Source: an uncultured Saprospiraceae bacterium (GTDB taxonomy: Bacteria > Bacteroidota > Bacteroidia > Chitinophagales > Saprospiraceae). Taken from it: DNA of 51,672 nucleotides. The notes under the pieces are model-generated. The model saw only the letters and a list, made by a program, of their open reading frames with translations, ran no database searches and was not told the origin of the DNA. How positions within the stretch are numbered: the first letter of the stretch is position 1; each line of letters starts with the position of its first letter. Of this stretch, positions 1 through 51,672 are shown piece after piece. The translations under genes were made by a program, and so were the position numbers. The DNA is taken from assembly GCA_937951615.1 (NCBI GenBank), contig CALFBH010000020.1, forward strand, positions 1-51,672, in the 5' to 3' direction.

Positions 1-45
1 ATCATACGTGTGGATAAGCAACCATCGTCAGCCGACTTTTCTTCT

Positions 46-315
46 TCATTTTCCAAATTTAAATTTAATGCGGTGTTCAAAGTATGAAATAGTCGGCAGA
101 CGAAGGATTTGATTAAAATTAGTGGTTTGTCCTCGGAAATATGCTGTATTTTCAACTGAATTCGTCTGACGACAACGGAATTTGCTCAACGATGCTTTGA
201 TATCGCGTTCAGAGGCAAGTGCGCGTTCGCGTAATTCCGCCGAGGTTAATGGGGCAAATTTGTCACTTTTTTCTTCCAAAGCTTTCAGTTGCTCCAGAAC
301 TGTCACGTCTTCCAT
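46..315 (-). CDS. Doubtful small ORF, antitoxin-like N-terminus
   Basis: An open frame of 89 residues can start at the ATG at 315 and runs toward the window's left edge. Residues 1-41 are charged and helical (LTSAELRERALASERDIKA), a style seen in small antitoxin or addiction-module proteins of Bacteroidota. After about residue 42 the composition changes abruptly to Cys/Arg/Asn/Phe-rich sequence with no family look, as if a frameshift had occurred or the frame were open by chance. The gene is divergent from the thiolase, with about 70 bases between the two starts. No toxin partner is recognisable between 1 and 45. It may be a decayed gene or not a gene at all. Confidence 0.3.
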   Translation of the reverse strand: MEDVTVLEQLKALEEKSDKFAPLTSAELRERALASERDIKASLSKFRCRQTNSVENTAYFRGQTTNFNQILRLPTISYFEHRIKFKFGK

Positions 316-372
316 TGGCAAATAAAGAAATTTTAAACTCGCTTCAATGTTTTCACATTCCCAAAAATAATT

Positions 373-380
373 TAAATTTG
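373..380 (+). promoter_or_regulatory. Candidate -7 promoter box (TAnnTTTG)
   Basis: TAAATTTG matches the Bacteroidota -7 consensus TAnnTTTG exactly and ends only five bases before the thiolase ATG at 386. If used, transcription would start at or within a few bases of the start codon, giving a leaderless or nearly leaderless mRNA. No clear TTG-type -33 element is visible at the expected distance, so the assignment is tentative. Confidence 0.4.
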
Positions 381-385
381 CAGCT

Positions 386-1573
386 ATGAAAGAAGTATAT
401 ATCGTATCAGTAGCCAGAACACCTATTGGAAACCTGGGCGGCGTATTGTCTAGTCTGTCAGCAGATAAGCTGGGAACGATTGCCATTAAAAGCGCGGTAG
501 AACGTGCTGGGATTCAACCAGAACAGGTGGACGAAGTCATTATGGGCAATGTGTTGTCGGCTAATGTCGGACAAGCACCAGCGCGTCAGGCAGCTTTGGG
601 CGCTGGTATTCCATATAGTGTTCCTTGTACAACGATTAATAAAGTCTGCTCTTCTGGGATGAAAGCGATGATGTTGGCGGCACAATCTATTGCATTGGGT
701 GATAATGATATTGTGGTTGCAGGTGGCATGGAGAGCATGAGCAATACGCCGCATTATTTGCCAAAAGGACGTACTGGTTTGCGTTATGGTAATGGGGAGA
801 TTTTGGATGGTATTGTACGCGATGGTTTGCAAGACCCTTATGATGGCTCGATGATGGGGGCTTGTGGAGAGGTCTGTGCAAGTGGAAAAAATATTTCCCG
901 TGCAGAGCAGGATGATTATGCTTTTCAGTCTTATGAGCGTGCGCGGGCAGCTTATGAGAAAGGTTATTTCAATGATGAAATTGTACCCGTAGAAATTCCA
1001 CAACGCAAAGGTGATCCAGTTGTGGTGAGTCGGGATGAGGAAGTAGACAATAAAAGAATTTCCAACAGAGAAGGCTTAGACAGATTGCGTCCAGCTTTTG
1101 ATAAAGAAGGCACCATTACAGCCGCGAATGCATCCAAGATCAACGATGGTGGAGCAGCAGTGGTTTTGATGAGTGGCGAGAAAGCAGAAGAGCTTGGATT
1201 GAAGCCTTTAGCTCGGATTGTGAGTTATGCAGATGCTGCGCAAGAACCGGTTTGGTTTACGACGACACCTTCGTTGGCAATGCCTAAGGCAGCCGCAAAA
1301 GCAGGTTTGTCTATGGATGACATAGATGCTTTTGAAATCAATGAAGCTTTTGCCGTTGTAGCAATAGCCAATACCAAGGAACTGAAGCTCGACCCTGCAA
1401 AAGTTAATGTGTTTGGTGGAGCGGTGTCTATGGGACATCCAATTGGCGTATCGGGTTGTCGGATTGTGATCACGCTATTATCGGTTTTGAAACATCAGGG
1501 CGGAAGACGCGGAATGGCCGGTATTTGTAATGGCGGTGGCGGTGCTTCTTCTATGGTCGTCGAATTGATGTAA
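386..1573 (+). CDS. atoB: Acetyl-CoA C-acetyltransferase (thiolase)
   Basis: A 395-residue thiolase that interconverts two acetyl-CoA with acetoacetyl-CoA and CoA in the cytoplasm (beta-oxidation, ketone-body or branched metabolism). The acyl-accepting cysteine is Cys88 in NKVCSSGMKA. The GGMESMSNTPHYL loop, NEAFAVVAIAN, the His351 motif GHPIGVSGCR and the second catalytic cysteine, Cys381 in GICNGGGG, are all present in order. The length is typical for biosynthetic/degradative thiolases. The gene stands alone: the upstream ORF is divergent and the next gene is about 236 bases downstream. The start is the only in-frame ATG that gives the usual MKEVYIVSVARTPIG N-terminus. Acetoacetyl-CoA versus longer 3-ketoacyl-CoA preference cannot be decided from sequence alone. 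Confidence 0.93.
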   Translation: MKEVYIVSVARTPIGNLGGVLSSLSADKLGTIAIKSAVERAGIQPEQVDEVIMGNVLSANVGQAPARQAALGAGIPYSVPCTTINKVCSSGMKAMMLAAQSIALGDNDIVVAGGMESMSNTPHYLPKGRTGLRYGNGEILDGIVRDGLQDPYDGSMMGACGEVCASGKNISRAEQDDYAFQSYERARAAYEKGYFNDEIVPVEIPQRKGDPVVVSRDEEVDNKRISNREGLDRLRPAFDKEGTITAANASKINDGGAAVVLMSGEKAEELGLKPLARIVSYADAAQEPVWFTTTPSLAMPKAAAKAGLSMDDIDAFEINEAFAVVAIANTKELKLDPAKVNVFGGAVSMGHPIGVSGCRIVITLLSVLKHQGGRRGMAGICNGGGGASSMVVELM

Positions 1574-1608
1574 TTAATTACGAATTACGAATCATTTAAT
1601 TACGAATC
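1572..1608. repeat. ATTACGA word repeat after thiolase stop
   Basis: The word AATTACGAA occurs three times in 37 bases, starting at the thiolase stop codon. Related copies lie at 2941-2973 and 14577-14602. The first two units are head-to-tail and the third follows a short TTTAATT spacer. No coding potential. See the finding on this family. Confidence 0.8.
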
Positions 1609-1648
1609 TTATTTTTAAGTTGCTATACATTTTTACAAAATTGCTGAA

Positions 1649-1745
1649 TATCCCTCGCTGGCGGGGGTGAAGGGGGTGGAAAATCGGGCAATTTCACTAA
1701 GTTGCGCGCTACGCTGCCCAATGCAGGCTCCAAAGGAGAATTGTC
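1649..1745. repeat. Degenerate G-rich intergenic element
   Basis: This stretch has a much higher GC content than its flanks. It opens with a G-rich run (GGCGGGGGTGAAGGGGGTGG at 1660-1679) and ends with GGCTCCAAAGGAGAATT at 1726-1742. The latter resembles the GGCCCCTAAAGGGGAATC core of the palindromic element inserted in the synthetase gene at 20664-20738. It looks like a decayed relative of that element. No ORF is supported. Confidence 0.4.
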
Positions 1746-1809
1746 ATTTAAATTCAAAAGTGTATCGTAGGTTATCATTTTTTTATACTAACATCTAGAA
1801 TACTACACA

Positions 1810-2091
1810 ATGAGAGAGGTTGGGCAAATCGACAGCAAGCTGTGCAAAAAAATCACAGTCTTTCATTATAATCACAGATACCTGATTAAGTTTGAAAGCA
1901 GTGATTACGAGCAAATTTACAAAGTCCGTGAAGGAACTAATGTAAACGGAATGGACGATATCCAAAGACTGGTTAATGACGATTTTGTCTTGACCGTCAT
2001 GGGGCGTTTTAAACAAATGAATACAGATTTCATTCGCACCCTAACCGGACTAGAAGATGACGATGAGGATGAATTTGATATGATACTGTGA
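1810..2091 (+). CDS. Conserved small acidic protein, function unknown
   Basis: A 93-residue soluble protein with a mixed alpha/beta N-terminal half and an acidic tail (LEDDDEDEFDMIL). There is no signal peptide or membrane segment, and I do not recognise the family. The start ATG follows an AT-rich stretch (1775-1809) and gives a compact protein; there is no other in-frame ATG nearby. It is convergent with msrB, with about 290 bases between them holding a word-repeat hairpin. Codon use resembles its neighbours, so it is probably a real gene. Confidence 0.6.
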   Translation: MREVGQIDSKLCKKITVFHYNHRYLIKFESSDYEQIYKVREGTNVNGMDDIQRLVNDDFVLTVMGRFKQMNTDFIRTLTGLEDDDEDEFDMIL

Positions 2092-2222
2092 TTTCAATAT
2101 TTTGAAAAACCTATCTTAAGATGGCGGGACAAAAATGTGCCGGATATTTTAAAAGGAAAAGCGGCTGATTGAGGGGAGTGTTAGTCTTCAAGCTAATATT
2201 GTCGGATGATTATAATGGTTTC

Positions 2223-2308
2223 ATTGTTGAAATTGCTTCATTGCTATTGTTTTTTGCTGCGCAAAAAATCACGATAACAATTTAACAATCATAGCAATAG
2301 AACAATTT
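2223..2308. repeat. ATTGTT/ATTGCTATT word-repeat hairpin
   Basis: Two arms made of the words ATTGTT and ATTGCTATTG (2223-2251) and their inverse AACAAT/ATAGCAAT (2276-2308) face each other around a central GCTGCGC. They sit between convergent genes (plus-strand stop at 2091, minus-strand stop at 2382) and could act as a bidirectional terminator. The rest of 2092-2381 shows nothing coding. Confidence 0.55.
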
Positions 2309-2381
2309 ACACCAAAACCTGACTCAAAAGATATAAAATTTAATTTACCCGACATTATTAACTGGAAGAACTACTTAGTCC

Positions 2382-2930
2382 TCACTTCTTAAAAGGTTCA
2401 AACATCAGCACATTTCCATTGATACAATAGCGTAATCCAGTTGGTTTTGGTCCGTCTTCAAAGACATGTCCAAGATGTCCATCGCAGCGACCACAGACCA
2501 CTTCTACGCGACTCCAGCCATGGCTGCTATCTGTTTTAGTGCCAACATAATCTTCATCAATGGGCTGGTAAAAACTAGGCCAGCCTGTACCAGATTTGAA
2601 TTTTGTATCAGACTCAAATAAAGCCAACCGACAGCCACTGCAATAATAAGTGCCTTCTTTTTTGTTGTCCCAATATTTGCCTGTAAAGGCACGTTCTGTT
2701 CCTGCTTCACGGAGAATACGGTATTCTTCTTCACTCAAAATCGACTGCCATTCTTCCGGTGTTTTTTCAATCTTCTCTACCACTTTCGGATAAGCATTTG
2801 AAGGAGCGGCTTTGTCCTGACTAGCTTCTGGTATTGTTGTCGTAGTTGTCGTAAGAACTTTCCCGGTCTGCGTGCAGGCATTGGATATGAGCATACAGGA
2901 GGCGGCAAGAATTAACAGTATTTTATTCAT
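2382..2930 (-). CDS. msrB: Lipoprotein peptide-methionine (R)-S-oxide reductase
   Basis: A 182-residue MsrB that reduces methionine-R-sulfoxide in proteins. A lipoprotein signal peptide ends at Cys19 (MLISNAC), so the enzyme should be anchored in the periplasm or outer membrane. A Ser/Thr/Pro-rich linker (20-55) follows, then the SelR domain. The structural zinc is bound by Cys97/Cys100 (CSGC) and Cys146/Cys149 (CGRC). The catalytic Cys169 lies in RYCINGNVL; many homologues have RYCINSASL there, so the tail of this motif is slightly divergent. GTGWPSF and GHLGHVF are present. It lies 67 bases downstream of htrA on the same strand, which would fit a shared role in envelope protein quality control. 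The gap is filled by word repeats. Confidence 0.92.
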
Positions 2931-2940
2931 GAATTTTATA

Positions 2941-3000
2941 ATTACGAATCAATTTAATTACGAATTACGAATCAACTCAATCAACTCAATAAGCAACTCA
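2941..3000. repeat. ATTACGA and AACTCA word repeats between htrA and msrB
   Basis: Almost the whole gap between htrA and msrB consists of two word families: ATTACGAATC/AATTACGAA (2941-2973), then CAACTCAAT repeated with variations (2974-3000) and running into the htrA stop codon. The ATTACGA part matches 1572-1608 on the plus strand. In the htrA-msrB transcript it is therefore read in the opposite sense from the copies at 1572 and 14577. Confidence 0.75.
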
Positions 3001-4443
3001 CTTTACATTAAAATTATAAAAATAAGTATCCTCAAAGCCATCATAAAAACCTTCCAGTACAACTTTACCCTGAACAGTTTGTAAGGTTTCCATCAGGGTC
3101 TCCACATCTTTTATACGGGTGTCATTGATTTTGGTGATGACAAAATCCGGCTGCATATTCGTAGCGTCAATAATGCCATCTTGCAAAATACTGGTAACTC
3201 GGACACCGCCACCGCCGTAGGCACGGGTCTCTGTGCGATTCAGATCACGGACATCAAAACCAAGTTGCCCCAACAAGAGTAGATTATCCTTGCTCATGAC
3301 GGTAGGGTTGTTATTCCTGTTTTTCAGGGTAATGTTTGTTACCGCAGATTTTCCATTGCGGATATAATCTACCTTGATATTATTGCCTGGGCGATATTTA
3401 GCGACTTGTTCCTGTAACTCAGGTGTATTTTTAACGGGTTCGCCATTAATAGAAGTAATGATATCGCCAATGCGCAAACCAGCATCTTCAGCAGCACTAT
3501 TTGGGTTGATGCGGGAAAGATACACACCATCCAGGCTTTTTAGTTTGAGCGACTGCGCTATCTCGTCGTTTACATTCATGATATTGACTCCCAGAAAACC
3601 GCGTTGTACTGTGCCAAATTCCCGAATATCATTCACTACTTTTCTGACCAGATTAGATGGTACAGCAAAAGAATAACCCTCATAACGACCTGAACGAGTG
3701 ATAATTGCCGTGTTTACACCAATAAGGTCTCCGTTTGTATTGACCAATGCGCCACCACTATTGCCGGGATTTACAGCTGCATCTGTTTGTATAAAAGACT
3801 CAATGGAATACTGGTCGTCCAGAATATTGATGTTTCGCGCTTTCGCGCTAATAATGCCTGCGGTCACAGTAGAAGTCAGGTTGAAAGGATTACCAACTGC
3901 CAGCACCCATTCGCCAATCTGGGCTTCATCTGAGTTGGCGAAATCGAGATAAGGAAGGTCGGTAGATTCTACCTTTAATAATGCTAGATCCGTAGAAGGA
4001 TCTCTACCGATAATGATTGCTTCCATACTGCGCTGTCCATTCATCGAAATCTCCAGTTTATTGCCTTCTTCTATGACATGATTATTGGTCACGATATAAC
4101 CGTCAGACGAAATAATAATCCCTGAGCCAGAAGAAACTTCGGAAGGTGAACGTCCCCAAAAATCGTCGAACAGAGGTGTGCCATAACGAGTTTGTAAAGC
4201 TCGGATATGAACGACTGCAGGCGTTGCTTTGGCTGCACCTTTGATGAAATCTGAGGGCGCAGAAGTTCTGCTATATTTGTTGTTTAGATTGGCGGCTTGT
4301 GCAAAGTTAGCATACTGAACAGGAGTCTGCTCGCGCACGATAATATTTTGCGTTGGTTCATTATTGTCCAACATGCGATATAAGAACACAGTGACCAGCG
4401 AGCTGACCATAGTAACGAGTAATATTAATGATAATTTTTTCAT
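2998..4443 (-). CDS. htrA: HtrA/Deg family periplasmic serine protease
   Basis: A 481-residue trypsin-like protease/chaperone of the Do family that degrades misfolded envelope proteins. An N-terminal signal or anchor helix spans residues 3-22. The catalytic triad is His122 (TNNHVI), Asp152 (STDLALLK) and Ser229 (NPGNSGGAL). Two PDZ domains follow, the first with the GFLGVNI carboxylate loop at about 290-375 and the second at about 390-470. The length fits DegP/DegQ with a shortened second PDZ. An LA-loop-like segment around 83-100 is short, as in DegS/DegQ. It is transcribed toward msrB and diverges from the small membrane protein gene at 4661. A possible TATTTTTG box on the minus strand lies at 4560-4553. 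Confidence 0.93.
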   Translation of the reverse strand: MKKLSLILLVTMVSSLVTVFLYRMLDNNEPTQNIIVREQTPVQYANFAQAANLNNKYSRTSAPSDFIKGAAKATPAVVHIRALQTRYGTPLFDDFWGRSPSEVSSGSGIIISSDGYIVTNNHVIEEGNKLEISMNGQRSMEAIIIGRDPSTDLALLKVESTDLPYLDFANSDEAQIGEWVLAVGNPFNLTSTVTAGIISAKARNINILDDQYSIESFIQTDAAVNPGNSGGALVNTNGDLIGVNTAIITRSGRYEGYSFAVPSNLVRKVVNDIREFGTVQRGFLGVNIMNVNDEIAQSLKLKSLDGVYLSRINPNSAAEDAGLRIGDIITSINGEPVKNTPELQEQVAKYRPGNNIKVDYIRNGKSAVTNITLKNRNNNPTVMSKDNLLLLGQLGFDVRDLNRTETRAYGGGGVRVTSILQDGIIDATNMQPDFVITKINDTRIKDVETLMETLQTVQGKVVLEGFYDGFEDTYFYNFNVK

Positions 4444-4552
4444 ATAAGACTAGAGTCTATTGAATAAATAAATTATTTCGACTGCTTTCTATTTATAGCA
4501 AAACGTATAAACAGGGAAAATGTTATCAATTATGAAGAATAGAAATAATTTG

Positions 4553-4560
4553 CAAAAATA
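4553..4560 (-). promoter_or_regulatory. Candidate -7 box for htrA
   Basis: On the minus strand this reads TATTTTTG, a full match to TAnnTTTG, about 110 bases upstream of the htrA start. No matching TTG -33 element is obvious at normal spacing. It is listed as the only exact box in the divergent htrA/4661 intergenic region. Confidence 0.3.
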
Positions 4561-4660
4561 CATATCTTTTTATATATCTGCGAATTGAGTCAAATTAGTT
4601 CGCTGAATAGTCGAAAAAGTCGCTATTTTTACGCAATATTTGACACTTGAATTTAAAATT

Positions 4661-4882
4661 ATGGCAAAAGAAGAACCAAAACATAAGCAGGAGGATAAGG
4701 TTGATGATGACTACATTGGCAACATGTGGGGTTGGAAATTTTCACTATTTAGTTTAGGCTTAATTTTATTTTCTATGTTCGTTATGTGGACTAGGGGAGA
4801 TGAGGCATTTGATGATGTCAAGCAAGAACAGTTTTGGGAAATACAAAATCCGCACATTAAAAAAGATACGATAGAGCAGTGA
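4661..4882 (+). CDS. Small single-pass membrane protein
   Basis: A 73-residue protein starting at the ATG at 4661. An upstream in-frame ATG at 4640 would add seven unremarkable residues and leave less room for a promoter. It has a charged lysine/acid-rich N-terminus, one hydrophobic helix at about residues 24-43 (FSLFSLGLILFSMFVMW), and a short polar tail. The family is not recognised. Its stop codon overlaps the GTG start of dapF (GTGA), so the two are translationally coupled. Small membrane proteins fused in operons with dapF are not known to me to have a role in lysine synthesis. Confidence 0.7.
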   Translation: MAKEEPKHKQEDKVDDDYIGNMWGWKFSLFSLGLILFSMFVMWTRGDEAFDDVKQEQFWEIQNPHIKKDTIEQ

Positions 4883-5652
4883 TTGAATTTACAAAATATC
4901 AGGGAACAGGTAACGATTTTATCATGATTGATGATCGTGCCCAAGTGATTCAGCGAACAGATACCGAGCTGATTCAGCGTTTATGTGATCGCAAATTTGG
5001 GATTGGTGCAGATGGGCTTATTTTGCTTCGCAATCATTCTGAGGTGGATTTTGAAATGCTGTATTTTAATGCGGATGGACGAGAGAGCAGTATGTGTGGA
5101 AATGGCGGACGATGTATAGTGGCTTTTGCTGTATCTCTGGGAATTATAGAAAAGGAAACGACTTTCATGGCAATTGATGGTTTGCATGAAGCACGAATTG
5201 TAGCTGCGCAGGTAGAGTTGAAAATGGGTGATGTGGAAAAAGTAGAGCAGGGCGATGATTTTTATTGTATGAACACAGGTTCGCCGCATTACATAAAGTT
5301 TGTAGAAAAGGTCGGAGACGTGGATGTCTATTCAGCCGGCAAAGCGATTCGTTATAATAATCGTTTTGAAGCAGAAGGAATCAATGTCAATTTTGTTGAA
5401 GCCATCGATAGTCGAATAACGGTTGCAACTTATGAACGAGGTGTAGAAGACGAAACCTTGTCCTGCGGTACAGGTGTCACAGCAGCGGCACTGGCTTTTT
5501 ATTTACAAAATGGTTATAGCGTCGGTTTTGCCATTCCGGTAAAAACAAAAGGCGGCAATTTGGAAGTTCGTTTCCAGCCTGCCGGCAAAGGCTTTACAGA
5601 TATTTGGCTTTGTGGGCCGGCTGAGGCGGTGTTTACGGGACTTTGGAGATAG
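4879..5652 (+). CDS. dapF: Diaminopimelate epimerase
   Basis: A 257-residue cofactor-independent epimerase that converts LL- to meso-diaminopimelate for lysine and peptidoglycan synthesis. The two catalytic cysteines are Cys73 (SSMCGNGGRC) and Cys196 (ETLSCGTGVTAAA). The N-terminal FTKYQGTGNDF signature and NFVEA substrate-binding motif are intact. The start is GTG at 4879, which overlaps the previous stop and gives the standard MIEFTKYQGTGNDF N-terminus. The 226 bases after the gene (5653-5878) show no further gene. They contain words like CAAACGTCAAATT (5712 onward), related to a sequence upstream of the phosphopantetheinyl transferase gene. Confidence 0.95.
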   Translation: MIEFTKYQGTGNDFIMIDDRAQVIQRTDTELIQRLCDRKFGIGADGLILLRNHSEVDFEMLYFNADGRESSMCGNGGRCIVAFAVSLGIIEKETTFMAIDGLHEARIVAAQVELKMGDVEKVEQGDDFYCMNTGSPHYIKFVEKVGDVDVYSAGKAIRYNNRFEAEGINVNFVEAIDSRITVATYERGVEDETLSCGTGVTAAALAFYLQNGYSVGFAIPVKTKGGNLEVRFQPAGKGFTDIWLCGPAEAVFTGLWR

Positions 5653-5878
5653 GGAAATTAGGATATTCGGTATTGGTCTGGTTTTTAAGATTTAAGTGGA
5701 AATACAAATCCAAACGTCAAATTAAAATTCAAAAAAGTATTGACAATAAGCCAATTATGTAAATTGAAAGTGGCGTTTAGTTGAGTCCAAGCACTTATAA
5801 AATTAAATAAAATGCATGTTTTTTATCATTGTGAAGCTTAAAATACTTCCAGTCAAATATTTATAATTTACAGCCTAT

Positions 5879-7615
5879 TTAGTCGAAGACGCTAAATCGT
5901 CTGCTTATCTGTTCTTTACCTGTATTGACCCTAAGGAAATAAATGCCTGCCGGATAGCCTCTCGTATTAATAGTTAAATTAGTATTATCGACTATTAAAA
6001 CCTGCTGATAGATGGAGTGTCCTGTAAGATTACTGACCTGAATCGTTATTTCTTTTGAATGGGGAATTTCACTGAGTTCAATATGAAGTTCGTCGCGGGT
6101 TGGATTTGGAAAAATTAGTACATCGAGCTTGCTTGTTACAGGAGCAGTTGTTCCAACTGGAACCTGACTGACTGATAAGCGGACATCAGGAATGACATCA
6201 CCATAACCCCAGGACCAGATGCCTCCCGACCGCACTACGCTAAAGGTTTCGTAGTCGCATACATAATCAGAAGAATAGCCAAAAAAGACTGTATTGGAGC
6301 TATCGGAATAGGCAACTGTGATGATATATTCACCGCTTGCATCGAGTGCTACGCCAGGTTGATTCGTATTATAATTTAGTATTTCTGTGCCGACATCCTC
6401 AAAGCTGCTTTGATTGAAAATATGTGTATTATAACCAATAGGAATCAAGTCGCCCCCACTAAATTCCTCGTCGCCATTTTCTTCCAGTTTATACAAAACA
6501 ATATCAGCAAGTTTGCCTGATAAATCTCCTGGCAGTCCTGCGGAAAAATATACACTGTCTGCCCGATAGCCTTCTGTTTTGATGATGTAATAATTTCCTA
6601 TGGTGTAATTGCCATTATTCAGGTTGCCATAATTATTAGAACTGGCTGCTTTGGCAAATGTATTTCCGCCTACCACAAAATTTACGGCGGTACTATTATT
6701 GCTCATTTCTTCATCCGTTTGGTCGGAAGATAGATCATAACGAGCAGTATAATTTCCAGATGCTTCGGGGAGATATGAACCTAGAAAAGAAATGGCTGTA
6801 TCTGTTTGAGCCAAGAGGCTATCTATGGTGAAAACTTCGGAATAAACTACGGTGCCGGATTGATCTTCTACTGAGGCAGTGACGTTGATATTGCTAGACA
6901 ATTGATTGCCGCTATTTTGAATCAGGGCGTCGAAAGTCAAGGGACTGATATGTTCTAGCGGTGTTGCATAATTAAAGGGAATACGGCGTTTGACAATAGC
7001 AATATCATGGACAGGAATGATGCCATCCAATAAGGTAATATCATCAATTTTCCAATAGTAGTCGCCTGTTGTTCCGTCTAGGGTATTACCGAGATAGCGA
7101 AATTGCAGATAGACTGCTGTTTCACCAGCCGCCTCATTGCTGATGTCAAGACTTATCCAATTGCCTGCCTCAAAATCATTTACATCTTCATAGGCATAAA
7201 TGTCATGATAATTGAAATTAATACCATCTGTACTGACACCTACTTTTGCTCCATTGGCGGTAGCAAAACGAGCATAACTACTATGGAAGTTGAGGATGAC
7301 AACAGTCATGTCAGAGCAATCTATTGCACTGGTCGTCATGCGCATATCCTGACTAGTAGAGATGGTGTCCTGTCCGGGAAAAGCTTGTGCGAAACCATTG
7401 CTAACTGTCGGGGAATTGAAAGCTGGCGAGCCACTGAACAAGACTTCATTTGCTTCTGTGGGGACATGTTGCCAACTTATACTGTCCACTCCAAGATTTT
7501 CTTTTGTCCAGTCGATAGGGACGCCATTAGAAAAATCTACATACCAGAATATGGATTGTGTAAAAGCGAATAAAGGAAGAAGAAGGAAAGCTAGGGATAA
7601 GGCTGTTTTTACCAT
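5879..7615 (-). CDS. Secreted T9SS type A sorting-domain protein
   Basis: A 578-residue exported protein. I chose the ATG at 7615 because it gives a clean signal peptide (MVKTALSLAFLLLPLFAFTQS). A longer frame from 7693 would have to read through a terminator hairpin. After the signal comes a jelly-roll, 'choice-of-anchor J'/adhesin-like domain beginning FWYVDFSNGVP and containing FQAQAFPG-type and YWKIDDITL motifs (about 22-205). Beta-rich domains of unknown role follow to about 490. The C-terminal T9SS type A domain spans about 505-578 (LIFPNPTRDEL, then YPAGIYFLRV), is cleaved on export through the type IX system and attaches to the cell surface. It is the most divergent of three tandem paralogues. 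Confidence 0.85.
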   Translation of the reverse strand: MVKTALSLAFLLLPLFAFTQSIFWYVDFSNGVPIDWTKENLGVDSISWQHVPTEANEVLFSGSPAFNSPTVSNGFAQAFPGQDTISTSQDMRMTTSAIDCSDMTVVILNFHSSYARFATANGAKVGVSTDGINFNYHDIYAYEDVNDFEAGNWISLDISNEAAGETAVYLQFRYLGNTLDGTTGDYYWKIDDITLLDGIIPVHDIAIVKRRIPFNYATPLEHISPLTFDALIQNSGNQLSSNINVTASVEDQSGTVVYSEVFTIDSLLAQTDTAISFLGSYLPEASGNYTARYDLSSDQTDEEMSNNSTAVNFVVGGNTFAKAASSNNYGNLNNGNYTIGNYYIIKTEGYRADSVYFSAGLPGDLSGKLADIVLYKLEENGDEEFSGGDLIPIGYNTHIFNQSSFEDVGTEILNYNTNQPGVALDASGEYIITVAYSDSSNTVFFGYSSDYVCDYETFSVVRSGGIWSWGYGDVIPDVRLSVSQVPVGTTAPVTSKLDVLIFPNPTRDELHIELSEIPHSKEITIQVSNLTGHSIYQQVLIVDNTNLTINTRGYPAGIYFLRVNTGKEQISRRFSVFD

Positions 7616-7690
7616 GATTCTGTTTAGTGTTATGCGATTAACGTGTGGGTTTGTTACCCGATTATGTACGCAGAAAACACTAAATAGTTC

Positions 7691-7732
7691 CATGAAAAAA
7701 CGACAGCCCGATAATCGAACTGCCGTTTTATA
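7691..7732 (-). terminator. Rho-independent terminator
   Basis: Ten-base arms (7697-7706 and 7720-7729; one G-U pair) flank a 13-base loop. On the minus strand they are followed by a run of T. The structure lies about 90 bases downstream of the stop codon at 7824 and upstream of the start at 7615, which supports separate transcription of these two paralogues. Confidence 0.75.
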
Positions 7733-7823
7733 TCTATAAAGTGATATAGTTTTTAAGTGATAAGTAAAAAAGCTATTAACTGTAATAAACTAATTACTAA
7801 TCAACCAGTTACTAATCACTACA

Positions 7824-9605
7824 CTAGCGAGCTACGCTAAAACGCTTGGTTTTTACACCTTCATCTGTATTTACCGTAAGGAAATAAGTTCCTGCCGGAT
7901 AGCTAGCAACATTTAATGAAAATGTCTCTGCTTGTACATTATTATGTACTTTGTTGTAAAGGCTTTTACCTGCTACATCAGTTACCATAACAGCAACATT
8001 TGCAGAAGTATTTTCCAAATCAATCTGATAAGACATTAAATCACTTGCTGGATTAGGGAAAATAGTCAGGCGACTTTCATCCAATTCAGGCTCTTGATTT
8101 GCACTAACAACCTCTACCCCAAGACGAACATCAGAAGTAATGTCTGATCCAAATCCACCGAGAAACCATTCGCTGGTTTTCACGACAGTAGAAACCTGAT
8201 AGTCATATACATACTCATTGGAATAAGCAAAAAATACTTCGGTAGAGTTACCAGCATAAGTTGTGGTAATGAAATATTCTCCTGCTGTCAGTTCGACACC
8301 CTGCATATTAGTTGTAAAATCCAAGATAGGAATAGTCACAACGTCAAAGTTTGCTTCTGCATCAAAAGTATAGAAATTATATCCAATAGCATTTAGATCA
8401 GTATCATCAAATGTACCATCTTCATTGTCTGTTACTTCGTAAAGAGTAATCGTTACTTCTTCTCCCATCAAAGCACCATCAGCAGCTGATTTAGCCGCAG
8501 AAAAAGAAACGGTAGTTGCTAAATATTGCTCCATTGTTTCTTGAATGACATAGTAGTTACCGACTTCATAATCGACATTATTTCCATTGGCATCTGCTGC
8601 AGGGCGAGTTGCATTGGTTGCACCAGCTTCTTTAGCAAAAGTTAATCCACCGATGTTGAAAGCAGACTCAGTGATATTATCTACAGGTACAGTCTCACCA
8701 TCATCCTGAGTAAGTTCGTATTTCAGGTTGTAAGCACCATCGGCAGATGGGATGTAGAAGGTTGTAAATTCAACATCTATTTCATCAGCAGGAGCCATAG
8801 TTCCTAAATCAACAGTTTCGGTATGCACAATTGTACTAGCACCTAGGTCTTCGATACTTACTGTAATTGCTGAATTTGTTGCATCTTGATTACCTCTGTT
8901 TACCACAAAAGCATTGAAGAAAACAGTATCAGCATGAGCAAGTGGGCTGAGGTGATTAGGAGCAATCTGACGAGCATCAATAGCAATATCAAAAACAGGT
9001 GTTACTGCACTTGATAATTCTACATCATCAACTTTGAAGTAATAATCTCCAGAAGTTCCTGTAAAACCAATTGCTTCATATTGAAACTGTATATATACAG
9101 TGCTTTGTCCAGCAGCATCTGCTGTGATATCCAATTGGATAAGTTCACTAGCTGGATTAAATTCATTTGCACCTTCTGTAGGAAATAAGTCGTAATAAGT
9201 ATAAGTTGTTCCGTCATTACTGACGCCTACTTTTGCACCATTTGCTGTAGCAAAAAACGCATAAGCTGCATTGAAGCTTAAGATTACGTTAGTTTGAGCT
9301 GAACAATCAATAGCTTCAGAAGTCAGTTGTGAAACGTGATCACCAGTTGTCATTCCTGGAGATTGCGCCTGGGCAAAACCATTGGCGGCAGTCGTAGAGG
9401 CGAATGCAGGAGAAGAACCATATAATGCTTCAGCTACTGTGGGAACATGGCCCCAGTCTAAACCGCCAAAGCCTACATCTTGATTTGTCCAAGTAGCAGG
9501 AAGTCCGTTCGCAAAATCTTCTGACCAGAAAACCTGAGCATAAGATAATGAAGTCATTGCAGTTACCATAATGGCCGTAAATAAGAAAGTAAGTCTCTTT
9601 TTCAT
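7824..9605 (-). CDS. Secreted T9SS type A sorting-domain protein
   Basis: A 593-residue exported protein, started at the ATG at 9605 because this gives a typical signal peptide (MKKRLTFLFTAIMVTAM, cut after LSYAQ). The upstream extension to 9704 has no such property. The order is: adhesin-like jelly roll starting VFWSEDFANGLPATW, with AYAFFATANGAKVGVS and YYFKVDDVEL (about 24-200); CARDB-like immunoglobulin domain (about 210-340); beta-rich domain (about 345-500); T9SS type A sorting domain (about 515-593; LTIFPNPASD, YPAGTYFLTV, RFSVAR). It shares its layout and many motifs with the protein at 5879-7615, so the pair arose by duplication. Confidence 0.87.
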   Translation of the reverse strand: MKKRLTFLFTAIMVTAMTSLSYAQVFWSEDFANGLPATWTNQDVGFGGLDWGHVPTVAEALYGSSPAFASTTAANGFAQAQSPGMTTGDHVSQLTSEAIDCSAQTNVILSFNAAYAFFATANGAKVGVSNDGTTYTYYDLFPTEGANEFNPASELIQLDITADAAGQSTVYIQFQYEAIGFTGTSGDYYFKVDDVELSSAVTPVFDIAIDARQIAPNHLSPLAHADTVFFNAFVVNRGNQDATNSAITVSIEDLGASTIVHTETVDLGTMAPADEIDVEFTTFYIPSADGAYNLKYELTQDDGETVPVDNITESAFNIGGLTFAKEAGATNATRPAADANGNNVDYEVGNYYVIQETMEQYLATTVSFSAAKSAADGALMGEEVTITLYEVTDNEDGTFDDTDLNAIGYNFYTFDAEANFDVVTIPILDFTTNMQGVELTAGEYFITTTYAGNSTEVFFAYSNEYVYDYQVSTVVKTSEWFLGGFGSDITSDVRLGVEVVSANQEPELDESRLTIFPNPASDLMSYQIDLENTSANVAVMVTDVAGKSLYNKVHNNVQAETFSLNVASYPAGTYFLTVNTDEGVKTKRFSVAR

Positions 9606-9690
9606 GTTTAAATTTACTGTTTGATTAAAAAATAGATTCTGTTGGTGATCTATTTCGATGTGAATAGCGGAGTGTAATACACTAAAATGG

Positions 9691-9721
9691 CTAAAGCGCA
9701 TCAATAATGGATGCGCTTTAG
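9691..9721 (-). terminator. Terminator hairpin
   Basis: Perfect 12-base arms (CTAAAGCGCATC at 9691-9702 and its complement at 9710-9721) flank a 7-base loop, 17 bases beyond the stop codon at 9738. The T tract on the minus strand is short (CCATTTT). The structure is strong but the U tail is weak. Confidence 0.7.
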
Positions 9722-9737
9722 CTTTTATATAAGGGAA

Positions 9738-11618
9738 TTAGTGTACCACTGTGAAGCGGTTTGTCTTATTGCCCTCGTCTGTAATAATGTTCATGAAATA
9801 TGTACCTGTTGCAAATTGAGCTACATTATACGTAAAAGTACCTTGTCTAAGGTCATCATGTTTTTCATTCATAATGATTCTACCTGTAGCATCAATGATT
9901 TTAATCTCAACAGTCTCGCTGATATTTGTTAATTCTAGATCAACAGTTACCAGTTCTGAAGCAGGATTAGGGAATATACTTACCTGGTCGTCAGCCAACT
10001 CAGGAACTGGCGTAATACCTACAGTTCCTACAGGTGTGATATTCAGGTTGACATAAGCAATGCTTCCACTACCAAATCCACCTAAAAACCATTGTCCGCC
10101 ACCGCCACCGATAGCACCACCTGTTCTTACTATTGAACCAAACCCAAATGGGTAGTCAATCGTACCTGCTGAGTAAGCACGGTTGTCACCAGCCGCATCT
10201 GTGTCAGAATACATCGCAAGATAAGTTGTATTTGCTTCCAGCATAACCGGAGAAGTAAAATCAGTGTCATCTACAAGGGCAATAGTCTGCTCTCCGCTAT
10301 CTGTACCTGTACCTACAGGAGCAGTATAGAAACCAACACCAACGATATCAATAGAACTATCATCGAAAGCCTGCAAATTAGGATCAAAAATATCCACCAA
10401 TACTTTCATTAAATATACAGTGATAGTTTGATTGTCTACATTATTTGCATTGGTAAAACCAGTAGTAATACTTTCAGCAATAATAGGATCGCCAGCAGGC
10501 GTTGTGTTGTTAACAACTGTATAAAGATTACCAAACTCCATAGGCTCTCCAGCAGATACACTTAAAGTAGGAACTTCAGCTTTCGCAAAAGTACCTGGTG
10601 TAACAATAAAAGGAGAAGAGTAGTCATTATTGATGGGTACATCATCAGAAGCATCTGCCGAAACAACATAATCCAATGTATAAGCACCTATAGCTGCAGG
10701 TGGAGTCCAGTCCACAGCAGGATCAATCAATATAGAATCACCTGCAGGAAGTGTAGCCTCTGTTGCCTGGTCAGTTGCAACAACCATTGAAGTAGCTAAA
10801 TCAGTAACAGTAGCAGTCAGGGTAACATTGGTTTGGTCCAATGCACCTGAATTGGCTACAATACCACCAAAATCAACAAGGCTAACCTGAGTGACTGGCG
10901 TTGCATAATATTCGGCAGGATTCATATCCACATTAACCATGTCATTGTCAGGAAGTGGTGTAATCATATCTTGAAGCTTGATGTCGTCAAGGTTCCACAT
11001 GTATTCGTAGTTACCAGTCCATTGCCATTGAATGAGTACAGAAGACTGATTAGCAGCAGTTGCTGAGATGTCAAGTTCTGCGATATGTGGATTCAAAGAC
11101 CAGCGAGTAACACCTGGGTCAGGACTACCTGTAAGCAGACCTGGGAATATAGTGTAAGAATCCCAGGTTGTACCACCGTCGTTACTTACTCTTGCAATTG
11201 CGCCTGTTTCAGCAGCTACTGTATAAACACCAATATGTGTTTCCATACGTAATACAACAGATGACTGACCACTAAGATCAATCGCAGAAGTTGTCAATTC
11301 ACTAACATGGTCATTATAACCATTAGCATCAGAATCAACAGTAACAAAACCATTGGTTGAAGTAGCAGAAGCAAAAGGAGCTTGTAAATTCAAACCATCA
11401 TCCCACCAATCTGAACAACCATTTATGCCATTATCGGTAGGTGTAGCGCAATAAGCCCAAAGGGCCATTGCATTAGTAGAGGCATCTACATTTGTCCAGC
11501 CTGCAGGAATACCGCCGGCAAAGTCTTCTGACCAAAATACTGTTTGAGCATTCAGTGTGCCAAAGCTAAATAGCACTGCTGTCAATGCCATTAATACATT
11601 TGTACATCTTGTTTTCAT
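9738..11618 (-). CDS. Secreted T9SS type A sorting-domain protein
   Basis: A 626-residue exported protein with signal peptide MKTRCTNVLMALTAVLFSF, cut after LNAQ. The N-terminal jelly-roll domain starts TVFWSEDFAGGIPAGW and carries an extra loop with two cysteines (CATPTDNGINGCSDWWDDG) not present in its two neighbours. It includes MWNLDDIKL and is followed by CARDB-like and beta-rich regions. The C-terminal T9SS type A domain (about 550-626) shows VSIFPNPASE, FATGTYFMNI and RFTVVH. It is the first gene of a tandem family of three, each with its own terminator or gap. The 219 bases upstream (11619-11837) are AT-rich; no exact promoter box was found there. Confidence 0.87.
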   Translation of the reverse strand: MKTRCTNVLMALTAVLFSFGTLNAQTVFWSEDFAGGIPAGWTNVDASTNAMALWAYCATPTDNGINGCSDWWDDGLNLQAPFASATSTNGFVTVDSDANGYNDHVSELTTSAIDLSGQSSVVLRMETHIGVYTVAAETGAIARVSNDGGTTWDSYTIFPGLLTGSPDPGVTRWSLNPHIAELDISATAANQSSVLIQWQWTGNYEYMWNLDDIKLQDMITPLPDNDMVNVDMNPAEYYATPVTQVSLVDFGGIVANSGALDQTNVTLTATVTDLATSMVVATDQATEATLPAGDSILIDPAVDWTPPAAIGAYTLDYVVSADASDDVPINNDYSSPFIVTPGTFAKAEVPTLSVSAGEPMEFGNLYTVVNNTTPAGDPIIAESITTGFTNANNVDNQTITVYLMKVLVDIFDPNLQAFDDSSIDIVGVGFYTAPVGTGTDSGEQTIALVDDTDFTSPVMLEANTTYLAMYSDTDAAGDNRAYSAGTIDYPFGFGSIVRTGGAIGGGGGQWFLGGFGSGSIAYVNLNITPVGTVGITPVPELADDQVSIFPNPASELVTVDLELTNISETVEIKIIDATGRIIMNEKHDDLRQGTFTYNVAQFATGTYFMNIITDEGNKTNRFTVVH

Positions 11619-11837
11619 AGAAATCAGATTTTTATTTAAGTATAATTATTAGGAAATACTTGAGATTCTTGGCTGTAAAACTAACGATATTTTTTCAAAA
11701 TTGATAAATATCTACTACCTACCTTCGCTTGTGAAAATTTATTAGAAATAAATTATTTGTATAAGGTATTTATTTTTAAGAACTTAATAGTATTGTGGAT
11801 GGAATTTTAACATAATAATGTCACTATTCTGACAATA

Positions 11838-12566
11838 TTAAGGCTTGGAGAAATAAAACCTGAAGACCTGCGCTACTGTCCCACGTATTGCTAAAGCAGC
11901 TCTAAAGCCCTCTGCCAGAGATAGATTGAGCAAAGACCAGTCTTCTCTTTCTTTAATGTCCCAATGTGTAGCGAGTAAAGCCGCAGGTGTGTCTGGACTT
12001 AAGCTGACTTCAAATTGATTTAAAGGAAAGGAAAGCCCATCGCCTTTGGCTTTGATAAAGGCTTCTTTACGAGTCCAGCAATTGAAGAAAGCAGGTAGTC
12101 GCTGCTGGGGAGCTAAAGCCATTAGGCGGGTGATCTCATTAGGCGCGAAAAAGTGCTGTGCTACCTGTTCTATGTCCACTTTCGGATTGATCCATTCTAT
12201 ATCAATACCTATTGAATCGTCTAAGACAAAACCGAAAAGCGCGATGCCACCAGCATGAGATATATTGAATTGTAAGTTAAGGTCATTGGGTAGGAAAGGC
12301 TTGCTTTTCTCTTCATATTTAAAAACAAGCTGCGCTGGTTCTTTACCCAGATATTGCCCTAGTAGTATTCGCAGGACTCCGCGTGCTGCAATAAAATGGA
12401 CTCGGTCTTTAGCAAATATAAATCGACTTGCTCTTGCTTGTTCATCAGAAGAAAGCAGCGACCAATAGTACTCCTGTTTGACAGAACTAATATCCAAGTA
12501 GGTGCGCCAAACATGGACAATTCTCTTGTCTATTTGAAAATCAGTCGGAGCGGGCAGCCACATCAT
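11838..12566 (-). CDS. 4'-phosphopantetheinyl transferase (Sfp type)
   Basis: A 242-residue enzyme that moves phosphopantetheine from CoA to the serine of carrier domains. Sfp-type landmarks are present: ARGVLR (61-66), FNISHAGG (100-107), the Mg-binding IGIDIEW with Asp122 and Glu124, and FNCWTRKEAFIKAKGDGL (161-178) with the W-KEA signature. The two-fold pseudo-symmetric length fits Sfp rather than AcpS. It lies about 6 kb from the peptide synthetase genes in the same window and is the obvious activator of their four carrier domains. It follows the lipoprotein gene by 35 bases on the same strand. Two consecutive ATG codons (12566, 12563) could serve as the start. Confidence 0.9.
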   Translation of the reverse strand: MMWLPAPTDFQIDKRIVHVWRTYLDISSVKQEYYWSLLSSDEQARASRFIFAKDRVHFIAARGVLRILLGQYLGKEPAQLVFKYEEKSKPFLPNDLNLQFNISHAGGIALFGFVLDDSIGIDIEWINPKVDIEQVAQHFFAPNEITRLMALAPQQRLPAFFNCWTRKEAFIKAKGDGLSFPLNQFEVSLSPDTPAALLATHWDIKEREDWSLLNLSLAEGFRAALAIRGTVAQVFRFYFSKP

Positions 12567-12601
12567 TTGACCAATATATTTGAGTTTGACGTTTGAATTT
12601 A

Positions 12602-13048
12602 CTACTTAGGTTGACCATGATTGATGTCGGAGTAATAAATCAAAGACCAATTGCCATCGGCATTATAAAATCGACGTTCGATATAAAAGCCTTGCGGCAA
12701 AAACACTCGTTCTATAACTAAATTGTCCATATTAATCAGCTCTTGTTCAAAATCACCCGCACTAAAGTCAACTTCCTGTTGTATTAGCCAGTCCGCTTTT
12801 TCCCAATAAAATTCTTCACCAGCTTTCAGGCTGTCCTGAAAAGAAGGTTGCCCTGGTAATGGAAAGCGAATATGTGCCATTTGAAAAGCACTGTCGCGAT
12901 GAAATTTTTTGTAAAAATTATCAAAATCTGCACTGATTTGTGCGTCTTCATTCTGGGCTTCGCTGTTCTTACTTTCATTGTTTTTGCAAGCTAATATGCT
13001 TGTCGCAATGAGTAAAGGAAGTAGCCATCTTAGTATCTTCATATTCAC
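12602..13048 (-). CDS. Lipoprotein, DUF4348-like
   Basis: A 148-residue lipoprotein with signal peptide ILRWLLPLLIATSILAC and lipidated Cys21, followed by an acidic, Asn/Glu-rich linker. The mature domain (FDNFYKKFHRDSAFQMAHI, then RFPLPG and a C-terminal WSLIYY) resembles the DUF4348 family of Bacteroidota lipoproteins, whose function is not known. It lies upstream of the phosphopantetheinyl transferase and may be co-transcribed with it. It is divergent from the gene at 13137, with 88 bases between them. Confidence 0.65.
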   Translation of the reverse strand: MNMKILRWLLPLLIATSILACKNNESKNSEAQNEDAQISADFDNFYKKFHRDSAFQMAHIRFPLPGQPSFQDSLKAGEEFYWEKADWLIQQEVDFSAGDFEQELINMDNLVIERVFLPQGFYIERRFYNADGNWSLIYYSDINHGQPK

Positions 13049-13085
13049 AAAATGTAATTTTGCTGAAAAGATACTATTTTAATAC

Positions 13086-13093
13086 GATATTTG
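13086..13093 (+). promoter_or_regulatory. Candidate -7 box for 13137 gene
   Basis: GATATTTG matches TAnnTTTG at all but the first base. A TTTTG at 13058-13062 lies 23 bases upstream as a possible -33 element. A start about 6 bases downstream would leave a leader of roughly 35 bases. Tentative. Confidence 0.3.
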
Positions 13094-13136
13094 CAGTAGA
13101 TTTTATTCAATAATAAAGTCTGATAAATAATGGCTT

Positions 13137-13745
13137 ATGAAATATTTATTCAACTTACTCATTCTTGCCTGCCTTCTTGTGGGAGGAGCAGTTTATATGG
13201 GACTTATTTCTGTAGAAGAACTCAAAGATATGTTGCTGGGCGAAGTTTCTATGGGCGAGACCGTCCAACATTATTCAGAAGAAGACTTTAAGCATGTTTT
13301 TGATTTTATTATTGGTGAAGTAGCCGTCCAAGACACCTCGCGAACGGCGTTTGAACGGGGCAATCCGATTTGCAATAAAGCCTGGGTGGTGCATACCACT
13401 GATGCAGTCGTAAAATATGAAGTCAAGACAACAGACGACCTTTTTTATGTCAATACAGACAGCATGACCTATTATATTTCTGATGCTTTGGGGGTCACAT
13501 ATTACGAAGCGGAGCGCAAGAATAAAATGGCGATAGAGGAAAGTAATTGCGTGAGCAAAAAAGACCTGACAGTAAAAGATATTGAGCGTAGCAAAGACAT
13601 CGCAGAGACCAACTTCTTAAATGCAGTACATTCCAGCGATAAAATAGTGGAGGCAGAGATTCAGTTTCAAACGGTAAAGAGAGAACTGATTAATGGATTG
13701 ACAAAAATGGGTTTTCAAGAAGTCATCATTCGGGGAGATCGTTAG
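13137..13745 (+). CDS. Membrane-anchored hypothetical protein (DUF4230-like?)
   Basis: A 202-residue protein with an N-terminal hydrophobic segment (LFNLLILACLLVGGAVYMG, residues 4-22) acting as signal anchor, and the rest outside the cytoplasm. The body alternates beta strands with a C-terminal long helix (about 150-190) and ends GFQEVIIRGD. This beta-then-helix pattern resembles DUF4230 proteins, but I see no decisive motif. Two cysteines, about residues 79 and 140, could pair. The gene is convergent with 13808-14392, separated by a CAGTATC-type word repeat. Confidence 0.65.
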   Translation: MKYLFNLLILACLLVGGAVYMGLISVEELKDMLLGEVSMGETVQHYSEEDFKHVFDFIIGEVAVQDTSRTAFERGNPICNKAWVVHTTDAVVKYEVKTTDDLFYVNTDSMTYYISDALGVTYYEAERKNKMAIEESNCVSKKDLTVKDIERSKDIAETNFLNAVHSSDKIVEAEIQFQTVKRELINGLTKMGFQEVIIRGDR

Positions 13746-13810
13746 CAGTTGCAGTTTCAATGGCAGTTTATTATTGCTACTGATACTGATACTGCCACTG
13801 ATACTGCTTA
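13746..13810. repeat. CAGT/CTGATA word-repeat hairpin
   Basis: The gap between two convergent genes consists of CAGT-type words on the left (GCAGTTGCAGTTTCAATGG) and ACTGATACTGATACTGCC-type words on the right, which are inverse relatives. It can fold into a hairpin and sits where a bidirectional terminator is expected. The right end overlaps the stop region of the minus-strand gene. Confidence 0.6.
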
Positions 13811-14392
13811 CCTCGGCCGACTAGGTCTGCGCATCCGATGTGCCTGCATCCGCTGATGTCCTTTTGGCACCATTTTGATTTGTTTCTCCAGTTGTTTTAT
13901 AGCGTCTTTGACCTGTGGCTCACTTACATCACAAGCTTTGGCTTCTTTGATATAATTTTTAGCCACCTGCATTTTGTTTTTAGTAGCTGCCATTTGTGCC
14001 AAAAACAGATAAATCTGTGCCGTATAATCGCCAGTTGGCATTCCTACAGTCAGGGCATTTTGCATGTGTGTTTCTGCGGAAGTCATATCTCGTCGATTCA
14101 TACTGATGCTACCCAATAGAAAGTGATAGACGCCCCGATTCATTTTTAGCATCCAATTCGGCTTCCAAGTCCATTTGAGTTGTTCTTCTGCTTTGTCGAG
14201 GTCGTTCATTTGTACGGCTTTTGAGGCGGAAGCCAAAGTGCCAAACATAAAATAACCTGCCAGTAAAACAATTCCAGGAATTAGCAGCAGCCAAGACCAA
14301 GCGAGTCCATAAGGCATAAAAGAAACAATAATACCACCAATCAGCAAGACAGCGATTAGCAAAAAACGAAGTTTGATAGGTATAATTGGCAT
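13808..14392 (-). CDS. Two-helix membrane protein with TPR-like domain
   Basis: A 194-residue protein with two adjacent hydrophobic helices (about 9-27 and 32-52), then a soluble helical repeat region (55-175) in TPR style (DLDKAEEQLK, GVYHFLLGSISMNRRDM, SAETHMQNAL, AQIYLFLAQMAATKNK). The tail is very basic (HQRMQAHRMRRPSRPR). It probably acts as a membrane-bound scaffold, but no specific role can be given. The start codon lies five bases after a GTTTAA-type repeat (14397-14432) that recurs in the same orientation before the HupE-like gene at 32223. Confidence 0.65.
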   Translation of the reverse strand: MPIIPIKLRFLLIAVLLIGGIIVSFMPYGLAWSWLLLIPGIVLLAGYFMFGTLASASKAVQMNDLDKAEEQLKWTWKPNWMLKMNRGVYHFLLGSISMNRRDMTSAETHMQNALTVGMPTGDYTAQIYLFLAQMAATKNKMQVAKNYIKEAKACDVSEPQVKDAIKQLEKQIKMVPKGHQRMQAHRMRRPSRPR

Positions 14393-14396
14393 CTGA

Positions 14397-14432
14397 ATAA
14401 GTTTAAGTTTAAGATGAAGTTTAAGTTTAAAA
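14397..14432 (-). repeat. TTTAAACTTAAACTT leader repeat, copy 1
   Basis: A 35-36 base repeat of the hexamer-like word GTTTAA, immediately upstream of the start codon at 14392. Aligned in gene orientation it matches 32178-32212 at 33 of 35 positions. The remaining bases to 14576 show no gene. Confidence 0.75.
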
Positions 14433-14576
14433 CCGAAGCGTTGAATACACTGTAACCAAAAAACCTTAGTGTTTCTTCGTCACTTAGTGGTTAAAAAAAC
14501 GCCAAGATAGACTTCTCTCGTTTGAAAATAACGAGCTGCAAAGCTAACAAGACTTAGCGTAATTAACAATTATCCC

Positions 14577-14602
14577 ATTCGTAATTCGTAATTAAATAAT
14601 TG
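14577..14602. repeat. ATTACGA word repeat at Clp-like gene stop
   Basis: ATTCGTAATTCGTAATT on the plus strand, overlapping the stop codon of the Clp-like gene (TAA at 14594-14592). In gene orientation the stop is followed directly by TTACGAATTACGAAT, the same arrangement seen after the thiolase stop at 1573. Confidence 0.75.
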
Positions 14603-16847
14603 TCAGTTGTTCATCTGTATAATCGAGCTTCAAACTCACACCATTCAGCTCAGGTTGTTTATTAAGCCAATGTGCAAAAGGCGCGACTACTTCCTGCTCA
14701 ATCGCCCGCTGCAAAGGACGTGCGCCATAACGCTCGTCAAAACCCACTGAAGTCAGGTAATCTATAAGCGATGCACCAAAAGTCAGTTGCAAATTGCGCT
14801 TCACAAAACCCTCTCTCTGTTTCAGATCTTCCAGTTCTTTCAGCGTAATCAATCGAATATTGTCTTCGCCAAGTGAATTGAAAGTCACCACAGAATCTAC
14901 ACGATTCAAAAACTCAGGGCGGAAAAATCCACGCAAAGCACCACCATAATCTGGGCGTACACTTTTATCAAAACTAATAGAACGCCGATTTGATGCACCA
15001 AGATTGGTGGTCATAATGATAATCGTGTTCCGCAAATTCGTAATTCGACCATAAGCATCCACCAATATCCCTTCGTCTAATGCTGCCAGCAAAGCATCGA
15101 AGATGACCGGGTGAGCTTTCTCGACTTCATCCAATAGCAACACAGAAAACGGACGCTCTCGCACTTCTTTCACCACCTTCCCCACATCGCGCCCCGCGCC
15201 AATAAAACGATGAATCATGCCGGGATGCTGAAACTCACTCATGTCCACCCGAATTAGTGGAGACTGGTTTTGTCCTTTACCGAAAAAGTAATCTGCCATT
15301 GCTCTGGCAGAAGCCGTTTTGCCGACGCCCGTGGGACCTGCAAAAATCATGGTCGTGATAGGCTTGTGGGGATTATTGAGCCCGGTTTTGAAGACCTTGA
15401 TGGTGCTGACCATCATATCCACTGCGCCCGGTTGCCCGATAATGCGCTGCTGAAAATAATTGGTCAAATCATTGGTATCCAAAAGAATATCATCGCGCAG
15501 AAACAATTCCGGCATTCCGGTTTGCTTGATGAAATTATGAATGACCGCTTCTTTATTGATGCTGTTCTGCTGATTCAGTTGGGCTTCATTGACACACTGC
15601 CCCAGAAAACGGACAGCTTTGCCAGGAAAACTACTGTACGGATAATAGCGATGCAGCAATCTATACGTCAGCCCGAGGGCTGATTTTTTCATCTTTATTT
15701 TTAAATTGCTGTCGCTAAATTCTGCTAGTTTGTCCAGAATGCGCTGGATTTTTTGTTCGGGTAAGTCGTCAATCTTTACCAGTTGGAAATGCTCCGCAAA
15801 ACCAGGCAATAATCGCTTGATGCTTTCCAGTTGTTCTGGAGTAACTTCACCCACCATTTGTAATTTGCCATCTCGCAGAAAGGATTGCATAAATGCTGCT
15901 ACGCTATCCTCTGGCCCTTCACCGCCGGTTTGCAATAAGCGAATAAAATCCACGACCCACAAAATACCATTGGCAGAGCTGAGGTCTTCGATGAGCAATT
16001 CGCAGTTTTCCTGCCATTCACCCAGCCATTTGGCAGAAGCCGTAATGCGCTGCGGCATGATTTGCCAAAAAGTGAAATCCAAGCGTTGCTTCCGATTTTT
16101 AGCCGTTATTTTTTTGATCGCTTGCTTGAGTACTGAACTTTTACCACACAAAGGCTGACCAATTAGCAGGACATTACTGCGCGAATTAATCAGTTTTTCA
16201 ATAGTTTCCGCGACCTTATGTTCCAATTCCCATGCCGCCTCTGGGAAAGCACTGATGTTCCGCCTCACCGCTTTGCCGTAAGGATAACGATCAGCCATAG
16301 AAGCCAGTGTTTTATAAGTTGGTTCGTACTTGAAATTCCAGTTGTGTTCTTTATTATAATTGACCCGCAAAGTGATGGTATCCAACTGCGGACGCCCTCG
16401 CATGATATGCTGATAGATTTCTTCCGGCGTCAGTCGATTCAGCTTGTCCGTCGTAAAATGCTTGACCAGCGCATTGAATTGCTTATTATCATAATAATAA
16501 AAACTCTCATTGAAGGTCGGCAGATAACATTCGTAATGCCCGCTGTCCGTTTCTCCATACACAACTGCCACCGGCACTTTCACCGTATCTTTCATCGGAA
16601 AAGCAGCCCGTTCAGTGCGATAAGTCGGTCGCACGCTAATGTCAAACATCTTCAATTTAGGCTCGCTAATCGCTACGTGCGGATAGTCATCGTGTTTTTT
16701 GTATTGCTTTTGCAAATGTGAAGACAAGGTAGATTTCAAGCCACGTAAGTCTTTGTCGACGAGTTGATAATCCGTTCCGACCAGTATGCCGAGAATGGAT
16801 GTATCGGGTAGGGTATAATAAATGAGGGGATAGGTTATTGTTTCCAT
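14592..16847 (-). CDS. ClpA/ClpB-like double AAA+ ATPase
   Basis: A 751-residue protein with two AAA+ modules but no recognisable Clp N-domain. Residues 1-190 are an unfamiliar region. Module 1 (about 205-390) has a good Walker A (GQPLCGKSS, 230-238), but where Walker B should be it reads ILWVVDF, lacking the catalytic glutamate. Module 2 (about 455-745) is intact: AGPTGVGKTA (about 500), LLLDEVEKAH (about 570), sensor TTNLGA, arginine-finger region FRPEFLNRVD, and the ClpB D2-small domain to the C-terminus. So module 1 may bind but not hydrolyse ATP. No ClpP-binding loop or middle coiled coil is visible. An unfoldase or disaggregase role is likely; the substrate is unknown. Confidence 0.82.
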   Translation of the reverse strand: METITYPLIYYTLPDTSILGILVGTDYQLVDKDLRGLKSTLSSHLQKQYKKHDDYPHVAISEPKLKMFDISVRPTYRTERAAFPMKDTVKVPVAVVYGETDSGHYECYLPTFNESFYYYDNKQFNALVKHFTTDKLNRLTPEEIYQHIMRGRPQLDTITLRVNYNKEHNWNFKYEPTYKTLASMADRYPYGKAVRRNISAFPEAAWELEHKVAETIEKLINSRSNVLLIGQPLCGKSSVLKQAIKKITAKNRKQRLDFTFWQIMPQRITASAKWLGEWQENCELLIEDLSSANGILWVVDFIRLLQTGGEGPEDSVAAFMQSFLRDGKLQMVGEVTPEQLESIKRLLPGFAEHFQLVKIDDLPEQKIQRILDKLAEFSDSNLKIKMKKSALGLTYRLLHRYYPYSSFPGKAVRFLGQCVNEAQLNQQNSINKEAVIHNFIKQTGMPELFLRDDILLDTNDLTNYFQQRIIGQPGAVDMMVSTIKVFKTGLNNPHKPITTMIFAGPTGVGKTASARAMADYFFGKGQNQSPLIRVDMSEFQHPGMIHRFIGAGRDVGKVVKEVRERPFSVLLLDEVEKAHPVIFDALLAALDEGILVDAYGRITNLRNTIIIMTTNLGASNRRSISFDKSVRPDYGGALRGFFRPEFLNRVDSVVTFNSLGEDNIRLITLKELEDLKQREGFVKRNLQLTFGASLIDYLTSVGFDERYGARPLQRAIEQEVVAPFAHWLNKQPELNGVSLKLDYTDEQLTII

Positions 16848-16871
16848 CTGTTACAAAGATAGGATTTTTAA

Positions 16872-18302
16872 TCAATCAAATAAATCATCCAAAGTCAAAG
16901 CCTTAGCAATCAAACCCAGGCTATGCTGATTTTCTTTTAGGCCAAAGGTCGTGATCATCATAAAAAATAATTGTTTTTTGGTTTTTGTGCTTTGCTGAAA
17001 AACCTGCATTTTTTTCCGCAAATCTGCCGCATGTTTTTTGGTCAGGATAAATTCCTTATTATAAAATTTGATTTCAAAAAGATTTATAACGTGGTCGTTT
17101 CTGTCGATCACTAAGTCAATTTGCGCACCTGCATTTTGCGGACTTGCTTTTTTGTAAAAAGCAGAAGATTCTGAATAAATGCCTGAAATATCTATGTTTT
17201 TTTTGATTTGTGAAATGTGTTTCAGACATATATTCTCATAAGCATATCCCGACCAGGTTTTCCAGGATTGGGTTTGACTCAGTTTGTGCCAAACATGTTC
17301 TTCTTCGTGTTCTTTATGCTCCATAAAGTAAAGATAAAACAGCGAGTATTCATCGGTCAGGCGATAAAGTAGTTTTTTCTTTTTACCAAAAGGATAATAT
17401 TTGGAAATAAAACCGGAAGCAATCAATTCTTCTAGCACTTTACTCAAGCCGCCGCCATCAGAGAGATTGGTGAACTGGATAAGTTCGCGTCGGGTCAAGC
17501 CCATATTTTTTTGTGCCAATGCTCGTATAATCATCAAGTGACGATCTGCATGTTCAAATAAAGCAGGGTATAATCTGGAAAATTCGCTGTGTAGCACACC
17601 GGAATCTGAAAAGCAAATTTGGTCAATATTTTGCGTGGCACTCATGCCGGCTTCCACTTCATCCAGGTAATGCGGAATGCCGCCCATAGCCATATACAAT
17701 TGTAAAATCTGATATCGGTCTATAAAAACCTGCCGACTTTGGAGAAAGGCTTCTGTTTCAGGCAGATTAAAGGGCTTCAAAAAAATGCGCTTAGTGATGC
17801 GATTGTGTAATCCGCCTTTATGATTGACTACTTTTTGTATCATCCAGGAAGCCGCAGAACCACAAATAATGAGCACAATATTTTTCCGATCTGCCCAACT
17901 GTTCCAGAAGTAACCCAAAGCCCTCAGAAAACCCGACTTCTTGGTGGCAAGCCAGGGCAATTCATCTAAAAAAACGACTTTTTTTCGATTTTCATCAAGT
18001 GATTCCAAATGTTGGATCAGCAATACAAAAGCATCAAACCAGTCTTTGGGTTGTTGAACAGGCAAGGTGTTTTTGGCTACTTTTCCCAACTGGAGGGTAA
18101 AGTTTTTCAATTGCTCTTTTTGCGGAGCATCCTGAACACCTGTAATCTCAAAATCAAAAGTATCCTTGAAAAAAGAACGTATCAAAAAGGTTTTACCTAC
18201 TCTTCGACGACCAATTACAGCCACCATTTCGGCACGGTTTGAGACCCATGCTTTTTCTAAAATAACCTGTTCTTTTTTCCTTCCAACCAGTTGCTCTTTC
18301 AT
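16872..18302 (-). CDS. AAA ATPase with DUF234/PD-(D/E)XK-like C-terminus
   Basis: A 476-residue protein of the family common in archaea and Bacteroidota. The N-terminal P-loop ATPase has Walker A GRRRVGKTF (31-39) and Walker B VVFLDELPW (109-117). A winged-helix-like segment (about 270-320; GLTRRELIQFTNLSDGGGLS) follows. The C-terminal part (about 375-440) shows AQIDLVIDRNDHV followed by LFEIKF, the D...ExK pattern of PD-(D/E)XK nuclease folds. Its cellular role is not established. The 5' region carries a conspicuous inverted repeat over a TATTTTTG promoter box, so autoregulation is plausible. It lies between the Clp-like gene and the peptide synthetase with its own promoter and seems unrelated to biosynthesis. 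Confidence 0.85.
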   Translation of the reverse strand: MKEQLVGRKKEQVILEKAWVSNRAEMVAVIGRRRVGKTFLIRSFFKDTFDFEITGVQDAPQKEQLKNFTLQLGKVAKNTLPVQQPKDWFDAFVLLIQHLESLDENRKKVVFLDELPWLATKKSGFLRALGYFWNSWADRKNIVLIICGSAASWMIQKVVNHKGGLHNRITKRIFLKPFNLPETEAFLQSRQVFIDRYQILQLYMAMGGIPHYLDEVEAGMSATQNIDQICFSDSGVLHSEFSRLYPALFEHADRHLMIIRALAQKNMGLTRRELIQFTNLSDGGGLSKVLEELIASGFISKYYPFGKKKKLLYRLTDEYSLFYLYFMEHKEHEEEHVWHKLSQTQSWKTWSGYAYENICLKHISQIKKNIDISGIYSESSAFYKKASPQNAGAQIDLVIDRNDHVINLFEIKFYNKEFILTKKHAADLRKKMQVFQQSTKTKKQLFFMMITTFGLKENQHSLGLIAKALTLDDLFD

Positions 18303-18313
18303 AATTGCTCTTT

Positions 18314-18384
18314 TATAGCTCGCTCAAATAAAGCAAAAATACACATTTTCAGCGACCTATAAAAAAGTATAGCTCGCTGAAAAT
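18314..18384 (-). promoter_or_regulatory. Promoter with triple operator-like half sites
   Basis: Arms of 17 bases (18345-18361 and 18368-18384; 16 of 17 paired) around a 6-base loop read AGCGAGCTATA in gene orientation. A third half site (18314-18328) lies between promoter and start codon. TATTTTTG, an exact -7 box on the minus strand, lies at 18341-18334, so the inverted repeat covers the -33 region. The layout suits repressor binding. Confidence 0.6.
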
Positions 18385-18441
18385 TAAAAAGCATTATAAT
18401 TGTCTGAAAAACAGAGTCTTGGCTAGGGTGAAATAAACAAG

Positions 18442-21400
18442 CTACTCCTCCATCAACTCCGTCATAACCACTTCCAAATGCCCCGCAAGCCCAGCAATTG
18501 TCGGAAATTCAAAGATTCGATTCACAGGAATCTCTAGTTCAAAGGCTTCATCAATACGTGCGGTAAGGCGAATGGCTGCAAGCGAGGTGCCGCCCAACTC
18601 CAGAAAATTATCGTGAATACCAATTTGATTGATGTTCAGTACTTCTGTCCAGATTTCGGTCAGAATTTCTTCCAGTTCATTCGTCGGCGCAGTATATTCG
18701 GTAGCGGTTTCGGGCTGCGCATGTAGGCTGGGTAGTGCAGTGCGGTCTATCTTTCCATTCGCGCTAAGCGGCAAAACATCTAAATGTCCGAACTGATTTG
18801 GAATCATATATTCCGGTAATTTTTGTGCCAGATATTGCCGGAGTTCTGCGGCAGAAATGGCTTTGCCTGTGTAGTAGGCAACCAGGCGCGGTGCTTGGTC
18901 GGTATCGCGGTCTTCATAGCCGATTTCAGCCATGATGCGTTGTACTTCTGGCACGTCAATTTCTTCATTGATTTCATCCAGCGAAGCATCACGGGTTTTG
19001 TGTCCGATGCGGACATCCCAACTATATGGAAAGGCGTAATTGCTATAACCTTGTTCTTTTTTGTGTACAAATATGCCGACTTGATTGATGAGGCAATTGG
19101 TAGAACGTCCAGTGTCGGTGGGACGCTCCCAGGGGAGGCGTTTATCTAAATATTCCAGCATTTCATCGAGGCTGACATCTGTGTAGCGATAGTAATCCAC
19201 AAACTGCACTTTTTCAAAGACGCTATCGTCTTCAAACATGGAAACATCCATTAGCTGATTGACCGCATCATTGACTTTATGATAAGCTTTTCTTGCCGTC
19301 AAAACCGTTTGGTCAATGGCTTCGATATCAACATCTTCTTTCCAAAATAATTCTTCTGTCAAACGAGTTTCAAAAAACTGACCACGGGATAAACCGGTAA
19401 CAACAAACGGAATATTTTTCTCTAAAGCAATTTGTGTACTCAGCGTATAAATGGTTTTAAAACAGCCATTACAAACATTACAATGTCGTTGTAGACTATC
19501 GACAAAAATCTCATTCATGGCAGGTGTTGAACCAAAAACATGATCGACACCCAACTCTTTGACCACCCGCCGCACATTGTCTTTTGCTTGTTCGGAAATA
19601 TAGCCATTGTCCAGTGTGAAGGCGAGGACTTTTAAGCCCATTTCTACCAGTTTACCTAGTGCGTAGCTGCTATCTTTTCCTCCACTAAGCAAAGACAGGC
19701 AATCGTAGTCACCGCCATGATTTTGCTTGGTCGCAAATAAGGCTTTCAGGTCATCTGGAGTCTTGAAATATCGCCTTGCCCGTTCCTGATAGGTTTCAAA
19801 TGAAGTACATAAATTGCAAACACCTTGTTCATCAAACTCAGCTGTAGGATAATTGGACGGAAGTCCGCACTTTATACAATTGTGTTCAGGATTATCCGCA
19901 TCTTTTTTATGCTGCTGCAAAACGACGACACAATTTTCAATATCAGGATGTGTATTCAAAACTGCTTCAATTTCACCCAACTCAATTCGTCGCCCACTGA
20001 TTTTTACCTGATAATCTATTCTGCCCAGATATTCTATGATGCCGTCTTCATTGACTCTTGCCAAATCGCCCGTGCGATACATTCGCGGACTCAAATCAGT
20101 ATATTGAGTTACAAATCTTTCAGCCGTCAAATCTGCTCGATTCCAATAATTTTCAGCCAATCCAGCACCTGAAATATACAATTCGCCAACTACACCATTG
20201 GGAACAGTATTTCCATATTTATCCAAAATAAAAATCTCCGTGTTGGCAATAGGAAGACCAATCGGAACGGAAGTTTGTGGCGTGTTTTTAGCATCAAATT
20301 GATGAACAATACAACCGACAGTTGCTTCAGTTGGTCCATATTCATTATAGATTTTCAGCTCGGCAGGAAAGGCGTTTTGTATGGCTTTCGCCAAATCGGT
20401 TTTAAAATCTTCACCACCGACAATCATCGTTTTTAGTCGAGATTCAGGATAGTTTTTTCCTTTCAATAAAGCTAAATGTGAAGGCGTCAATTTGATAAAA
20501 TCTGCCTGATTGTCTTTGATGACATCCAGAAGCGCAAGGTCTGGCCCGCTTTCACTTTCTTCATAAATAAGAGCCGTTCCACCTGAAATTAAGGGTAGAA
20601 ATAGAGATGTTACGGTGAGATCGAAACCTATGGAGGTGAAGAGTGGGATGCTTGGGCCTCGCGCGCCCCTGGCCCCTAAAGGGGAATCTCCCCTCCTAGT
20701 AAACAAGAGGGAGGATTCCCCTTTAGGGGCCAGGGGCGAGACGAGCGTCTGCAAATAAGCCCTTTCAGCCCACTGAACATAATGCCCCAAAGACTGCTGC
20801 GAAATACCAACACCTTTAGGCTGACCTGTCGAGCCAGAGGTGTACATGATGTAGGCAGTCGAGGCAGGTGACGTGGTGATGGCTTGCGCCGAAATTTGTT
20901 GTATAGTCGATTTATCCTTGTCCAGGTGGACAATTTTTTCTGTCGGATACGACAAATTTTTAGCTAAGTCCTGATGTGTGATAAGCAAAGCCGCTTCTGC
21001 GTCCTGCAACATATAATTGACTCGTTCAATCGGGTAATCTGTTGCAATGGGAATATAAGTCGCGCCAGCTTTCCAAATCGCAAGGATACTAGTCAGTAAG
21101 TCGGGTGAACGCTTGAGGTAAATGGCAATGCGGTCGCCTTGCTGCACGCCTTTTTGAATTAAATAATTGGCAAGTTGCAGGGCATTATAGTGAACTTGCT
21201 GATAAGTGAGCTTATTTCCCTTAGCGGAAATGACAATATTATTTGGGCTTTGTTTGACTTGTTGTTCAAACAAATCAAGCACTGTATTTTCTACTAGTTG
21301 GTTATCTGCTTTGCCTTGTAATCCATTGGGCGAAGCCACCAAAGAAAGCTGATGGACAGACTGAGAACGATCAGCAATAAAAGCATCCAGCAAGGCTAGG

Positions 21401-22659
21401 AAATGTGTTGAAATTTGGGCTTGAAAAGCTTTGGGAAACGGACTTTCATTGACATCAAAATACAGTTGAATATTGCCGGAGGCATCAAAATCCATGACTT
21501 GTAAACGCAGGGCATGTCCAGGGTCAGCGTGATTGGGATGCAGCCATTCTGCTGTTGCCGGAATACCATTAAAATTACCAAATTCAGCATGCACATAATT
21601 CAGTACGACATTGATGTTTCTATTGAGTTGTGGATGTGCAATGCCAGATTGCGCATTTTTCAAAAACTCAAATGCGCTTGTGCGGACTCTTTGAAATAAA
21701 GACCCAAAAGTATCGTCTTTTTGAATGCTTTCCAGCAATGGGAAAAGCTCAATAAAAACACCAGGGGTATTTTTAAAATCAGGCGTAGGGCGATTATGTG
21801 CAGGCGTGCTAATCGCAAGTTCTTGTTGCCCACTGACGCGATGGAGCCAGGCAAAAAGTACCGTGGCGAAGATGTTGAATAAGGACAAATGTTGTGTCCA
21901 GGCGCGAATATCTGCTTCTTGTGTCAACGCACGTAGTTTGGCAGAGCGTGCTTCGCCGAGGTCGCATAAAATTCGTTTGGATTGGGTAGAAGCGATGCTG
22001 TCAATAGATTTTGAAATGCCGTACAAAGTGGGAGGAGGAGGCAATGCCGCAGCTTTTTCCTGCCAGTATTGAAGGGCTTCTTGATTATTGGATCGAGCTT
22101 GTTTTTCATGACTCAAATAATCTTGAAAAGCGGGCAGGGGAGGAGCGTCTGCAAGTGTTCCATTAAGTGCGTGGCGATACAAATCGGACATCGTGCGATA
22201 TAGCACCGAGGCAGACCAGGCATCAGAAATTAGGTGGTGTTGGCTGGAATACCAGATGTATCTTTCATCGCTTATTTTTATGAGGACGGAATCGAAAAGA
22301 CAGGTAGATAAGTCGAAGTTGCGTTGATTGCGTTCTGTTGCCCAGTCTTGAAATTTTGTGTCCAGATTATCCTCCTGCGACCAGTCGAAGATTCCCATGT
22401 CATGCTGCAATTCGGACAGAATTTCCTGTTGTGGAACGCCATCTAGCATTCTAAAAACAGTACGCATTGCATCGCTCTGTTCTATCAGTTTTTGAAAGGC
22501 AATTTTGAATGCTTGAACCTGAATTTTACCTGCGAGGTCGAAGGCAAAAATCATATTATAGAGCGGTGCATTGGGCTGTATCTGTTGTCCCGTCCAGAGT
22601 AGGAGCTGGCTTTGCGTCAGGTCGTGTGTGTTAGCTTGGTTCATCTTTTCTAATTGCAT
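18442..22659 (-). CDS. NRPS, C-A(PP-loop insert)-T, predicted Asn
   Basis: A 1405-residue peptide synthetase module. The condensation domain (about 12-430) has HHLISDAW at 141-148. The adenylation domain starts near 455: A3 YTSGSTGQPKG (about 604), A5 NEYGPTEATVG (about 773), A7 YRTGDLARV (about 862), A8 QVKISGRRIELGEIE (about 883-897), A10 lysine Lys1303 in NGKIDRTAL. By hand alignment to PheA the ten-residue code is DLTKIGEVGK, the textbook asparagine code. Between A8 and A9 about 340 residues are inserted (see 18901-19917). The carrier domain has Ser1359 in LGGTSLAAI. There is no thioesterase. Between A3 and A4 a palindromic DNA element adds about 30 residues (641-665 core). It is the last gene of the minus-strand operon. 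Substrate and insert function are inferences; domain calls are firm. Confidence 0.93.
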   Translation of the reverse strand: MQLEKMNQANTHDLTQSQLLLWTGQQIQPNAPLYNMIFAFDLAGKIQVQAFKIAFQKLIEQSDAMRTVFRMLDGVPQQEILSELQHDMGIFDWSQEDNLDTKFQDWATERNQRNFDLSTCLFDSVLIKISDERYIWYSSQHHLISDAWSASVLYRTMSDLYRHALNGTLADAPPLPAFQDYLSHEKQARSNNQEALQYWQEKAAALPPPPTLYGISKSIDSIASTQSKRILCDLGEARSAKLRALTQEADIRAWTQHLSLFNIFATVLFAWLHRVSGQQELAISTPAHNRPTPDFKNTPGVFIELFPLLESIQKDDTFGSLFQRVRTSAFEFLKNAQSGIAHPQLNRNINVVLNYVHAEFGNFNGIPATAEWLHPNHADPGHALRLQVMDFDASGNIQLYFDVNESPFPKAFQAQISTHFLALLDAFIADRSQSVHQLSLVASPNGLQGKADNQLVENTVLDLFEQQVKQSPNNIVISAKGNKLTYQQVHYNALQLANYLIQKGVQQGDRIAIYLKRSPDLLTSILAIWKAGATYIPIATDYPIERVNYMLQDAEAALLITHQDLAKNLSYPTEKIVHLDKDKSTIQQISAQAITTSPASTAYIMYTSGSTGQPKGVGISQQSLGHYVQWAERAYLQTLVSPLAPKGESSLLFTRRGDSPLGARGARGPSIPLFTSIGFDLTVTSLFLPLISGGTALIYEESESGPDLALLDVIKDNQADFIKLTPSHLALLKGKNYPESRLKTMIVGGEDFKTDLAKAIQNAFPAELKIYNEYGPTEATVGCIVHQFDAKNTPQTSVPIGLPIANTEIFILDKYGNTVPNGVVGELYISGAGLAENYWNRADLTAERFVTQYTDLSPRMYRTGDLARVNEDGIIEYLGRIDYQVKISGRRIELGEIEAVLNTHPDIENCVVVLQQHKKDADNPEHNCIKCGLPSNYPTAEFDEQGVCNLCTSFETYQERARRYFKTPDDLKALFATKQNHGGDYDCLSLLSGGKDSSYALGKLVEMGLKVLAFTLDNGYISEQAKDNVRRVVKELGVDHVFGSTPAMNEIFVDSLQRHCNVCNGCFKTIYTLSTQIALEKNIPFVVTGLSRGQFFETRLTEELFWKEDVDIEAIDQTVLTARKAYHKVNDAVNQLMDVSMFEDDSVFEKVQFVDYYRYTDVSLDEMLEYLDKRLPWERPTDTGRSTNCLINQVGIFVHKKEQGYSNYAFPYSWDVRIGHKTRDASLDEINEEIDVPEVQRIMAEIGYEDRDTDQAPRLVAYYTGKAISAAELRQYLAQKLPEYMIPNQFGHLDVLPLSANGKIDRTALPSLHAQPETATEYTAPTNELEEILTEIWTEVLNINQIGIHDNFLELGGTSLAAIRLTARIDEAFELEIPVNRIFEFPTIAGLAGHLEVVMTELMEE
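18901..19917 (-). other. PP-loop amidotransferase-like domain inside adenylation domain
   Basis: This is the segment of the synthetase (residues about 915-1253) that does not belong to an adenylation domain. It opens with a zinc-ribbon pattern CIKCGLP (Cys928, Cys931) and GVCNLC (Cys948, Cys951), followed by YDCLSLLSGGKDS with the PP-loop SGGKDS at 992-997, and CNVCNGC (1060-1066). This order matches WbpG-type N-acetyl sugar amidotransferases and other adenine-nucleotide alpha hydrolases. They activate a carbonyl oxygen with ATP, releasing PPi, and add N or S. The adenylation domain resumes at RLVAYYTG. The insertion site is the same inter-motif region that hosts methyltransferases in other interrupted A domains. 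Confidence 0.85.
20664..20738. repeat. In-frame palindromic element in NRPS gene
   Basis: Perfect 25-base inverted arms (20664-20688 and 20714-20738) around a 25-base spacer lie inside the adenylation domain coding region. Read in frame it yields SPLAPKGESS ... GDSPLGARGARG, about 30 residues that interrupt the normal A3-A4 spacing. The GC content is far above its surroundings. A decayed relative may lie at 1649-1745. Confidence 0.9.
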
Positions 22660-22661
22660 GA

Positions 22662-22709
22662 TTGTGTGATTGCATCATTGTTATTTTTACAATTTTTACA
22701 ACCATACAA
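22662..22709. repeat. GATTGTATG word repeat between PCP and NRPS genes
   Basis: GATTGTGTGATTG (22662-22674) faces CAACCATACAATC (22697-22709), its near-perfect inverse, across ATTTTTACAATTTTTAC. It fills the 52-base gap between the carrier protein gene and the synthetase within one operon. Confidence 0.55.
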
Positions 22710-22711
22710 TC

Positions 22712-22951
22712 TTATCCCTCTTTTCTTTCTGCTACATAATTCCCAATAGCTTCCACGTTCATAAAATTTTCAATCACCATGTCTGTTGGTGGTACTTTGA
22801 TTTCAAATTCTTTTTCAATAAAAGCAATCAAGCGCATCAATCCCATGGAGTCGACAAGGTTGCTGCCAAGTAAATCTTCTTGTGCTTCGAGCTTAAAATC
22901 GGGTTTGCCGATTAACTCTTTTTCGATGTAGGTGCTTATCGTATTGTTCAT
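22712..22951 (-). CDS. Free-standing peptidyl/acyl carrier protein
   Basis: A 79-residue carrier protein. The phosphopantetheine serine is in NLVDSMGLMRL (Ser35), the classic DS(M/L)-L site at the start of helix 2. The acidic helix 3 region (ENFMNVEAIGNYV) is present. It lies directly between the free-standing adenylation protein and the C-A-T synthetase on the same strand (33 and 52 base gaps). It should carry the residue loaded by the former. In pyrrole-forming systems the equivalent PltL-type protein carries prolyl and then pyrrolyl groups while the flavoprotein oxidises them; this is the favoured role here. Confidence 0.9.
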   Translation of the reverse strand: MNNTISTYIEKELIGKPDFKLEAQEDLLGSNLVDSMGLMRLIAFIEKEFEIKVPPTDMVIENFMNVEAIGNYVAERKEG

Positions 22952-22984
22952 CTTATTGGTTTATTGGTGACTGGAAATTGGAAT

Positions 22985-24565
22985 TTAAATCTGTGATTCA
23001 TCTTTGGCAACCAATCCGCCAGCTAATAATTTATGATTAATTTTTCCCGCTGCTGTGCGGGGAATTTCATGTGTAAATATAATTTTTTGAGGTATTGCAT
23101 AATGAGGCAATAGCGTGGCTAAGTATTGCTGCAAAGTGGTTTCATTTGTCTCCTTTTTCAAAATAGCTGCCGCTTGAATATGCAATTCATCTTCATGCCT
23201 GACAGCAAAAACAGCCGCTTCTTCTACGGATTCATGAGCAGTCAAATGGGCTTCCACTTCATCCAATTCTACCCGATAGCCGCGTGTTTTTATTTGCCGG
23301 TCTTTTCTACCCAAAAACATCAAATTTCCATCTTCCCGGATTCTTACCAAATCGCCTGTCCGATAGAAAATTTCTTCGCAGCCGGGTATTCTTTTTATTT
23401 TATAAAAACCCTTTGCTGTCAGGTCGGGTTTGCCCCAATAGCCTTTCATTCTTGTCGCAGAACGGATTAATAATTCGCCTGGCTCGCCTGGCTGTACTGG
23501 CTGGTCATTTTTGTCAAATATCAGGGCTTCTGTATTGTTCCAAACTGCACCTAAAGGAATCGATTCATCTGCTTTAGGTAAGTCGGGCAGGTTATAATAA
23601 GTACATTGATTGACCTCAGCAGGACCATATACATTGCAGAATGTTGCCTGCGGACAATGCTGCATAATAGCACTTAAATGTTTTGCCGGAAACGGCTCTC
23701 CACCATACAAAACCCAGCGGATACTATTCAAATTTCTTTCTTCGAGAATGCCAGGTTGCAATAACTGTATCAAGGCAAGAGGTACAGAATACCAGATGGT
23801 CAATTGTTCCTGTTCTATAAGCTGTGCCATACTCGCAGGGAGCTTGGTGTGCATGTCTGGAATGATGACCGTCGTGCCACCTGCAAAGGGCATGGTAAAG
23901 TAGCCCATCGTGGAGATGTCGAAGTGGAGCGCGGCATGATTGCCAAGACGATCAGTGTGCTGTACATCATATAATTCGGCAGACAGTTTTGCATAGCTCA
24001 ATCCACTGTAATGGGTGTGCATAATACCTTTGGGCGTACCGGTCGTGCCGGAAGTGTACATGATGTAAGCCAGGTCGTTTTCCAATATGCGAACATCAGG
24101 CACCGTGTCAGGAAAAGTGGAGATAGTCGCCCAGTCTACGGTGTTTATATTTTCGTCGAGTTGAGTGCCAATGATATGTTGTAGTGGGAGATTTTCGTCA
24201 GCAAGAACTGCTTTAAGTGTTCTTTTTTGCTGTGCTGTAGTCAGCAATATTTTAATGCCACAATCCTTAATGACAAATTGATTTCGGGCAGCCGGCGCGT
24301 GAGGGTCAAGTGGTACAAAGGCAGCACCAGCACTCATGGTTCCATAAACAGCAAGGGCAGTTTCGAGGCAGCGATTCATGTAAATGCCGATTCTATCGCC
24401 TCTTTGTACGCCAAGTTCTATGAGTTGATGTGCCAGTTGATTGCTTTGCTGCACTAAGCTAGCGTAAGTATAAGATTGTTTCCCACAACGAAAGGCTTCC
24501 TGCTCCGGAAAACGGGCAGCAGACTGACGTATGGTATGTGGGAGGATGTGCATATTAAACTTCAA
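22985..24565 (-). CDS. Free-standing amino acid adenylation protein
   Basis: A 526-residue adenylate-forming enzyme that loads an amino acid onto a carrier protein. Core motifs: A3 YTSGTTGTPKG (about 175), A5 NVYGPAEVNQCTYY (about 320), A7 YRTGDLVRI, A8 TRGYRVELDEVE and the A10 lysine in RTAAGKINHK. It has no carrier domain of its own. Hand-read pocket residues are D, I, M, S, L, G, V, Q, C, K. They do not match a code I know, and are not the usual code of PltF/RedM proline adenylases, although the WYSVP and GP-E-N-C-TYY contexts are similar in style. Proline is proposed from the neighbours (carrier protein, prolyl-dehydrogenase-like flavoprotein, ornithine cyclodeaminase), not from the pocket. 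Confidence 0.88.
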   Translation of the reverse strand: MKFNMHILPHTIRQSAARFPEQEAFRCGKQSYTYASLVQQSNQLAHQLIELGVQRGDRIGIYMNRCLETALAVYGTMSAGAAFVPLDPHAPAARNQFVIKDCGIKILLTTAQQKRTLKAVLADENLPLQHIIGTQLDENINTVDWATISTFPDTVPDVRILENDLAYIMYTSGTTGTPKGIMHTHYSGLSYAKLSAELYDVQHTDRLGNHAALHFDISTMGYFTMPFAGGTTVIIPDMHTKLPASMAQLIEQEQLTIWYSVPLALIQLLQPGILEERNLNSIRWVLYGGEPFPAKHLSAIMQHCPQATFCNVYGPAEVNQCTYYNLPDLPKADESIPLGAVWNNTEALIFDKNDQPVQPGEPGELLIRSATRMKGYWGKPDLTAKGFYKIKRIPGCEEIFYRTGDLVRIREDGNLMFLGRKDRQIKTRGYRVELDEVEAHLTAHESVEEAAVFAVRHEDELHIQAAAILKKETNETTLQQYLATLLPHYAIPQKIIFTHEIPRTAAGKINHKLLAGGLVAKDESQI

Positions 24566-24581
24566 AAATTATACGTGTTCG

Positions 24582-24711
24582 GGTCGATGGTCGATAGTCC
24601 ATGGTCGATGGAAAACTACATATTTTGCATAGCAAAATGTATAGAAAAAATGGGCAGAAATTGTATTTTTATTATACAACAGCCATCGACTATCGACCAT
24701 CGACTATCGAC
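24582..24711. repeat. GTCGATGG word-repeat hairpin
   Basis: A 130-base structure between the sulfotransferase and adenylation genes. The left arm (24582-24611) and right arm (24683-24711) are built of TCGATGG/TCGATAGTC words; 24584-24604 pairs with 24683-24703 at 20 of 21 positions. The loop contains a smaller hairpin (about 24622-24650) with TATTTTGC/GCAAAATG arms. The right arm encodes the last residues (SIVDGR) and stop codon of the sulfotransferase. Confidence 0.85.
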
Positions 24712-25547
24712 TGTTTCCACTGAAATTCTTTACCCAAAAGGACAACTAATTGTTCATTTTCTTTTTCAAAATAATCTTCCAAACGCTTTACAGTATTTGG
24801 TGAAATTTTATCATATTTTCCTGGGTTTCGCTGGGACAAGTCATCAGGAAAAATAGTCGAAATTTCTAAAAATTCATAGACTTTTTCAAGTTCATTTTTA
24901 GGGTCGTGAAAGAAATTTTCGCTTTTAATAAATAAAAATTGCTCTCGTTTAAATTCTTCAAGCCAGGGGCGTAGCTGGCTGTAATATTTGCCTCTTTCGA
25001 GGTAAAATTGATTGTGCCGTTCATGACTGTAATTATTGGGATCATTGTGTTTTTCCAATGCCGCTAATTCTTGTTCAATCGCTACTTCAAAGGTGTTTTG
25101 CTCTGTGTTTCGTTTCAAGCCCATCGCGTAACCTGAATATGCCCGATCAATTGGATTACGCAACAATACAATCAACTTTACATCTGGTAGCGCCGACTTA
25201 ATTCTTTTGGCTGTTTTAGGATAAAAAAGATAAGAAGGAGTTGCTTCACCACTTATTTTTTTATTGCTACGAAATGGAAAAAAGCTTTTATACCAATTGA
25301 TACCTTTTTCATAATTCAAGTTAAAAAAATAAACTTCTTTTCTTCTTGCTAAAGCCAGTTCGGGGTGTTGATTCAAATAATAAAACAAAGAAGTCGTTCC
25401 TCCTTTTTGCGCACCTATGATGATAAAGTCAGGCAATTTTCGCCATCTGCTAGTTGCCATTCGATAGGTAGAAATAGCTTTTTTTCTGTACTTTCTCCAA
25501 TACTTTTTCGTACCTGCTATAATGTATTTTGAACTTGATTTTTTCAT
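24690..25547 (-). CDS. PAPS-dependent sulfotransferase
   Basis: A 285-residue enzyme that transfers sulfate from PAPS to a hydroxyl or amine. The 5'-phosphosulfate loop is IIIGAQKGGTTSLFYYL (about 42-58) and the 3'-phosphate site LLRNPIDRAYSGYAM (about 129-143). A basic N-terminus (KKSSSKYIIAGTKKYWRKYRKK) precedes the domain. The family includes heparan/NodH-like and natural-product sulfotransferases. Its start overlaps the stop of the flavoprotein gene by one base (TAATG), so it belongs to the biosynthetic operon and probably sulfates the peptide product or its precursor. The C-terminal six residues come from a repeat element, so the ancestral end may have been lost. Confidence 0.88.
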   Translation of the reverse strand: MKKSSSKYIIAGTKKYWRKYRKKAISTYRMATSRWRKLPDFIIIGAQKGGTTSLFYYLNQHPELALARRKEVYFFNLNYEKGINWYKSFFPFRSNKKISGEATPSYLFYPKTAKRIKSALPDVKLIVLLRNPIDRAYSGYAMGLKRNTEQNTFEVAIEQELAALEKHNDPNNYSHERHNQFYLERGKYYSQLRPWLEEFKREQFLFIKSENFFHDPKNELEKVYEFLEISTIFPDDLSQRNPGKYDKISPNTVKRLEDYFEKENEQLVVLLGKEFQWKQSIVDGR

Positions 25548-26701
25548 TATAATCCCAAAAAACGGGCAATAATATTGCGTTGAATATCAGATGTGCCTGC
25601 GTACAAAACACCGCCTACCGCATCTCGCAGGTCGCGCTCAATGCCAAAATCTGTCAAATAGCCATTGCCACCGTGTATTCTTATGCTGTCCAGACTAGAC
25701 GTTACAAAACTTTCGCCGAGGTGCAGTTTTAGCATGGCACCTTCAAGCATAGAAGGCATATCGTTTTTTTTCAGCCAAGCCATTTTGTATAATAATAACC
25801 TGGAGGTCTCATGTCGCAACTTCATGTCTGCAATTCGATTAGAAACGGATTGAAATTTACTAATAGGCTGTCCGTATTGTTCTCTTTGTTTGGCGAAAGC
25901 CACTGCTTCTTCTATCTGTCTTTCCATCGCACCTAACTTGCCAGCTAAGATACAACAACGATCGTATTCTAGTGAATGATTGGAAATACTAAAACCTGCG
26001 CCCTCTTTGCCCAGCCTGTTTTCTTCAGGGACAAAACAGTTGTCAAATTTGATTTCACCGAGCGGAACAGTGCGAAGTCCCATCTTATGCCGAGCCGGGC
26101 TGGGTTGGTAGCCACGCATTGTCTTATCTACAATAAATGCCGTAACGCCCCACTTCCCACGTTCTGGATATACATTGGCGAAAGCCACCGCTACATCGGA
26201 AATAGGGGCGAGGGTGACGAGTCGTTTTTCTCCATTGAGAACATAACCGCCTTCTACTTTCTCGGCAGTCATCTTCATATTGAAGACATCCGAACCAGAA
26301 GTTGTCTCTGTGAGGGCATGTGCGCCAATCCATTCTCCACTTGCCATTTTGGGCAGGTATTTTTGTTTTTGTGCTTCTGTGCCGAATAGGTTAATGGACA
26401 TTTGCACTGCCCACATGTGCGCATTGAGCGCGATGCCGAGTCCATTATCCTTGCAAGCGTAGCCAAAACCTTCCATGGCATAAGCAGCACGTAGAACGTC
26501 GACTTCTTCGTAAGTTCCACCATATTTGGCAGGTGCAGCGAGTCCTTGTAATCCGAATTTTCCGCATTTATCCCATAAATCTCTGGGGAAAGTGCCTGCG
26601 TGATCGCGTTCTATCAAGCTGTCGTCATTGAGTTCGCTTTTGGCAAATTCGATGACTTTATTTCTATAATCAGTATATTCCTGTGGGAAAGAAAAATCCA
26701 T
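25547..26701 (-). CDS. Acyl-CoA dehydrogenase-like flavoprotein, prolyl-PCP oxidase candidate
   Basis: A 384-residue FAD enzyme of the acyl-CoA dehydrogenase fold. Present are the ALTETTSGSD substrate/FAD motif (about 130), GEKRLVT, the helix with LEYDRCCILAGKLGAM (about 241) and the C-terminal RIHGGNGYL and GTSDIQRNIIARFLGL. The usual catalytic glutamate of the YEGT motif is alanine here (YAGTSDIQ). An acidic residue in the LEYDR helix lies where isovaleryl-CoA dehydrogenase keeps its base. Shift or loss of the YEGT base is compatible with aminoacyl-PCP dehydrogenases. In the operon with an A protein, a PCP and ornithine cyclodeaminase, oxidation of prolyl-PCP to pyrrolyl-PCP is the best inference. 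A plain acyl-CoA substrate cannot be excluded. Confidence 0.85.
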   Translation of the reverse strand: MDFSFPQEYTDYRNKVIEFAKSELNDDSLIERDHAGTFPRDLWDKCGKFGLQGLAAPAKYGGTYEEVDVLRAAYAMEGFGYACKDNGLGIALNAHMWAVQMSINLFGTEAQKQKYLPKMASGEWIGAHALTETTSGSDVFNMKMTAEKVEGGYVLNGEKRLVTLAPISDVAVAFANVYPERGKWGVTAFIVDKTMRGYQPSPARHKMGLRTVPLGEIKFDNCFVPEENRLGKEGAGFSISNHSLEYDRCCILAGKLGAMERQIEEAVAFAKQREQYGQPISKFQSVSNRIADMKLRHETSRLLLYKMAWLKKNDMPSMLEGAMLKLHLGESFVTSSLDSIRIHGGNGYLTDFGIERDLRDAVGGVLYAGTSDIQRNIIARFLGL

Positions 26702-26712
26702 AATGTACGTTG

Positions 26713-28926
26713 TTAAAATTGGTATTGAATACTGCCTTTTATAAAAATAGGCGTACCTGGTGTAAAATGAATTTCTTCTATAGGCTCTAATTCATTGAAT
26801 AAACGCGATTCTGTAGCGAATTGCGTTTCATTCCATGCTACATTGAATAGATTTTCGACATTGATGCCGAGTCGTAATCTCTTCCATCGATAGGATGTAT
26901 TCAAGTCAATGATGTTATAACCTTTTGCTATAATACTGTTATCTTCAGTGGCTGCTCGGTCGCCTAGATGACGAAATTGAATCCCTGCTGAAAACGCATC
27001 TTTGCGAACATTTAGTCCACCTGTGGCCGTGAGTACAGGCGCGAGTGGAATGTAAGCAGCATCGTCAGGTTCTTCTATCGAACGCGCCAAAGTGTACGTC
27101 AAATCCGCGTCTGCAAATAACCAATCGAATACTTGGTGGCGAATGTCCAAATCAATGCCAAGCCTTCTGGTTTTGCCGCTAGGCTCTACCACGCCTTCAT
27201 CGCCGACATACACAAATTCTTGTTCCAGAAACAAATACCAGAAGGCAGTATTGACCACGGTTCTTCTGGTCGGTTTCCAAATCGCTCCAAGATCTGCACC
27301 ATAGGCTAAGGGCAAAATATCTTTTTTGTCTGTATCTAAAACTAAGCGGGTATCATTGGAATGAAAACCTGTACCCATTTTGAAAAAGAACTGAAGACTT
27401 CTGTTTTGATTATAAATAATATTCAGATTTGGCGTAGCCATCCATTTTGACTGTGATTGAGTGCTGTATAATGAATCTAAAGCATTGACATAGTTGAACT
27501 TAAAATAATCTATTCTTAGTCCTGGATTGATGAGCAAATTACCCAATTCAAATTCAGAATTAAGGTAAGCATATAGATTGGATTCATCTATATCTCCAAG
27601 CTGAATATTGGAGAGCGTGGTCTTGCGATTGAGCGTGCGAGAAAGCTCGTTATCATCACTATTGTCATATCGAAATCCAATGGCTGCCTGTAATAGTGTT
27701 TCTCCTTTTTTGGTGTCTAGAACATGATTCCATTCACTTACTGCACCAAATATCTGTCTTTGTTCGTACTGTCTGATTTGATCGCCATTGATGGGGTCAT
27801 TTAGGAAAAAAGTAAAATTGGAATACAATTCAAAGTCATACAAAGAATAGAATAATCTATTTTTTATAAATGTATTTTTATCAATATTTTTATTCAAACT
27901 GACTGCAATATTAGTCCGTCCAGTATGCCCGCCTTCCGTGTCATCAATTGCTCCAAATCGGCTGATTGCACCCTCTTCTACCATGCGATTGGGAATTTGC
28001 CCGGAGGCATCCCATCGACTATCGAAATGTGAAATGAGTATTGATAATTTATCTAGATTATCGAATTGAGCAGTGTATTTACCCATCAGATTCAGGCGAC
28101 TAAAGTTCTGTGGGGATTCAAAAGGCCCATCGGACAACATATATTCAGCAGCCACATAAGCATTATGTTCTTCAGATTGGAGCAAATTGAATAAAGCTAC
28201 ATTTCTAAGGGTATTAAAACGCCCGGCTTCTATGCTAAATAAATTGTTTTCTAAGCCTTCTTTGAGTTGAAAGTCTACATAACCAGCAGTTGCAAAATTG
28301 CCTTTGTCTGCATAATAAGGACCTTTACCAAAATCAATTTTTTTAATGGTCTCAGGAATAACAAAATGCAGATCGGCATAACCCTGCCCATGCGCATGAG
28401 AAACCATATTGACAGGAAGCCCGTCAGCCGTTATCGTAATGTCGGTACCATGGTCGATGTCGAAGCCCCGCAGGAAGATTTGCTCGGCTTTGCCACCGCC
28501 TGCATGTTGTCCGATAAAGAGTCCCGGAACTTTACGAAGGATTTCCTGGGAAGAATTGACCGGATTGGTTTTGAGGTCTATGTCAGAAATGAAGTTAATA
28601 GATTTTACATCTTGACCAATAACAATCTGATCCAGTTCAAACGTAGCAACAGTCATGCTGATTTCCAGTTTTTTGTTGATGTCTTGAATGACAATTTGCT
28701 CCGCTTCAAAACCAAAAAAAGAAACCTGAATAGTGTCGCCTGACTGGATAGGACTCAGGTTAAATGTACCATTATCCTTTGTGTGGGTGTGATTGTCGGA
28801 CGAAGTATGTACGACATAAACACCAGGCAGGGGCAACTGATAATTGTCCAGAATAACTCCCTGAAGCGACTGTGTGTAACCAAATACTGGGAGTAAAAGA
28901 AGTGTAATAAATAGGAAGGTTCTCAT
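26713..28926 (-). CDS. TonB-dependent outer-membrane receptor
   Basis: A 737-residue receptor with signal peptide MRTFLFITLLLLPVFGYTQS, a carboxypeptidase-like regulatory domain (about 21-105; LQGVILDNYQLPLPGVYVV), a plug (about 110-230) and a 22-strand barrel ending in QYQF. The plug carries a His-rich stretch (NMVSHAHGQGYADLHF) and the IFLRGFDIDHGTD motif. It lies inside the biosynthetic operon, 9 bases after ornithine cyclodeaminase and 11 bases before the flavoprotein, which suggests uptake of the finished compound or of a metal complex of it. The substrate is not determinable from sequence. Confidence 0.9.
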   Translation of the reverse strand: MRTFLFITLLLLPVFGYTQSLQGVILDNYQLPLPGVYVVHTSSDNHTHTKDNGTFNLSPIQSGDTIQVSFFGFEAEQIVIQDINKKLEISMTVATFELDQIVIGQDVKSINFISDIDLKTNPVNSSQEILRKVPGLFIGQHAGGGKAEQIFLRGFDIDHGTDITITADGLPVNMVSHAHGQGYADLHFVIPETIKKIDFGKGPYYADKGNFATAGYVDFQLKEGLENNLFSIEAGRFNTLRNVALFNLLQSEEHNAYVAAEYMLSDGPFESPQNFSRLNLMGKYTAQFDNLDKLSILISHFDSRWDASGQIPNRMVEEGAISRFGAIDDTEGGHTGRTNIAVSLNKNIDKNTFIKNRLFYSLYDFELYSNFTFFLNDPINGDQIRQYEQRQIFGAVSEWNHVLDTKKGETLLQAAIGFRYDNSDDNELSRTLNRKTTLSNIQLGDIDESNLYAYLNSEFELGNLLINPGLRIDYFKFNYVNALDSLYSTQSQSKWMATPNLNIIYNQNRSLQFFFKMGTGFHSNDTRLVLDTDKKDILPLAYGADLGAIWKPTRRTVVNTAFWYLFLEQEFVYVGDEGVVEPSGKTRRLGIDLDIRHQVFDWLFADADLTYTLARSIEEPDDAAYIPLAPVLTATGGLNVRKDAFSAGIQFRHLGDRAATEDNSIIAKGYNIIDLNTSYRWKRLRLGINVENLFNVAWNETQFATESRLFNELEPIEEIHFTPGTPIFIKGSIQYQF

Positions 28927-28935
28927 GTTCTCAAG

Positions 28936-30045
28936 TCATTCTTTGTGCTTATAAATAACCTCTCTAAGCGTAAGGATTTCAATAGGTATTTCCTGCATGA
29001 AGGCATAAGGATTCTTAGCGTCTTCAGATATGTTTTCAATCTCAATCAGCTGGCCAAGTCTAAGTTCTTCTGCATATTCCAAAAACAACTGCATGACGGT
29101 TTGGTCTTCCAATGCCCAGCCTGTAGAATCAAATACACTAAGTTCTTGTCGAACGAATGCGTACTTTTCTTTATCCTGTAAAACCTGAATCCAATCTGCA
29201 TCAATGTCTTTTGCTTGAAGTTGTTGACATTCCCCTTCTATAACTGCTTGTGACCTGAAGTCGGGACATACAAAACTGTTCTGTAGATGTTCTAATGGCA
29301 ATTCTGTTTTGCCAGGAAAGTCAGATCCAACAGCATTAATATGTAAATGTGCTTGAGTTGCCATTGGTTTGAAAAGCGGGCCTTCACCCACATCAATCGA
29401 AGTAGCAGTAGATACAATATCAGCCGTTTGTATAATTTCTTCAATACTGGAAGGAATAATTTCTATCTCCAGATGAAGTGCGGCACAGCGTTGTCTAAAA
29501 GACATCATTGCAGAAGCATCTTTATCGTAAAGGAGGACTTTTTTAAAATTGAAAACACGAGAGAGCGCGTGCAATTGTGTAATAGATTGTGCCCCACAAC
29601 CAATCAAGCCCAGGGTAGAAGAATCGGGATGTGCCAGCAATCGACTGGCTACAGCAGAAGATGCTCCAGTACGCAAAGCAGTGGGCAATACGCCATCCAT
29701 AAGTCCATGCAAATGACCAGTGCTGGTATCATAAGATGAAATAGTAGAAAGGATAGTAGGTAGTCCTTGTGCAGTTGGATTATCTGGATGATAGCCTACA
29801 ACTTTTATGACAACATCTTTGCCTTTTTCATACAAAGGCATCCATTCCACGAGTCCGACGGAAGGTTTCTTATAATTAAATCCTGCTCTTATCGGGATGA
29901 TAGTTTTTGAAGGATTAAATTTTTCAAGTGCGTTTGTCAGTCGCTCAATCAGGGCGTCCATTACTTCGTTCAGCCCTTTTTGCCGCACGATTTCCTGCAC
30001 GTCATTACTAGATAAAACCAAAGTTTTATTCGTTTTCATATTCAT
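28936..30045 (-). CDS. ocd: Ornithine cyclodeaminase/mu-crystallin family enzyme
   Basis: A 369-residue NAD(P)-dependent enzyme. The substrate half has VEWMPLYEK and the YDTSTGHLHGLMDG region. The Rossmann part begins LGLIGCGAQSITQLHAL (about 145-161), and the catalytic region NAVGSDFPGKTEL (about 238-250) keeps the aspartate. The family turns ornithine into proline plus ammonia, lysine into pipecolate, or acts as alanine/opine-type dehydrogenase (SbnB). As first gene of the operon leading to a free-standing A protein, PCP and flavoprotein, supply of proline (or a ring homologue) is likely. No SbnA-like partner is present. Start ATG 30045 or 30039. The divergent gap to the exporter (30046-30252) shows no exact promoter box. 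Confidence 0.85.
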   Translation of the reverse strand: MNMKTNKTLVLSSNDVQEIVRQKGLNEVMDALIERLTNALEKFNPSKTIIPIRAGFNYKKPSVGLVEWMPLYEKGKDVVIKVVGYHPDNPTAQGLPTILSTISSYDTSTGHLHGLMDGVLPTALRTGASSAVASRLLAHPDSSTLGLIGCGAQSITQLHALSRVFNFKKVLLYDKDASAMMSFRQRCAALHLEIEIIPSSIEEIIQTADIVSTATSIDVGEGPLFKPMATQAHLHINAVGSDFPGKTELPLEHLQNSFVCPDFRSQAVIEGECQQLQAKDIDADWIQVLQDKEKYAFVRQELSVFDSTGWALEDQTVMQLFLEYAEELRLGQLIEIENISEDAKNPYAFMQEIPIEILTLREVIYKHKE

Positions 30046-30312
30046 GTTAGGGCGTATTGGTTTTTATTTTAATGTATTTGTCTTCGCAAGATAGAAAATA
30101 TTATAGTATTTTGTCATTTTAATATTTCCGAGCTACGAAAAATCAATTTGCATAACCGAACAATTTTCTATCAACATTGTTTAGGGTGATATTGTTTTTA
30201 TTTGTATCATTGACAGATTTTTTAGTTTAAATATCATTTTTAAAATCTAAGTATCAAAAAATTATTATCCATATTAACCGATGCTGAACAAAGGCGATTC
30301 AGATGGCTGCAA

Positions 30313-32034
30313 ATGGCGGTGCTGGTCATGGCAATTTTTGAAGTCATTGGCATTGCTTCAGTTCTTCCTTTCATGCAAATTGCCTCAAAACCAGAAAAGA
30401 TTGCTGAAAATCAGGTCTTAAGTAAGGTTTATCAAGTGCTGGGATTTGAAACTAGTCAGGACATGCTGATTGCTTCGGGCGTATTGGTACTGGTCTTGAT
30501 TACAGTGTCGAATCTATTTAAAGCTTTTACAAGTTGGCTACAACAAAAGTTTGCCTGGGATGTGGCACATCAATTGGGTACTCGTTTGTTGAGGGTTTAT
30601 TTAGGAAAACCTTACGGTTATTTTTTAACACATAATACCTCAGAATTATTGACCAATCTGATTGTTGAAGCGGGGAAAATAACAACAGGAATTTTAATCC
30701 CATTGGGAGAACTTATTGCGCAAATTGTTGTTTCTACTCTTATTTTTGGGCTTTTATTATACGTAAATCCGTTTATAGCACTGGTGACTCTGGCTGTATT
30801 AGGAACAGCTTATGGACTGGTTTATTTTGCTCGAAAACGTTATCTGACCCGCTTGGGCAAAGAACGGGTTTCTGCAAATCAGTACCGTTTCCGAAGTTTA
30901 AAAGAAACGCTGGCAGGCATTAAAACTTTTCGGGTATATGGCGTGCAGGATTTTTTTTATCGCCGTTTTGAAAAAGTATCTGAACACCATAGTACGATAC
31001 AGCCACGCGTATATCTTGTGTCTGCTTTACCTCGGCATGTGATTGAAATTTTTGCTTTTGGAGGCGTAGTTCTTGTGCTTTTATTTTTGATTTTAAACGG
31101 ACAAAATCTACAGGACGTTCTGCCTTTATTGACTTTATATGTGCTGGCAGGTTATCGTTTGTTACCTGCTTTGCAAAAAATATTTTCATCGGCTATAAAA
31201 ATCAGACATACGCTTCCCGCAGTGGATATATTGCGAGCAGATTTACAGGAAACTGCGGAACTTCAAGGCGAACTGCCCATAGAACATCCTATTGCCAATT
31301 TTGCTCAGGCTATGGTGATGGATAATATTGGATTTTATTATGACAACACCACTGAACCTGTTATTGCAGAGCTGACCGTAAGTATTCCAAAAGGAAAAAC
31401 AGTAGCCTTTGTCGGTTCAACTGGATCAGGAAAAACAACTTTGGTAGATTTGATTGTCGGTTTACTTCATCCACAAGAAGGGAATATTCGAATTGATGAA
31501 AAAATATTAGATATAGATAATGCGAGAAGCTGGCAACAACAAATTGCCTATGTACCACAGGAAGTATTTTTATTTGACGATACGGTTACCCGAAATATAG
31601 CGATTGGCTTAAATGACGATGAAGTCGATCAGGCACGACTGGAAAAGGCTGCGAGTATAGCAAATGTGCATGATTTTATTAGTACTGAATTAACGGACGG
31701 CTATGAGACAGTCATTGGAGAGCGCGGTGTAAGACTGAGCGGCGGACAGCGACAGCGACTAGGATTAGCACGGGCTTTATATCGACATCCCAATGTCCTG
31801 ATTCTTGATGAGGCAACAAGCGCATTAGATAGCATCACTGAACATGCAGTTATTGACGCACTAAGAGAAAGTACAAAAGACTTGACCATCATTGTCATCG
31901 CTCACAGATTATCAACAGTACGCCATGCAGATTGTATTTATCTACTAGAACATGGTCGCCTGGTAGCAGAAGGTTCTTATGAAGAATTATTCAAGCAAAG
32001 CGATATGTTCCGTGAAATGGTCGAATTGAGTTGA
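30313..32034 (+). CDS. ABC exporter, fused permease-ATPase
   Basis: A 573-residue half transporter. Six transmembrane helices span about 1-290. The ATPase part has Walker A GSTGSGKTT (about 371), Q-loop YVPQEVFLFDD, signature LSGGQRQRLGLARALY (about 477), Walker B VLILDEATSALD and H-loop IVIAHRLSTVRH. It resembles PglK/MsbA-like and peptide exporters. The first ATG with support is 30313, but homology-like sequence continues upstream in the same frame to 30253 (ATC AAA AAA TTA TTA..., reading KKLLSILTDAEQRRFRWLQ) without any ATG, GTG or TTG. The true start may be non-canonical. It diverges from ornithine cyclodeaminase and heads the second biosynthetic unit, so it probably exports the peptide. 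Confidence 0.9.
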   Translation: MAVLVMAIFEVIGIASVLPFMQIASKPEKIAENQVLSKVYQVLGFETSQDMLIASGVLVLVLITVSNLFKAFTSWLQQKFAWDVAHQLGTRLLRVYLGKPYGYFLTHNTSELLTNLIVEAGKITTGILIPLGELIAQIVVSTLIFGLLLYVNPFIALVTLAVLGTAYGLVYFARKRYLTRLGKERVSANQYRFRSLKETLAGIKTFRVYGVQDFFYRRFEKVSEHHSTIQPRVYLVSALPRHVIEIFAFGGVVLVLLFLILNGQNLQDVLPLLTLYVLAGYRLLPALQKIFSSAIKIRHTLPAVDILRADLQETAELQGELPIEHPIANFAQAMVMDNIGFYYDNTTEPVIAELTVSIPKGKTVAFVGSTGSGKTTLVDLIVGLLHPQEGNIRIDEKILDIDNARSWQQQIAYVPQEVFLFDDTVTRNIAIGLNDDEVDQARLEKAASIANVHDFISTELTDGYETVIGERGVRLSGGQRQRLGLARALYRHPNVLILDEATSALDSITEHAVIDALRESTKDLTIIVIAHRLSTVRHADCIYLLEHGRLVAEGSYEELFKQSDMFREMVELS

Positions 32035-32080
32035 TTGGGTGAATTGGCAAGAATGAGTGAATGATGGGATGAGTGAATTA
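32021..32080. repeat. GAGTGAAT/GAATTGAGT word repeat after exporter gene
   Basis: The end of the exporter gene and the following 46 bases are made of near-repeats of GAATTGAGTTGATTGGGTGAA and GAATGAGTGAATGATGGGAT. It is related in style to the AACTCAAT words at 2974-3000, read from the other strand. The remainder to 32177 shows nothing coding. Confidence 0.5.
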
Positions 32081-32177
32081 CATTTTTGTAAAGTTTATTC
32101 AGTTATTTAACTAAAATCAATAAGACCGAAGCCCCAACTGTTCTCAGTGTTTTAGAGACAAATTCGAATTGCACCCC

Positions 32178-32212
32178 TTTAAACTTAAACTTAATCTTAT
32201 ACTTAAACTTAT
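32178..32212 (+). repeat. TTTAAACTTAAACTT leader repeat, copy 2
   Basis: A 35-base run of CTTAAA words ending 10 bases before the ATG at 32223. It matches 14397-14431 (reverse strand) at 33 of 35 bases, in the same orientation and nearly the same distance from the start codon. Confidence 0.75.
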
Positions 32213-32222
32213 TTACGACACG

Positions 32223-33512
32223 ATGAAAACCTATTTGAAAATCCTTGCAGCGTTTATGCTGTTACTATTGATTGTTATGCCTTTCTCTCTGGAGGCACAT
32301 GCACCCGATCAGACTTACCTATATGTCAGAGTTTATCAAGAACGCATAGAATGTACGGTTGAGATTAAGTTGGAAGACCTCAATAAGGCATTAAACCTAA
32401 ACATAGACCCGAAAAAATACGCACCTGAAAGTGATGAAGATGAAGGACTACAGCCTTTACCGGAAGAACTCAAAATCTACCGTGCGCAAGTAGAAGCTTA
32501 TGTTCTGGAAAGAGTGGGCATCAGCTCACCAAAATACGGAAAACATGCCTTTAAATTCATGGAACCTGAGTTGCTTTTATTGGAAATGGGGGTGTATTGG
32601 GAAACAAAATTTGAACTCGAAAATGTACAAGACATACCCGATGCATTAGATATTCGCTACGAAGTAATGTTTGATGTTGATCCAATACAGCGAGGAATGA
32701 CAGTGGTCGGACATAACTGGAAAGCCGGTATTGTCAATAACGAATCTATGACTGCGCTTGTATTTTCACCAGGAGACACACAACAACAACTTTCACTGAC
32801 CGATGCTTCGCTTTGGAAAGGCTTTAAAGCGATGGTGGGATTGGGCATGTGGCATATCTGGATTGGTTTGGATCACATCCTGTTTCTGGTGGCTTTAGTG
32901 CTGCCCTCGGTCGTGCGCCGGCGCAGGAAGGAAGGCGAGCTTGCCCTCTCCCAAACCTGGACGCCTGTAGAGAGCTTCAAGTCTGCTTTCTTTTATATTT
33001 TGAAAATTGTCACCCTGTTTACCATTGCGCATAGTATTACACTCAGTCTGGCAGCTTTGGGAATCATTGACCTGTCTTCCCGGATTGTAGAGTCTATCAT
33101 TGCTTTGTCTATTGCACTAGCAGCTTATCTGAATCTTCGCCCTTTGTTCAACCGAAGCGAGTCCTTCATCGCTTTTGCTTTTGGGCTGTTTCACGGCTTG
33201 GGTTTTGCCAGTGTACTGGGCGAAAAAGGCTTAGGGGGAGAATACATGACTTTGTCCTTATTAGGTTTCAATGTAGGGGTAGAACTCGGACAAATCCTGA
33301 TTATCTGCATGGTTTTCCCATTTCTATTTTTGCTACGCCGAACGAAACTTTATCCCTACATCATTTTCTACGGTTCTATTCTGCTTATCATCATCGCTTT
33401 CTATTGGTTTGTTGAACGTTTCTTTGAAATCAACCTGTTAGCAGATGATTATATCAGTTGGTTCTGGAGAAAATCGACCAATAAGATTATGCACCTAATT
33501 GGACTTAAATAA
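32223..33512 (+). CDS. HupE/UreJ-family membrane protein
   Basis: A 429-residue protein. The ATG at 32223 gives a clean signal peptide (MKTYLKILAAFMLLLLIVM ... LEAHA); an upstream in-frame ATG at 32169 would begin inside a DNA repeat. Residues 25-205 are an extracytoplasmic beta-rich domain. From about 215 seven helices carry the family signatures HIWIGLDHILFL, FTIAHSITLSLAALG and LFHGLGFASVLGEKG. HupE/UreJ proteins move nickel or cobalt for hydrogenase or urease. The long N-terminal domain version is widespread in Bacteroidota without such enzymes and its cargo is unclear. It lies between exporter and synthetase genes, so a metal link for the product is possible but unproven. Confidence 0.85.
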   Translation: MKTYLKILAAFMLLLLIVMPFSLEAHAPDQTYLYVRVYQERIECTVEIKLEDLNKALNLNIDPKKYAPESDEDEGLQPLPEELKIYRAQVEAYVLERVGISSPKYGKHAFKFMEPELLLLEMGVYWETKFELENVQDIPDALDIRYEVMFDVDPIQRGMTVVGHNWKAGIVNNESMTALVFSPGDTQQQLSLTDASLWKGFKAMVGLGMWHIWIGLDHILFLVALVLPSVVRRRRKEGELALSQTWTPVESFKSAFFYILKIVTLFTIAHSITLSLAALGIIDLSSRIVESIIALSIALAAYLNLRPLFNRSESFIAFAFGLFHGLGFASVLGEKGLGGEYMTLSLLGFNVGVELGQILIICMVFPFLFLLRRTKLYPYIIFYGSILLIIIAFYWFVERFFEINLLADDYISWFWRKSTNKIMHLIGLK

Positions 33513-33551
33513 AAATCCAAAACTGGAAAACACCTAGACTTTGGACGAAAA

Positions 33552-33692
33552 GAGGCGGGAAGCGAGAGGCGAGACTGTATGGTGTTGATAATCAATACTT
33601 AAGTAATTTGAATTATTTTTTTCAAAGAAAAAATAAAATACTGATTATGAGCTATTTAATATCTCGCTTCCCGCTTCTGGCTTCCCGCTTCC
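33552..33692. repeat. GGAAGCGGGA word-repeat inverted pair
   Basis: GAGGCGGGAAGCGAGAGGCGAG (33552-33573) is answered by TCTCGCTTCCCGCTTCTGG and CTTCCCGCTTCC (33662-33692), the same word inverted, around about 90 AT-rich bases. It lies in the gap upstream of the large synthetase gene. Confidence 0.7.
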
Positions 33693-33724
33693 AAATTCCA
33701 AAATAGGACATCTTTGGAATTTGG
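33691..33724. promoter_or_regulatory. Perfect 12-bp hairpin upstream of NRPS gene
   Basis: CCAAATTCCAAA (33691-33702) and its exact complement (33713-33724) flank a 10-base loop and end 28 bases before the synthetase ATG. Two further TGGAATT words follow (33722-33745). It could be an operator, a leader hairpin, or another example of the local word repeats. Confidence 0.5.
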
Positions 33725-33752
33725 AATTTATTTTTTTGGAATTTTAAAAGAT

Positions 33753-36700
33753 ATGCCAACAGACAAGCCGGATATATCAGCCAATAAAAACCTGGCTTTG
33801 GAGCGGTGGCGCAATCGCAAAAAAAAAGCACAGCCACAGGGTATTCAGCGAATGCCAGAAGGGGAGGATTGCCCGCTTTCTTATGGACAGCAACGACTTT
33901 GGTTTTTACAACAATTATATCCAGGGAATCCATTTTATAATTATTCAGAAAGCTACCGCTTACGCGGAAAATTGAATACTGCTCACCTGATACAGGGCTT
34001 GGAATATGTCGCGCGTCGCCACGATATGTTGCGCACCCGTTTTGAAGTGCGAGATGGTCAGGCAATTCAATTGGTAGAAGATACCATACAATTTGAAAAA
34101 GCTGACTTCGATTTGCAGCATCTGCCAGAATTGGAACGTGAAGCAGCGGCACAAAAAATCATATTTGCAGAAGCAGAAAAATCTTTTGAGCTAACTGCTG
34201 GTCCGCTTACGCGAATCACTTTGATTCGACTAGCAGAAAACGACCATATTCTTGCACTGACCATGCACCACATCATCACCGACAAATGGTCTATGCGAGT
34301 GCTGCGGGAAGAATTGGCAACAGCTTATCAGGCATTGCAAGCAGGAGAAACATTGCCCAATCAGTCACTCAAGATTCAATATGCCGATTACGCTTATTGG
34401 CAAAGAAACCAGCAAGTCGATGAAAAACACCTAGCTTACTGGACGAAAAAATTAGAAGGCGAATTGCCTGTTTTAAAACTGCCCACTGACCGTAATCTAC
34501 CCGTGCGTCCGTCCTTCAAAGGAGCTTATGCGACACAGCCCTTATCACTCGAATTGTCCCGGCAGTTGAAAACGCTGAGTCAACAATCGAACACGACTTT
34601 ATTTGTCTTATTATTGACTGCCTACAAAGTATTATTGCATCGTTATTCAGGGCAAGAAGATATTTTGGTGGGAACACCTTTTACCAATCGAGATAAAAAA
34701 GAACTAGAACAGCTTATTGGCTTTTTTAATGACACCCTGGTCTTGCGTAGCGACTTGTCCGACAATCCAACTTTTCTGGAAGTAGTCGAGCAGGTTAGGA
34801 CGACTGTTTTAGAAGGTTTTTCTCATAAAAATACGCCTTTTGAAACCTTGGTTAAAACACTACAACCGGAACGGAGTGGACGAGGAAATCCCTTGTTTCA
34901 GGTCATGTTTTTATACCATAATGTAGCACCGACACCAGTGTTTAATGCTGATTTAGATTTGCAGCATGAACCCTTTGATTTAGGCGTAGCCAAGTTTGAT
35001 CTGACGCTCTACATTGCAGAAGATAAAGAACAGCTTACCGCAATATTTGAATATGCAAAAGACCTGTTTGATGAGACAACTATCGATCGAATGCAGGCGC
35101 ATTTGCAGACTTTATTGCAGGGCATCGTTGATAATCCAAAGGCAAGAATAGCCGATTTACCCATTTTGCCAGCCGCAGAACGTCAGTTGATTTTACAGGA
35201 CTGGAATAGCGCTACATTTGATACGGGAAGTGCTCAGTCGATTATTGAATTATTTGAACAACAAGTTCGCGAACAGCCAGATAAGATTGCCGTCATCGCC
35301 GATGGAAGCCAGCTGAACTATCAGCAATTGAGTGAAAAGGTGAATGCGATTGCTGGACGATTGCGCGATATGGGTATTGGTTCTAACATTGATGAAGTCT
35401 TGCTTCGCAAAAGCGGTGGGTTTAAACCCACCGCTTTTGCGAAGCAAGTGGATTCGAGCAATTCCGTCGGTCTATTCGTCGGACGCTCCACAGACATGAT
35501 GGCGGGCATATTGGGCATCATGAAAGCAGGTGCGGCTTATGTGCCACTCGACCCGGAATATCCAGCGGAGCGTATTGAGTTCATGCTGGAAGATGCAGCA
35601 GTTTCAGTGGTATTGACGCAAGAGAAATTACAGGAGCGTTTGCCGAAAACAAAAGCGCAAATACTCACTTTTGAGTCTATAGAATATACAGGCGCAAACA
35701 TTGATTATCTTCCTGCTTCTGCTGATTTAGCGTACATCATTTACACTTCTGGCAGTACAGGAAAACCAAAAGGCGTACCCGTAACGCATAAAAATTTGCT
35801 TCACTCTACACGGGCTCGTTTTGAATATTATCCCAAACATCCAGGCTGCTTTTTGCTGATGTCTTCTTTCTCCTTTGACAGTTCGGTCGCAGGTATATTC
35901 TGGACAATGGCAAGCGGCGGAGCTTTACTGATTCCTGAACGACGAATTGAACAAGATACGAATAGACTGGCAGAAATTATTGCAGAACACAGCGTTACGC
36001 ACACACTGCTATTGCCGTCTCTATATGAGGTTTTATTGAAATATGCCTCACAGGAAAAACTAAGTTCACTGAATACCGTCATGGTCGCTGGCGAGGCTTG
36101 CCCAGCTTCTTTGTGCGATCTTCATTACGATACTTTGCCAGATGCCATTTTGTACAACGAATATGGACCAACAGAAGCAAGTGTTTGGTGTACCGTCCAT
36201 GAAATCACAAGAGCAGATGCAAGGGGAGCAGTTCCCATCGGCCGCCCGACTGCCAATGCTGAAATCTATATTTTAAACCGAAATTTGCAGCCTGTTCCTA
36301 TTGGCGTAGCAGGCGAATTATATGTCGGTGGAAGTGGTGTTACGCAAGGCTATCTAAACCGTCCTGAACTGACTCAAACCCGATTCCTAAATAATCCTTT
36401 CTCCAAAAATCCTGATGCCCTGATATATCATACGGGCGATTTGGCGCGCTTTCGCGCAAATGGGGTGATAGAATTTCTTGGACGTGCAGATCAGCAGGTG
36501 AAAATCAGAGGATATCGCATCGAACCAGATGAAATCAGAGAAGTTCTGAAAAGACATGAATCCGTTCGTGATGCTGTGGTAACTGTACAGAAAAATAAAA
36601 AACGATTGATATCCTATCTTATTGTAAATGAAGGATTTGAAGTGAGTAAATTAAGGCTTTACACGAAGCAGCAATTGCCAGACTATATGGTGCCTGCTTT

Positions 36701-39700
36701 GATGATTGAACTGGGTGAATTGCCCCGCCTGCCCAATGGAAAAGTAAACTTAAATGCCCTCCCAGAACCCAAAGAAAACGAGCTTATAGAAGATAGAAAA
36801 CAAGTTGCGGCGAGAACACCCAATGAAACCCAACTGGTCAATATTTGGCAGGAAGTATTGAATATAAAGCCCATAAGCATTCACGATAATTTTTTTGAAA
36901 TTGGCGGTGATTCTATTTTGAGTATTCAAATCATTGCGAAAGCCAGAAAAGCAGGACTGAAACTGACCCCACAACAATTATTTGAACAACAGACCATTGC
37001 TGAACTCGCCTTGTTTGTACAAACAGCAACCAAAGAAACAAAGGATGAACTCATAATAGGAGAAGTAGCACTGACACCAATACAGCATTGGTTTTTCAAA
37101 GAACATAAAACAGCTCCACAGCATTGGAATCAATCCATCCAGCTTCGCAAAAGCGGAGGGTTTAAACCCTCCGCTTTTGCGAAGCTGGATAATCAATTGA
37201 ATGCCGGAATAATACGACAGGCAGTTGAGCATCTGATACTTCGACATGAGGCTTTGCGACTGTCTTTTGCGCAGGTAGCAGGGGAGTGGACAGCTTTGAT
37301 ATTGACACCCGAAAAAATTCGTTCATTTCAGCAGATAGATTTGACGGATGTCTCTACTGAAGAGCAGAATACATTTATACAAAAAGAAATAGCTGCGGTA
37401 CACGAAGGCTTTGATTTGGCAAAAGGTTCGCTCTTTCAGGCGGTGTATATTCAGGATTTATCAGAGCTTCGACTGATGGCACATCACTTGATTATAGATG
37501 CAGTGTCCTGGCAGATTATTATAGAAGAACTGAAACTGATTTGTCAGCAATTACTGGACGGAAAACCGATTGATTTACCCGCAAAAACAGCAAGCTATAA
37601 AGACTGGTGTACGGACTTAAACCTTATGGCGAAAGCCAATACAGCAAAAAAAGAACTAACATTCTGGCAGAAACAAATAAAAACGTCTACTGGATTTCCG
37701 ACCGACTTTGAAGCTCATTTTCCAATAGAAGAAAAAGATATAGAGCACGTCCTGTATGAATTGGACTTAAAGAAAACAGAAGCCTTATTACGAGAAGTAG
37801 GGCAAACTTATAACACCAAAACAGACGAGGTACTCATCACGGCATTTATGCTGGCTTTCGCCGAATATAGTGGGCAAGAGAATTTATGTGTAGGCTTAGA
37901 ACGGCATGGTCGGGATGTGAATGGGGAATTGGATGTGTCGGGCACAGTTGGTTGGTTTACTTCGTTTTTTCCTTTGCAATTGGTTTTAGACAGTTCGGAT
38001 AAAGGAACAGCATTAAAGTCGATAAAAGAACAAATACGAGCGGTGCCAAATAGCGGCATTGCTTATGGCTTACTCCATTACATCAATCAGGAGATTGAAG
38101 AAGCAAAACCACAGGTCGTTTTTAATTACCTCGGCAATCAACAAGCAAAAGAAGCTGGTTTATTGGGTGTCCCCAAAATGCTTTTTGAACAAGCCCGGCA
38201 TCCGCAAAGCGAACGCAGTCATCTACTAGAAGTCAATGCTTTTATTGAAGATGGACAGCTTAAAATGCGCTGGAGCTACAGCCAGAAAATTCACCAAAAA
38301 GAAAGTATAGAAAGACTCGTCAATAAATTTGAAAGGGCTTTGGATGACTTGATGATCCATTGTCAAAATACAGCAGGCAGCTATACGCCATCAGATTTTC
38401 CAGAAGCAGCAATTAGTCAGCCGACGATTGATGCTTTATTGGCGACAGTTGGCGGTCGGCGGTCGGCAGTAGCGGGTATTTATCCATTGAGCTTTATGCA
38501 ACAGGCTTTGCTGTTTCATCACCTACAAGAGACAAGTGACGAAGGATTGTTACATGTTTCGTGTAAACTGGAAGGCAACTTGGACTATGAGCGATTGCAA
38601 CAGGCTTGGCAAAAAGTCGTTCATCGACACAGTGCTTTACGGACGGCTATTCGCTGGACAAACATCGAAAAACCAGTACAATTTGTTTTGACAGATGCTA
38701 AAACGGACTGGGTGCATAAAGATTGGAGTGACTTGGATGACTTAGCCTTTCAAACAAAATTAACAACTTTTAAAAAAGAAGATATTCAGCATGGATTAGA
38801 CTTGACAAGTGCTACGGTTTCACGTTTTGCCCTGATAAAAAGACCAAACCAGACTTATCATTTATTATGGACTTGTCATCACATTCTATTGGATGGCTGG
38901 TCGGCGGTAGCAATTCTAAAAGACCTGATTCGACATTATGATGCTTTATGCAAAAATGAAGTTCCAATACTTGAAACCATTCCTTCCTATTCCTCCTACC
39001 TAAGTTGGCAAAAACGGCAAGACAAAGAAGCTGCGGAAGCCTTTTGGAAAAAGGCTTTAGATCAATTTGAACACCCGGCCTTGATGGGGAAAGTTAAGCG
39101 ACAAGATGAAAGGGGTTTCGGCAATCAAACTTTTGCTTTGTCTCAAGACAAAAGTTCAGCTGTTCAAAGTTATATTAAACAACAAAGAATTACGCTCAAT
39201 ACACTGATTCAGGGCATTTGGTCAATATTGCTGAGTGCTTATACCGATAAGCAGGATGTTGTTTTTGGAACGAGTGTTTCCGGTCGATCGGCTGATTTGC
39301 CAAACATGGATTTGATGGCAGGTTTGTTTATGAATGTTGTTCCCGTAAGGGCAAAAATACAAAGAAAAATGTCTTTTTCCGATTGGTTGCGACAAGTCCA
39401 AAGTCAGCAATTGGAAGCTCGAAATTTCGATCATGTCAGTTTAGACCAGATTACAGACTGGGCAAAACTATCTGGACATATTGCTTTGTTTGACAGCCTG
39501 ATTGTATTTGAAAATTTCCCCTGGAGCGACCTAGTCGGTGGGGGAGTAATAGTCAGTGATTTTAAAGGCGGCATCACCACAACATATCCAGTGACGATTG
39601 TGGTCGTGCCAGGCGAACAACTGGAATTTCATATTCGCTATAATAAAGCACAAATCACGGAAGAAACGATTAATTGGCTGAGAAGCAACTTGAATAGTTT

Positions 39701-40811
39701 ATTTGAAAAAATCCATCAGAATACATCTTTAGAAAGTATTCAGGAACAGATTTCAACTCCTTCATTACTCAAGCAAACTATTGCTGGTTCAGCGGCTACT
39801 CAGGTACAAAACTATATTGCACCACAAAACGAACAAGAAGAACAATTATCCCAAATATGGGAACAATTATTCGGGATAAAAGTCAGCACACAAGATGATT
39901 TTTTCGAGATTGGTGGCAACTCTTTACTAGCAGTTCGATTATTTTCAAAAATAGAAGAAGAACTTGGACAGAATCTATTGCCAGTCATTTTATTACAACA
40001 CAGAACGATTGCTGCGCTTGCGCGTGTCATGCAGCAAAAAAACAAAGCGCATGATTCTGATGTCCTTGTGCCTTTGCGTGCCGAGGGAAATCGCCCACCT
40101 CTATTTTGCTTCCATGCTGCTGGCGGGCATATTATGTTTTACAAAGAACTTGCCGATCAATTGGATGCCAATCAACCCGTATATGCCGTGCAGCCCAAAG
40201 GCTTGGATGGAGGTGAAATACCTTATAACAGTATGGAAGAAATGGCAGCATATTATCTGAAAGAGATTAAAAAGGTGCAGCCACAAGGCCCATACTTTTT
40301 ATTAGGTGTTGGAGCTTTTGAAGTTGTTAGGCAATTAAGACAAGTCGGTGAAGAAATTGGTATATTAGCCATCATAGATACTGCACCGCCAGCTTTTGTC
40401 TATAAATCAGAAGGGTTTAAACGCATCAAAAAAGTATGGAGATTTATTCAGTTGGGGAGATGGGGAAGTATTCAGGCAATACTGAGAAGAAAACTCGGCT
40501 TTGCTCCACCAAAGGCAGAAGAGAAGGTATTAAGTCCGCAGGAACAAAATCTAAAAAATGTCCAAGACCACCTAAACCAATTGCTGACCAATTATAACTG
40601 GAAACCACAGGATATTGAAATCGTTTTTGCGAGAAGCAAGGAAATGGTTCGTCGAAAAGACAAAACCTTTCATATTCCTGGCTGGAAACGCCTGGCGACT
40701 AAGGGCTTGGATGTTTTTGAAATTCCGGTGATGCACGGAGAGTTGTTTGAAGCCGAAGGCGCGAAGGTGATGGCGAGGGAATTGCAGGAAAGGATAAACA
40801 AGTTTAACTGA
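33753..40811 (+). CDS. NRPS, C-A-T-E-C-T-TE
   Basis: A 2352-residue synthetase; the ATG at 33753 was preferred because the frame before it lies in repeat DNA. Order: C1 (about 40-480; HHIITDKW from His172); A (about 500-980; YTSGSTGKPKG near 665, NEYGPTEAS, YHTGDLARF, NGKVNLNAL); T1 (Ser1054, IGGDSILS); E (about 1100-1530; HHLIIDAVSW from His1244, GLERHGRDV near 1382, TVGWFTSFFP); C2 (about 1570-2010; HHILLDGW from His1709); T2 (Ser2057, IGGNSLLAV); TE (about 2103-2350). Module 2 has no A domain. The TE keeps Asp2209 and His2328, but where GxSxG belongs it reads LLGVGAFE (2183-2190), five residues short and without serine. Hand-read A code: DSALMAEVWK, substrate not assigned. Two palindromic elements are inserted in frame (35399, 37137). 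Confidence 0.94.
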   Translation: MPTDKPDISANKNLALERWRNRKKKAQPQGIQRMPEGEDCPLSYGQQRLWFLQQLYPGNPFYNYSESYRLRGKLNTAHLIQGLEYVARRHDMLRTRFEVRDGQAIQLVEDTIQFEKADFDLQHLPELEREAAAQKIIFAEAEKSFELTAGPLTRITLIRLAENDHILALTMHHIITDKWSMRVLREELATAYQALQAGETLPNQSLKIQYADYAYWQRNQQVDEKHLAYWTKKLEGELPVLKLPTDRNLPVRPSFKGAYATQPLSLELSRQLKTLSQQSNTTLFVLLLTAYKVLLHRYSGQEDILVGTPFTNRDKKELEQLIGFFNDTLVLRSDLSDNPTFLEVVEQVRTTVLEGFSHKNTPFETLVKTLQPERSGRGNPLFQVMFLYHNVAPTPVFNADLDLQHEPFDLGVAKFDLTLYIAEDKEQLTAIFEYAKDLFDETTIDRMQAHLQTLLQGIVDNPKARIADLPILPAAERQLILQDWNSATFDTGSAQSIIELFEQQVREQPDKIAVIADGSQLNYQQLSEKVNAIAGRLRDMGIGSNIDEVLLRKSGGFKPTAFAKQVDSSNSVGLFVGRSTDMMAGILGIMKAGAAYVPLDPEYPAERIEFMLEDAAVSVVLTQEKLQERLPKTKAQILTFESIEYTGANIDYLPASADLAYIIYTSGSTGKPKGVPVTHKNLLHSTRARFEYYPKHPGCFLLMSSFSFDSSVAGIFWTMASGGALLIPERRIEQDTNRLAEIIAEHSVTHTLLLPSLYEVLLKYASQEKLSSLNTVMVAGEACPASLCDLHYDTLPDAILYNEYGPTEASVWCTVHEITRADARGAVPIGRPTANAEIYILNRNLQPVPIGVAGELYVGGSGVTQGYLNRPELTQTRFLNNPFSKNPDALIYHTGDLARFRANGVIEFLGRADQQVKIRGYRIEPDEIREVLKRHESVRDAVVTVQKNKKRLISYLIVNEGFEVSKLRLYTKQQLPDYMVPALMIELGELPRLPNGKVNLNALPEPKENELIEDRKQVAARTPNETQLVNIWQEVLNIKPISIHDNFFEIGGDSILSIQIIAKARKAGLKLTPQQLFEQQTIAELALFVQTATKETKDELIIGEVALTPIQHWFFKEHKTAPQHWNQSIQLRKSGGFKPSAFAKLDNQLNAGIIRQAVEHLILRHEALRLSFAQVAGEWTALILTPEKIRSFQQIDLTDVSTEEQNTFIQKEIAAVHEGFDLAKGSLFQAVYIQDLSELRLMAHHLIIDAVSWQIIIEELKLICQQLLDGKPIDLPAKTASYKDWCTDLNLMAKANTAKKELTFWQKQIKTSTGFPTDFEAHFPIEEKDIEHVLYELDLKKTEALLREVGQTYNTKTDEVLITAFMLAFAEYSGQENLCVGLERHGRDVNGELDVSGTVGWFTSFFPLQLVLDSSDKGTALKSIKEQIRAVPNSGIAYGLLHYINQEIEEAKPQVVFNYLGNQQAKEAGLLGVPKMLFEQARHPQSERSHLLEVNAFIEDGQLKMRWSYSQKIHQKESIERLVNKFERALDDLMIHCQNTAGSYTPSDFPEAAISQPTIDALLATVGGRRSAVAGIYPLSFMQQALLFHHLQETSDEGLLHVSCKLEGNLDYERLQQAWQKVVHRHSALRTAIRWTNIEKPVQFVLTDAKTDWVHKDWSDLDDLAFQTKLTTFKKEDIQHGLDLTSATVSRFALIKRPNQTYHLLWTCHHILLDGWSAVAILKDLIRHYDALCKNEVPILETIPSYSSYLSWQKRQDKEAAEAFWKKALDQFEHPALMGKVKRQDERGFGNQTFALSQDKSSAVQSYIKQQRITLNTLIQGIWSILLSAYTDKQDVVFGTSVSGRSADLPNMDLMAGLFMNVVPVRAKIQRKMSFSDWLRQVQSQQLEARNFDHVSLDQITDWAKLSGHIALFDSLIVFENFPWSDLVGGGVIVSDFKGGITTTYPVTIVVVPGEQLEFHIRYNKAQITEETINWLRSNLNSLFEKIHQNTSLESIQEQISTPSLLKQTIAGSAATQVQNYIAPQNEQEEQLSQIWEQLFGIKVSTQDDFFEIGGNSLLAVRLFSKIEEELGQNLLPVILLQHRTIAALARVMQQKNKAHDSDVLVPLRAEGNRPPLFCFHAAGGHIMFYKELADQLDANQPVYAVQPKGLDGGEIPYNSMEEMAAYYLKEIKKVQPQGPYFLLGVGAFEVVRQLRQVGEEIGILAIIDTAPPAFVYKSEGFKRIKKVWRFIQLGRWGSIQAILRRKLGFAPPKAEEKVLSPQEQNLKNVQDHLNQLLTNYNWKPQDIEIVFARSKEMVRRKDKTFHIPGWKRLATKGLDVFEIPVMHGELFEAEGAKVMARELQERINKFN
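35399..35448. repeat. Perfect 50-bp palindrome inside NRPS A domain
   Basis: Every base from 35399 to 35448 pairs with its partner around the central TTTAAA. The core word is CTTCGCAAAAGCGG. In frame it encodes LLRKSGGFKPTAFAKQ, placed in the loop between motifs A1 and A2. Because it is palindromic, the opposite strand encodes the same peptide. Sister copy at 37137-37190. Confidence 0.95.
37137..37190. repeat. Perfect 54-bp palindrome inside NRPS E domain
   Basis: A fully paired palindrome with the same core as 35399-35448 but GGAGGG instead of GGTGGG flanking TTTAAA; the change is compensated on both arms. It encodes QLRKSGGFKPSAFAKLD in the first loop of the epimerization domain, between the HWNQS strand and NQLNAGIIRQA helix. 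Confidence 0.95.
38449..38473. repeat. GGTCGGC word repeat in C2 linker
   Basis: GTTGGCGGTCGGCGGTCGGC (38449-38468) repeats the heptamer GGCGGTC and encodes TVGGRRSAVAG in the linker just before the second condensation domain. It looks like another short repeated word tolerated in a flexible linker. Confidence 0.5.
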
Positions 40812-40834
40812 ATTTCAATGTAAAAACCAAAAAG

Positions 40835-41365
40835 ATGACAGCAGAAATATTTGTAAAAAAAATGAATGAAAATAGCCCAGATGACAGCTATTTTGAAGGT
40901 TTTACAATTCTTGAACGAGAACGAGTTTTAGCAAATCATAATTTAATTCCACGGAAAAAAAGAAAAGTTTATGAGGATCCTTTATTGGATTTCATAGATA
41001 GATTTGATAAAGGCAACTTACCTGTAGATTTTCCTTTTTACATTGAAAATGAGGTGTCAGAAATAGAAAATTATTATATTGTGGGCACGGTCAATTCAAA
41101 TGATTATATTGCATTAGATAAGCGCAAAAATCACATTGTACAACTTGATGTTTATAATAATTATAAAATTGTACGTCAATGTGCTAAGACGAGCGTACAC
41201 TTCTTAAAAGCTCTCCTCATATATTATAAACCCGAAGATTTTGATACTAGTAATTATCGTGAGTATTATCGCAACTTAGCGAAAAAATGTGCAATAGCAG
41301 CAGGTGATGAAAAATATTTTGATTTCTACTTTTATTGGGCACTTTATCAGGATGAAGAAGAATGA
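40835..41365 (+). CDS. Small acidic hypothetical protein, possibly SUKH-like
   Basis: A 176-residue soluble protein 24 bases after the synthetase stop, so probably in the same transcript. The middle (YYIVGTVNSNDYIALDKRK, then HIVQLDVY) resembles the strand-turn-strand core of SMI1/KNR4 (SUKH) proteins, which include immunity proteins. The C-terminus is helical and acidic (ALYQDEEE). There are no cofactor or catalytic motifs. The family assignment is weak. A role as self-protection or accessory protein of the pathway is only suggested by position. Confidence 0.6.
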   Translation: MTAEIFVKKMNENSPDDSYFEGFTILERERVLANHNLIPRKKRKVYEDPLLDFIDRFDKGNLPVDFPFYIENEVSEIENYYIVGTVNSNDYIALDKRKNHIVQLDVYNNYKIVRQCAKTSVHFLKALLIYYKPEDFDTSNYREYYRNLAKKCAIAAGDEKYFDFYFYWALYQDEEE

Positions 41366-41401
41366 TAATAGGTGAATTTGTTTCGGACTTCTTATGCTGT
41401 T

Positions 41402-41523
41402 GGTTTCGTAAACTTGCGCGTGAGCTTTTAGGGAAGCGAGTTTGCTAAACCTTCGTCATGATGCGCCAGAAAAGGTTTAGCAAACTTTCCCCTTCGCAGG
41501 CTTACCCGCAAGTTTACGAAACC
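41402..41523. repeat. Nested 52-base inverted repeat (GGTTTCGTAAAC)
   Basis: Arms 41402-41453 and 41472-41523 are both 52 bases long. The outer 17 (GGTTTCGTAAACTTGCG) and inner 15 (AGTTTGCTAAACCTT) are identical between the arms once one is inverted, and the 20 bases between them differ. The loop is 18 bases. It lies between convergent genes, 14 bases beyond the TonB receptor stop. A further truncated copy of the outer word follows at 41524-41536. Confidence 0.9.
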
Positions 41524-41537
41524 TTTTTACGAAACCT

Positions 41538-44519
41538 TTAGAAATTATAAGTCACCGAACCACTGACTACCCTCGGCAAAATAGGTCGTACAAAATACGG
41601 ATTAGGCGTATCAGCAGTTGCGTTTTGCTGAATCAATTCAGGTGTCACATCTTCTGGTGTCTGACCAAGAAAACCTAAGCCATCAAAATTCATCAGTCCG
41701 GCAGAATTGAACAGGTTGCTGACTCTTACAGAAGCTTCAAATCTTTTACTCAGTTGCCCTTCCAAACCTGCGCTGAATACACTGAAGTCGGGCAGTTGGA
41801 GGGTGTTGCGTCTATTGGCTTCCCGCTTGCCTGTATATCGCCAATTGGCAAAGAGCTTATAGCGCTGCATGATTTTATAACTGGCGGTGAGATCTAGCAT
41901 TACTTTGGGGACATCACTCACGGCATTACCACTAAAATCTTCTATATAATCATCACTCACGGCACCTGTAGCTATCGGATTTCCATCGGCATCAGGATAA
42001 GGACTGAAACCTATATTCGTGGGATCATCGGGGTGCACTTCTCCTATAAAAACCGGATCGGCAGTACCATTGACATTATAATAACTAAAATCAGCAAAAC
42101 GCGGATTTTGTAAAGTCATGGCTAATCTGATATTCATGTTTTTAAATGGATTGGCGAAAGCCTCTATTTCTGTACCCAATGTTTGTATATCATTAAAAGT
42201 AGTTGGTGTAAAAATGAGCAAACCATCCTGCCCCGCAACAACCAACTGGAAAGCTACATCATTCATTTGACTATAAAAACCAGTCATAAACACAGCAAAC
42301 TTTCTGCTGCGCAACTTGACCCCAACTTCTCCCATGTATATTTTTTCCGTGAAGCCTTTAGTAATGGCTTGATTTTCAAAATTGAAAATATAATAACCCA
42401 GTTCGGGGGCTTTATTTCCTTTTGTAAAACGGGCATAAGTTGCAAGTCCTTCATTGAATTTATAATTCAAACCCAAAGAACCAGAAAGATAACTGTAGTT
42501 AAATTGATAATCGTCATATTGACCATTGCCATAACGTGTTCCTGCATCATAGAAAGAAGTATAATCACCATCAATGCCATCAGGAATTTCAATCAATCCA
42601 CCAAGCAAAGAAGTGAAAGGCAAGTCTTCATTGGCTACCTCAAAACGTTCTTTTTTTCCATTATGAATGACCGTTTCGTAGCGCAAGCCTGCATCAATGC
42701 TAAGCTGCTTATTTACTGTCCATAATTCATTTGCGAAAAGCGCGTAAGTAGATGAAGTTGCTTCATTATTATTATACTGAGAACCATAAGCGATGACACC
42801 CGTTTCCGGATCGGAAAAATCAAGGACAGGACGTTCTGTATCAGTAGAATTAAATGTATTTTGATGACTAATGTGCATCGTGCGAGGACGAGCTTCAAGC
42901 GTTCCCAATATAGCATCGCCATTCCACAAAACATCGGTAATCGCAACAGAACCATAAGCTCCCGCAGTGAAGCGATGGTCTTTCAATTCTTTGGAAATAG
43001 AAAACTGATTCATGATGTCGTGTACCAGATTGCGAGAATGAAAAGCTGCACCTGCATACATCTGTGGCCCAATCGAATTGATGTCCTGACTTGTGCTGAA
43101 TAAAAGTTCACCTGTCGCAACATCTGAGTAAGTAAAATCATTCAAAATCAAACTGGTGATCGGCGGGAAGCCGTAGAAATCCGTCAGTCCTGTTTCAGTA
43201 TCCAAGACAATATTGCCAGCATATTGAAAATAATCCATATCCGCGAGAGAATATTTTACATTATTTCTCAAAATCAAATCTTTACCAATTTGCTGACTGA
43301 TTTCCATACCTGCTGAAATATTGAGCACTTCCACGCCTCGGTCAGAATCATATTTTCTTTTGGCATCAGGTGTGTTGATGAGTCGTTCCCCGTCAGGGAT
43401 ATTGTCTGAACTATAAGATGGATAAAATGCACTATTATTCAAATCAAAATTACTAAAAACATTAGGTGAGCTTAGTGGCTCAGTCGTGCCTGTACCCGTA
43501 ACTGGAATATGCCCAAAACGGGTCACACGGTCATTGAGAAATTTACCATAGAATTTGAGTTTGCCCCGATTGTGTTTTTTGACAAGGTTAAATTTAAGTT
43601 GTCCGCCTACATTTGCAGCATAAGGCAGGTCGCGCGCGCCTTCATCGAAGCGATAAAATCCGCCGATATTAGAATACCAGCCTGCTTTGCCCATTGGACC
43701 GCCCATGTTGAAATCTGCACGGGAAAATGGATTTCCACTGCCCTGTACGCCACCTTGTATTTTGAAAAGCCCCTTTACGATTTCGCCGCCTTCTTTAGAT
43801 ATAAAATTAAAAATACCGCCTGGTGCATTGCTGGACGCAATAGAGGCACTACCACCACGAATGCCCTCAAAACGCCCGACTGTCAGGTCATTTCGATGGT
43901 ACATGTCCACAAAATTGAATTGATATTGTGTGCTCATCACAGGCAAGCCGTCTTCTTGGAGCGAGACATAATGAAAGCCCGGTAGCCCACGCGCACCTGA
44001 AGCCAAGCCTCTTGAATACACCAAAGCTCCGATTTCACCACTAGACTGATCGACATAAGTGCCAGGGACAGCGGTGAGCAAATCACCCGTGCCGCGTGGA
44101 TTGCGCTGTTCTATCAAATCGGGTGCAAGCGTAGTAATGGCAACGCTGGATTCGAGTTTGGTGCGCTGGTCAAAACTTCCAGTCACAATAACCTCGTCCA
44201 TTTGCAGGGCATCTACTCCGAGTTGGACATTTGCTGCTGTATTTTTACCTGCCTGTACAGTGATTTGCTGCTCGACAGTAGAAAAACCAATATAGACGAA
44301 TTGAAGTGTATAATTGCCAGGAGCGACATCGCGAATGATGTATTTGCCATCAAGATCAACTGTTGTACCAGTCGTTGTTTCTTTTATAATAACATTCGCA
44401 CCAATGAGTGGAATGTCATCTTTGTCCGTTACACTGCCACTAATTGTTCCGTTTTGCTGGGCAAATAATAAGCTGTAGCTTAATAACAAGAAGGGGAGCA
44501 GGCTTAGCCATTTTTTCAT
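41538..44519 (-). CDS. TonB-dependent outer-membrane receptor
   Basis: A 993-residue receptor; the ATG at 44519 gives the signal peptide MKKWLSLLPFLLLSYSLLFAQ. A carboxypeptidase-like domain (about 25-110; GTISGSVTDKDDIPLIGANV) is followed by the plug (DEVIVTGSFDQRTKLESSVA, then GTGDLLTAVPGTYVDQSS and GGIFNFISKEGG) and a long barrel ending SGSVTYNF. It is convergent with the synthetase operon, not part of it, but may serve the same compound. No SusD-like partner lies beside it, so it is not a typical SusC/SusD glycan system. Cargo unknown. Confidence 0.9.
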   Translation of the reverse strand: MKKWLSLLPFLLLSYSLLFAQQNGTISGSVTDKDDIPLIGANVIIKETTTGTTVDLDGKYIIRDVAPGNYTLQFVYIGFSTVEQQITVQAGKNTAANVQLGVDALQMDEVIVTGSFDQRTKLESSVAITTLAPDLIEQRNPRGTGDLLTAVPGTYVDQSSGEIGALVYSRGLASGARGLPGFHYVSLQEDGLPVMSTQYQFNFVDMYHRNDLTVGRFEGIRGGSASIASSNAPGGIFNFISKEGGEIVKGLFKIQGGVQGSGNPFSRADFNMGGPMGKAGWYSNIGGFYRFDEGARDLPYAANVGGQLKFNLVKKHNRGKLKFYGKFLNDRVTRFGHIPVTGTGTTEPLSSPNVFSNFDLNNSAFYPSYSSDNIPDGERLINTPDAKRKYDSDRGVEVLNISAGMEISQQIGKDLILRNNVKYSLADMDYFQYAGNIVLDTETGLTDFYGFPPITSLILNDFTYSDVATGELLFSTSQDINSIGPQMYAGAAFHSRNLVHDIMNQFSISKELKDHRFTAGAYGSVAITDVLWNGDAILGTLEARPRTMHISHQNTFNSTDTERPVLDFSDPETGVIAYGSQYNNNEATSSTYALFANELWTVNKQLSIDAGLRYETVIHNGKKERFEVANEDLPFTSLLGGLIEIPDGIDGDYTSFYDAGTRYGNGQYDDYQFNYSYLSGSLGLNYKFNEGLATYARFTKGNKAPELGYYIFNFENQAITKGFTEKIYMGEVGVKLRSRKFAVFMTGFYSQMNDVAFQLVVAGQDGLLIFTPTTFNDIQTLGTEIEAFANPFKNMNIRLAMTLQNPRFADFSYYNVNGTADPVFIGEVHPDDPTNIGFSPYPDADGNPIATGAVSDDYIEDFSGNAVSDVPKVMLDLTASYKIMQRYKLFANWRYTGKREANRRNTLQLPDFSVFSAGLEGQLSKRFEASVRVSNLFNSAGLMNFDGLGFLGQTPEDVTPELIQQNATADTPNPYFVRPILPRVVSGSVTYNF

Positions 44520-44639
44520 AATACACTGTTTTTCTCTTATATCTTGATTACAAATCGGGCGCAAAATAGTGTTTTTTACCAATATGTTGCGAAGACAGAA
44601 AGCACTAATCGTATATTAGTTCGGTGTATTATGTTTTTC

Positions 44640-44681
44640 AAACCTCAGAGCATGCTTAAATTTAAACATGCTTTGAGGTTT
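44640..44681. promoter_or_regulatory. 42-bp near-perfect palindrome upstream of TonB gene
   Basis: Arms of 21 bases pair at 19 positions around a central AAATTT (words AAACCTC and GCATGCTTAAA). It lies about 120 bases before the TonB receptor start and just beyond the terminator of the adhesin gene. It may be an operator, a second terminator or a mobile palindrome. Confidence 0.5.
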
Positions 44682-44697
44682 GCTTACAGACATATAT

Positions 44698-44731
44698 TAA
44701 AAAAGCCGCATCCCTTACGAGATGCGGCTTG
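44698..44731 (-). terminator. Rho-independent terminator of adhesin gene
   Basis: Perfect 10-base arms (AAGCCGCATC at 44703-44712 and complement at 44721-44730) around an 8-base loop, followed on the minus strand by six T. It lies 22 bases after the adhesin stop codon. Confidence 0.9.
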
Positions 44732-44751
44732 TATAATTCATCAAAGCTGTT

Positions 44752-47700
44752 TTATTTTCTAACAACTTTTTCAACTGATTGCTGCGTGCCGTCATCCAGT
44801 ACGATGAAGTACATCGCAGAGGCAAAACGAGACAGATCAACTACTTCCGTATTCAGTCCCAATTCAGGAGTAAAAGCTTTCTCCCAGATCGTACGACCTA
44901 ATACATCCAGTACTTTCAATCTCACTGCATCTCTGTCATTGACTTCAAAAGTAACAATGACTTCGTCTTCTGTCGGGTTCGGATAAACATCGACTACGCC
45001 GAAGCCGTCTCCCAGACATTCTATCGTTTCTATTCTTGATACTGTGTTGCTGCCATCTAGCTCTACTATACGAAGGCGGTAGTAATAACGAGACAGTACT
45101 GCACTCTCATCTCTGAAAGAATAGTTCTGTGCATTTGTTGAATTACCCTGTGACTGTACTTCACCAACCGCTACATAATCCACTCCATTCGTAGAACGCT
45201 CTACTACAAAGTGGGAGATGTTCGATTCAGTACTCGTTGACCAGGTCAGTAAATAATCATCTTCTCCACAATCACCATCAAAAGCAGTCAGTTCTAGTGG
45301 AAGTGTCGGACAATTAACGGGAATACTCGTTGTACACCCCAACTGATCCATCACAATCACATCATAGATGCCTATCATAGTGATTACGGCCTGATTATTT
45401 GCCGTAAAGGTCACACCATTGTCGTAAGAATACAGCATACTGCCACCATTTGGCGAACTTGCTGTAACTACGATGAGTGCAGCCTCGTTGAACTGTGGTA
45501 AACAAACTCCTGAACCGGTAATTGCGGCAGGTTCATTCAATACTGCCTGTACGGTCATTGTGCATCCATTTGCATCCGTCACATCTGCCGTGTAAGTTCC
45601 CGCAGGAAGACCTGCCAGATTCTCACTTGTCGAACCATCATTCCAAAGATAAGTATAAGGTGGAGTTCCACCTGCTACTATCAGGTCAATCAGACCATCA
45701 GTACCTCCATTACATAATGGATCATTAGGTGTGGCAAAAGTAGTCATACGTGGTGGCTCGGTAATCGACAGAGAAGCTGCTGATGAACAGCCATTTGCAT
45801 CTGTCACCAAGACACTATAAATACCGGCACCAAGATTACCGATGTCCTCTGTTGTTGCTCCATTACTCCAAGCATACGTGTATGGGCCGGTACCGCCTGA
45901 TACCGTCAGATCCATATCGCCATCTGTATCTCCATTACACAGTAATTCATCTGATGTCAGTGTCGTGATTAGTGGTGCAGGTTCTGTGATCTCAACTGCT
46001 GCTACACCTACTGTACAACCATTCACATCGGTCACAACCACCGAATAAGTCCCTGCCGCTATATTGAACAGGTCTTCTGTTGCTGCTCCGTTACTCCAGG
46101 CGTAGGTATAAGGTGCTGTACCGCCGGATACCGAAATATCCACACTACCGTTCACTTCACCATTACAATTCACCATCACTGGTGCTATTGCATCTACGAC
46201 CGGTCCACCCTGATCATTCAGATTGACAGGTACATCTACTGAACAGCCATTTACATCCGTCACCACTACTGTGTAGTTACCGGATGACAGTCCAGTGAAA
46301 ACGCCGGTTCCATTGTTGATACCACCAAGTACATAAGTATAAGGTGGTGTTCCTGATGCCATTGTAATTACAATACCTCCATCTGCATTACCACAGTTTG
46401 GATCATTGGTCTGTACACCTGCTACTATTATATCAGCATTTTCATCCACTGTTGCGCTCGTCTGGAAAGTACAGCCATTCGCATCCGTGATAAATACAGT
46501 GTAAACACCACCACCAACACCATTCAGGTCTTCGGTAGAAGCTGTATTTGTCCATAGATAACTATAAGGTGCTGTACCGCCAGTAACCGTCAAATCTACC
46601 AGACCATCATTCGCACCTGGACAACTCGCATCCGTCGCAACGGCTGTAGCTCCAAGTACTTCAGGCTCTAAGAGATCGATCGTCGCTGACAAAGCACAAC
46701 CATTCGCATCAATGATCAGAACACCATAACTACCTGCTGACAGGTTGCTGATATCCTGAGTCGTTGCTCCTGTATTCCAAGTATAACTATATGGTGGCGT
46801 ACCTCCGAAGACCGTCAAATCTACGTCTCCATTCGTATCACCATTACATAATAGTGCGTCTCCTGTCAATGTTGAACTTAATACAGTTGGTTCAGTAACT
46901 TCTGCCATCAAGGCTGCTATACAGCCGTTCGCATCTGTGATCGTTACTGAATAAGTGCCAGCTTCGAGGTTCGCCAGATCTTCTACATCATCGTTGTCGC
47001 CAGTGCCATCATTATCCCAGTCGAAGGTATAAGGTGGTGTACCGCCTACTACATCAATGTCAATAGATCCATTCGTCTCTCCATTACAATCTACGGCAGT
47101 TACATTATTGATTGCTGCGGTTTGCGCGCCCTGATCATTTAGTGTTGCCATAACGTTTTCTGTACAACCATTCGCATCCGTCACTACAATAGTGTAAGCT
47201 CCTGCGCTTAAACCCGTGAACGTACCTGTTGCCTGCTGCGTACCGCCATTCAGACTGTAAAGCAGACCGGGGATACCACCACTGCCTGTCACTGAAATCT
47301 CACCATTGCTGCCTCCACAGGCAGGATCAATTGTTGCTGGTGGACTCAACGCAATCGCTATAGGCTCTGTAATTACCGCTGTTGCATTGCTCATACAACC
47401 ATTCGCATCTGTGATCACTACACCATAGATACCTGCTCCGAGACCACTTGCCGTGGCTGAAACCTGGCTACCTGCCGCTGTATCCCACTGATACGTATAA
47501 GATGTTGTACCACCTGCTCCGGCTGCACTTACGCTGCCATTCGTATCGCCATTACAAACCACACTGCCATCTGTCGTGGCTATACTTACTGCGCTTGCCG
47601 GTTCTGTGATTGTTACACTTAAGGCAGCTACACAGCCATTAGCGTCAGCTATCTGTAAATTATAAGTCCCGGCTGGCAGACCAGAAAGGTTCTGACTGTC

Positions 47701-50700
47701 GTCAAAATCGCCTGTACCGTCATTATCCCAGTCGAAGCTATAACCAGGTGTTCCACCTGAAACACTTACATTAATCGCCCCTGTTGCATCTCCGAAACAC
47801 AGTACATTCGTCTGTGAGGCAAGAGCTACTGCCGGTGCGCCCTGATCTGTCAGTGTCGCTGTTACGCTTTCCGTACAACCATTCGCATCTGTGATCACTA
47901 TCGTATAAGCTCCCGCTCCAAGTCCTGTATAAGAACCCGTTGCCTGAGCTCCACCGCCATTCAGACTGTAGGTCAGTGGTGGAGTACCGCCACTCGCACT
48001 TACATCAATTGAACCATCGCTCGCTCCACAGGCCGGATTTACCGTGACCGGAGGATTTACTACTATTGCGGCGGGTTCTGTGATGTTTGCTGTTGCATTC
48101 ATCGTACAACCATTTGCATCAGTAATTACTACCGTGTAGCTACCTGCACCAAGACCACCTGCTGTTGCAGTTGTCTGATTGCCAGTTGATGCATCCCATT
48201 GATAAGAATAGGGTGCTGTACCGCCGCTTGCTGTTACATTTACACTGCTATTGGTATTTCCATTACATAATAATGAACCGTCGGTTGGCATAGCTGCCAG
48301 CGTAGCAGGTTCGGTAATTATTGCACTTTCTGTTATTGTACAGCCATTGGCATCTGTTATAACTACTGTATAGATTCCTGCACCAAGACCAAAGGCGGTC
48401 GTGGTCGTCTGATTACCTGCTGCTGCATCCCATTGATAGGTGTAGGGGGCTGTACCGCCACTGGCTGTAACACTTACAGTGCTGTCTGTTAATCCATTAC
48501 AGGATACAGCTCCATCCACTCCGACGGCCGCTAAAGCGACAGGTTCGGTAATCGTTACACTAAGATTTGCCGTACAGTTGTTAGCGTCTGTTACCATAAG
48601 ATTGTAAACTCCTGCAGTCAGGCCAGATAAATCAGATGTAGTAGCTCCATTATCCCAGGCATAGGTATAAGGTGCTATACCCGATGACATTGTGATTGTA
48701 ATCGAGCCTGTTGCATCGCCGTTACAGGCCACATTCAGTTGATTGTTAAGCGTCACTACGGGGCCACCTATGTCACTCAGACTTACATTGGTTGTTTCTG
48801 TACAACCATTGGCATCTGTTGCTACAATAGCATAATTACCCGCAGCAAGACCAGTGTAAACACCTGTTATCTGGGCAGTGCCACCGTCTAAGCTATAAGT
48901 CAATGTACCTGTACCACCAGAAGCAGTTACACTAATTGAACCATTAGACAATCCACAGGCTGGATCTACCGTCGTAGCTGGATCTATTACAAGTAGAGCA
49001 GGCTCTGTAATTGTAGCACTTGTGTTCGTTGTACAACCATTGTCATCTGTAACAACAACTGTGTACGTTCCGGCTCCAAGACCACCAGCAGTAGCTGTTG
49101 TCTGGTTTCCTGTAGCTGTATCCCACTGATAAGAATAAGGTGCTGTACCACTACTGGCTGCTACGCTTACACTTCCATTGGTATCACCATTACAGAGTAA
49201 TACCTCATCGGTTGGTGTTGCTACAAGCATTGTAGGTTCAGTTATTGTGGCTGTTTCTGTCATTGTACAACCATTTGCATCCGTCACAACTACCGTGTAT
49301 ATACCCGCACCAAGACCAAAGGCTGTCGTGGTGGTTTGATTGCCTGCCGCCGCATCCCACTGATAAGTATAAGGCGCAGTACCGCCAGAAGCCGTTACGT
49401 TTACACTACCATCCATATCGCCATTACAGGAAACAGCACCACCTGTTATGGAAGTCGCAAGGAGGGCTGGCTCCGTAATCACAGCACTCGCAGGCTCTGT
49501 ACAGCCGTTGGCATCTGTAATCACCACAGTATATGTACCAGTTCCAAGACCGGTTGCTGTTGCTGTGGTCTGATTACCAGCTGCGGCATCCCACTGATAG
49601 CTGTAAGGTGCTGTACCTCCGAAAACCATTACACTTACACTGCCGTTTGTGTTGTCATTACAAGCTAAAGCACCGTCGGTTGCGATAGCTGCAAGCAGCG
49701 TAGGTTCGGTAATCGTTAAACTTAGATTGGCCATACAGCCAAGCGCGTCCGTTATAACTACAGTATAGATACCTGCCGTAAGATCGCTTGGATCTTCCGG
49801 GTCATTTGTATCTCCAATACCATTATAATCCCAGTCTATCGAATAAGGCAGCGTACCGTCTGTTATATCTATGTCTATTGCGCCAATAGCATCACCATTA
49901 CAGGCTACATCCGTCTGAGTAACCAAGCTAATCGAGGGACCTCCAATATCATTCAGATTAACAGTTATAAAGTCATTACAACCGTTGTCATCTGTTACGA
50001 CTATCTGGTAGGTGCCTGCCGGTAAACCGACATAAGTGCCTGTCACCTGTCCGGGGCCACCGTCAAGGCTGTAAGACAATGTTCCCGTTCCGCCGGAAGC
50101 AGTTATAGTAATTGAGCCGTTTGACTGACCGCAGGCAGGATCGACTGTCGTCGCCGGATCTATCACTATTGGTGAAGGCTCTGTAATCGTCGTGGAGGCA
50201 GTTTCCGAACAACCATTATCATCCGTTACAGTCACTGTATAAATTCCTGCGCCAAGATTAATTGCAGTTGCTGTTGTTTGGTTACTAGCTGCGGCATCCC
50301 ACTGGTAAGCGTAAGGTTCCATTCCACCACTTGCGGCTATGCTTACACTACCGTTCATTTCTCCAGAGCAGGTTACATTCATCTGATTTACGAATATTGC
50401 TGTAGGCAATGGATTAACGGTATAACAGATGAAGTCCGTTAGGAAAACATCGTTATGACAGCCCATTGAAGTACTGCCTATTGTCGTTATATCATCTCCT
50501 ACACTTATCGGCAAGGGTGCCGGTGCATCATTGGTATCATAATTCAATACATGTACCTGATAACTACCCGCAGAAGGTGTTGTAAAGGTATGACAGGCTG
50601 GATTTGCACCGGCTTGGTCACCACTTGTTTGTACGACAAGATTATTCGCGTCTATCAACAGGAATACAAGTGCATAGCCTGCTGTTGTTGTATAATCCGT

Positions 50701-51672
50701 CTTACACACCTGCGTCAAAGCCTCTCCCTCACAAACTACTTCCGTGCTTACGCAGGAACAGCTGGAAGGAGGCGTTACTGCAAGCATAAACGTACAGGTA
50801 GGGTCTGTATCATCTGTAATCGTCAGCGTGTATGCCACAGCACCAGCAGGATAAGGACCGAAGGAAGTCGCTGCCCCATAAGCATTAGCCGCTGCGGTTG
50901 TTCCGCCGGGCAATCCGCTTACTGTGTAGCTTGTTCCTAAATCTGTACCTGTGGGATTGAGTGTAAAACTATAAGTATCATCGGCTACATCTTCGGTTGT
51001 GCCGCCATCGTCACAGGCTCCAATCATCAGACCAGCGTCTGCCAGATTACAGGCTACACATACCTCAACCGTAATAGCAGTCGTGGCACTTGCCATACAG
51101 CCGTTTGCGTCGGTATAAGCATACGTTACCGTAACAGGGCTAGAAGCCGCAAGACCGGATGGGGCAAAGCTCGCTGTTCCATCTCCGTTATCTGTAACGC
51201 CTGTCCCACTCCAGGTGCCACCGGCATCAGCAGGGGTACCTGTTAGCGTAATTGCAGAGGCGTCTTCACATAATGGATCGTAGCTACCCGTCATCGGTGT
51301 CGGTAATGGATTAACTATAATATCAGTTGTGGCTGATGCTGTACAGCCATTCCCATCGGTATAAGCATAAGTGACCGTAACAGGGCTGGAAGTTGCAAGA
51401 CCGGATGGGGCAAAGCTCGCTGTCCCATCTCCGTTGTCTGTAATACCTGTTCCACTCCAAGTGCCTCCTGCATCTGTGGGTGTACCCGTTAGCGTAATCG
51501 CTGTGGCATCTTCACATAATGGACCATAAGGACCGCCCACACTTACCGTAGGTAGTGGATTGACAGTATAACAGATGAAGTCTGTCAGGAAAACATCATT
51601 ATAACAGCCCATTGAAATACTGCCTATTGTCGTTATATCATCTCCTACATTAACCGGCAAGGGTGTCGGTGC
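44752..51672 (-). CDS. Giant SprB-repeat adhesin with T9SS signal, 5' partial
   Basis: The frame is open to the right edge of the window; over 2300 residues are visible and the N-terminus is missing. From the visible N-terminal side: part of a VGDDITTIGS-MGC block; two near-identical Ig-like repeats (PLCEDA ... GGTWSGTG ... VTYAYTD); a Cys-containing block; a second VGDDITTIGS block; 21 SprB repeats of about 75 residues (CNG-x-G-S ... SGGTAPY-Y-WD ... G-GTYTVVVTDANGC ... ITEP); one decayed repeat; a fibronectin-like domain (LTWSTSTESNISHFVVERS); and the T9SS type A sorting domain (VVDVYPNPTEDEVIV to VRK). SprB-type proteins are mobile surface adhesins in gliding Bacteroidota. No gliding genes are in the window, so motility itself is unproven. 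Confidence 0.93.
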   Translation of the reverse strand, partial: APTPLPVNVGDDITTIGSISMGCYNDVFLTDFICYTVNPLPTVSVGGPYGPLCEDATAITLTGTPTDAGGTWSGTGITDNGDGTASFAPSGLATSSPVTVTYAYTDGNGCTASATTDIIVNPLPTPMTGSYDPLCEDASAITLTGTPADAGGTWSGTGVTDNGDGTASFAPSGLAASSPVTVTYAYTDANGCMASATTAITVEVCVACNLADAGLMIGACDDGGTTEDVADDTYSFTLNPTGTDLGTSYTVSGLPGGTTAAANAYGAATSFGPYPAGAVAYTLTITDDTDPTCTFMLAVTPPSSCSCVSTEVVCEGEALTQVCKTDYTTTAGYALVFLLIDANNLVVQTSGDQAGANPACHTFTTPSAGSYQVHVLNYDTNDAPAPLPISVGDDITTIGSTSMGCHNDVFLTDFICYTVNPLPTAIFVNQMNVTCSGEMNGSVSIAASGGMEPYAYQWDAAASNQTTATAINLGAGIYTVTVTDDNGCSETASTTITEPSPIVIDPATTVDPACGQSNGSITITASGGTGTLSYSLDGGPGQVTGTYVGLPAGTYQIVVTDDNGCNDFITVNLNDIGGPSISLVTQTDVACNGDAIGAIDIDITDGTLPYSIDWDYNGIGDTNDPEDPSDLTAGIYTVVITDALGCMANLSLTITEPTLLAAIATDGALACNDNTNGSVSVMVFGGTAPYSYQWDAAAGNQTTATATGLGTGTYTVVITDANGCTEPASAVITEPALLATSITGGAVSCNGDMDGSVNVTASGGTAPYTYQWDAAAGNQTTTTAFGLGAGIYTVVVTDANGCTMTETATITEPTMLVATPTDEVLLCNGDTNGSVSVAASSGTAPYSYQWDTATGNQTTATAGGLGAGTYTVVVTDDNGCTTNTSATITEPALLVIDPATTVDPACGLSNGSISVTASGGTGTLTYSLDGGTAQITGVYTGLAAGNYAIVATDANGCTETTNVSLSDIGGPVVTLNNQLNVACNGDATGSITITMSSGIAPYTYAWDNGATTSDLSGLTAGVYNLMVTDANNCTANLSVTITEPVALAAVGVDGAVSCNGLTDSTVSVTASGGTAPYTYQWDAAAGNQTTTTAFGLGAGIYTVVITDANGCTITESAIITEPATLAAMPTDGSLLCNGNTNSSVNVTASGGTAPYSYQWDASTGNQTTATAGGLGAGSYTVVITDANGCTMNATANITEPAAIVVNPPVTVNPACGASDGSIDVSASGGTPPLTYSLNGGGAQATGSYTGLGAGAYTIVITDANGCTESVTATLTDQGAPAVALASQTNVLCFGDATGAINVSVSGGTPGYSFDWDNDGTGDFDDSQNLSGLPAGTYNLQIADANGCVAALSVTITEPASAVSIATTDGSVVCNGDTNGSVSAAGAGGTTSYTYQWDTAAGSQVSATASGLGAGIYGVVITDANGCMSNATAVITEPIAIALSPPATIDPACGGSNGEISVTGSGGIPGLLYSLNGGTQQATGTFTGLSAGAYTIVVTDANGCTENVMATLNDQGAQTAAINNVTAVDCNGETNGSIDIDVVGGTPPYTFDWDNDGTGDNDDVEDLANLEAGTYSVTITDANGCIAALMAEVTEPTVLSSTLTGDALLCNGDTNGDVDLTVFGGTPPYSYTWNTGATTQDISNLSAGSYGVLIIDANGCALSATIDLLEPEVLGATAVATDASCPGANDGLVDLTVTGGTAPYSYLWTNTASTEDLNGVGGGVYTVFITDANGCTFQTSATVDENADIIVAGVQTNDPNCGNADGGIVITMASGTPPYTYVLGGINNGTGVFTGLSSGNYTVVVTDVNGCSVDVPVNLNDQGGPVVDAIAPVMVNCNGEVNGSVDISVSGGTAPYTYAWSNGAATEDLFNIAAGTYSVVVTDVNGCTVGVAAVEITEPAPLITTLTSDELLCNGDTDGDMDLTVSGGTGPYTYAWSNGATTEDIGNLGAGIYSVLVTDANGCSSAASLSITEPPRMTTFATPNDPLCNGGTDGLIDLIVAGGTPPYTYLWNDGSTSENLAGLPAGTYTADVTDANGCTMTVQAVLNEPAAITGSGVCLPQFNEAALIVVTASSPNGGSMLYSYDNGVTFTANNQAVITMIGIYDVIVMDQLGCTTSIPVNCPTLPLELTAFDGDCGEDDYLLTWSTSTESNISHFVVERSTNGVDYVAVGEVQSQGNSTNAQNYSFRDESAVLSRYYYRLRIVELDGSNTVSRIETIECLGDGFGVVDVYPNPTEDEVIVTFEVNDRDAVRLKVLDVLGRTIWEKAFTPELGLNTEVVDLSRFASAMYFIVLDDGTQQSVEKVVRK
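45520..50405 (-). repeat. Array of 21 SprB coding repeats
   Basis: Units of about 225-235 bases. Two classes alternate: ordinary units ending ITEP and 'PACG' units (five of them) with YSL-GG instead of Y-WD and ending LxDxG(G/A)P. A PACG unit recurs every three to five units, giving super-blocks of about 0.7-1.2 kb. Confidence 0.9.
51066..51555 (-). repeat. Two tandem Ig-like coding repeats
   Basis: Two copies of about 240 bases, nearly identical in protein (PLCEDA-AITLTGTP, GGTWSGTG, FAPSGLA-SSPVTVTYAYTD), placed before the SprB array. The adjoining VGDDITTIGS block is also duplicated (50400-50520 and 51550-51660). Confidence 0.85.

What the first reader, a model, noticed from the sequence alone, without database searches (positions are those of the whole stretch)
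18442..22659. Asn-type NRPS adenylation domain interrupted by a PP-loop amidotransferase-like domain
Seen: between A8 (QVKISGRRIELGEIE) and the resumption at RLVAYYTG lie about 340 residues with CIKC/CNLC zinc-ribbon pairs, SGGKDS and CNVCNGC. Known: this order is that of WbpG-type N-acetyl sugar amidotransferases in the PP-loop ATP pyrophosphatase superfamily, members of which make amidines, thioamides, lysidine or thiouridine by adenylating a carbonyl oxygen. A-domain interruptions described so far that I know of are mostly methyltransferases, with some oxidoreductases. Seen: the hand-read code DLTKIGEVGK equals the asparagine code. Inference: the insert modifies the side-chain amide of carrier-bound Asn to thioamide, amidine or nitrile. 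No glutaminase partner is visible, so the N or S donor is open.
Basis: partly seen in the sequence, partly recalled or inferred. Interest (0 to 1): 0.93.

Follow-up and report, generated by a model that had tools for sequence, protein, structure and literature searches.

The report
Asparagine-to-nitrile domain inside an NRPS
A peptide-making enzyme carries, inside its asparagine-selecting part, a second ATP-using enzyme that most likely turns the bound asparagine into a nitrile; the arrangement is already known from cystobactamid and albicidin, but its spread and its conserved cysteine sites are informative.

Summary
ORF 18442-22659 (-) is an intact C-A-T NRPS module with code DLTKIGEVGK. Its A domain is interrupted between A8 and A9 by about 340 residues with a PP-loop (AANH) fold. 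It is no chimera: all 80 loci kept from a genome-contig scan (169 confirmed) carry it, from record titles of seven phyla.

The interpretation needs correcting. This kind of domain is known: the AMDH (aminomutase/amide dehydratase) domain of cystobactamid CysH and albicidin AlbIV, reported in Asn-type A domains (PMC7966384, PMC12283262; passages and parts). In vitro the CysH domain dehydrates carrier-bound Asn to beta-cyanoalanine. No CysJ-type hydroxylase was found near, so a nitrile is the likeliest product. It is not a WbpG-type sugar amidotransferase: below that family's cut-off, no HisH neighbour seen, outside that clade.

Possibly new: all 83 aligned inserts share a CxxC...C triad spaced much like the Fe-S site of CtaC, which could explain the brown colour of CysH. 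The cluster looks like that of a His-containing metallophore; carrier, HupE/UreJ and TonB genes recur beside most copies. Same-genus genome G003 appears to have lost the insert cleanly.

The parts
18442..22659 (-). NRPS module C-A[AMDH-type insert]-T, 1405 aa
21334..22629 (-). Condensation domain (residues 11-442), HHLISD motif
19924..21270 (-). Adenylation domain up to A8 (residues 464-912), code DLTKIGEVG
   Evidence: Pfam start 464; TIGR01733 stretch 485-912; code by alignment
18901..19917 (-). PP-loop (AANH / AMDH-type) insert, about residues 915-1253
   Evidence: TIGR03573 117 bits; model and fold search
19807..19878 (-). tetracysteine CxxC (928, 931) and CxxC (948, 951), zinc-ribbon type as in 8wex
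   Evidence: present in 83, 83, 82 and 83 of 83 aligned inserts; zinc in 8wex: PMC10607449 passages
19669..19686 (-). SGGKDS ATP-pyrophosphatase loop
   Evidence: Asp and Ser in 83 of 83 aligned inserts
19462..19473 (-). CNGC: conserved Cys1063 and Cys1066, first two of the CxxC...C triad
   Evidence: 83 of 83 aligned inserts; spacing
19093..19095 (-). Cys1189 (STNCLIN), third Cys of the triad
   Evidence: 83 of 83 aligned inserts
18751..18909 (-). A-domain C-terminal subdomain resumes, with A10 Lys1303
18475..18666 (-). carrier (T) domain, GGTSL
22712..22951 (-). stand-alone carrier protein, 79 aa
22985..24565 (-). stand-alone A domain, code DIMYLGVQCK
24690..25547 (-). sulfotransferase-family protein
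25547..26701 (-). acyl-carrier-protein dehydrogenase, closest solved relative prolyl-ACP dehydrogenase 4irn
26713..28926 (-). TonB-dependent receptor
28936..30045 (-). cyclodeaminase; nearest solved relatives are lysine cyclodeaminases
30313..32034 (+). ABC exporter
32169..33512 (+). membrane protein with HupE/UreJ_2 domain
33714..40811 (+). second NRPS (3 condensation-type stretches, A, 2 T, TE), A code DSALMAEVW, His-like
   Evidence: His assignment of DSALIAEVWK from PMC12283262
11838..12566 (-). 4'-phosphopantetheinyl transferase (HetI-like)

Best explanation
The insert is an AMDH-type domain, of the kind found in CysH and AlbIV. The A domain selects L-Asn and loads it on the T domain. The carrier-bound Asn then visits the PP-loop domain, which uses ATP (SGGKDS) to activate the side-chain amide oxygen, probably as an adenylate. 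Loss of AMP gives carrier-bound beta-cyano-L-alanine. The C domain joins it to the acyl group made by the stand-alone A, carrier and dehydrogenase set (a cyclic imino acid, proline or pipecolate type), and the chain passes to the second, His-type NRPS. Shown here: architecture, Asn code, PP-loop fold, conserved residues, spread. Shown by others on CysH: dehydration of bound Asn to beta-cyanoalanine, with some isomerisation to iso-Asn. Inferred: that this copy does the same, adenylation as the mode of activation, an Fe-S cluster on the CxxC...C triad, and the identity of the neighbouring residues.
For: Same position (A8-A9), same superfamily, similar size (about 340 aa; 342 aa in AlbIV) and a code that matches the known case (PMC12283262; PMC7966384, whose authors report that the homologues found by BLAST all sit in Asn-type A domains and that SGGKD is highly conserved in the 25 closest). 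Code DL[TS]K[IV]GE[VI]G in 86 of 88 aligned rows, the other 2 being fragments without that region. CysH in vitro: minus 18 Da on loaded Asn, not seen when the domain is deleted. No TauD-family (CysJ-type) match in the window's genome; 5 of 17 searched genomes or records have one, none on a contig that carries the module (several of these assemblies are in many contigs). CysH made beta-cyanoalanine when CysJ was absent. No nitrogen or sulfur donor was seen: no HisH-like ORF in 93 loci plus the window, and none among 10 neighbour ORFs of six loci scanned.
Against: No sequence of CysH or AlbIV was held, so homology to them was not measured here. The CxxC...C triad is spaced much as in the thioamide synthetase CtaC, which would favour sulfur chemistry. 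Five of 44 aligned standalone relatives also have the triad (a sixth, L175, by eye), and three of those (L140, L160, L163) sit beside a HisH-like ORF, so the triad alone tells neither nitrile, thioamide nor amidine. In CysH without CysJ, iso-Asn and unchanged Asn were found as well as the nitrile.
Confidence: 0.72

Rival explanations
1. The domain acts chiefly as an aminomutase, giving iso-asparagine on the carrier; dehydration is a side reaction.
For: The CysH domain does both, and iso-Asn still formed without CysJ (PMC7966384).
Against: In CysH the iso-Asn/Asn linker ratio fell six- to eight-fold without the hydroxylase, and none was found near here. Albicidin has the nitrile linker and no iso-Asn form is known.
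Confidence: 0.12
2. Thioamide synthetase: an embedded CtaC-like domain that swaps oxygen for sulfur on the Asn side chain or on the new peptide bond.
For: Triad spacing: second to third Cys 121-123 residues in 83 inserts, against 127 from CtaC residue numbers C157 and C284. CtaC acts on carrier-bound substrates with an Fe-S cluster. LarE, TtuA and YcfA are near in fold.
Against: This kind of domain has a demonstrated dehydratase activity in CysH, in a mixture without added sulfide. No sulfur-relay gene was seen. Most CtaC homologues are in anaerobes, while many hosts here are marine aerobes (recalled from their genus names).
Confidence: 0.08
3. Amidine synthesis, as by WbpG-type enzymes, perhaps followed by ring closure to a 4-aminopyrimidine as in bleomycin (recalled), since a His-type module follows.
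For: Nearest solved fold is a sugar amidotransferase; shared zinc tetracysteine; Asn followed by His-type modules.
Against: HisH-like ORF in 0 of 93 interrupted loci plus window; own genome has no HisH above cut-off; separate group from the sugar enzymes.
Confidence: 0.05
4. A vestigial or structural insert without catalysis.
For: Genome G003 of the same genus lacks it and keeps an uninterrupted A domain with the Asn code.
Against: SGGKDS Asp and Ser and the triad are invariant in 83 of 83 aligned inserts; 131 invariant columns among nine inserts of one family.
Confidence: 0.03

Closest known systems
CysH AMDH domain (cystobactamid), PMC7966384
   Same: PP-loop (SGGKD) domain of 38 kDa inserted in an Asn-specific A domain; acts on carrier-bound Asn.
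   Different: CysH is a stand-alone loading module with CysJ, CysQ and CysB partners; here the module is C-A-insert-T inside a different cluster, with no CysJ-type hydroxylase found. Identity to CysH was not measured here.
AlbIV insertion (albicidin), as described in PMC12283262 and PMC7966384
   Same: 342-aa AANH insertion; the code DLTKIGEVGK is said to be compatible with beta-cyanoalanine, which that paper found only in albicidin.
   Different: Different product class and host; no TonB receptor or His-type module mentioned in the passages read.
CtaC thioamide synthetase (closthioamide), PMC6772006
   Same: PP-loop protein acting on carrier-bound substrate; three Cys with similar spacing; Fe-S cluster.
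   Different: Stand-alone; makes backbone thioamides; CtaC sequence not compared here.
TIGR03573 WbuX / N-acetyl sugar amidotransferase (8wex, WbpG)
   Same: Fold, SGGKDS and N-terminal zinc tetracysteine.
   Different: Insert is below the family cut-off. 38 of 44 standalone relatives lack the triad (one of the 44, L139, is an AsnB-like neighbour ORF picked by my pattern), as does 8wex in the aligned part. No HisH neighbour seen for the insert.
LarE and TtuA [4Fe-4S] sulfur insertases
   Same: PP-loop plus CXXC-C cluster motif (PMC9283937 passages).
   Different: Act on a nucleotide cofactor precursor or tRNA; third Cys nearer (LarE residue numbers give 76).
Methyltransferase-interrupted A domains (TioS, KtzH; solved 5wmm)
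   Same: Insertion between a8 and a9 leaving a working A domain (PMC11355689 passages; 5wmm appears).
   Different: SAM-dependent methylation by an unrelated inserted fold.

Membership tests
AMDH domain (CysH/AlbIV kind) | inserted in an A domain with Asn code | tested here: met
   literature statement
AMDH domain (CysH/AlbIV kind) | AANH/PP-loop domain of about 340 aa with SGGKD | tested here: met
AMDH domain (CysH/AlbIV kind) | sequence kinship with CysH/AlbIV (69% to each other) | not tested
AMDH domain (CysH/AlbIV kind) | dehydrates or isomerises carrier-bound Asn | not testable with these tools
   needs enzyme assay
WbuX / N-acetyl sugar amidotransferase | score above TIGR03573 cut-off (203.2 bits) | tested here: not met
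   117.1 bits
WbuX / N-acetyl sugar amidotransferase | zinc tetracysteine CxxC..CxxC | tested here: met
   definition from PMC10607449
WbuX / N-acetyl sugar amidotransferase | HisH-type glutaminase beside it | tested here: not met
   0 of 93 loci plus window versus 34 of 52 loci of standalone relatives
WbuX / N-acetyl sugar amidotransferase | falls inside the clade | tested here: not met
   24 inserts form one group (SH-aLRT 88); 44 standalone relatives are set off by a branch of 95; quick tree, midpoint root, long branches flagged
[4Fe-4S] PP-loop enzymes (TtuA/LarE/CtaC) | PP-loop plus CxxC...C triad | tested here: met
   definition
[4Fe-4S] PP-loop enzymes (TtuA/LarE/CtaC) | bound iron-sulfur cluster | not testable with these tools
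   CysH was dark brown on purification, which is consistent
Interrupted A domain (a8-a9) | A core motifs kept on both sides of the insert | tested here: met
   A10 Lys in 85 of 88 rows (3 rows end before it); A3 and A7 motifs in the commonest variants printed

The most novel reading that the evidence does not exclude
AMDH domains are [4Fe-4S] PP-loop enzymes of the TtuA/LarE/CtaC type that have been turned from sulfur insertion to amide dehydration and amine shifting. The cluster's open iron site would hold the amide or nitrile nitrogen while ATP activates the oxygen. This would explain the brown colour of CysH, left open by its authors, who report looking for a CxxCxxxC motif. In this lineage the domain makes a cyanoalanine unit for an unknown His-containing, probably metal-binding peptide, made from Bacteroidota to Acidobacteriota and Roseobacter plasmids.
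Probability: 0.45. Interest if true: 0.65.

Novelty: new member of a known kind. Interest (0 to 1): 0.42.

Why it matters
The domain kind is known but, by the CysH paper of 2021, its mechanism was not. Its authors could not crystallise or model it, saw a brown protein and found no iron-sulfur motif of the type they looked for. The alignment here gives a short list of residues to mutate (SGGKDS Asp and Ser; Cys1063, Cys1066, Cys1189; the zinc cysteines) and a structural frame (PP-loop, TtuA/LarE-like), so the question becomes directly testable. G003 offers a natural deletion of the domain to compare. The cluster family is a wide source of predicted nitrile peptides for which I found no assigned product.

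Tried and rejected
Considered and set aside: assembly chimera (same fusion in all 80 kept loci); WbpG-type amidotransferase; thioamide synthetase, which was my leading idea until one search showed the AlbIV case and the CysH paper; bleomycin-like aminopyrimidine (no amidine source seen). I first read the starter set as pyrrole-forming; the cyclodeaminase proved closest to lysine cyclodeaminases, so pipecolate and proline both stay open.

Led nowhere: of ten literature searches, six named no case of this insert in what they listed; three of them returned no paper, and 85 returned the CtaC paper again. One search gave the review used; two searches gave the CtaC, 8wex and LarE papers. The known case surfaced only through the specificity code. 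A metallophore-mining paper has no mention of HupE, pyrrole, thioamide, Bacteroidota or copper in its main text. CysH was out of reach, so the decisive alignment is missing. I thought of the albicidin gene as a yardstick and did not fetch it.

Results against my reading kept in view: three triad-bearing standalone proteins (L140, L160, L163) lie beside a HisH-like ORF; iso-Asn is also a CysH product.

Counting notes; 88 rows = 80 genome-contig loci, window, L179 and six genome-search loci; one of these (L011) is the same locus as L115; two fragments show no code; 83 inserts = 80 loci, window, L179, L157; 82 are distinct. The 93 interrupted loci are L010-L022 and L046-L125; six are the same place under two ids and some are fragments. 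The 52 standalone loci come from TIGR03573 searches (31) and an insert-profile search (21); nine gave no PP-loop ORF by my pattern, and L183 was added, giving 44; L139 turned out to be an AsnB-like neighbour ORF. One search left out four short rows and the duplicate L011. One search kept 80 of 169 confirmed relatives; the other 89 were not seen.

Full report
What is there. ORF 18442-22659 (-), 1405 aa, is a C-A-T module. The A domain matches TIGR01733 up to residue 912 and resumes at about 1251. Between them lie about 340 residues with a zinc-ribbon-like tetracysteine, SGGKDS, and a CxxC...C triad. The insert hits WbuX TIGR03573 at 117 bits, below its cut-off, and more weakly LarE, QueC and ArgG models. 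A model from nine inserts (mean pLDDT 81.1) matches PP-loop proteins: sugar amidotransferase 8wex first, then TtuA, YcfA, LarE. A model of A-insert-T from 38 sequences (pLDDT 86.5, pTM 0.63) matches NRPS modules, including the methyltransferase-interrupted A domain 5wmm.

Not an artefact. Of 199 genomes of the same family, 24 have a match to the protein at E 1e-100 or better; these include interrupted homologues and uninterrupted C-A-T relatives. A genome-contig scan confirmed 169 relatives and kept 80; all 80 carry the PP-loop in one frame with NRPS sequence. Record titles name Bacteroidota, Balneolota, Acidobacteriota, Actinomycetota, Cyanobacteriota, Planctomycetota and Gemmatimonadota (many are MAGs, whose labels can be wrong). 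Plasmids of Roseovarius and Pseudohalocynthiibacter hold it too. In sampled genomes it is uncommon: among 395 genomes of the phylum, window's included, 2 have it in a long frame, and 3 of 396 in the phylum of G838.

Specificity. By alignment the code is DLTKIGEVGK in 74 of 88 rows. The rest are DLSKIGEVGK 5, DLTKIGEIGK 3, DLTKVGEVGK 1, DLTKIGEVG with the last position missing 3, and 2 fragments without the region. PMC12283262 (passages) discusses DLTKIGEVGK in its Asp/Asn section and notes that it is also compatible with beta-cyanoalanine. Uninterrupted relatives in the same kind of cluster read Ser-like (DVWHFSL.; the Ser label is recalled) in L026-L028 and DVPHFSLVEK in L024. L023 from same-genus genome G003 reads DLTKIGEVGK with no insert and no TIGR03573 match in the genome. 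In a tree of the C-A-T without the insert, L023 pairs with an interrupted member (SH-aLRT 99) inside the interrupted group. I read this as a clean loss, a natural counterpart of the CysH deletion experiment.

What it is. PMC12283262 states that the cyanoalanine-activating domain of albicidin AlbIV has a 342-aa AANH insertion. PMC7966384 (abstract, passages and parts 2 and 3 of 8 of its main section read) describes the AMDH domain of CysH: inserted in the module, 69% identical to the AlbIV domain, with SGGKD, and with homologues all in Asn-type A domains. CysH plus Asn gave minus 18 Da on the carrier; CysH without the domain did not. With hydroxylase CysJ the domain instead isomerises. The present insert meets the two features of this kind that I could test; kinship by sequence and activity I could not. 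I therefore read it as an AMDH-type domain. Since no TauD-family hydroxylase is in the window's genome nor on the module's contig in the other 16 genomes or records searched, beta-cyanoalanine is the likeliest product.

Not a sugar amidotransferase. Of 52 loci of standalone relatives, 34 have a HisH-like ORF nearby; of 93 interrupted loci plus the window, none (flanks differ in length, and some loci are short). The window's genome has no HisH above cut-off. In a quick tree, 24 inserts group together (88). The Streptomyces L180 domain, standalone L196 and L183 fall outside the group of standalone relatives, which is set off by a branch of 95 (the tool flagged several long branches).

The cysteine triad. 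All 83 aligned inserts have it, spaced 67/3/121-123 from the PP-loop Asp. In CtaC, cluster mutants were C154, C157, C284 with ATP-site D77 (parts 1-2 of 3 of PMC6772006 read), that is 77/3/127. LarE shows the same CXXC-C logic (PMC9283937 passages). Solved sugar enzyme 8wex lacks it in the aligned part. CysH was dark brown and its authors, finding no CxxCxxxC motif, set a radical mechanism aside. A TtuA-type cluster is therefore a plausible, testable cofactor. Against over-reading: five of 44 standalone relatives also carry the triad by alignment (a sixth by eye), three of them beside a HisH-like ORF.

The cluster. Next to the module: carrier protein, A domain (DIMYLGVQCK), dehydrogenase nearest prolyl-ACP dehydrogenase 4irn (E 2.8e-118), cyclodeaminase nearest lysine cyclodeaminase 5gzi (8.6e-93; ornithine cyclodeaminase 1u7h 2e-38), TonB receptor, HupE/UreJ_2 protein, and a second NRPS with code DSALMAEVW. 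DSALIAEVWK is a His code in PMC12283262; A domains of 28 other loci share the pattern DS...AEVW. Among the 60 kept loci of at least 16.9 kb: carrier 58, TonB 50, HupE-like 47, stand-alone A 44, second NRPS 38, dehydrogenase 27, cyclodeaminase 23 (flanks of 8 kb limit these counts). The Roseovarius plasmid has a compact form: A, methyltransferase, dehydrogenase, carrier, HupE/UreJ and a C-A[insert]-T-C-A-T-TE protein. I infer a starter of cyclic imino acid type, then modified Asn, then His, and an uptake receptor: probably a metallophore. This is inference only.

Verdict. Observation confirmed; interpretation partly right; kind already known; mechanism hint and cluster family worth following.

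Noticed in passing
20662-20742 (-): An 81-base in-frame near-perfect palindrome (27 residues) sits inside the A domain between A3 and A4, absent from the aligned relatives; a 101-base stretch over it folds at -78 kcal/mol (z -10.5) and the genome holds it at three places. It may slow translation or weaken this copy's A domain.
   Followed up: partly
L023 (G003), 8555-11755: Same-genus module without the insert but with the Asn code; nested among interrupted ones, so read as a loss.
   Followed up: yes
L180, 12083-16133: Streptomyces sp. NBC_01216 plasmid: an uninterrupted A-T protein, then a separate PP-loop plus partial condensation domain protein with the same triad, downstream of asnB: a free-standing version of the domain. 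Its A code, hand-read DARHASLMTK, is not Asn-like.
   Followed up: partly
L196 (G1225): Standalone 344-aa PP-loop protein with the triad and STNCLLN in the phylum of G838, next to a 464-aa protein of unknown role.
   Followed up: no
L140, L160, L163: Sugar-amidotransferase-like proteins beside a HisH-like ORF that carry CxxC...C; whether they bind a cluster is unknown.
   Followed up: no
window 33714-40811: The second NRPS has three condensation-type stretches, two carriers and a thioesterase but seemingly one A domain, so one carrier may lack its own A domain.
   Followed up: no
G000 genome: No HisH above cut-off in a genome rated 100% complete, although its cluster has a His-type A domain.
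   Followed up: no
window 24690-25547: Sulfotransferase-family gene inside the cluster, seen in few relatives (1 of 80, L046, which is L010; also L014, L015, L023 and, weakly, L028).
   Followed up: no
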